IMG/VR virus record: IMGVR_UViG_3300020447_000012
Location: 1 to 25,041 of that record
Source: a virus
Strand: one strand, 5' to 3'
Length of the DNA: 25,041 bases
Shown here: positions 1 through 25,041 of the stretch, in pieces
Numbering within the stretch: the first letter of the stretch is position 1
How the letters are laid out: every line of letters starts with the position of its first letter
Notes under the pieces: generated by a model
Databases searched by the model: none
What the model was told of the DNA's origin: nothing
What the model saw: the letters and a program-made list of their open reading frames with translations, nothing else
Translations under genes and position numbers: made by a program

Positions 1-249
1 GATATGAAAGAACGTGGCATTCGCCCGCGTATGGCTCATATAGAAGCCGTTAGCCCAAGAAGTGCTGAAAAGGGGTTTGCATCTGGCCAGTTCATATTGA
101 TTGAACATTTAGGGTGGACGCGACCGGTAAAACTGACATATAAAGATGGCTCGGAAAAGAAGGTGTATTTCACCATTCCCGAAAAGATCGAATGCTGGGT
201 AGAAGATGTAAACGTGGAAAACATTCCACTAATTGAAAGCAGTATCTAA
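1..249 (+). CDS. Conserved phage protein, C-terminal part (GroES-like barrel possible)
   Basis: The reading frame is open to the left edge, so the gene is probably cut; an ATG at position 4 could also be the start (81 aa). The visible part has the pattern RPRMAHIEAVSP, then GQFILIEHLGWTR, then a short strand ending in FTIPEKI. This layout (a 'PRWAxVxAVGP ... VGDxILVEHxxWTR' series of beta strands) resembles small proteins of T4-type phages that are sometimes labelled co-chaperonin GroES-like; that name is from memory of the family and is not proven here. Its stop lies one base before the start codon of the clamp loader gene, so the two are probably co-translated. No catalytic residues are apparent. 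Confidence 0.6.
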   Translation, partial: DMKERGIRPRMAHIEAVSPRSAEKGFASGQFILIEHLGWTRPVKLTYKDGSEKKVYFTIPEKIECWVEDVNVENIPLIESSI

Positions 250-250
250 T

Positions 251-1174
251 ATGCGTTTATGGGTAGAAAAATACGCTCCCAATACAATAGATGAATACAT
301 TTTCAAAGATGATGAAACCCGCTCCATGGTTCAGTCGTGGATTGATAGGGGTTATACTGACAATTTATTGTTAGTAGGACCACCGGGTACGGGTAAGACA
401 TCGCTTTCGCGTGTTTTAATTAACGAGCTTGATATCGACGATTCGGATGTGATCAAAATCAATGCCTCCCGTGAAGGCAATATTGAAACTATGCGAACCG
501 TTATCCAAAGCTTTATCCAGTCGGGTGGATGGGGCTCTAAATTCCGATATGTCATTATGGATGAAGCGGACGGTATAACGGCTGCTGCACAAGATTCACT
601 TCGCTCTGACATAAGTGATAACGAACAACACGTTCGTTGGATTTTCACTGCCAACGCCAAACATAAAATTGCTCCTGCACTACTTGATAGGTGCATGGTG
701 ATTGAAGTTGATAAGCCTAGTAGAGATCAATTGTTGGAAAAACTTGTTCATATCATTGAACAAGAAAATGTAAAATTTAGTGAGGATGATGATCCTGTTG
801 AAATAATTGAAGAAATTTTAAACCTTCATTATCCGTCAGTACGAAAATGTATTAGGACATTGGATGCTAGTGTGCAGAATGGAATACTGCATCGGGTAAA
901 GTCTCAAGTAGCCATCGATGAAGATTGGAAATTTGAAATCTACAATGCATTTAAAGCGGGCAATCCAACAAATGGTAGAAACTTAATAGCAGAACATCTT
1001 ACCAAAGAAGAAATAGATGATTATTTATTATGGTTGAGTGAGAATTTGGACTTGACCCCAAACCCGTGTGTCGCTATAGTTCGAATACATGAAGGGTTGG
1101 TGTCTAATAGAATGTCTGCTTCTCCGGAAATTACATTAGCGGCAACACTGGTCCGAATTACACAGGAGATTTGA
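251..1174 (+). CDS. Clamp loader AAA+ subunit (T4 gp44-like)
   Basis: ATPase subunit of the sliding-clamp loader, which opens the clamp and places it on primer-template DNA. The 307-aa product is close to T4 gp44 (319 aa). Visible motifs: N-terminal WVEKYAP (typical 'W.EKYRP' of clamp loaders), Walker A GPPGTGKTS at residues 43-51, Walker B VIMDEAD at 101-107, sensor 1 TAN at 133-135, and LLDRC at 144-148, the equivalent of the SRC arginine-finger motif with D in place of S. The start at ATG 251 was preferred to an upstream TTG (233) because it begins at the conserved motif and abuts the previous stop. The small loader subunit (gp62) expected next in T4 is not recognisable; a Cys-rich protein sits there instead. 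Confidence 0.93.
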   Translation: MRLWVEKYAPNTIDEYIFKDDETRSMVQSWIDRGYTDNLLLVGPPGTGKTSLSRVLINELDIDDSDVIKINASREGNIETMRTVIQSFIQSGGWGSKFRYVIMDEADGITAAAQDSLRSDISDNEQHVRWIFTANAKHKIAPALLDRCMVIEVDKPSRDQLLEKLVHIIEQENVKFSEDDDPVEIIEEILNLHYPSVRKCIRTLDASVQNGILHRVKSQVAIDEDWKFEIYNAFKAGNPTNGRNLIAEHLTKEEIDDYLLWLSENLDLTPNPCVAIVRIHEGLVSNRMSASPEITLAATLVRITQEI

Positions 1175-1176
1175 CG

Positions 1177-1956
1177 GTGAGTGATGTAATTTGGCAAGGT
1201 GTTATACGTAAAACCAAACTCGGCGAATTGACGAAATCCATCAAAAACGACAATGTTGCTGTGGGTGTTCTAAAACATATAAGTTGGTTGGATGATAAAG
1301 TTCGCGCCGCTGGTCCGAAAGTTGTGATTGGACAATTCGATGATGCGTCCGATCTAAAAGAATTAAACGAACAGCGCAACTTGGATGAATTGATCGAAGT
1401 AACGGCGGAATCCATTGTAATGGATGTTGAGATGGCAGAGCGATTGGAAAAAGCTTTGTCAGCGGCAATTTCTGCTGCCCGTTCATATCAATATGGCGAT
1501 GATGATGTCGAATATCATTTGGCCAAATTTATGAACCTTTCAGAAAACCGTGGCGCAACCTTCCAACGTATTTCGGACAACCATTTGCGTGTGTTGAAAA
1601 CGATCCCCGATATCAGGGTATCCGTTGGCAAACTTACTATTGTTGGTGAAGACAAAATTCCCATAGAAGTTCCTGTAAACACGACGTGGTTCGCCCCAAA
1701 CGGCGAACTGTGTGATGTGTTTTTATATTCAAAACCGCCTGCTGGAACTATTAAAACATCATCGCGAAAGGATACCTGTATAGGCTGTGGAGAGCCCAAA
1801 GACGATTGCTACTGTGATCCTTGCATGGCGTGCGGTGAACCCGATCACTTGTGTGATTGTGAGGAATGTCCGTCCTGTAGCAGACCGGAAGACTCTTGTA
1901 TTTGTGAAGAATGTGAGGAATGTCACAGTCAACCACTCGACTGTACTTGTTATTAA
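1177..1956 (+). CDS. Unknown protein with four C-terminal CxxC-x6-CxC repeats
   Basis: A 259-aa protein of no recognised family. The first ~200 residues look like a mixed alpha/beta domain with a charged helix (VEMAERLEKALSAAISAAR). The last 60 residues hold four tandem units of the form C-x2-C-x6-C-x-C, spaced 14-16 residues apart (CIGCGEPKDDCYC, CMACGEPDHLCDC, CPSCSRPEDSCIC, CEECHSQPLDCTC), giving sixteen cysteines that could bind several zinc ions. GTG 1177 was chosen because AGGAG lies 8 nt upstream, whereas TTG 1171 is only 2 nt from it. The gene overlaps no neighbour seriously and sits where T4 carries gp62, just after the gp44-like gene, so a replisome role is possible but is inference only. 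Confidence 0.85.
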   Translation: MSDVIWQGVIRKTKLGELTKSIKNDNVAVGVLKHISWLDDKVRAAGPKVVIGQFDDASDLKELNEQRNLDELIEVTAESIVMDVEMAERLEKALSAAISAARSYQYGDDDVEYHLAKFMNLSENRGATFQRISDNHLRVLKTIPDIRVSVGKLTIVGEDKIPIEVPVNTTWFAPNGELCDVFLYSKPPAGTIKTSSRKDTCIGCGEPKDDCYCDPCMACGEPDHLCDCEECPSCSRPEDSCICEECEECHSQPLDCTCY

Positions 1957-1958
1957 TC

Positions 1959-2771
1959 ATGGATTTCGAAACAATAAAATCTCAACATATGAATATTGGT
2001 CTTATTCCGGCCAATGGTTTGCCCACATATTCTGAAAGGTGGATTAGAAGTCGTAGACAGATTCAAAGGAATTTTGAAATTGAAATATTGAATATGCTGA
2101 TTGATCTAAATCCACAGGCGCAGCATTTCATGATCGAATCCCCATGTCTTGTCACTCGTGATATGGTTAATGAGAATTACACCAATCAAGATATGTTTGT
2201 CCAATATTCGAATGAAAACGAACAACTGGTGCTTCGTCCCGAGACCACACCAGCATCATATGCATATGCAAAAAAACTTCTTGGCACAAACAGACAATCG
2301 AACGTTAAGCCGCCTTTGGTAGTATATCAAACCAATAAATCGTTTCGTCGCGAAACGGATCACGTCGTTAAAAATATGAGGCTGAAAGAATTTTATCAAT
2401 TGGAGTTCCAATTCATCTATTCAGCAGACACGAAAAACGATTACCATGCTCGTGTCCTCGAAAACATTTTAAATGTGTTTAACCGAGCAATCCCCGCCAT
2501 TGATTGCCATACGATACCGTCTGACCGTCTTCCTTCATATTCAGAAAAAACCACAGATGTTGAAACGCATATACAGTCCCAAGAATTCAAAGTGCCGGAT
2601 TCCCTCGAACTGTGTTCAATATCTACTAGAACAGACTTCAATCATCCGTATTCTTTTCATTACACTAATAAAAAAGGTGAAAAAATAGAAAAACCTATAG
2701 ATTTCAAAGTGTTAGAAATTGCAATCGGTTTAGATAGGTGCGTGTTCGCACATTTGATGAGTATTCCCTAG
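1959..2771 (+). CDS. Class II aminoacyl-tRNA synthetase-like core, glycyl type
   Basis: A 270-aa protein with the three class II synthetase signatures. Motif 1 region: IESPCLVTRDMV (residues 59-70). A GlyRS-like LRPETTP (92-98) precedes motif 2, FRRE (129-132) followed by LKEFYQLEFQFI, matching the GlyRS/ProRS pattern 'FRNE...REFxxxExxxF'. ELCSISTRTDFN (217-228) resembles the GlyRS 'ElxGIadRtDyDL' segment. Motif 3 is IAIGLDR (254-260). The motif 2 and motif 3 arginines that bind ATP are kept, so adenylate formation is plausible. The protein ends right after motif 3, so the anticodon-binding domain of full GlyRS is absent. ATG 1959 lies 2 nt after the previous stop, so co-expression with the clamp loader operon is likely. 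Substrate and true role are unknown. Confidence 0.82.
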   Translation: MDFETIKSQHMNIGLIPANGLPTYSERWIRSRRQIQRNFEIEILNMLIDLNPQAQHFMIESPCLVTRDMVNENYTNQDMFVQYSNENEQLVLRPETTPASYAYAKKLLGTNRQSNVKPPLVVYQTNKSFRRETDHVVKNMRLKEFYQLEFQFIYSADTKNDYHARVLENILNVFNRAIPAIDCHTIPSDRLPSYSEKTTDVETHIQSQEFKVPDSLELCSISTRTDFNHPYSFHYTNKKGEKIEKPIDFKVLEIAIGLDRCVFAHLMSIP

Positions 2772-2782
2772 ATGAGAATGGA

Positions 2783-3244
2783 ATGACTCAATCTAAAAAT
2801 TCACCAACATATGCGTATTCTTGGGATTGTATCAATCGTTCATATGATTGTGACGATTATTTTGAAGTAATGGATTTGGAAGAAGCCTTCGAACGTTCTA
2901 AAAAATATGCGGAAACGTATGGAATCGGCTTTTCTATAAAACGCGGCGTTGCTAAATTTGTATCCCATGAAGAAGCAATGGATCGGGCAGTGAGTCCGAC
3001 TCTGTCTGATTTCATCGAAGACACAATCATCGATGCGTTATATGAAGAGTTCGGGGAATGTGTGGAAAACTACCCCAATTTGGAGGGGTTTGAACCATTC
3101 CTAAAAGAAGCACTTGTGGTATTTTTGAAACAACAGGGAGAATGTCCTTGTTTTTATGTTGAGGAAATAGAAGATTGGTCTTTTGAACAAGTATCACCAT
3201 TAGAATTAATACATAAAGGTAGAAAGGAACAACCAGATGTCTAA
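2783..3244 (+). CDS. Hypothetical phage protein, 153 aa
   Basis: No family is recognised. The product is acidic, with a Tyr/Cys/Asp-rich start (YAYSWDCINRSYDCDDYFEV), a predicted helical middle and a 'FEPFLKEALVVFLKQQG' helix near residue 115, then CPCFYVEEIEDWSFEQ. The end region 'ALVVFLKQQGECPCFYVEEIEDW' is of a kind seen in small T4-type phage proteins of unknown role. ATG 2783 was preferred to an upstream in-frame GTG at 2738 because the latter would lie within the synthetase-like gene. The GA-rich stretch before it is only a weak ribosome binding site. It continues the clamp loader operon 11 nt downstream of the previous stop. Confidence 0.75.
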   Translation: MTQSKNSPTYAYSWDCINRSYDCDDYFEVMDLEEAFERSKKYAETYGIGFSIKRGVAKFVSHEEAMDRAVSPTLSDFIEDTIIDALYEEFGECVENYPNLEGFEPFLKEALVVFLKQQGECPCFYVEEIEDWSFEQVSPLELIHKGRKEQPDV

Positions 3245-3407
3245 CCCCTATGAAAATATGACTTTACAACAGTCTTTACTACATTTGAGTAGCCGATATC
3301 TACGGAAACCGGAATGTAAGGAACTTTGCGAGAATGCGGCTGCCAAGATCACTGATTTGGAAACGCGACTGGAAGAAGCGCATCGTCGTATGAACGATTC
3401 GCGGTAA
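3237..3407 (+). CDS. Small coiled-coil-like protein, 56 aa
   Basis: An ORF of 57 codons from ATG 3237 to TAA 3407 that overlaps the end of the preceding gene by 8 nt. A purine-rich AAAGGAA lies about 9 nt upstream. The product begins MSNPYENMTLQQSLLHLS, has a middle with two cysteines (PECKELCENAAAK) and ends in a charged helix (ITDLETRLEEAHRRMNDS) with heptad-like spacing, so it may form a short coiled coil. Function is unknown. The overlap, upstream purines and operon position support translation, but a protein this short can occur by chance. Confidence 0.55.
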   Translation: MSNPYENMTLQQSLLHLSSRYLRKPECKELCENAAAKITDLETRLEEAHRRMNDSR

Positions 3408-3465
3408 CCTTTCATTTGGTCCTCTATATTCTGGCATCAGATTTGATGGCGCGTTAAATATCCAT

Positions 3466-4254
3466 GTGAGCAAAAAGATTGTACCAATCTTCCCAAGGGA
3501 AGGACAATCCACCAGCAAGAACGCCGCTGGTAAGGCTCATTTGAATATTTCCGCAAATCCAGATAAGAGGACCCCAAACGTGGCAAAACGTAAACCTTCG
3601 TATGCCCGCAATGCGAGCAACGGATATCCAACCTTAATTCCTAGAAACAGAAATCAAAAAAAATTCATGGATAGTATTACACGCAATACTATCACTTTCG
3701 GATTTGGCTCTGCCGGATCAGGAAAAACCTTCATTGCGGCATCCATGGCGGCAGAAGCGCTTCAAAACGGCTTGTGTAGAAAAATTGTTGTATGTAGGCC
3801 AATTGTAGAAGCGGGAGGAGAACGATTGGGGTTCTTGCCCGGAACTTTAGAAGAAAAGTGTAGCCCCTATTTGCAACCGATCTTTGATGTGTTCGATCAG
3901 TTTTGGTATAAGAACCATCACAACACTTTACAAAGTCTTCTTCAAAAAGAAACAATCCAAATTGCACCACTTGCTTATATGCGTGGCAGGAATTTGAGTG
4001 ATTGTTGGGTACTGTGTGATGAAGCTCAAAACATGAATTCCGATATGATGAAGATGTTGTTATCTAGAACTTCTGAAAATACTAAGGTTATTATCACGGG
4101 TGACCCGGATCAACGGGACAATAAAAACGCGGACGGATTTGAAACAGCGATGCATTCGTTGAACGACTGTCCGGATGTTGGTTTCGTCCAGTTTGGAATA
4201 CGTGATGTAGAACGTAGTAAAGTAGTTCAGGACATTCTCCAACGCTGGCCATAA
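3466..4254 (+). CDS. phoH: PhoH-family P-loop ATPase
   Basis: A PhoH-like protein of 262 aa, a family of NTPases common in large phages, often linked to phosphate stress; the biochemical role in phages is not settled. After a basic ~60-residue N-terminal extension, QKKFMDSI leads into Walker A GSAGSGKTF (residues 81-89), then the family's CRPIVEAGGERLGFLPG segment (110-126), a DEAQN Walker B (185-189) and TGDPDQ (211-216). All family marks are present, so it should be active. GTG 3466 is the only plausible start seen; no Shine-Dalgarno sequence lies in front of it, and the N-terminus is less certain than the rest. A perfect 11-bp hairpin begins directly after the stop codon. Confidence 0.92.
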   Translation: MSKKIVPIFPREGQSTSKNAAGKAHLNISANPDKRTPNVAKRKPSYARNASNGYPTLIPRNRNQKKFMDSITRNTITFGFGSAGSGKTFIAASMAAEALQNGLCRKIVVCRPIVEAGGERLGFLPGTLEEKCSPYLQPIFDVFDQFWYKNHHNTLQSLLQKETIQIAPLAYMRGRNLSDCWVLCDEAQNMNSDMMKMLLSRTSENTKVIITGDPDQRDNKNADGFETAMHSLNDCPDVGFVQFGIRDVERSKVVQDILQRWP

Positions 4255-4288
4255 TAATTGTGGGCGGGTTCTCATCTGCCCACAATTA
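4255..4288 (+). terminator. Strong hairpin directly after phoH
   Basis: TAATTGTGGGC (4255-4265) is exactly complementary to GCCCACAATTA (4278-4288), giving an 11-bp stem with a 12-nt loop. It begins one base after the phoH stop and ends 14 nt before the next ATG. There is no T-run on the plus strand after it, so it may be an RNA-stabilising or pausing element rather than a standard intrinsic terminator. Confidence 0.5.
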
Positions 4289-4302
4289 CACTAAATATTC
4301 GT

Positions 4303-4839
4303 ATGTCAGAATACGATTTGATAATTGAAGCACTGGTAAATGGTGCTCCCGAAAAAGAAGTCACCGATGTTCTCACCGAGGGCAAGTTCGATGACAATCT
4401 CCGTGATACCCAAAATTTATATGTTCTTTTGTTTGAGCAGTACGTTGATGAATGCTCTTGCTACGCGTTTAAAGGGTGGGAAAATCTAAAAATTCGTGGT
4501 CGCCCCGTTATTGAAAAATATTGGGTGGAGATCGAATTGGTGGCACCTCAGGAATTTGATTATGAAGGTGGCGTTTCACGCTTACTCGGAAAAAACAAAG
4601 AAAATCGATCCAAGATCACAAAAACTTCCGATGGGACACCTATTCTAAAGGTTAGAATATTGAGAAGCTTGTTGGACCAATTGGAAGAAGAGAATCAAAG
4701 GATCGCACGTCGCGAAGCAGAAGATCAAGGATATGCTCCAAAATCGGATGATGAGCCGGAAAACAACGAACAAGAAGACCCCTTCATGAATAACTTCGAT
4801 AATGAGTTCGGAAACGAACCGGGTGGAGGTCCTTTCTAA
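4303..4839 (+). CDS. Hypothetical protein with acidic SSB-like C-terminal tip, 178 aa
   Basis: No family is recognised. The first 145 residues contain a charged helical start, a Cys pair (ECSCYAFKGW) and a predicted beta segment (PVIEKYWVEIELV), then a long helix (LLDQLEEENQRIARREAEDQ). The last 35 residues are disordered and rich in D, E and N, ending in GGEP-like residues and a terminal Pro-Phe, which recalls the acidic tail and tip of bacterial single-strand DNA-binding proteins (…DIPF). An OB fold cannot be shown from the sequence, so an SSB role is only a suggestion. ATG 4303 follows the hairpin and a CTAAATA sequence (4291-4297). The stop overlaps the next start by one base. Confidence 0.75.
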   Translation: MSEYDLIIEALVNGAPEKEVTDVLTEGKFDDNLRDTQNLYVLLFEQYVDECSCYAFKGWENLKIRGRPVIEKYWVEIELVAPQEFDYEGGVSRLLGKNKENRSKITKTSDGTPILKVRILRSLLDQLEEENQRIARREAEDQGYAPKSDDEPENNEQEDPFMNNFDNEFGNEPGGGPF

Positions 4840-5417
4840 TGAGCAAATTCATCGAACCGGAAAAGTACTATATCAAATCTCTTCGTGACGATTCCCCTGC
4901 CTTTGAAAAAAGTTTTGACAAAATAGAAGAAGCCGTGGAATTCCGAAATGGTTTACTGTTAAATGAATATTTTGACATTGCATACAATGGCGACGATCCA
5001 TTCATCAATAGAATATTGTCAGAAGGATTAATGAACGGCGATTTGGTGGATTTATTAAAGCCAGTGGTTTCTTTTGACGAGTATGTAGCCAAAAATGATA
5101 GCGACAACATCGTATTAGCCTTCTTCATATTAAATGAACCACTTGCTGTCGAACCATTAGCACGTTTTTGCGAAACCGCGTTTGGGGTAGAAGAAGTCGA
5201 TACATCGGATTCTGATGCAATTTCAAACGCAAGCGTTGTTTATGTGGAGTTCAAAAGAACCCCCGATTCCAAACAGCCTTTGTTAGACCTTATGCGGGAT
5301 GTGGCAATTGTAGCTGAAATAGAAATGACCGATTGGATGTTGGTTTTCCCACAAAATGACGGTAAGTATCCGTACGATGAGAAATTGATCGATCTTTATT
5401 TTGAAAAACTAGTGTAA
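4839..5417 (+). CDS. Hypothetical phage protein, 192 aa
   Basis: An acidic soluble protein with no recognised domain. The sequence begins MSKFIEPEKYYIKSLRDD, has a central hydrophobic stretch (NIVLAFFILNEPLAVEPLARF) too polar at its ends to be a clear membrane segment, and a C-terminal part rich in predicted strands (ASVVYVEFKRT, WMLVFPQNDGKYPYDEK). Start and stop overlap both neighbours by one base (TAATG at each end), so it is translated as part of the 4303-6257 block with the spanin genes. Function cannot be assigned. Confidence 0.75.
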   Translation: MSKFIEPEKYYIKSLRDDSPAFEKSFDKIEEAVEFRNGLLLNEYFDIAYNGDDPFINRILSEGLMNGDLVDLLKPVVSFDEYVAKNDSDNIVLAFFILNEPLAVEPLARFCETAFGVEEVDTSDSDAISNASVVYVEFKRTPDSKQPLLDLMRDVAIVAEIEMTDWMLVFPQNDGKYPYDEKLIDLYFEKLV

Positions 5418-5884
5418 TGGCTTTTTTAGCAACCATCATGTCTTTCTTCACTGGCACCAAACTCTTTAGAAACAAGTGGTTTTGGATTGGGATGGTGGTT
5501 GCCGCCTCTTTATTTGTACTTTGGAGAGTAGTTGACAATTACAAAGATGAGATATGGGATCAAATTCAAACACAAATCAGCGCAAATCGTTATAAAAACC
5601 AAGTAGAACTGTTGCAAAACGAATTACATGAATTGCAACAACTAAACCAATCACAATCCGAATTGGTTGCCGACATCCGTGAAACTGCTGCAAATGATTG
5701 GTTGCAATATCAACGAGATTTGGAGCGGATACGATCTTCCGATTTAGAAGGTGGAACTATCGGTCCTTATTTCTCACAAACCATGTTGGACATTACGCGA
5801 GAAGATGGTATATCATTTGAAGAGGCTGTAAGAAATTCAATAGGTTTGGCGGAAGAAGATGATGAAACTGAAAACGATCAGTAA
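5417..5884 (+). CDS. Inner-membrane spanin (Rz-like)
   Basis: A 155-aa protein with an N-terminal membrane segment (WFWIGMVVAASLFVLWRVV, residues 21-39) followed by a long periplasmic-type coiled coil (residues ~55-105, ELLQNELHELQQLNQSQSEL) and an acidic end. This is the layout of the i-spanin, which pairs with a lipoprotein o-spanin to fuse inner and outer membranes at lysis of Gram-negative hosts. The assignment rests mainly on the next gene, which starts inside its 3' end in another frame and encodes a lipoprotein, as in Rz/Rz1-type pairs. No holin or endolysin is seen nearby. An alternative is an unrelated membrane-anchored coiled-coil protein. Confidence 0.75.
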   Translation: MAFLATIMSFFTGTKLFRNKWFWIGMVVAASLFVLWRVVDNYKDEIWDQIQTQISANRYKNQVELLQNELHELQQLNQSQSELVADIRETAANDWLQYQRDLERIRSSDLEGGTIGPYFSQTMLDITREDGISFEEAVRNSIGLAEEDDETENDQ

Positions 5885-6257
5885 ATTGATACTTGTGTCC
5901 GTGCTTGGATTTTCTGTATCAGGGTGTTGGCTTTCTTTCGGCAGAGAAGACCCAACAATAATATATCGAACACAGTACCAAGCTCTAAATCTTCCATCCG
6001 AAGTTACCGAGGATTGTCCAGAATGGGTTAATCCTCCTCGAAGTCTTCTTCCTATTGGTCCAGAGGAAGAACGAATAATGGACGAACGGGATCAAGTTGA
6101 AGCCGCCGATTGGGCGAGAATGATCGCAGTACGCTATCAAATTTGCGAACGGAAGCCCGGACAAGTGCGCGAAGCCCAACAACTAATAAACGATTCCGTT
6201 GAACGGCTAAACGAAGCTGCAAGAAATGCGGACGAGGCCGATAAAGATGGTCGATAA
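5862..6257 (+). CDS. Outer-membrane lipoprotein spanin (Rz1-like)
   Basis: A 131-aa lipoprotein. MKLKTISKLILVSVLGFSVSGC is a signal peptide with basic start, hydrophobic core and lipobox SVSGC, cleaved before Cys22. The mature protein (110 aa) is short and charged, with a PPRSLLPIGPEEE turn and a helical C-terminus (REAQQLINDSVERLNEAARN). It overlaps the i-spanin gene by 23 nt in a different frame. The ATG at 5862 has GGAAG 6 nt upstream; ATG 5859, one codon earlier, is an equal alternative. Expected to sit in the inner leaflet of the outer membrane and bind the periplasmic part of the i-spanin. Identification follows from signal type and overlap, not from sequence homology. Confidence 0.78.
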   Translation: MKLKTISKLILVSVLGFSVSGCWLSFGREDPTIIYRTQYQALNLPSEVTEDCPEWVNPPRSLLPIGPEEERIMDERDQVEAADWARMIAVRYQICERKPGQVREAQQLINDSVERLNEAARNADEADKDGR

Positions 6258-6260
6258 TGT

Positions 6261-6271
6261 CCTATTATGAT
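6261..6271 (+). promoter_or_regulatory. Promoter-like CCTATTATGAT before the ClpP-like gene
   Basis: The 46-bp gap between the o-spanin and peptidase genes holds CCTATTATGAT with a TATGAT -10-like core (6266-6271), 32 nt before the ATG. No TTGACA-like -35 is seen. Near-copies occur in other strand-switch gaps of this window. Confidence 0.4.
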
Positions 6272-6303
6272 TTCGATAGTAATCGAACAACAAGGACATC
6301 AAT

Positions 6304-6900
6304 ATGCGGCATCATCCAGTAAAATACGAATCCGGCAAATATGGTGAACAGGCGTTCGACCTTTTCTCATGGTTGGCCCTATATCGTAAAAAGATTTTCA
6401 TTAATGATATTATTGATGATGATTTGGCAAATATCCTTATTGGTCAAATGTACGCATTGTCTTCCGAGGCTACCCATGAAATAGAGTTTATTATCAACAG
6501 TCCCGGTGGTAGTGTTTATGCTATGAATTGCATTTTGGATGCAATGGACATGATGAAAGAAAAATTCACGGTCAAAACAAAAGTAGCAGGAACGGCTTTT
6601 TCGGCTGCTGCAATTATCCTAACCAATGGGACGTTGGGGCATAGAAGCGCCACCCCGCGTTCCCGCATCATGTTTCACGACATTTCGTCGGGTGGAACAG
6701 GCAAGTTTACCGATCTTGAAGCGAGTTTGGAAGAAACCCGGCATTTGAGAGATAGTATATCCGACACAATCAAATACAACACGTTGATTACGGATGAAAA
6801 TGTCAAGGAATTCATGAGCACTGATAGATATATTGGTGCAGAAGAAGCAATGGAATTGAGTATCATTGATAAAATTTCCAACACCATTGATCAGTATTAG
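6304..6900 (+). CDS. ClpP-type serine peptidase
   Basis: A 198-aa ClpP/crotonase-fold peptidase, the size of a mature bacterial ClpP. FIINSPGGSVYAM (62-74) is the oxyanion-strand motif, GTAFSAAA holds the nucleophile Ser100, RIMFHD holds His125, and STDRYIGAEEA holds Asp174. Spacing between the three (25 and 49 residues) equals that of E. coli ClpP (S97, H122, D171), so the enzyme should be active. No Clp ATPase or scaffold gene is seen, leaving open whether it uses host ClpX/ClpA, works alone, or is a prohead-type protease. It lies in a replication/lysis neighbourhood, not beside capsid genes. AAGGAC lies 7 nt upstream of the ATG and a promoter-like motif further upstream. Confidence 0.88.
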   Translation: MRHHPVKYESGKYGEQAFDLFSWLALYRKKIFINDIIDDDLANILIGQMYALSSEATHEIEFIINSPGGSVYAMNCILDAMDMMKEKFTVKTKVAGTAFSAAAIILTNGTLGHRSATPRSRIMFHDISSGGTGKFTDLEASLEETRHLRDSISDTIKYNTLITDENVKEFMSTDRYIGAEEAMELSIIDKISNTIDQY

Positions 6901-6908
6901 GAAGCACC

Positions 6909-7376
6909 ATGTCCGACGAAAATAAAAATGCAAATGACGAGTTTTGGGATACGGTTGGTGAAGAAACTGATCCAGTAAAACATTTCATCAAACGACTGTC
7001 CGAATGTGGTGCAGACGTTGAAATCATAGATAATAGAGTAAAAGTTCGCAACGCTTGCGAGAAACTTCATTATCATGAAGCGGGAAAGTATAAAGAACTC
7101 TTTTGTGATGAATGTGGTATATCAATATCAGTAGACAATCTCGTTAACTTGGATGACGATATCAATGATACTGAAAGTACAGATGAAAACGATCCCGCTC
7201 CTCAAACCAAAGAATTAAGCGATTTAGACGAATTCATGCAGGCCGTAGAAACTGGTGTGGGCGACTATGATTACGATTCATCGATGGTCGATCCTTCTCA
7301 AGAAAGCGTGGGTTCAGAAGAAGCTAGTTTCGACTACGATGAAGCAGAACCGACATCAGATGACGATTTTATATAA
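6909..7376 (+). CDS. Acidic hypothetical protein with a Cys/His cluster, 155 aa
   Basis: Residues 1-80 form a possible small domain with NACEKLHYHEAGKYKELFCDECG, where one Cys, two His and a CxxC could bind zinc. The remaining half is very acidic and probably disordered, ending in EPTSDDDFI, which resembles acidic partner-binding tails of single-strand DNA-binding proteins. The gene sits 8 nt after the peptidase gene with GGAAG as ribosome binding site, and its TAA directly abuts the ATG of the DinG-like helicase. This suggests coordinated production and perhaps a physical partnership; that is inference. No family is recognised. Confidence 0.75.
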   Translation: MSDENKNANDEFWDTVGEETDPVKHFIKRLSECGADVEIIDNRVKVRNACEKLHYHEAGKYKELFCDECGISISVDNLVNLDDDINDTESTDENDPAPQTKELSDLDEFMQAVETGVGDYDYDSSMVDPSQESVGSEEASFDYDEAEPTSDDDFI

Positions 7377-8972
7377 ATGTCCGAGTTGAACCAATACTTC
7401 CCCTACGATACAGTTCGAAAACAACAACAAGAAATTCTTGATTTTATTGAAGAAAATTCGGACAAACGTGTTTTATTGATCAATGCGCCCACTGGTGTTG
7501 GTAAATCCGGTGTTGCAATGGCTTTGGCTAGATCGTGCCCAAAAGCGTGGATTTTAACAGAAACCAAAGCACTACAAGATCAATACCAAGAAGAATTTTC
7601 TGATTTGGTTTCAATCAAAGGTAAAAATTCCTACAAATGCAAAATCAAGGTTTCTGAAACCGTAGACAATGGTCCATGTGTTGCTCATGCACCAACCTTA
7701 GAATATTGTAAAGCCTTGAGCAAATGCGATTATTATAATGTAAGAGACAAGGCAATGTGGTCACCCAACGTGGTCACTAATTACAATTTCGTATTGTCAC
7801 TAGCTGAAATTGGTGCCAAAAGTTTGGTACATCGTGACGTTGTAATATGCGACGAGGGACACTGTATTGAAGACAAAATTGTCGAACAGTCGTCATTCAA
7901 GATCGATCCGAAACTATTCATCCATCGTTATGACATCAATATTTCAAAAGATTTCCAACTCAAAGAAGATGATGATGTTTACCTTATTGTGGATAAAATT
8001 GCTAGTCGTATCTTAGACAAGATAGACGAAATAACAAAAAAGCTGCATGCTATAAAGCCGGTGTTGAACGATGAGGGTATATCGGTTGAAGTAACGATGG
8101 AAGAAAAAATTCTCCGTCAGCGCCAAAAAGCACTTAACAACCATCTTGATCGCATTCAACTGTTTGCGGAAACTCCCAAATCGTGTTGGATCACCGATAT
8201 CAATGAAAAGGAAAACATCCTTACGGTAACCCCTTACCATGCCGATAGATTTTTTTGGAAATACTTTGATCTAATAGCGGATCAAATTGTCATCATGTCG
8301 GCCTCTTTGGGCGATCCAGACTCCATGATTACGGAACTAGGATTGGATCATGCTGACACCGCATACATTGATGTGGATACGCCATTTGCACCTGAAAAGT
8401 CTCCGATTCTTCTTATGCCTGAATTCAAAATGGGATATAAAGACTTTGATTCAACCAAACATGCCATGGTTAAGCGTATTGATGAAATATTGAGTAACAT
8501 GCATGAAAATGAAAAAGGCATTATTCACAGTGGCAACTACAAGACCGCCAAGTATATCACAGAGAACTCAATACATAAAGATCGTTTCCTTTTTAAAGAA
8601 AGCGGCGACCGACACATTACTAATGCGCATATCTTTGAATTGCATAGAACCGATCCACGTCCAACGGTTCTTGTGTCGCCATCGATGCATACCGGAGTAG
8701 ATGCTAAAGGCGATCTGGCCAAATTCCAGATCATTCCTAAATTGCCATTTGCAAATATGACTGATCCACGTGTCAAAGCCAAAATGCGTCGAGACAATTT
8801 TTGGTATGCTAATCAAACATGGAATAAAATAATTCAAGCCTGTGGTCGTGCTACTCGTAACGAAGATGATGAATCGGTTACGTACATTTTGGATGCCGCA
8901 GTAAACTATCAGTACCAAATGTTCCACACACATTTACCTGTGTGGTTCAAGAAAAGGATTCACCGATTGTGA
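7377..8972 (+). CDS. DinG/XPD-type iron-sulfur DNA helicase
   Basis: A 531-aa superfamily 2 helicase of the Rad3/XPD/DinG group. Q motif region at residues 8-20, Walker A APTGVGKSG (37-45, Lys43), four cysteines C88, C101, C111 and C117 in the place of the 4Fe-4S domain, VVTNYNFVL (132-140), a DEGH box (159-162) in place of DEAH, MSASLGD near residue 310 as motif III/IV region, and QACGRATR (487-494) as motif VI with the arginine finger. Such enzymes unwind DNA 5' to 3' and act on forks, R-loops or recombination intermediates. T4 does not use this family for its standard helicases, so it is an addition to the T4-type set. The start abuts the preceding stop. Confidence 0.92.
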   Translation: MSELNQYFPYDTVRKQQQEILDFIEENSDKRVLLINAPTGVGKSGVAMALARSCPKAWILTETKALQDQYQEEFSDLVSIKGKNSYKCKIKVSETVDNGPCVAHAPTLEYCKALSKCDYYNVRDKAMWSPNVVTNYNFVLSLAEIGAKSLVHRDVVICDEGHCIEDKIVEQSSFKIDPKLFIHRYDINISKDFQLKEDDDVYLIVDKIASRILDKIDEITKKLHAIKPVLNDEGISVEVTMEEKILRQRQKALNNHLDRIQLFAETPKSCWITDINEKENILTVTPYHADRFFWKYFDLIADQIVIMSASLGDPDSMITELGLDHADTAYIDVDTPFAPEKSPILLMPEFKMGYKDFDSTKHAMVKRIDEILSNMHENEKGIIHSGNYKTAKYITENSIHKDRFLFKESGDRHITNAHIFELHRTDPRPTVLVSPSMHTGVDAKGDLAKFQIIPKLPFANMTDPRVKAKMRRDNFWYANQTWNKIIQACGRATRNEDDESVTYILDAAVNYQYQMFHTHLPVWFKKRIHRL

Positions 8973-9430
8973 GCAAGAAATGGGATTTCCGATATTTGCG
9001 AATGGCTAAAGAGATAGCTAGCTGGTCTAAAGACCCGTCCACCCAATGTGGGGCTGTTATCGTTGATAAAGACCGGCGACCGGTATCTTGGGGTTATAAC
9101 GGTTTTCCATCCGGGATAGAAGACACAGAAAGCCGATTACACGATAGACCGGTCAAATACGACCTTACTATTCATTGTGAAATCAATGCCATCTTACAGG
9201 CTGATAGAAGCTTGTTGAAAGGGTCAACGCTTTACACATGGCCCTTCATCACATGCCATCGTTGCGCCGTTCACGTGGCATCTGTGGGCATCTGTCGAGT
9301 AGTTTCGGTTGATTATGCGCCGGAACGTTGGGAAGAGTCATTTTGTAAAGCGGCTGGAATATTTTCCGTCCATGATCCGGTTATTGAATTGGTTCAATAT
9401 CCACTAGATCAATTTGAAAATTCTCTTTGA
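8969..9430 (+). CDS. Deoxycytidylate (dCMP) deaminase
   Basis: A 153-aa zinc-dependent deaminase that converts dCMP to dUMP to feed dTMP synthesis. Visible: DPSTQCGAVIV (22-32), SWGYNGFPSG (40-49), the HCE zinc/catalytic motif (His69, Glu71) and FITCHRC with Cys96 and Cys99. The usual proline before the first zinc Cys (PCxxC) is replaced by Thr. GTG 8969 was chosen because it forms a GTGA overlap with the helicase stop; an in-frame GTG at 8942 lies deep in that gene. The last 22 nt overlap the 3' end of the convergent gene on the other strand. T4 cd is longer (193 aa). Confidence 0.92.
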   Translation: MSKKWDFRYLRMAKEIASWSKDPSTQCGAVIVDKDRRPVSWGYNGFPSGIEDTESRLHDRPVKYDLTIHCEINAILQADRSLLKGSTLYTWPFITCHRCAVHVASVGICRVVSVDYAPERWEESFCKAAGIFSVHDPVIELVQYPLDQFENSL

Positions 9431-9978
9431 CAATAAATTTCCATGGCTTGGGGACTTTCAAAGCAAATCCCCTTTTGCCATTTGTCTTTGGAAATGAATC
9501 GACCCGTTGCCTTGCATCTTGGAATATCTCTCTGAATGCTTTTATCTAGAAGGCGCATTTCATCGTTTAATATTTCTTTGGGGAGATTTTCCAGTTTGGC
9601 GGTTTCCAAAATCATATAAGCCAACAAACTTTTCATAGGCAAGTCAAGAAATTCTTGTTTGGTAACTCCTGCACGGTCCTCACAAAAATTCGCAAACGTT
9701 TCCAATACATCATTCATCGCCATCATGTCATGCGTTGAACTTTGTTCGTACAGTTGAGTAAACACATTACTCGATTGAGTTGCGTATGTTGAAATTGAAT
9801 TTGCAGTATTACACACAAGATTTGAATCGATTTGATAGGTGCTTTGCGTTGAATCGCTGATAACTATTTCAGCACTCGATAATTCATCGTCATCATAAAC
9901 ACCATCTTGCATGTCCTTTATCCATTGCTCTTCTGGATTCGAACAAGCTATCCCGCTTTTAGTAATCACACACGCCAT
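9409..9978 (-). CDS. Hypothetical protein, 189 aa, Ser/Thr-rich middle
   Basis: No domain is recognised. Residues 35-75 are rich in Ser, Thr and Gln (for example TQSTYQIDSNLVCNTANSIS), suggesting a flexible linker. The second half looks helical and conserved in style (QEFLDLPMKSLLAYMILETAKLENLPKEIL), ending in CKATGRFISKDKWQKGICF. Its ATG overlaps the stop of the zinc-ribbon gene (ATGA), so it is the last gene of a three-gene minus-strand operon. It converges on, and overlaps by 22 nt, the dCMP deaminase gene. Confidence 0.72.
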   Translation of the reverse strand: MACVITKSGIACSNPEEQWIKDMQDGVYDDDELSSAEIVISDSTQSTYQIDSNLVCNTANSISTYATQSSNVFTQLYEQSSTHDMMAMNDVLETFANFCEDRAGVTKQEFLDLPMKSLLAYMILETAKLENLPKEILNDEMRLLDKSIQRDIPRCKATGRFISKDKWQKGICFESPQAMEIYCQREFSN

Positions 9979-10268
9979 CAGATATTAAGCCATTTCTCTC
10001 GTAGAAAGATGGATGCCGTCATGGTCCGCATGTTGTTATCATCGCTGGTCCATGTGCCTGTTTTTTTAGTTACTGGGGTATCCACAACATTGTTTCGTGA
10101 ACTCCATCTATCCCCCGTAACCACTCCATTCTCAATAACTCGGCAATGTTCATGTCCGCAATGAGGACAAACAATTATATGCTGTCCATCCAATTTCATG
10201 TTCAGTACGGCAATGAAATCTTTATCGCAATCGTGACAATACATTTCCGTTTTGGTTTTATCATCCAT
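9978..10268 (-). CDS. Zinc-ribbon protein, 96 aa
   Basis: A small protein with CHDC (residues 11-14) and CPHCGHEHC (34-42) arranged as a zinc ribbon, separated by a two-stranded segment (DFIAVLNMKLDGQHIIV). The rest is polar and Thr/Asn-rich, ending in TASIFLREKWLNI. The ATG at 10268 overlaps the stop of the upstream gene; a longer reading from 10292 would need a non-standard overlap. Zinc ribbons of this type bind nucleic acid or stabilise small phage proteins; no specific role can be given. Confidence 0.72.
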   Translation of the reverse strand: MDDKTKTEMYCHDCDKDFIAVLNMKLDGQHIIVCPHCGHEHCRVIENGVVTGDRWSSRNNVVDTPVTKKTGTWTSDDNNMRTMTASIFLREKWLNI

Positions 10269-10834
10269 TACGGGAAATCCTTGCGAAACCATTTGGAAAA
10301 TTTGGAGAACATTCCATTGGCTGACTTCTTAACAGTTTCAGCATCAAGCCGTCTCGCTTCCACATCAATTGCATTTGCGACACGCTTTGCCGCTGTGGTT
10401 GGGACAATTGAGTGAGTTTTCATCGGACGATCCGAAGCTAAAAGTTCACTCTTTCCCCTTTTAAGAATTTTGTGCCAAGGAAAAGGGGACTTATCGTGCC
10501 ATTCCCATATAACATTTTCAATTAATGAATCACCAACCGAAAACTTTCTATCGAACTCTGCTCGCAGCATGGATGATTTGTATTCGGAGTTTGTTTCCAA
10601 ATCAAACATTGAAAAGACTACATCCTTATTAGTAACATCGTATACTAACAAGAGCGAACCATCTTTGTGTTCTGCCCAATTCAATGGAGACAAAACATCG
10701 TTGTTTTTTGGATTGGAACCCGGTACATCATTTGTAGACATTGCTGTGTTTCCTGTAATAAACATTCCACTGTTATCGATGTATATTCGTAAAAGATCAT
10801 TAAACTTTAATTGTTTTTCTCTTGCGTTCAGCAT
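10268..10834 (-). CDS. Hypothetical protein, 188 aa
   Basis: First gene of the minus-strand trio and transcribed away from the nucleotidyltransferase gene. No family is recognised. Residues 25-50 are Asn/Ser/Pro-rich and probably flexible; the middle holds strands (GSLLLVYDVTNKDVVFSMFD) and the C-terminus is a basic, amphipathic segment (FSKFSKWFRKDF) that could touch nucleic acid or membrane. The 64-bp gap upstream contains promoter-like motifs facing both ways. Basis for being real: coding-like composition, operon overlaps and lack of any competing gene. Confidence 0.7.
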   Translation of the reverse strand: MLNAREKQLKFNDLLRIYIDNSGMFITGNTAMSTNDVPGSNPKNNDVLSPLNWAEHKDGSLLLVYDVTNKDVVFSMFDLETNSEYKSSMLRAEFDRKFSVGDSLIENVIWEWHDKSPFPWHKILKRGKSELLASDRPMKTHSIVPTTAAKRVANAIDVEARRLDAETVKKSANGMFSKFSKWFRKDFP

Positions 10835-10854
10835 TTTATTATTGTATTCGACGA

Positions 10855-10865
10855 CCTGTTATGAT
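10855..10865 (+). promoter_or_regulatory. Promoter-like CCTGTTATGAT before the nucleotidyltransferase gene
   Basis: CCTGTTATGAT with a TATGAT core (10860-10865), which also fits an extended -10 (TGtTATGAT). It lies 34 nt before the ATG at 10899, in the divergent gap. Confidence 0.4.
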
Positions 10866-10880
10866 ACTATCAATATGGAT

Positions 10881-10894
10881 ATCATAAGGGACAT
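10881..10894 (-). promoter_or_regulatory. Promoter-like ATGTCCCTTATGAT facing the minus-strand trio
   Basis: Read on the minus strand, ATGTCCCTTATGAT matches the ATGTCCTATTATGAT upstream of the ClpP-like gene with one base deleted and one changed. Its TATGAT core (10886-10881) is about 47 nt before the start at 10834. Together with the plus-strand motif it makes the gap a divergent promoter. Confidence 0.4.
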
Positions 10895-10898
10895 TTAA

Positions 10899-11939
10899 AT
10901 GCAAGTGCAATTTGTCACGGGAACCATTGCGGGTTCGTTCTTGTTCGGAACACATCACGAAACGTCGGATGTGGATGTTAGGTGTATTCATTTACCCAAT
11001 CGTCAAGAAATTCTTCTTGGTCGTCGTCCGAAAGAAGCCTCCACCCTTTCTACTCTTACATCACATCACGAAACAATTTACGATGATGCCACGCAAGCAA
11101 TCTCCGATATGTACGGACACACCGTGTCGGTTGATCGGTCCCAAGATGGAGAAGATATTAAATCCTTCGTTTTACAACGCTTTTTGGAATTGGTGGCAGA
11201 TGGAGAAATAACGTGTGTTGAACAAGTGTTCACTCCTGCCCAACTGTTTATCAGTCATCTACATAATCCGTTGCTGTGGGACCAGTTACAACAAGATGTG
11301 TTTCCACATATTTTGAATAGGAACACCGAACGGTCGGTGGGCTTCTGTAATGGCATCATGGTTAATTTCCGCCACAGGTCCGATAGGTTGGCCTCTGCAA
11401 TAGAAGTTCAAAAAGCGTTTAAAAGTGTGTTCGGATCGTCTGGACGACATCACAAACTTCAAGATTTCCATGAGCAATTGAACCATTTGTATGAACTTGA
11501 ATATGTGGAATTTGATGAGACCGATCCAAAAGTACCGTTGATGCGTGTTTGTGACAGGGGTTTCCAATATACCGCCTCAATCTTTGAGGCTCAAAAATCT
11601 ATTGATAGATTGGTCGATACATATGGAAAACGTGCGCATCGATCACAAAACATGCAAAAGACTGATTGGAAATCTGTCTCACACGCAATGCGCGTTAGCG
11701 AACAGATTTTGGAATTACATGAAACGGGTAAGATCACATTCCCGCGTCACAATTCTCAATATCTACAACAAATTCGAGAAGGTCTTCACGACGTTGATTT
11801 ATTGATGGATGTGATCAACGAGCGTACGGAAACAATCGAAAGCATGAATTCCAGTGTGTTGCCGGAAAAAGCAAACATCGATTTGATGAACGATTATTTA
11901 ATGGAATTGCATACAAAAATCGTTAATGGGAACGATTAG
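10899..11939 (+). CDS. Nucleotidyltransferase, RlaP/YcgL-like (pol beta superfamily)
   Basis: A 346-aa protein with the pol-beta nucleotidyltransferase signature at the extreme N-terminus: GSFLFGTHHETSDVDVR, with Gly12-Ser13, Gly17 and the metal-binding pair Asp24/Asp26. RCIHLPNRQEILLG (28-41) fits the RlaP-type family (PF10127-like), whose members are predicted nucleotidyltransferases of largely unknown substrate. The remainder is alpha-helical, as in that family. ATG 10899 has AAGGGA 7 nt upstream. The stop overlaps the ligase stop on the other strand by 4 nt. The target in a phage could be an RNA end, a tRNA, a host protein or a defence molecule; the sequence does not tell. Confidence 0.82.
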   Translation: MQVQFVTGTIAGSFLFGTHHETSDVDVRCIHLPNRQEILLGRRPKEASTLSTLTSHHETIYDDATQAISDMYGHTVSVDRSQDGEDIKSFVLQRFLELVADGEITCVEQVFTPAQLFISHLHNPLLWDQLQQDVFPHILNRNTERSVGFCNGIMVNFRHRSDRLASAIEVQKAFKSVFGSSGRHHKLQDFHEQLNHLYELEYVEFDETDPKVPLMRVCDRGFQYTASIFEAQKSIDRLVDTYGKRAHRSQNMQKTDWKSVSHAMRVSEQILELHETGKITFPRHNSQYLQQIREGLHDVDLLMDVINERTETIESMNSSVLPEKANIDLMNDYLMELHTKIVNGND

Positions 11940-13303
11940 TTTTCTGTTTTGTCATGTCGGATACGAACCAGTCTGGCAAACCTGAACGAATAATGATCGT
12001 GGCCTTCGCCTTTGGTTAGCGAATCGGCCATGATTTCAGCATACGCTCCATCGATCAGTTCGGGTGTGTCTCGTATTTGGTCTCGTAATTCGTCAGAGAT
12101 GCCACCAGACACGTTCCCATGGATGAATACGGGTTCTGGCGCATCCATTTTGCCTTGCTTAATCTTGGCGGCTTGAGCATCCGTGATGTTCGGTGCGGCA
12201 TAACCCTCACAAACAATCGATCCCACAGTGTTTTCAAACTTCTTTCCGGCCTCTCCCGGCAACCATCCAACTATCGGAAGGTCATAAGTTTCGGTAGGCT
12301 TCATTTTGAGCCATGTTTTGTCTTTCTTGAAATTGTAAGGCAGCGTGGAGTCCTTGATCATGATCCCTTCGAAACCGGCAGCAAGTTGAGCTTCAAACAA
12401 TCCCATTATCGATTCGTCATCCGTTTGCGCATTGATTCCTTTTTCACAATACGACAGGTCAAGTGGCAAGTCGGGATTACGCGATTTCAAGAACGCAACG
12501 AACTCCTCCAACACCGCTCTGCGGAAAGACAGGGGGGCCGTTGTTGTTTGGTCCCAATACTCATTCAACGGAAGAATATCAAAAGCTAATGCGAGACCGT
12601 CAAAGCACACATCATTTTTTCTACGTAACTGTTTGGAAAGGGCTTGGAAATCAGCACTCACAACTTCTGTATCTAACATGATCCCTTCTTGAGGGAAGTT
12701 GGGGTAATTTCGAATATCTTCCAACGCGTCCGCAATTGTGCTAAAGTTATGATATTCCTTACCATTTCGGGAATAACATCTAATATCACCAGTATGTGGA
12801 ATTATCCAAATTGCTCGTACTCCATCATATTTTGCTTCAATAAAACAATCAGTTGGGAGTTTGTGCACTTGCTGGGTATTTATATTAAGAGAAAGTTGGC
12901 ATCCAAACGTCTTGATACGCCATTGTGTGGGTGCGGCAGCGTTTATGGTGTTTATTGCGGTACCACACCGCAAATCTTTTGAAAGAATTCGTTTATACCA
13001 ATAATCCCATTGCTCTTCCGTGCAACTTTCAGCAAATTGTTTAATGGTATCCAGTGCCAGATTTCCGGTAATCTTCCGGTTAGCTAGCGCTTCCGCCAAT
13101 TTTTTGAAGGTTTCGAATTTCACCCCCGGACCATGTGTTTCTGGTTGAGGAAATTTTTTCACATGAAATACTGTTAACGGATCGAGAGCGAGTTGCGCGC
13201 CTTCCCAAAAGTCGTTTCCGTCTTCTAATGATTTTAATAGGTCAAGCTTTTCGTTCTTTTTAGAAGTTTGTTCTAGAGCGAATACCACATTCCACGGTTT
13301 CAT
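11936..13303 (-). CDS. ATP-dependent DNA ligase (T4 gp30-like)
   Basis: A 455-aa ligase that seals nicks through an adenylated lysine. Motif I is EAKYDGVR with nucleophile Lys158 (T4 ligase Lys159). Motif III region is LDTEVV, motif IV is GFEGIMIKD and motif V is WLKMKP; an N-terminal helical DNA-binding domain (residues 1-130, with KRILSKDLRCG) and a C-terminal OB-type domain complete the protein. T4 gp30 is 487 aa. AAGGAT lies 6 nt upstream of the ATG. It follows the HTH gene by 12 nt on the same strand and lies downstream of the DNA polymerase, so it serves Okazaki-fragment joining and repair. Confidence 0.95.
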   Translation of the reverse strand: MKPWNVVFALEQTSKKNEKLDLLKSLEDGNDFWEGAQLALDPLTVFHVKKFPQPETHGPGVKFETFKKLAEALANRKITGNLALDTIKQFAESCTEEQWDYWYKRILSKDLRCGTAINTINAAAPTQWRIKTFGCQLSLNINTQQVHKLPTDCFIEAKYDGVRAIWIIPHTGDIRCYSRNGKEYHNFSTIADALEDIRNYPNFPQEGIMLDTEVVSADFQALSKQLRRKNDVCFDGLALAFDILPLNEYWDQTTTAPLSFRRAVLEEFVAFLKSRNPDLPLDLSYCEKGINAQTDDESIMGLFEAQLAAGFEGIMIKDSTLPYNFKKDKTWLKMKPTETYDLPIVGWLPGEAGKKFENTVGSIVCEGYAAPNITDAQAAKIKQGKMDAPEPVFIHGNVSGGISDELRDQIRDTPELIDGAYAEIMADSLTKGEGHDHYSFRFARLVRIRHDKTEN

Positions 13304-13315
13304 GAATTATCCTTA

Positions 13316-13660
13316 TCACTGATTTGTATTCATCATAGAACATTTTACAAGTGTTTTGCGCTTTTCATAGAACATTTCTTTAGCAATATGATGATCGATC
13401 CCGCGTTCTGTTTGTTCTTGTATATACTTTTCTCGAACCAGATCATACCATGCTTGATGGGTTAGCCATTCCATAGCAGGCCACTTTAAAACGCGTTCCA
13501 AGGCAAGCGCGGTATACGCTGTAATGCCCCGTTCGTCTTTCAAAATACCATATACAACCGCCTTGTTCAGATTTGTTTCATCCACTAGACGTTTGATTGA
13601 TATATTTTGCTCTCTCAACTTCTCGTTTAAGAGTTGACCAACTGTAACTGCGTTTTTCAT
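13316..13660 (-). CDS. HigA-like HTH (XRE) protein
   Basis: A 114-aa protein whose N-terminal 75 residues match the HigA antitoxin type of XRE helix-turn-helix: VGQLLNEKLREQNISIKRLVDETNL (first helices), NKAVVYGILKDERGITAYTALALERVL, then WLTHQAWYDL, the 'FWLNLQAxYDL' hallmark of the HigA family. The C-terminal 40 residues are charged. No HigB-like toxin lies beside it; neighbours are DNA polymerase and DNA ligase. It could be a transcription regulator or an orphan antitoxin that neutralises a host toxin. ATG 13660 was chosen; a TTG at 13684 would add eight residues. A TATGAT motif lies 48 nt upstream. Confidence 0.8.
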   Translation of the reverse strand: MKNAVTVGQLLNEKLREQNISIKRLVDETNLNKAVVYGILKDERGITAYTALALERVLKWPAMEWLTHQAWYDLVREKYIQEQTERGIDHHIAKEMFYEKRKTLVKCSMMNTNQ

Positions 13661-13707
13661 ATTACTATTGATGACATACACCAAGTTACTACTAAGAACG
13701 GAAATAT

Positions 13708-13713
13708 ATCATA
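13708..13713 (-). promoter_or_regulatory. TATGAT -10-like site before the HTH/ligase pair
   Basis: Minus-strand CTATATGATATATTTCC in the gap after the DNA polymerase gene contains TATGAT. The ~60-bp gap between polymerase stop and HTH start is the only sizeable one in this minus-strand block, so a separate promoter here is reasonable. No -35 is clear. Confidence 0.3.
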
Positions 13714-13720
13714 TAGTTGA

Positions 13721-16435
13721 TTACCAGTCAAATACTTCTTCTGCTGTATTTTTAGACGGCTCCAAATCCCATTCCGGGAACATGCCTAAAACGTTTTGTA
13801 CTTTTTGCCGTACTAGCTTGTTATAGGCTCTATCCATGTCAACCGGCAAGTCTTTAACCCAATCACTATGGAATGTGGCATCGACCGATATAGCAACGGT
13901 TTTGAACCCCATTGGATTTCTGGTGTTGTTATTAATATCTATGTAGAAGGTTTCGGCCTTATCGCCATCCATTATTGGAGGCATTTCGTAATCCATGTGA
14001 TATTCCAAATAGTTGTTAAAGTTCATTGCCGCTTGTACCGCCCAAAAAATTCTAGGTGGTGCTGGGAGCAATCCTCTTTCATATAACTCCAACTCATTTA
14101 TCATTTTTTTCAAATTTGAAATCCTGCAAGGGCTTCCGCATGTCCATGGATCACGATTGTAGAATTTCTCTCTAAATTCGGATACGTAATCTCGTACTTC
14201 TTTTTCACCCTTATTATCCATCAAAACCATCCTCACACATTCGTGTAGAAAGTCCTGAATCCATTTTGGTGTGTCCGAACGTTGGGTTTCCATACCCATG
14301 ATTTTAAGTTTGTCGCAACGTTTCCCCTCTTCATCCACAACATAAAGAGCATATCCCTTTTTCTTGTGGTGCTTGAATATACCGCGTCTTGCTACAACTT
14401 CTCGACCAGCCTTGATAATTTTCCCTAAATGTGGCGGAACGAAAAACATTTCTTTCATTTTATGAGGGAAGCTATCGTTTATTGCTTCACCTATTTCGTC
14501 TGCCAGTTCTACAATATCATCTAATTTCATATTTGAAGTCACGTGATCGGCGAGAGTCGTGTACACTGAATCCGTGTCACCATATATGATTGAAGGACCA
14601 GAGTAGTAATCACCAGATATGATGAAGTTGGATTCGTTGATCATATGTTTCGTGACCACTCTACCAGACAAGGTGGTAGATTGTCCAAATCGAATGTCAA
14701 AGAATCTAAAGTAGCGGTTTAGCAATGCGCCATATGCCGAATTCAAGAAAATCTTGCGCACCATCTGAATATTGTCCCAATATTCCGCTCCCTGTTTATC
14801 TCCTGCTCGGTCACATTCTTTTGATTTCTTTTTGAATTCAACCCGTTCGTTATACCATTTTTCCAAGCAATATGCCAAAATGCCTTGTCGTTCCGTAGAA
14901 AAAACAGTTCCGTTCGCTGTAATGCAACAATCGTTTTCTTCTAACCATTCTTTCCACTTGTCGCATGTTTGAGTGATCGATTCGCCGTTTTCATAATTAA
15001 AGGTGCGTTCGACATCAGACTTGCCTTCTTGGATATCATGATATTCAGTAACACCCGTGAAATGGTGCCATGCAGCAGTCGTATCTTTTTCTTGACCAGT
15101 ATTAACGTACCATGCAATTTTATCCATCGTCTCCGAAATATCGAACTGTCCCACCAAACATTCCGGAGAAATGTTCAACATACGAATAATAGATGGATAT
15201 AACGAGTTGATATCGAAGCTAGTTACCCATTCATACATTCCGCCTTCTGGAACTTTCACATATGCTCCGGCGACCTTTTCACCCTTTTCATTTTCCTTTT
15301 TATCTGGCGCTACTCTATTCCACTCGTGCAATTCACAAAGTACTGCTTGTTCAATGATCGTCACAGAGCCCAATGTATCATTTAGACGCACACATGCCAT
15401 GTGAGCCATCTCATTAGCCAGTGTGATGAATTTCAAAACATCATCTAATTTTGATAAACCAACCGTATCCTGTCGGTTGTATTCTATGAACAGTCTGAAA
15501 TCGTTATTCCATAGGTCGGATAAACTGCCTTCATATTCAACTTTAGTTTCGCCCAACTCTCTTTCTAGTACAAAACCCAATCGATAACTATGAAGCTCTT
15601 CAAATGTAAATTTCTTATACAACCCGAGATAGTCTAAATGTACTTTACCTTTCAAAGGGAAAATATATTCGATAGACCCGTAATGTTCTTTTTCTACTGG
15701 TTTGGGATATTCACCAAACAAGCAAAGCCGGGATAGCCATGCTTTTGACACATCGCTTGGATCGTAAATTGAAAGATCGCTTACATCTTCTAAATCTTCT
15801 CCACCCAAAGTGATACGAATCCGCTGAATGATCATCGGGATATCGTACCATTCGGAGTTCCATCCAGTGATTACGTCTGCATCACTTAGTATTTCGATAG
15901 TTAGTTCTAATAATTCCCGTTCTGTTTCAACAACTAGTGTGTCTGGTATATCAGCAACAAGCTTTTCCGCTTCTTCCATTGATAGGGTTGGTGGACAAAC
16001 ACCAATAGTAATAGCATCCCCAATCCATTTTCTGGAAATGGTGATGGCGTTGATAATGGAATATGGGCTGTCGGGTCTTGAATACCCTTTTTTCTTGTCC
16101 CTGTCCGATTCAATATCGAGTACGGCTATTCGTAAGTCTGGGACTTCCGATTTTTTAAATTTGTCTTCTAAAAATCTATATTCGGCACGGACATCTGATT
16201 CATAAGTAACCAGACCCATTTCCCTAGCCGATTCAACTTTCTCCCGATGATCGCGAATAGTTTTACTATCAATGCGTTGAACCCTATCCCCGAACATGGA
16301 CCGATATGGACCAGACTCGTCCTCGACATAGAAGTAATAGGGGGCAGGATAACGGGTTTCATGTCTCTCACCGTTTTTATCACGATGAGAGACACAAATC
16401 GTATCACCACGCCGGAAGGCGTCAATGTAACTCAC
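13721..16435 (-). CDS. Family B DNA polymerase (T4 gp43-like)
   Basis: The replicative polymerase, 904 aa against 898 in T4. Exonuclease motifs: LDIES with Asp107/Glu109, GWNSEWYDIP with Asp198, and EYNRQDTVGL with Asp323 (T4 Asp112/Glu114, Asp219, Asp324). Polymerase motifs: SFDINSLYPS with Asp408 (T4 Asp408), KIFLNSAYGA (561-570) and YGDTDS (618-623) with the second and third catalytic Asp. Both activities should be intact and no intein or intron interrupts it. The start is GTG 16435, read from the conserved N-terminus; no strong Shine-Dalgarno is seen, so translation may be coupled to the 60-aa gene ending 7 nt upstream. Confidence 0.97.
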   Translation of the reverse strand: MSYIDAFRRGDTICVSHRDKNGERHETRYPAPYYFYVEDESGPYRSMFGDRVQRIDSKTIRDHREKVESAREMGLVTYESDVRAEYRFLEDKFKKSEVPDLRIAVLDIESDRDKKKGYSRPDSPYSIINAITISRKWIGDAITIGVCPPTLSMEEAEKLVADIPDTLVVETERELLELTIEILSDADVITGWNSEWYDIPMIIQRIRITLGGEDLEDVSDLSIYDPSDVSKAWLSRLCLFGEYPKPVEKEHYGSIEYIFPLKGKVHLDYLGLYKKFTFEELHSYRLGFVLERELGETKVEYEGSLSDLWNNDFRLFIEYNRQDTVGLSKLDDVLKFITLANEMAHMACVRLNDTLGSVTIIEQAVLCELHEWNRVAPDKKENEKGEKVAGAYVKVPEGGMYEWVTSFDINSLYPSIIRMLNISPECLVGQFDISETMDKIAWYVNTGQEKDTTAAWHHFTGVTEYHDIQEGKSDVERTFNYENGESITQTCDKWKEWLEENDCCITANGTVFSTERQGILAYCLEKWYNERVEFKKKSKECDRAGDKQGAEYWDNIQMVRKIFLNSAYGALLNRYFRFFDIRFGQSTTLSGRVVTKHMINESNFIISGDYYSGPSIIYGDTDSVYTTLADHVTSNMKLDDIVELADEIGEAINDSFPHKMKEMFFVPPHLGKIIKAGREVVARRGIFKHHKKKGYALYVVDEEGKRCDKLKIMGMETQRSDTPKWIQDFLHECVRMVLMDNKGEKEVRDYVSEFREKFYNRDPWTCGSPCRISNLKKMINELELYERGLLPAPPRIFWAVQAAMNFNNYLEYHMDYEMPPIMDGDKAETFYIDINNNTRNPMGFKTVAISVDATFHSDWVKDLPVDMDRAYNKLVRQKVQNVLGMFPEWDLEPSKNTAEEVFDW

Positions 16436-16441
16436 GGTGGA

Positions 16442-16624
16442 TTATTTCCCGGATTTGCTAACCGTTGGGAGAGCTTCCAAAGTCTCCATCACATCTAAGA
16501 GTGGAACGGGTTCTGCTCCTGCAATTACGAATTCGTATTCGCCTTTGGCCATACCATTATTGACGATATAATCAGTCAAGGCTTTACGAACGTCTGCCTT
16601 ATTCAAGGTACATTTGATTTCCAT
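16442..16624 (-). CDS. Small hypothetical protein, 60 aa
   Basis: Begins MEIKCTLNKADVRKALTDYI, has a predicted helix-strand layout and ends LEALPTVSKSGK. AGGAG lies 8 nt upstream of its ATG, a better ribosome binding site than that of the polymerase gene just after it. No family is recognised. T4 has the RegA translational repressor beside gene 43, but this protein is half the size of RegA (122 aa) and shows no visible likeness, so no such role is claimed. Confidence 0.7.
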   Translation of the reverse strand: MEIKCTLNKADVRKALTDYIVNNGMAKGEYEFVIAGAEPVPLLDVMETLEALPTVSKSGK

Positions 16625-16635
16625 GTGCTTTGCTC

Positions 16636-18573
16636 CTAAGCTGCAAGTTTGAGTTTTTTATTGGGTTGTTTGGTTGCCTTGTTCCGAGAAGTCAATTTAC
16701 CAGCTTTGTATTTGCTACCACGCATGGTTAATATCATTCGTTTCCCTGTGCCCATAATAAGAATATGAGACCGTGACCAACTTGATAGACCCGCTCTATT
16801 ATAGGACATTATCAAGTTGGCTGTAACACCCGATTGACACACACCCTCTTTAATTCCTGCTGAATGTGAATGGCCGATATTAAGTTTGACCCCACTATTC
16901 GAGAAAGAAGTTATCGAACCCCGTCCACCGTTGGCCCCCTTGTCCCCATGAAGGCCGCATTCAATATCCATAATCCGGAAAGGATCGCCTTCTTTAAGGA
17001 AAAGGGATTCTGGACAAGTGTTGAAATACTTTTTGATGATGTATTCCAAAATATGGAAATCATCATAGTTTGGGAACTCTGGATCGAGTCCAGCTATAAC
17101 TTCTTCTATTTTGTTCCATAGATGAACATATATTCTACTATTGACCAAATCCGACTTATGACGATGCTCGTTTAACCATTTAATCAAATGATTATTATGG
17201 TTTGACTCAACGACTACATCTGTCTTCCATGGACGAGCCGCAAATTCCATGAATTCTGCGACCTCTTTAAGTTCGGCTTCTACGTCATGCCTGCCAGCCG
17301 CTTTCAATCGTAATTGGGTAATGTAATCTTTGCTGTTGTGATGGTTTTGTGATTCAAAATCCAAGAGATCGTGGTACAAATCATACGACGGTCTCAACGC
17401 GTCTACTAAACCACCATCACCCCATACCGCTTCTTTAATATGTTTTTCAAGCTGCCTAACGTGTATGTCTCCGGCCTGAAATCCGACTACCGATCCTTCG
17501 GAAAGTACCCCATTCTCGACACGGATAGCAGGATGGTTTCCAAACGGATCAATATCTTCAAACGTTCCGTCTTCTGTCATCCACAATTGACGCACAAACC
17601 AATCGCCTTCGGAATCGACTTCAACAATTAAAGCACCAAAAGAATGATGCCATTCTCCTACTGCACCTGTTTTTGTTTCTGTATAATTCTTTTGACATAT
17701 TGAACCAGTTGAATACAAATGCTTTGCAGGCATATCACTTGTATTTGCAACAGCCTGCATTTCTATTTTCGAATGTGGAACAATACAGGACATTGGTCCG
17801 CGATAGTTCTTCAATCGAGAAAAAGGATTGCTAGCAGTGGGTAACATTTGCATATGGCCACACCACATCAAATCTGGTGCAAGCTGAACGGGATGGTCTT
17901 TGAAATATGGAATTAAGGTTTCATCATAGTAGTCTTCATTCTTGGTAAGACTACGTTTCTTGCTTCCACGCTTTTCAGAACCATCTCTGTTTCGGTATTG
18001 TGATATATTGTAGAAAATGGTTCCAACGAAAAGCTCTGCATTAACATATTTCGCATAAGCTTTTAGATTTTCCAACCCTTGATAATGTGGAGCAGTATTG
18101 TTTTGTCCACATGTCAAGATGTATCGTTTAACTCCTGATTTGGGAGGATTTCGGATTTCAACCGGACGACCCTGAATAGACCCTTTGATAATGGGTTTTT
18201 CATCTTCGTAATCGTCGGGGGTAATAGTTTCTGCGGTGTCCACGCCCAGATTTCGTAAAGTCCTTTGAATATGACGCTCGTTCTTTTCAAGAAACTTGGA
18301 AGTAGCCTTCACCGATTTATCTAATTGATTATAAACAGCTAATATCTCTTTTTGTTTTTCGGTAACACCGCCGTCTCTGAATTCTGACAAATTTTCGGCC
18401 ATTTTCAAATTAGGAACATTTCTTGGATCATCATAACCCGCATTTACCATATGCCGTCGAATGGATTGCCGACTGATGCCAACTATTCGAGCGGCTTTAG
18501 AAATATTACCACCAGCTTCAACAAGTGCATCTAACGCTTCTTGTTGCCTTTTGGTTATCTGTTTTTGAGACAT
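16636..18573 (-). CDS. T5 A1-like metallophosphoesterase with two N-terminal HTH units
   Basis: A 645-aa protein. Residues ~8-47 (GGNISKAARIVGISRQSIRR) form a helix-turn-helix and residues ~70-111 (KSVKATSKFLEKNERHIQRT) look like a second, diverged copy. From 150 on come motifs of a phage metallophosphoesterase family that I associate with phage T5 A1 (DNA transfer and host DNA degradation): YILTCGQNNT (151-160), SNHNNHLIKWL (457-467), GLHGDKGANGGRGS (540-553) and GHSHSAGI (567-574), equivalent to GNHD and GHxH metal sites. The C-terminal 30 residues are Lys-rich. ATG 18573 overlaps the stop of the 105-aa gene upstream. The A1 link comes from motif memory; a nuclease or phosphodiesterase activity is likely but unproven. 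Confidence 0.72.
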   Translation of the reverse strand: MSQKQITKRQQEALDALVEAGGNISKAARIVGISRQSIRRHMVNAGYDDPRNVPNLKMAENLSEFRDGGVTEKQKEILAVYNQLDKSVKATSKFLEKNERHIQRTLRNLGVDTAETITPDDYEDEKPIIKGSIQGRPVEIRNPPKSGVKRYILTCGQNNTAPHYQGLENLKAYAKYVNAELFVGTIFYNISQYRNRDGSEKRGSKKRSLTKNEDYYDETLIPYFKDHPVQLAPDLMWCGHMQMLPTASNPFSRLKNYRGPMSCIVPHSKIEMQAVANTSDMPAKHLYSTGSICQKNYTETKTGAVGEWHHSFGALIVEVDSEGDWFVRQLWMTEDGTFEDIDPFGNHPAIRVENGVLSEGSVVGFQAGDIHVRQLEKHIKEAVWGDGGLVDALRPSYDLYHDLLDFESQNHHNSKDYITQLRLKAAGRHDVEAELKEVAEFMEFAARPWKTDVVVESNHNNHLIKWLNEHRHKSDLVNSRIYVHLWNKIEEVIAGLDPEFPNYDDFHILEYIIKKYFNTCPESLFLKEGDPFRIMDIECGLHGDKGANGGRGSITSFSNSGVKLNIGHSHSAGIKEGVCQSGVTANLIMSYNRAGLSSWSRSHILIMGTGKRMILTMRGSKYKAGKLTSRNKATKQPNKKLKLAA

Positions 18574-18890
18574 TATTCGTTATCCTCTGGATCAACTGAT
18601 GCTTTATCCATTTGCTCCAAAAGATTTTCTATGATTTGGTTTTCGTAAGCGAAGTCTTGATCTTTTTTGTCGGCGCGAATTCTTGCTACCTTTTTCACAA
18701 CACGTTTGATTTCGGCTGCGGACGTTTTGTTAGCACCTAGATTGGCAACTAGATCATCAAGGGTTTCTTTAATGGAATCGCGCACTTCTTTGGATTCGTC
18801 GTTATACCCAGCAACGGTATGGATAGCATGAACGATTTTGGACATATCTTCGCCGTCTAGCGAAAACAGATCGATTGGATTTCCTGACAT
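18573..18890 (-). CDS. Hypothetical helical protein, 105 aa
   Basis: A charged, mainly helical protein (KEVRDSIKETLDDLVANLG, then KTSAAEIKRVVKKVARIRADKK, then YENQIIENLLEQMDKA). The middle part is basic, the ends acidic. AGGAG lies 8 nt upstream of the ATG, and its stop overlaps the start of the A1-like gene, so it leads that operon and may be a partner. In T5 the A1 gene also has a small partner (A2), but no sequence likeness could be judged here. Confidence 0.72.
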   Translation of the reverse strand: MSGNPIDLFSLDGEDMSKIVHAIHTVAGYNDESKEVRDSIKETLDDLVANLGANKTSAAEIKRVVKKVARIRADKKDQDFAYENQIIENLLEQMDKASVDPEDNE

Positions 18891-18943
18891 GAATTAACTC
18901 CTGTGTTTTAATTACGGCGCGCTTAGTTTTGTGCGCGAATGTC

Positions 18944-18955
18944 CTATCATAATAG
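18944..18955. promoter_or_regulatory. Near-palindromic divergent promoter-like element
   Basis: CTATCATAATAG is 10 of 12 symmetric; the minus strand reads CTATTATGATAG, containing the same CTATTATGAT found before the ClpP-like gene. Placed between the A1-like operon and the clamp operon, it could drive both. If the clamp begins at ATG 18939 instead of TTG 18984, the element would lie inside coding sequence. Confidence 0.35.
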
Positions 18956-18983
18956 TACAATCCAAAACGGATCGGAGTACAAA

Positions 18984-19757
18984 TTGAAAGAATTGCTGCA
19001 AGACGCGCTCAAACACATAACGATGTTTGACACAATTGAATATATTACGTTGGCAAAAGAAGACACCGCGCTTGTTGCCACCGGCATCGACGTTACTAAG
19101 AGTGTCATGGTGAGAGTGGTATATGACGATACTGTTGCCGGTGTGGAAAATTTTGATCGCTTTATGTGCTTGGGGCAATTGAAATTTTTAAAACGCGTCA
19201 TTGAAATGGATCAAGTCAAAGACACTGGCACGGTCGAATTGATCGATGGGGCAAGTTTCGAAGGTGATGAAATTTATAAGGGACTGCTTTTTAAAGGGAA
19301 AAGAGTGAAGATCGGATATCAAGCTGTTGACCCTAAAGCCGTAAAAGGGCGAAATGGTAGAAAGTATCCTCAAATGGTAGACGTACCCGCATCATTGTCG
19401 ATCCCCATTTCACCAGAAGCTGCTTCTGAATTTAAACAAATGTCTACTTTACAAAAGATGATGGTAACTAAAGATGCGACTATTTTTACTACTCATACAG
19501 TAGACAACAACTTAGTACTACGTTTCCCATACAATGACAACCAAATCGAAATGATAATGTATGAGAACATTGATGGTTTCATTGATGATGGATTGATATT
19601 TGAAAGCAGCATTGCAGAAAAAGCTATGAACATGGCTACTAAAAGCAAATCAAGCATGCTGAATATTGGAGGCGTTTTTATGGACATACATGCTGAAACG
19701 GATATTGGCAAGTATCACATAAGAATTCCTAAAAACAGTTTGGTAAAGAGGTTCTAA
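18984..19757 (+). CDS. Sliding clamp (T4 gp45-like), divergent
   Basis: Probable DNA polymerase processivity clamp, 257 aa (T4 gp45 has 228). The evidence is position (divergent from the polymerase block and upstream of the FEN nuclease) and clamp-like alternation of strands: ITLAKEDTALVATGID, FMCLGQLKFLKRVIEM and NLVLRFPYNDNQIEMIMYEN. No single residue motif proves a clamp. TTG 18984 was chosen because GGAG lies 6 nt upstream and the protein then starts with the expected helix (LKELLQDALKH). ATG 18939 adds 15 residues but has no ribosome binding site and would cover the promoter-like element. It overlaps the next gene by one base. Confidence 0.72.
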   Translation: MKELLQDALKHITMFDTIEYITLAKEDTALVATGIDVTKSVMVRVVYDDTVAGVENFDRFMCLGQLKFLKRVIEMDQVKDTGTVELIDGASFEGDEIYKGLLFKGKRVKIGYQAVDPKAVKGRNGRKYPQMVDVPASLSIPISPEAASEFKQMSTLQKMMVTKDATIFTTHTVDNNLVLRFPYNDNQIEMIMYENIDGFIDDGLIFESSIAEKAMNMATKSKSSMLNIGGVFMDIHAETDIGKYHIRIPKNSLVKRF

Positions 19758-20089
19758 TGAAAGACAAGTCACGGATACCAAGAGTTCAACGTCTGAAAAA
19801 ACTCTTATTCAATATCATAGGTAGACCTTATTTCTATGTTGATATGCGGTTCGATTCGAAAACCAATATGATGATGACGGAGTTCGATTATAATAGTCCG
19901 ATGTTAAATCGCCTCATTGATGCGGGTTATCAAGATGACGGTGATGAACCGGATCGAATAGTTCGCAGATACATACAAACCGTCATGACACAAACCGATC
20001 TGGAAGAAGATGACGACTTGTTTGAAGATGAAGAAAGCTATGATGAAGACGACGAGCCACCAAAATACGTTTATGAGAGGTACAAATGA
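19757..20089 (+). CDS. Hypothetical protein with acidic tail, 110 aa
   Basis: A basic N-terminus (KDKSRIPRVQRLKKLLFNIIG) is followed by a short folded region and a strongly acidic tail (residues 80-100, DLEEDDDLFEDEESYDEDDE), ending PPKYVYERYK. No family is recognised. Start and stop overlap the clamp gene and the FEN nuclease gene by 1 and 4 nt, so its expression is tied to both replisome proteins. The acidic tail could mimic DNA or bind a partner; this is speculation. Confidence 0.75.
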   Translation: MKDKSRIPRVQRLKKLLFNIIGRPYFYVDMRFDSKTNMMMTEFDYNSPMLNRLIDAGYQDDGDEPDRIVRRYIQTVMTQTDLEEDDDLFEDEESYDEDDEPPKYVYERYK

Positions 20090-21120
20090 AACACGCATTA
20101 ATTGATATTTCTAATATGGTTCACAGAGCCCGCCATGCCATACCCAAAACTACAGAACCGCGCCACGTGGTTGGTCTATGTTTGGCAACAACTTTTATGT
20201 CTATGCGCAAATCGTTTCGCAATTTTCGAACAGACAATTTAGTTGTTGCATTCGACTATGGTTCATGGCGACATCAAATTTACGATCAGTATAAAGCCCA
20301 TCGTAAAGAGAAAGATACGCCATATGACCTTGAAGTAAAGGAAAACATAGAAATTGCTTTAAAAGAGTTGTATACATTTTTGAACGAACAAACAAATGTG
20401 ATTTCTCTTCAAAGAAAAAATGTAGAAGCAGACGATTTTATTGCTAGATGGATAGAATTGAATCCAGATGATGAGCATCTCATTGTATCAACGGATGGCG
20501 ACTTTAGACAACTCGTATCGGATAAGGTCAAAATATATAATGGTGTGATGGATGAAATAATCAGCTTGGATGGTATCTATTACAAGGATAGCTTGGCATC
20601 TTCCAAAAAGATCAAAGTTGTTGAAATGTATGGTGAAACATGGAAACAAAAGCACCCACGTAAGAACAAAGTCTTACAAGATGAGCCGTTCAAAGTCGAA
20701 CCCGAGTGGGACCTGTTTCTAAAGATTATGAAAGGCGATACGTCAGACAATATTCCGGCAGCACATGTTCCGCGTGTACGGACTACCAAATTGCGTGAAG
20801 CGTTTGAAAAACCGGGAGAAGCGGCTTGGAAAGAAGTAATGCACGGTGTTCGTGAGCAAGTTCCTGATCCAGAAACCGGAGAAACACGGGATATTCTGGT
20901 AGAGGACAGGTTTAAATTCAACAAAGCGCTTATTGACATGCGTGAAATTCCGGATGACATTAAGAATGCAATGGATGAAACGATTGTAGAGCAAATCGAA
21001 AAACCGGAACTCCATAGTGTCGGACACGCGTTCATACAATTTTGCACCAAGTATCAAATGGTGAACATTGCCAAAGAAGCCAATACATTTGGAAAATTCT
21101 TGACTAGAAAGTACAAATGA
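20086..21120 (+). CDS. FEN-type 5'-3' nuclease / RNase H (T4 rnh-like)
   Basis: A 344-aa 5' nuclease that removes RNA primers from lagging-strand fragments (T4 RNase H has 305 aa). Metal-binding acids are visible: ALIDISN with Asp7, VVAFDYG with Asp57 followed by the helical-arch start YKAHRK, VEADDF (113-118), STDGDFRQLV with Asp137 and Asp139, and KGDTSDNIP (216-224), the helix-hairpin DNA-binding and K+ site. About 40 residues of extra sequence between 170 and 205 (rich in Lys) are longer than I expect for the family. It is in the clamp operon and probably works with the ligase on the opposite strand block. Confidence 0.93.
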   Translation: MKHALIDISNMVHRARHAIPKTTEPRHVVGLCLATTFMSMRKSFRNFRTDNLVVAFDYGSWRHQIYDQYKAHRKEKDTPYDLEVKENIEIALKELYTFLNEQTNVISLQRKNVEADDFIARWIELNPDDEHLIVSTDGDFRQLVSDKVKIYNGVMDEIISLDGIYYKDSLASSKKIKVVEMYGETWKQKHPRKNKVLQDEPFKVEPEWDLFLKIMKGDTSDNIPAAHVPRVRTTKLREAFEKPGEAAWKEVMHGVREQVPDPETGETRDILVEDRFKFNKALIDMREIPDDIKNAMDETIVEQIEKPELHSVGHAFIQFCTKYQMVNIAKEANTFGKFLTRKYK

Positions 21121-21884
21121 TGCCCTACAAAACAATGTATTTTGTTCCTTATGGAGAGAACACTACCATAAAAGATATAGGGGTATTAAAGCTGTCCACC
21201 ATCATTTATTATTTGAGAAGTTGCTCGGCGCACGCACCATTTCAAATAATGGAAAACGGGGTTATTTTGTCTGATTCAGGCGTGGCGGAATTTTTATCTG
21301 CCCACATAGAGAACCCTGTTGATGAGTTGGAAAATAATACATTATTTCCTACACTTGATGATTTTGTCAAATTGCCACCATACAAACAATGCGTGTCGGC
21401 TGTCTATAAAACACCAACGCGCGAAAGTTCGTACATGTTCACCGTTAATACCTTTGTAGATGAAGAATATACAACTTGGGAATATCTACAAACACTTATG
21501 AAGGGAGAATATTGGTTAGTAGTAACACCGTGGGAATTTTCAAGTTCAGTAAAGCGATTCCGTTTTGACAAAATATGGTTAGAAAACGCAGAAGACCTTA
21601 TTGTACTCGAAACTTTGTTTAATAACGAAAGAGAAACCATTTTTAGTATTAGTGATGGTGATGCTGTTTATGGCCTCGCTGAACAAAATATGTTAAACTC
21701 GAATAATAGCGGCTCTATAGTTCTAGATAGTACTTCAATTGTATCTGGTGTCACACCATCTACAAGATTTGGTGATGGGGGTCTCGAAATTGATGAAAAT
21801 GGTAAATTAATCCTTGACTTAGATAAAATAGATGTTAAAAAGGGTGGAAAGGTTTTGAAAAATTGGTTGGGTGAGAGCAAATGA
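21117..21884 (+). CDS. Hypothetical phage protein, 255 aa
   Basis: No domain is recognised. The first 170 residues look folded (YKTMYFVPYGENTTIKD, YWLVVTPWEFSSSVKRF); the part after residue ~185 is Ser/Asn/Gly-rich (QNMLNSNNSGSIVLDSTS) and ends in an acidic-basic tail (LILDLDKIDVKKGGKVL). It starts at an ATGATG pair overlapping the FEN nuclease stop and ends 4 nt inside the kinase gene, so it is co-translated with both. A structural or adaptor role would fit the tail but is unsupported. Confidence 0.75.
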   Translation: MMPYKTMYFVPYGENTTIKDIGVLKLSTIIYYLRSCSAHAPFQIMENGVILSDSGVAEFLSAHIENPVDELENNTLFPTLDDFVKLPPYKQCVSAVYKTPTRESSYMFTVNTFVDEEYTTWEYLQTLMKGEYWLVVTPWEFSSSVKRFRFDKIWLENAEDLIVLETLFNNERETIFSISDGDAVYGLAEQNMLNSNNSGSIVLDSTSIVSGVTPSTRFGDGGLEIDENGKLILDLDKIDVKKGGKVLKNWLGESK

Positions 21885-22396
21885 ATACGTTGTACATGTT
21901 GATAGGTCTTCCGGGAAGCGGTAAGTCGCATTTCCGCAACCAGTTTTTGCAAGATAATCCGGACGTGTTTGTCTATTCCACTGATGATTACCTTCTTGAG
22001 ATCGCTTCGTCCAAGAATATTTCTTATAACGACGCCCTTTCAAAACATTATAAAACGGCGCTCAAGCGAGCAAATCAGGATTTGATAAAGGCCATCGAAG
22101 AGGGCCGGGATGTTCTTTGGGATCAAATGAATATTCACAGATCGTCAAGAATTCGCAAGACCAACCGTTTTCCAGAAGCTTATAAAAAGATCGCAATTGT
22201 CATCTCATGTGATATTGATGAAATTGTAGAACGTTGCGCGAAACGGGAAAATCAAGTTATTTCGGAAAAAGTTATCCGGGACTTGCATTCCCAATACACA
22301 TATCCTACCGATGATCCCATCAAATGGGACGAGATCAAACAAATTTGGACTACGGGTCTTTGGGATCGTGGTACTGAACAAACGGAAAACGATTAG
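21881..22396 (+). CDS. Polynucleotide 5'-kinase domain protein (T4 PNK-like)
   Basis: A 171-aa P-loop kinase like the N-terminal half of T4 polynucleotide kinase (PseT), which phosphorylates 5'-OH ends of DNA or RNA. GLPGSGKSH puts Lys15 and Ser16 at the same numbers as in T4 Pnk; STDDY supplies Asp35, the catalytic base in T4. WDQMNIHRSSRIRKTNRFP (80-98) is the nucleotide-donor side segment and CAKRENQ holds the lid arginine. The T4 3'-phosphatase domain is missing, so 3' ends would need another enzyme. The last 47 nt overlap the convergent methyltransferase gene. Confidence 0.87.
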   Translation: MNTLYMLIGLPGSGKSHFRNQFLQDNPDVFVYSTDDYLLEIASSKNISYNDALSKHYKTALKRANQDLIKAIEEGRDVLWDQMNIHRSSRIRKTNRFPEAYKKIAIVISCDIDEIVERCAKRENQVISEKVIRDLHSQYTYPTDDPIKWDEIKQIWTTGLWDRGTEQTEND

Positions 22397-22955
22397 TCAA
22401 AGCTTTTCCAGCGGACCAATAAAACCATGCATAATTATGGCGCGGCGATGCGTCCCCTTCCTGTTTTTCAAACCATCTCGGCCTCTTTAAAAGAGTTATG
22501 CGTCCGGCATAATATGGACAGTCTTTAAAAAGATCACTTCGTCCTGCTGCACAATCCCATTCGTTGCGCATAAGCATTGCTACCGACGATACTTCGTTTC
22601 GATCAATCATGTTTACCGCATGTCTTACGAACGCTTCGGCCTCTTTTTTGGTATATGGCGGATTGGTTACAATATGATCACCGCGAGCTTTTGTAGTATC
22701 CAAAAAATTCTCTTCGGCGACCATTTTAGAATATCCCCAATTTTTGATATCAGTAGATACTACCTCATATCCACGCTCTTCAAAAACCTCTGACATATGG
22801 CCAGCACCACAGGCCGGTTCCCAGATTGTTTCATGTGTTGGATATTTTTGCGGTAACGTTTTCAATAATGCTTCCGTACACCATTTTTCAATAGTGAAAT
22901 AAGCATCATTTTCTATTCGGGTATACCCCGAAGACACCATTGCTTTATCTTTCAT
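22350..22955 (-). CDS. DNA amino-methyltransferase (N6-adenine or N4-cytosine)
   Basis: A 201-aa methyltransferase with the AdoMet motif WEPACGAGHMSEVF (45-58), VVSTDI (65-70) and the catalytic NPPY (98-101), the order of a gamma-type amino-methyltransferase. RWFEKQEGDASPRHNYAWFYW near the end is typical of small phage and prophage enzymes of this type. No restriction enzyme gene is nearby, so it probably protects phage DNA or regulates genes. ATG 22955 was chosen over a longer reading from 23048, which would run through the divergent promoter and the next gene's start. The recognition sequence cannot be told. Confidence 0.87.
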   Translation of the reverse strand: MKDKAMVSSGYTRIENDAYFTIEKWCTEALLKTLPQKYPTHETIWEPACGAGHMSEVFEERGYEVVSTDIKNWGYSKMVAEENFLDTTKARGDHIVTNPPYTKKEAEAFVRHAVNMIDRNEVSSVAMLMRNEWDCAAGRSDLFKDCPYYAGRITLLKRPRWFEKQEGDASPRHNYAWFYWSAGKALTNRFPFVQYHDPKDP

Positions 22956-22970
22956 GTGTGTAGTTATAAC

Positions 22971-22998
22971 TTGACTTTTGAGAATTGTATTATATTCT
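22971..22998 (+). promoter_or_regulatory. Sigma70-like promoter before the MPCRS-protein gene
   Basis: TTGACT (22971-22976) and TATTCT (22993-22998) with a 16-bp spacer make the best host-type promoter in the window. It fires toward the gene at 23022. A minus-strand TATAAT in the same gap could serve the methyltransferase. Confidence 0.45.
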
Positions 22999-23015
22999 CC
23001 AATTAAATATTGGAG
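22997..23015 (+). promoter_or_regulatory. Hairpin covering a Shine-Dalgarno site
   Basis: CTCCAAT (22997-23003) pairs perfectly with ATTGGAG (23009-23015) around a 5-nt loop. The 3' arm contains GGAG, the ribosome binding site 6 nt before the ATG at 23022, so the folded RNA would block translation. An upstream pair GAGAAT (22980-22985)/ATTCTC (22994-22999) shares three bases with it. Confidence 0.45.
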
Positions 23016-23021
23016 ACTGTC

Positions 23022-23627
23022 ATGCCTTGTCGTAGTGAGTACATGCAACCGAACGAAAAAGAAATGGTAAGTCGGGAAACGGCGAAACTGTTAGTTTATG
23101 CGAGTGAACGGGCTGGTGACGAATATGCAATCGAAACATATTTACCAAGAGGCACGAAGGCCGCTGCAAAAAACCAGTACGGGAACATTAAGCTGATCGA
23201 TGCCCTTGTTTTCACTCTTTGCGGACTATGCAGACGCCTTGAAGATCACAAGAATGCTGCCGACGATATAATTTATGATGGACGCAACCCGAAGGCTCGT
23301 CAATTGGCGGACTGGTGGCAAAAACATCAAAAATTCGACGTTATTCGTCAATCAAACTGTGTCTTTGCATTTAACCATAATGACCCCGCTCATGTTGCCG
23401 GGGCACAAATAGGACTTCGGGAAGTATCTATTGGATATTTTTCAAAATATCTGAATAAAGAAGTGGCAGGTTATGTATGGGTGGAACCGCCAACCGATGA
23501 GGATTTCAAATTGCTAGTAGCTAAAGGCGAATGTATCAATGAGCGTTCCGCCATAGAAAATAATTGTCGTGTGTTTGTTATAGAATCCGATCTCAAGCCT
23601 GCTAACTGGTCGGTGTTCATCAAATGA
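23022..23627 (+). CDS. Phage protein with MPCRS-type N-terminus, 201 aa
   Basis: The start MPCRSEYMQPNEKE is of a type (MPCRSDYM...) I recognise at the N-terminus of many phage proteins of unknown function, followed by a helix with KLLVYA. The rest is specific to this protein: a basic helical region with several Cys (DALVFTLCGLCRRLEDH) and a beta-rich C-terminus (AGYVWVEPPTDEDFKLL). ATG 23022 follows GGAG at good spacing; a TTG at 23010 lies inside the ribosome binding site. Its expression may be controlled by the hairpin over that site. It overlaps the next gene by 4 nt. Confidence 0.8.
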   Translation: MPCRSEYMQPNEKEMVSRETAKLLVYASERAGDEYAIETYLPRGTKAAAKNQYGNIKLIDALVFTLCGLCRRLEDHKNAADDIIYDGRNPKARQLADWWQKHQKFDVIRQSNCVFAFNHNDPAHVAGAQIGLREVSIGYFSKYLNKEVAGYVWVEPPTDEDFKLLVAKGECINERSAIENNCRVFVIESDLKPANWSVFIK

Positions 23628-23935
23628 GCACCGTTCAAGAAGACCAGTTTGGTATCTATGTGCAATTTGATGGGGACATTTACCGGCCTGTGTTTCCACG
23701 CGGCTCTGATTATCCCCAATACCGCCAATCTGTAAGTCTCGAAACGTCTTTAATTTATGTTGGAGACAGGGTTCGTATTAAGGTTACAGGACCAAACGTG
23801 GCCAATTTGAAAACATCTGACAACTCTCATGATGAGACTTGGTACAATCATGGAAACTGTCCTACAGCAAACGTGGCCAACGCCTCAATGAATTGCTGGT
23901 TGCCCGCCACAAACCAGTCACAGGTTTGGAGATAG
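23624..23935 (+). CDS. Hypothetical beta-rich protein, 103 aa
   Basis: A small protein with predicted strands (FGIYVQFDGDIYRPVF, LIYVGDRVRIKVTG) and a C-terminal part containing two in-frame copies of CAAACGTGGCCAA (23793-23805 and 23868-23880) that encode PNVAN and ANVAN, 25 codons apart. Two Cys lie near the end (NHGNCPT, MNCWLP). No family is recognised. It overlaps the upstream gene by 4 nt and ends 2 nt before the next ATG. Confidence 0.65.
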   Translation: MSTVQEDQFGIYVQFDGDIYRPVFPRGSDYPQYRQSVSLETSLIYVGDRVRIKVTGPNVANLKTSDNSHDETWYNHGNCPTANVANASMNCWLPATNQSQVWR

Positions 23936-23937
23936 TG

Positions 23938-25041
23938 ATGTCCGCCGAACCGCAAACTGTTCATTTCTCTGTTGATGGATCGTTTCTTGTAGAATTGGCC
24001 AGAGAACATGTGATGAGTAGTCAATTCCGTAAAGGCATCGACATCTTGCTCGATTCATTAGATGGAATGACCTATGATTATGCCATCCAAATCTTGAAGG
24101 GCGAAAAAACGCTTGTTGGACGTGATAGTGACATTAAGCTTATTGATGACGATATTACTGACACTCCATATAAAAAACAGTTGAACTATCTATATGATAG
24201 TGTGTTGGATATTAAAGGCAAATTATACACACCCTACACTTATATTGATTCTTATGGCTCTGATGACTTGGAGTTTGCTTGTGATGGCGATTCGGGACTG
24301 GTCCGAGTAATGGATAAGGCCGAATTCAATCGCCGCCGCTCGCTTTATTACGCCGATAATCCAAACGATCTTGTATTAACGGTTTTTGTGGATGAACTGA
24401 ATCGGGATATGGATATATTGTTCAAGCGATTTCACGATTATCCAATTTGGATGACCGCTTCTAAAGAAGTTTCTGAAATTGTTAACAAATCTTTTGAGAA
24501 ATTGGAAAAGCGCGGTTACGTTAAAACATCATCAAAGTCGCGGGACGATGGTAACGCGTTTCTTTCTAAACTTGAAAATATGGTTTCCGTTCCGGAAACA
24601 GACGATTTGGATAATCCAAAAAATTTGGAAAACCGCCGTCTTCAAATTCTTCAACAAAATGAGGAATTGTATGATGGTGAAATGGTTGAATTCGATTTTA
24701 AAGGAACCGTGGGAGTCAAACAGGTTCCTATTGGTCCTCTTAATGCATGGGCCGTGCGTAATACTCCCGAACGCCAAACCGTCAAATGGCAAACGATTTC
24801 ACCGATGGGTATCAAAATGTTGGTGGACGATCCTGCCCATACAGATTGGATGATTGGTGCGGGGATTGATCTTGATGCTTATTTTGACGATCAAGAATTT
24901 CGTGAGCGTCAATATGATCTTTTTTCTGATATGCAAAAACGATTCACCATGCTCAAAGGTGCCGTCTTGTTATCCGGGAAGCTGGCTATAGGAAATGTTG
25001 TTCATGCAAAGCCGGGACAACTACTCACAGACAATCAGATC
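23938..25041 (+). CDS. Large unknown protein, 5' part (possible PEP-utilising-enzyme-like)
   Basis: An open frame from ATG 23938 runs 368 codons off the window edge with no stop. It starts MSAEPQTVHFSVDGSFLVE; the middle has a charged helix (DMDILFKRFHDYPIW), and residues ~245-290 are beta-rich (EFDFKGTVGVKQVPIGPLNAW). Near the cut end, LKGAVLLSGKLAIGNVVHAKPG resembles the opening 'GxxxxxGxxxGxV' turn of PEP-utilising enzyme mobile domains, but the catalytic His/Thr segment would lie beyond the window, so this is a weak guess. The gene is in the operon begun at 23022. Confidence 0.75.
   Translation, partial: MSAEPQTVHFSVDGSFLVELAREHVMSSQFRKGIDILLDSLDGMTYDYAIQILKGEKTLVGRDSDIKLIDDDITDTPYKKQLNYLYDSVLDIKGKLYTPYTYIDSYGSDDLEFACDGDSGLVRVMDKAEFNRRRSLYYADNPNDLVLTVFVDELNRDMDILFKRFHDYPIWMTASKEVSEIVNKSFEKLEKRGYVKTSSKSRDDGNAFLSKLENMVSVPETDDLDNPKNLENRRLQILQQNEELYDGEMVEFDFKGTVGVKQVPIGPLNAWAVRNTPERQTVKWQTISPMGIKMLVDDPAHTDWMIGAGIDLDAYFDDQEFRERQYDLFSDMQKRFTMLKGAVLLSGKLAIGNVVHAKPGQLLTDNQI

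Follow-up and report, generated by a model that had tools for sequence, protein, structure and literature searches.

The gene at positions 1959-2771 (+ strand) of the analysed viral DNA (IMG/VR record IMGVR_UViG_3300020447_000012, positions 1 to 25,041; the whole stretch of 25,041 nucleotides is called the window) encodes a 270-aa protein that is the core of a class II aminoacyl-tRNA synthetase related to the bacterial alpha2 glycyl-tRNA synthetase (GlyRS). We read it as a core-only paralogue of an alpha2-type GlyRS that would form glycyl-adenylate and pass the glycine most likely to a tRNA, a reading that, taken as a whole, we consider about as probable as all others together.

The ATG at 1959 lies 2 nt past the stop codon of the gene before it, without a clear Shine-Dalgarno sequence at this position; an in-frame ATG upstream at 1920 (283 aa) and another downstream at 1989 are other possible starts. 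The segments LRPET, FRRE, RTDF and GLDR, picked out in an earlier sequence-only reading of this DNA, were all located in this ORF. That reading had also described the protein as devoid of an anticodon-binding domain. The chain indeed stops 10 residues beyond motif 3, and no such domain is present in it or in the next ORF (2738-3244), which had no Pfam match over its cut-off. The features of the region are the following, with residue correspondences to the GlyRS of Mycobacterium tuberculosis (Mtb) and counts among 64 aligned family members.

1-249: ORF entering from the window edge and overlapping the clamp-loader start (ORF list)
233-1174, + strand: clamp-loader ATPase, T4 gp44-like (phrog_168, 4e-58); context only, not conserved
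1171-1956, + strand: gene in the position of the clamp-loader small subunit, with a Cys-rich tail (gene order and sequence); context only
1959-2771, + strand: core-only GlyRS-like protein (Pfam, NCBIfam and PDB searches; predicted model)
2232-2246, + strand: LRPET, residues 92-96; E95 = E165 of Mtb GlyRS, ammonium-binding triad
2343-2354, + strand: motif 2 FRRE, residues 129-132; R130 = R197, E132 = E199 (64/64 each)
2397-2405, + strand: Q147-L-E149; = Mtb GlyRS Q214 (carbonyl contact) and E216 (triad) (64/64 each)
2520-2543, + strand: lid segment SDRLPSYS, aligned to the GlyRS lid [AS]HY[AS]; P192 and Y194 (64/64)
2607-2636, + strand: ELCSISTRTD; E217 = E284 (ribose/metal), R224 = R291 (64/64 each)
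residues 224-227, + strand: RTDF (sequence)
2715-2738, + strand: motif 3 EIAIGLDR; E253 = E324, A255 = A326, R260 = R331
residues 257-260, + strand: GLDR of motif 3 (sequence)
2738-3244, + strand: 168-aa ORF overlapping the 3' end of the GlyRS-like gene; no family assigned

The gene had been placed third in an operon opened by the clamp loader. It is the third gene of a run that includes the clamp loader, but opening by the clamp loader cannot be shown because ORF 1-249 overlaps the clamp-loader start. The gene at 1171-1956 gave no family match above chance; its tail carries many CxxC/CxC pairs, which is unusual for a clamp-loader small subunit. Elsewhere the window encodes an RlaP-like RNA-repair nucleotidyltransferase (10899-11939; Pfam PF10127, 3.6e-6) and a polynucleotide-kinase-like AAA_33 protein (21881-22396). 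No tRNA or Rfam RNA was found in the window, nor in the five bacterial loci searched alongside it.

The class II relation and the GlyRS likeness, both proposed from the letters alone, were recovered by Pfam, NCBIfam and PDB profiles in agreement with the predicted fold. Pfam model PF00587 (tRNA-synt_2b) matched the protein over its gathering cut-off (5.6e-8). The best NCBIfam model was glycine--tRNA ligase (1.1e-16), with a score of 60.8 bits against a curated cut-off of 312 that was not reached, and therefore denotes kinship to this ligase, not membership. GlyRS also headed the PDB search, with the single sequence (4e-8) as well as with a 64-row profile (3e-17). Over 25 family members, the NCBIfam GlyRS model matched all 25 (best 8.5e-17), while the HisZ model gave weak matches in 6 (best 9e-8) and the class IIb model PF00152 weak matches in just 3 (best 0.0044), the last count speaking against the AsnA/EpmA-type kinship that had been suggested. 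An AlphaFold2 (AF2) model built on 64 relatives reached a pLDDT of 91 and a pTM of 0.90. Compared using VIA-align, this predicted structure matched GlyRS best, the first 18 rows all being GlyRS (Z 22.1-24.1) and the next one ProRS (21.8), at an identity to GlyRS of about 20%. POLG2 was not among the 50 structural rows listed, a fold relation being still possible. Judged by sequence and profiles, the protein is closer to GlyRS than to every other class II enzyme.

In Mtb GlyRS three glutamates (E216, E165 and E324) hold the glycyl group, Q214 touches its carbonyl, side chains are kept out by A326, and the adenylate is held by R197, E199, F212 and R331, with E284 binding ribose and metal; a lid is described in the same work (PMC12208437). 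Residue conservation was scored in an alignment of 64 family members, where E216, E165, E324, Q214 and A326 correspond to E149, E95, E253, Q147 and A255 of the GlyRS-like protein, and R197, E199, F212, R331 and E284 to R130, E132, F145, R260 and E217. All of these residues are present in 64 of 64 members, with the exception of A255, found in 62 and replaced by Ser in two; R224 (= R291) is invariant as well. Thus the arginines of motifs 2 and 3, whose persistence in homologues had been proposed as a check, never vary, and the earlier argument that the retained ATP-site residues favour an enzyme extends to every aligned member. The glycyl-AMS contacts E218 and T209 of Mtb GlyRS are not kept, being replaced by Q151 (63/64) and by L/F/Y, respectively. 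Conversely, S220, S222 and P192 are invariant in the family and different in the GlyRS compared; S220 and S222, near the pocket, are diagnostic of the family, the aligned GlyRS having G and A at these positions. No Cys or His column is invariant or exceeds 80% in the 64-member alignment. With the residues that hold glycyl-AMP invariant, formation of glycyl-adenylate by the GlyRS-like protein is very probable. The conservation pattern would be hard to explain unless glycine and ATP were still bound, and it argues against a degenerate structural subunit.

The family is large and distributed among jumbo phages. A tblastn search of annotated phages returned 21 records, and in 19 the match extended over at least 80% of the query. 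The phages matched were Sinorhizobium Phosso, Xanthomonas XbC2, Brevundimonas and Caulobacter phages (Bertelyvirus) and two 635-kb uncultured phages; two short gut records among the matches are full-length GlyRS. Scans gave at least 66 viral loci and at least 77 in bacterial genomes, for the most part those of Rhizobium, Phenylobacterium, Devosia and Mesorhizobium. Any match at all was found in just 4 of 385 genomes of the sampled class, two of these being weak and in longer frames. In the Rhizobium genus group the gene occurs in 75 of 148 genomes, nearly always intact and usually as one chromosomal gene per genome, with few broken copies. Members measure about 220-300 aa and are labelled in GenBank as hypothetical protein, serine-tRNA synthetase, RNA synthetase class II or aminoacyl-tRNA synthetase; no report of the family was found in the literature searched.

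Five Rhizobium genomes (G398, G409, G411, G427 and G463) hold just fragments or stop-broken remnants of the gene, and such remnants in a few species are a sign of repeated gain and loss. Two others carry two copies each (L164/L168 in G004 and L165/L166 in G005), both G004 copies with the leader element described below. In the tree, the main bacterial clade is nested among phage genes, joined with L068, L042 and L053 (SH-aLRT 100), and the window protein sits on a long branch inside the same large clade. This nesting points to a transfer of the gene from phage to bacterium, with the usual caution due to a quick tree.

The viral neighbourhoods were analysed at 58 dereplicated loci, 57 of which were compared with the window. 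Translation genes recur near the phage copies more often than replication genes, and a translation context is favoured. tRNA genes lie within the fetched flanks at 30 of the 58 loci. At locus L041, representing one of the nearest phage relatives of the window in the tree, a CysRS ORF overlaps the GlyRS-like gene by 4 nt, starting inside its end. In the nine-member Phosso clade, CysRS and peptidyl-tRNA hydrolase genes lie within about 3.5 kb of the gene, and peptidyl-tRNA hydrolase is also found near it at two distant loci. Phosso moreover encodes a 196-aa core-only HisRS (L224, 4096-4686; PF13393, 2e-21) one ORF after tRNA-His(GUG), and thus a second truncated class II synthetase in addition to its GlyRS-like family member. 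Proximity to a tRNA is by itself weak evidence because tRNAs are dense in such genomes: in 50 kb sampled from Phosso, about 45% of the CDS have one at a distance of 2 kb or less. tRNA-Gly was dropped as a preferred neighbour after a test on the isotype of the nearest tRNA, which gave no Gly enrichment (1 of 9, p 0.75).

Replication genes were found within about 5 kb of the gene at 1 of the 57 other loci, the L011 lineage, where gp45-, gp44- and gp62-like genes lie upstream and a family B DNA polymerase gene downstream; none was found at the other 56 at the sensitivity used. The replication genes of the window and of L066 were sought at all loci, and only the L011 lineage and the window were positive. 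The link between the GlyRS-like gene and the clamp loader is weak and not conserved. Locus L066 carries, by sequence, a T4-like replication module at 136-12117 (gp47, gp45, gp44, gp62, polymerase, UvsX-like), in which the GlyRS-like gene precedes that of the polymerase.

In bacteria the gene is solitary, at a chromosomal site that varies even within Rhizobium, and no tRNA genes were found near it. The copies are under purifying selection (median NG86 dN/dS 0.16, 92 pairs). All 40 Rhizobium genomes tested encode the canonical GlyRS alpha subunit, so that the small protein is an extra one there and not a replacement. Upstream of nearly all bacterial copies we detected a short leader ORF, mostly of 28-43 codons, ending in GGN-CGA-GGT-CTN-CGC-GTC-..., the invariance of CGAGGT being partly by construction because this string anchored the leader search. 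An 11-bp hairpin surrounds the leader stop codon. RNAalifold recovered this helix unaided, and compensating changes keep six pairs paired (for instance GC 12/CG 8/GU 2 and GC 8/UG 5/CG 5/UA 4). The leader pattern was found in 22 of 60 Rhizobium genomes, at 23 sites that all lie some 50 nt upstream of the GlyRS-like gene, against 0 in the backward control. No Rfam family corresponds to the hairpin, and the bacterial leader motif was not found upstream of the phage genes. Across loci L100-L176, leader ORF, covarying hairpin and an AAAGC motif occur once per copy, as in these two examples.

L173, about 5840-5980: leader element
L164, 5812-5934: leader element

Leader and hairpin together are a candidate new attenuator. 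A ribosome stalling at GGN-CGA-GGT would hold the hairpin open, so it is reasonable to infer attenuation, and the arrangement looks like ribosome-mediated control of the bacterial gene. The sensing codons could be those for Gly as well as those for Arg.

Taken together, we propose that the GlyRS-like protein binds ATP and glycine in the manner of GlyRS and forms glycyl-adenylate, as its invariant residues strongly suggest, and that it would then most likely load this glycine onto the 3' terminus of at least one tRNA; having no anticodon-binding domain, it would recognise its tRNA through the acceptor end only. In large phages it would belong to a translation kit (tRNAs, CysRS, core-only HisRS, peptidyl-tRNA hydrolase, RNA ligase) by which a supply of charged tRNA is maintained while the infection proceeds. 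Rhizobium and its relatives would have retained a phage-type copy as a self-contained chromosomal gene with its leader ORF and hairpin. Counting every version with a tRNA acceptor, including the one in which the tRNA is an amber reader, we hold such an acceptor to be slightly favoured. GlyRS reads C35/C36 through its anticodon-binding domain, and the loss of this domain counts against tRNA charging. So do the lack of Gly bias of the nearest tRNAs, the lack of tRNAs near the bacterial copies, and the precedent of glycine:[carrier protein] ligase, EpmA and HisZ, known core-only class II paralogues that no longer charge tRNA.

The best surviving alternative, which we regard as possible though clearly less likely, is that the activated glycine goes to an acceptor other than tRNA (a carrier protein, a protein side chain, a modified nucleoside or a small molecule), by analogy with the Bradyrhizobium glycine:[carrier protein] ligase, EpmA and GluQ-RS. 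Paralogues of this sort typically consist of the core only (review PMC9437257). The Bradyrhizobium ligase follows ProRS among the structural matches of the predicted model (Z 21.4 over 230 residues), and the solitary bacterial copies away from tRNAs would suit this option, as would S220 and S222, by which the surroundings of the pocket differ from those of the GlyRS compared. However, the sequence is of GlyRS type, the carrier-protein ligases being 14% identical to it and absent from the PDB profile matches, and the family has no conserved Cys/His set for the zinc on which these ligases depend (PMC9437257). A carrier-protein partner was sought in whole phage records and rejected: the domain PF00550 occurs in just 6 of 38, never adjacent to the GlyRS-like gene. 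In ligases of this type the gene for the cognate carrier protein is usually a close neighbour.

An amber pair, comparable to the orthogonal pairs of PylRS type, in which the enzyme would charge a phage tRNA-CUA and UAG would be read through, plausibly as glycine, we find unlikely. It was suggested by a lone tRNA-CUA with G73, situated 53-1875 bp upstream of the gene at nine loci of the Phosso clade, whose GlyRS-like proteins are 61-89% identical and whose sequence between tRNA and gene differs. tRNA-CUA also occurs elsewhere in several other gene-bearing phages, and an enzyme lacking the anticodon-binding domain would accept a tRNA whatever its anticodon. But the nine loci are all of one lineage and widely syntenic, so that the arrangement may be one inherited block, and near most members of the family tRNA-CUA is absent. 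The acceptor stems of the tRNA-CUA are variable and not tRNA-Gly-like. In Xanthomonas phage XacN1 there are two tRNA-CUA genes, for which no target is known (PMC5852040), yet no XacN1 record is found among the tblastn phage matches, and pattern matches for tRNA-CUA in Rhizobium did not exceed the backward control. Finally, TAG still serves as a stop codon in Phosso (5/95), XbC2 (4/94) and the window (7/30), and a genome-wide TAG reassignment was rejected on this ground. Scans for control phages lacking the gene gave 10 loci with the window polymerase and 2 with the clamp loader, too few for testing an association of tRNA-CUA with the gene. Many of the phages analysed carry one to three tRNA-CUA each, often of two sequence types (L023, 7585-7660; L189-L211). 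A broader scenario, for which we see little probability, would have jumbo phages of Alphaproteobacteria encode a natural orthogonal pair of core-only GlyRS and tRNA-CUA, amber meaning glycine during infection, and Rhizobium take over only the synthetase and use it, controlled by the leader peptide, for a different glycylation.

It is very unlikely that the adenylate or a dinucleotide is itself the end product or a signal, as with Ap4A made by GlyRS or in a HisZ-like regulatory paralogue: human GlyRS with Ap4A (2zt5) is among the best structural matches (Z 23.2) and the HisZ profile weakly matches the 6 members mentioned above, but the neighbourhoods show nothing for nucleotide signalling or histidine synthesis, and the conservation of the glycine triad and of the lid implies that binding of glycine is important. 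The C-terminal domain of POLG2 is of a kind common to anticodon-binding domains. A replication accessory subunit resembling animal POLG2 and acting on the phage polymerase or clamp loader, as had been entertained because of the clamp-loader genes preceding the window gene, would also fit the L011 lineage, yet it is hardly credible given a wholly invariant catalytic site, a 270-aa chain without the POLG2-type C-terminal domain, and copies that stand alone in bacteria and apart from detected replication genes at the other 56 viral loci; the protein is probably not a replication factor.

Core-only synthetase paralogues are already known as a kind, and the GlyRS-like family adds a variant. If our preferred reading, glycyl-adenylate formation with tRNA as the likely acceptor, is right, this is a widespread family of minimal glycine-activating enzymes for which PHROGs holds no model. 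It would show the lower size limit of a working natural class II synthetase, add to the jumbo phages carrying their own translation parts and, as a naturally anticodon-blind enzyme, offer a possible tool. Thanks to the Rhizobium branch, the function can be put to the test in a bacterium that is cultivable and amenable to genetics. Leader and hairpin form a built-in reporter there, and its inducer would show which signal the enzyme answers.

Among known systems, EpmA and AsnA (class IIb, derived from LysRS and AspRS) differ from the family, in which PF00152 is found in just the 3 members of 25, and so does HisZ, the best profile of the members being that of GlyRS. POLG2 has a fold derived from a class II synthetase; it lacks an active site and relies on its anticodon-domain-like C terminus, the GlyRS-like protein being the reverse on both counts. 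GluQ-RS (YadB) is similar in logic only, its synthetase core having acquired a new acceptor site after or with the loss of the anticodon domain (PMC9437257); it is a class I enzyme derived from GluRS, with no sequence relation. The core-only HisRS of Phosso is likewise a truncated class II core of a jumbo phage near a tRNA gene, but of HisRS lineage and with a function that is only predicted. The glycine:[carrier protein] ligase Bll0957 (PDB 4h2s, 3mf2) is, like the GlyRS-like protein, a stand-alone glycine-activating class II core without an anticodon domain, and is alphaproteobacterial; apart from its low identity, it differs by its zinc dependence and by acting with a carrier protein, none being encoded beside the GlyRS-like gene. 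Finally, with the alpha2 GlyRS (Mtb, PDB 8u2p/8t5n) the protein shares the class II core, motifs 2 and 3, the glutamate triad, the equivalents of Q214 and A326 and the ATP contacts, and its predicted model finds there its best structural matches (Z 24.1). It departs from them by the missing C-terminal HGTP-type anticodon-binding domain, the replacements of E218 by Q and of T209 by L/F/Y, and the invariant S220, S222 and P192. Because this domain is absent and the curated score not reached, it is not a member of GlyRS as defined; it would nevertheless work like the catalytic core of GlyRS.
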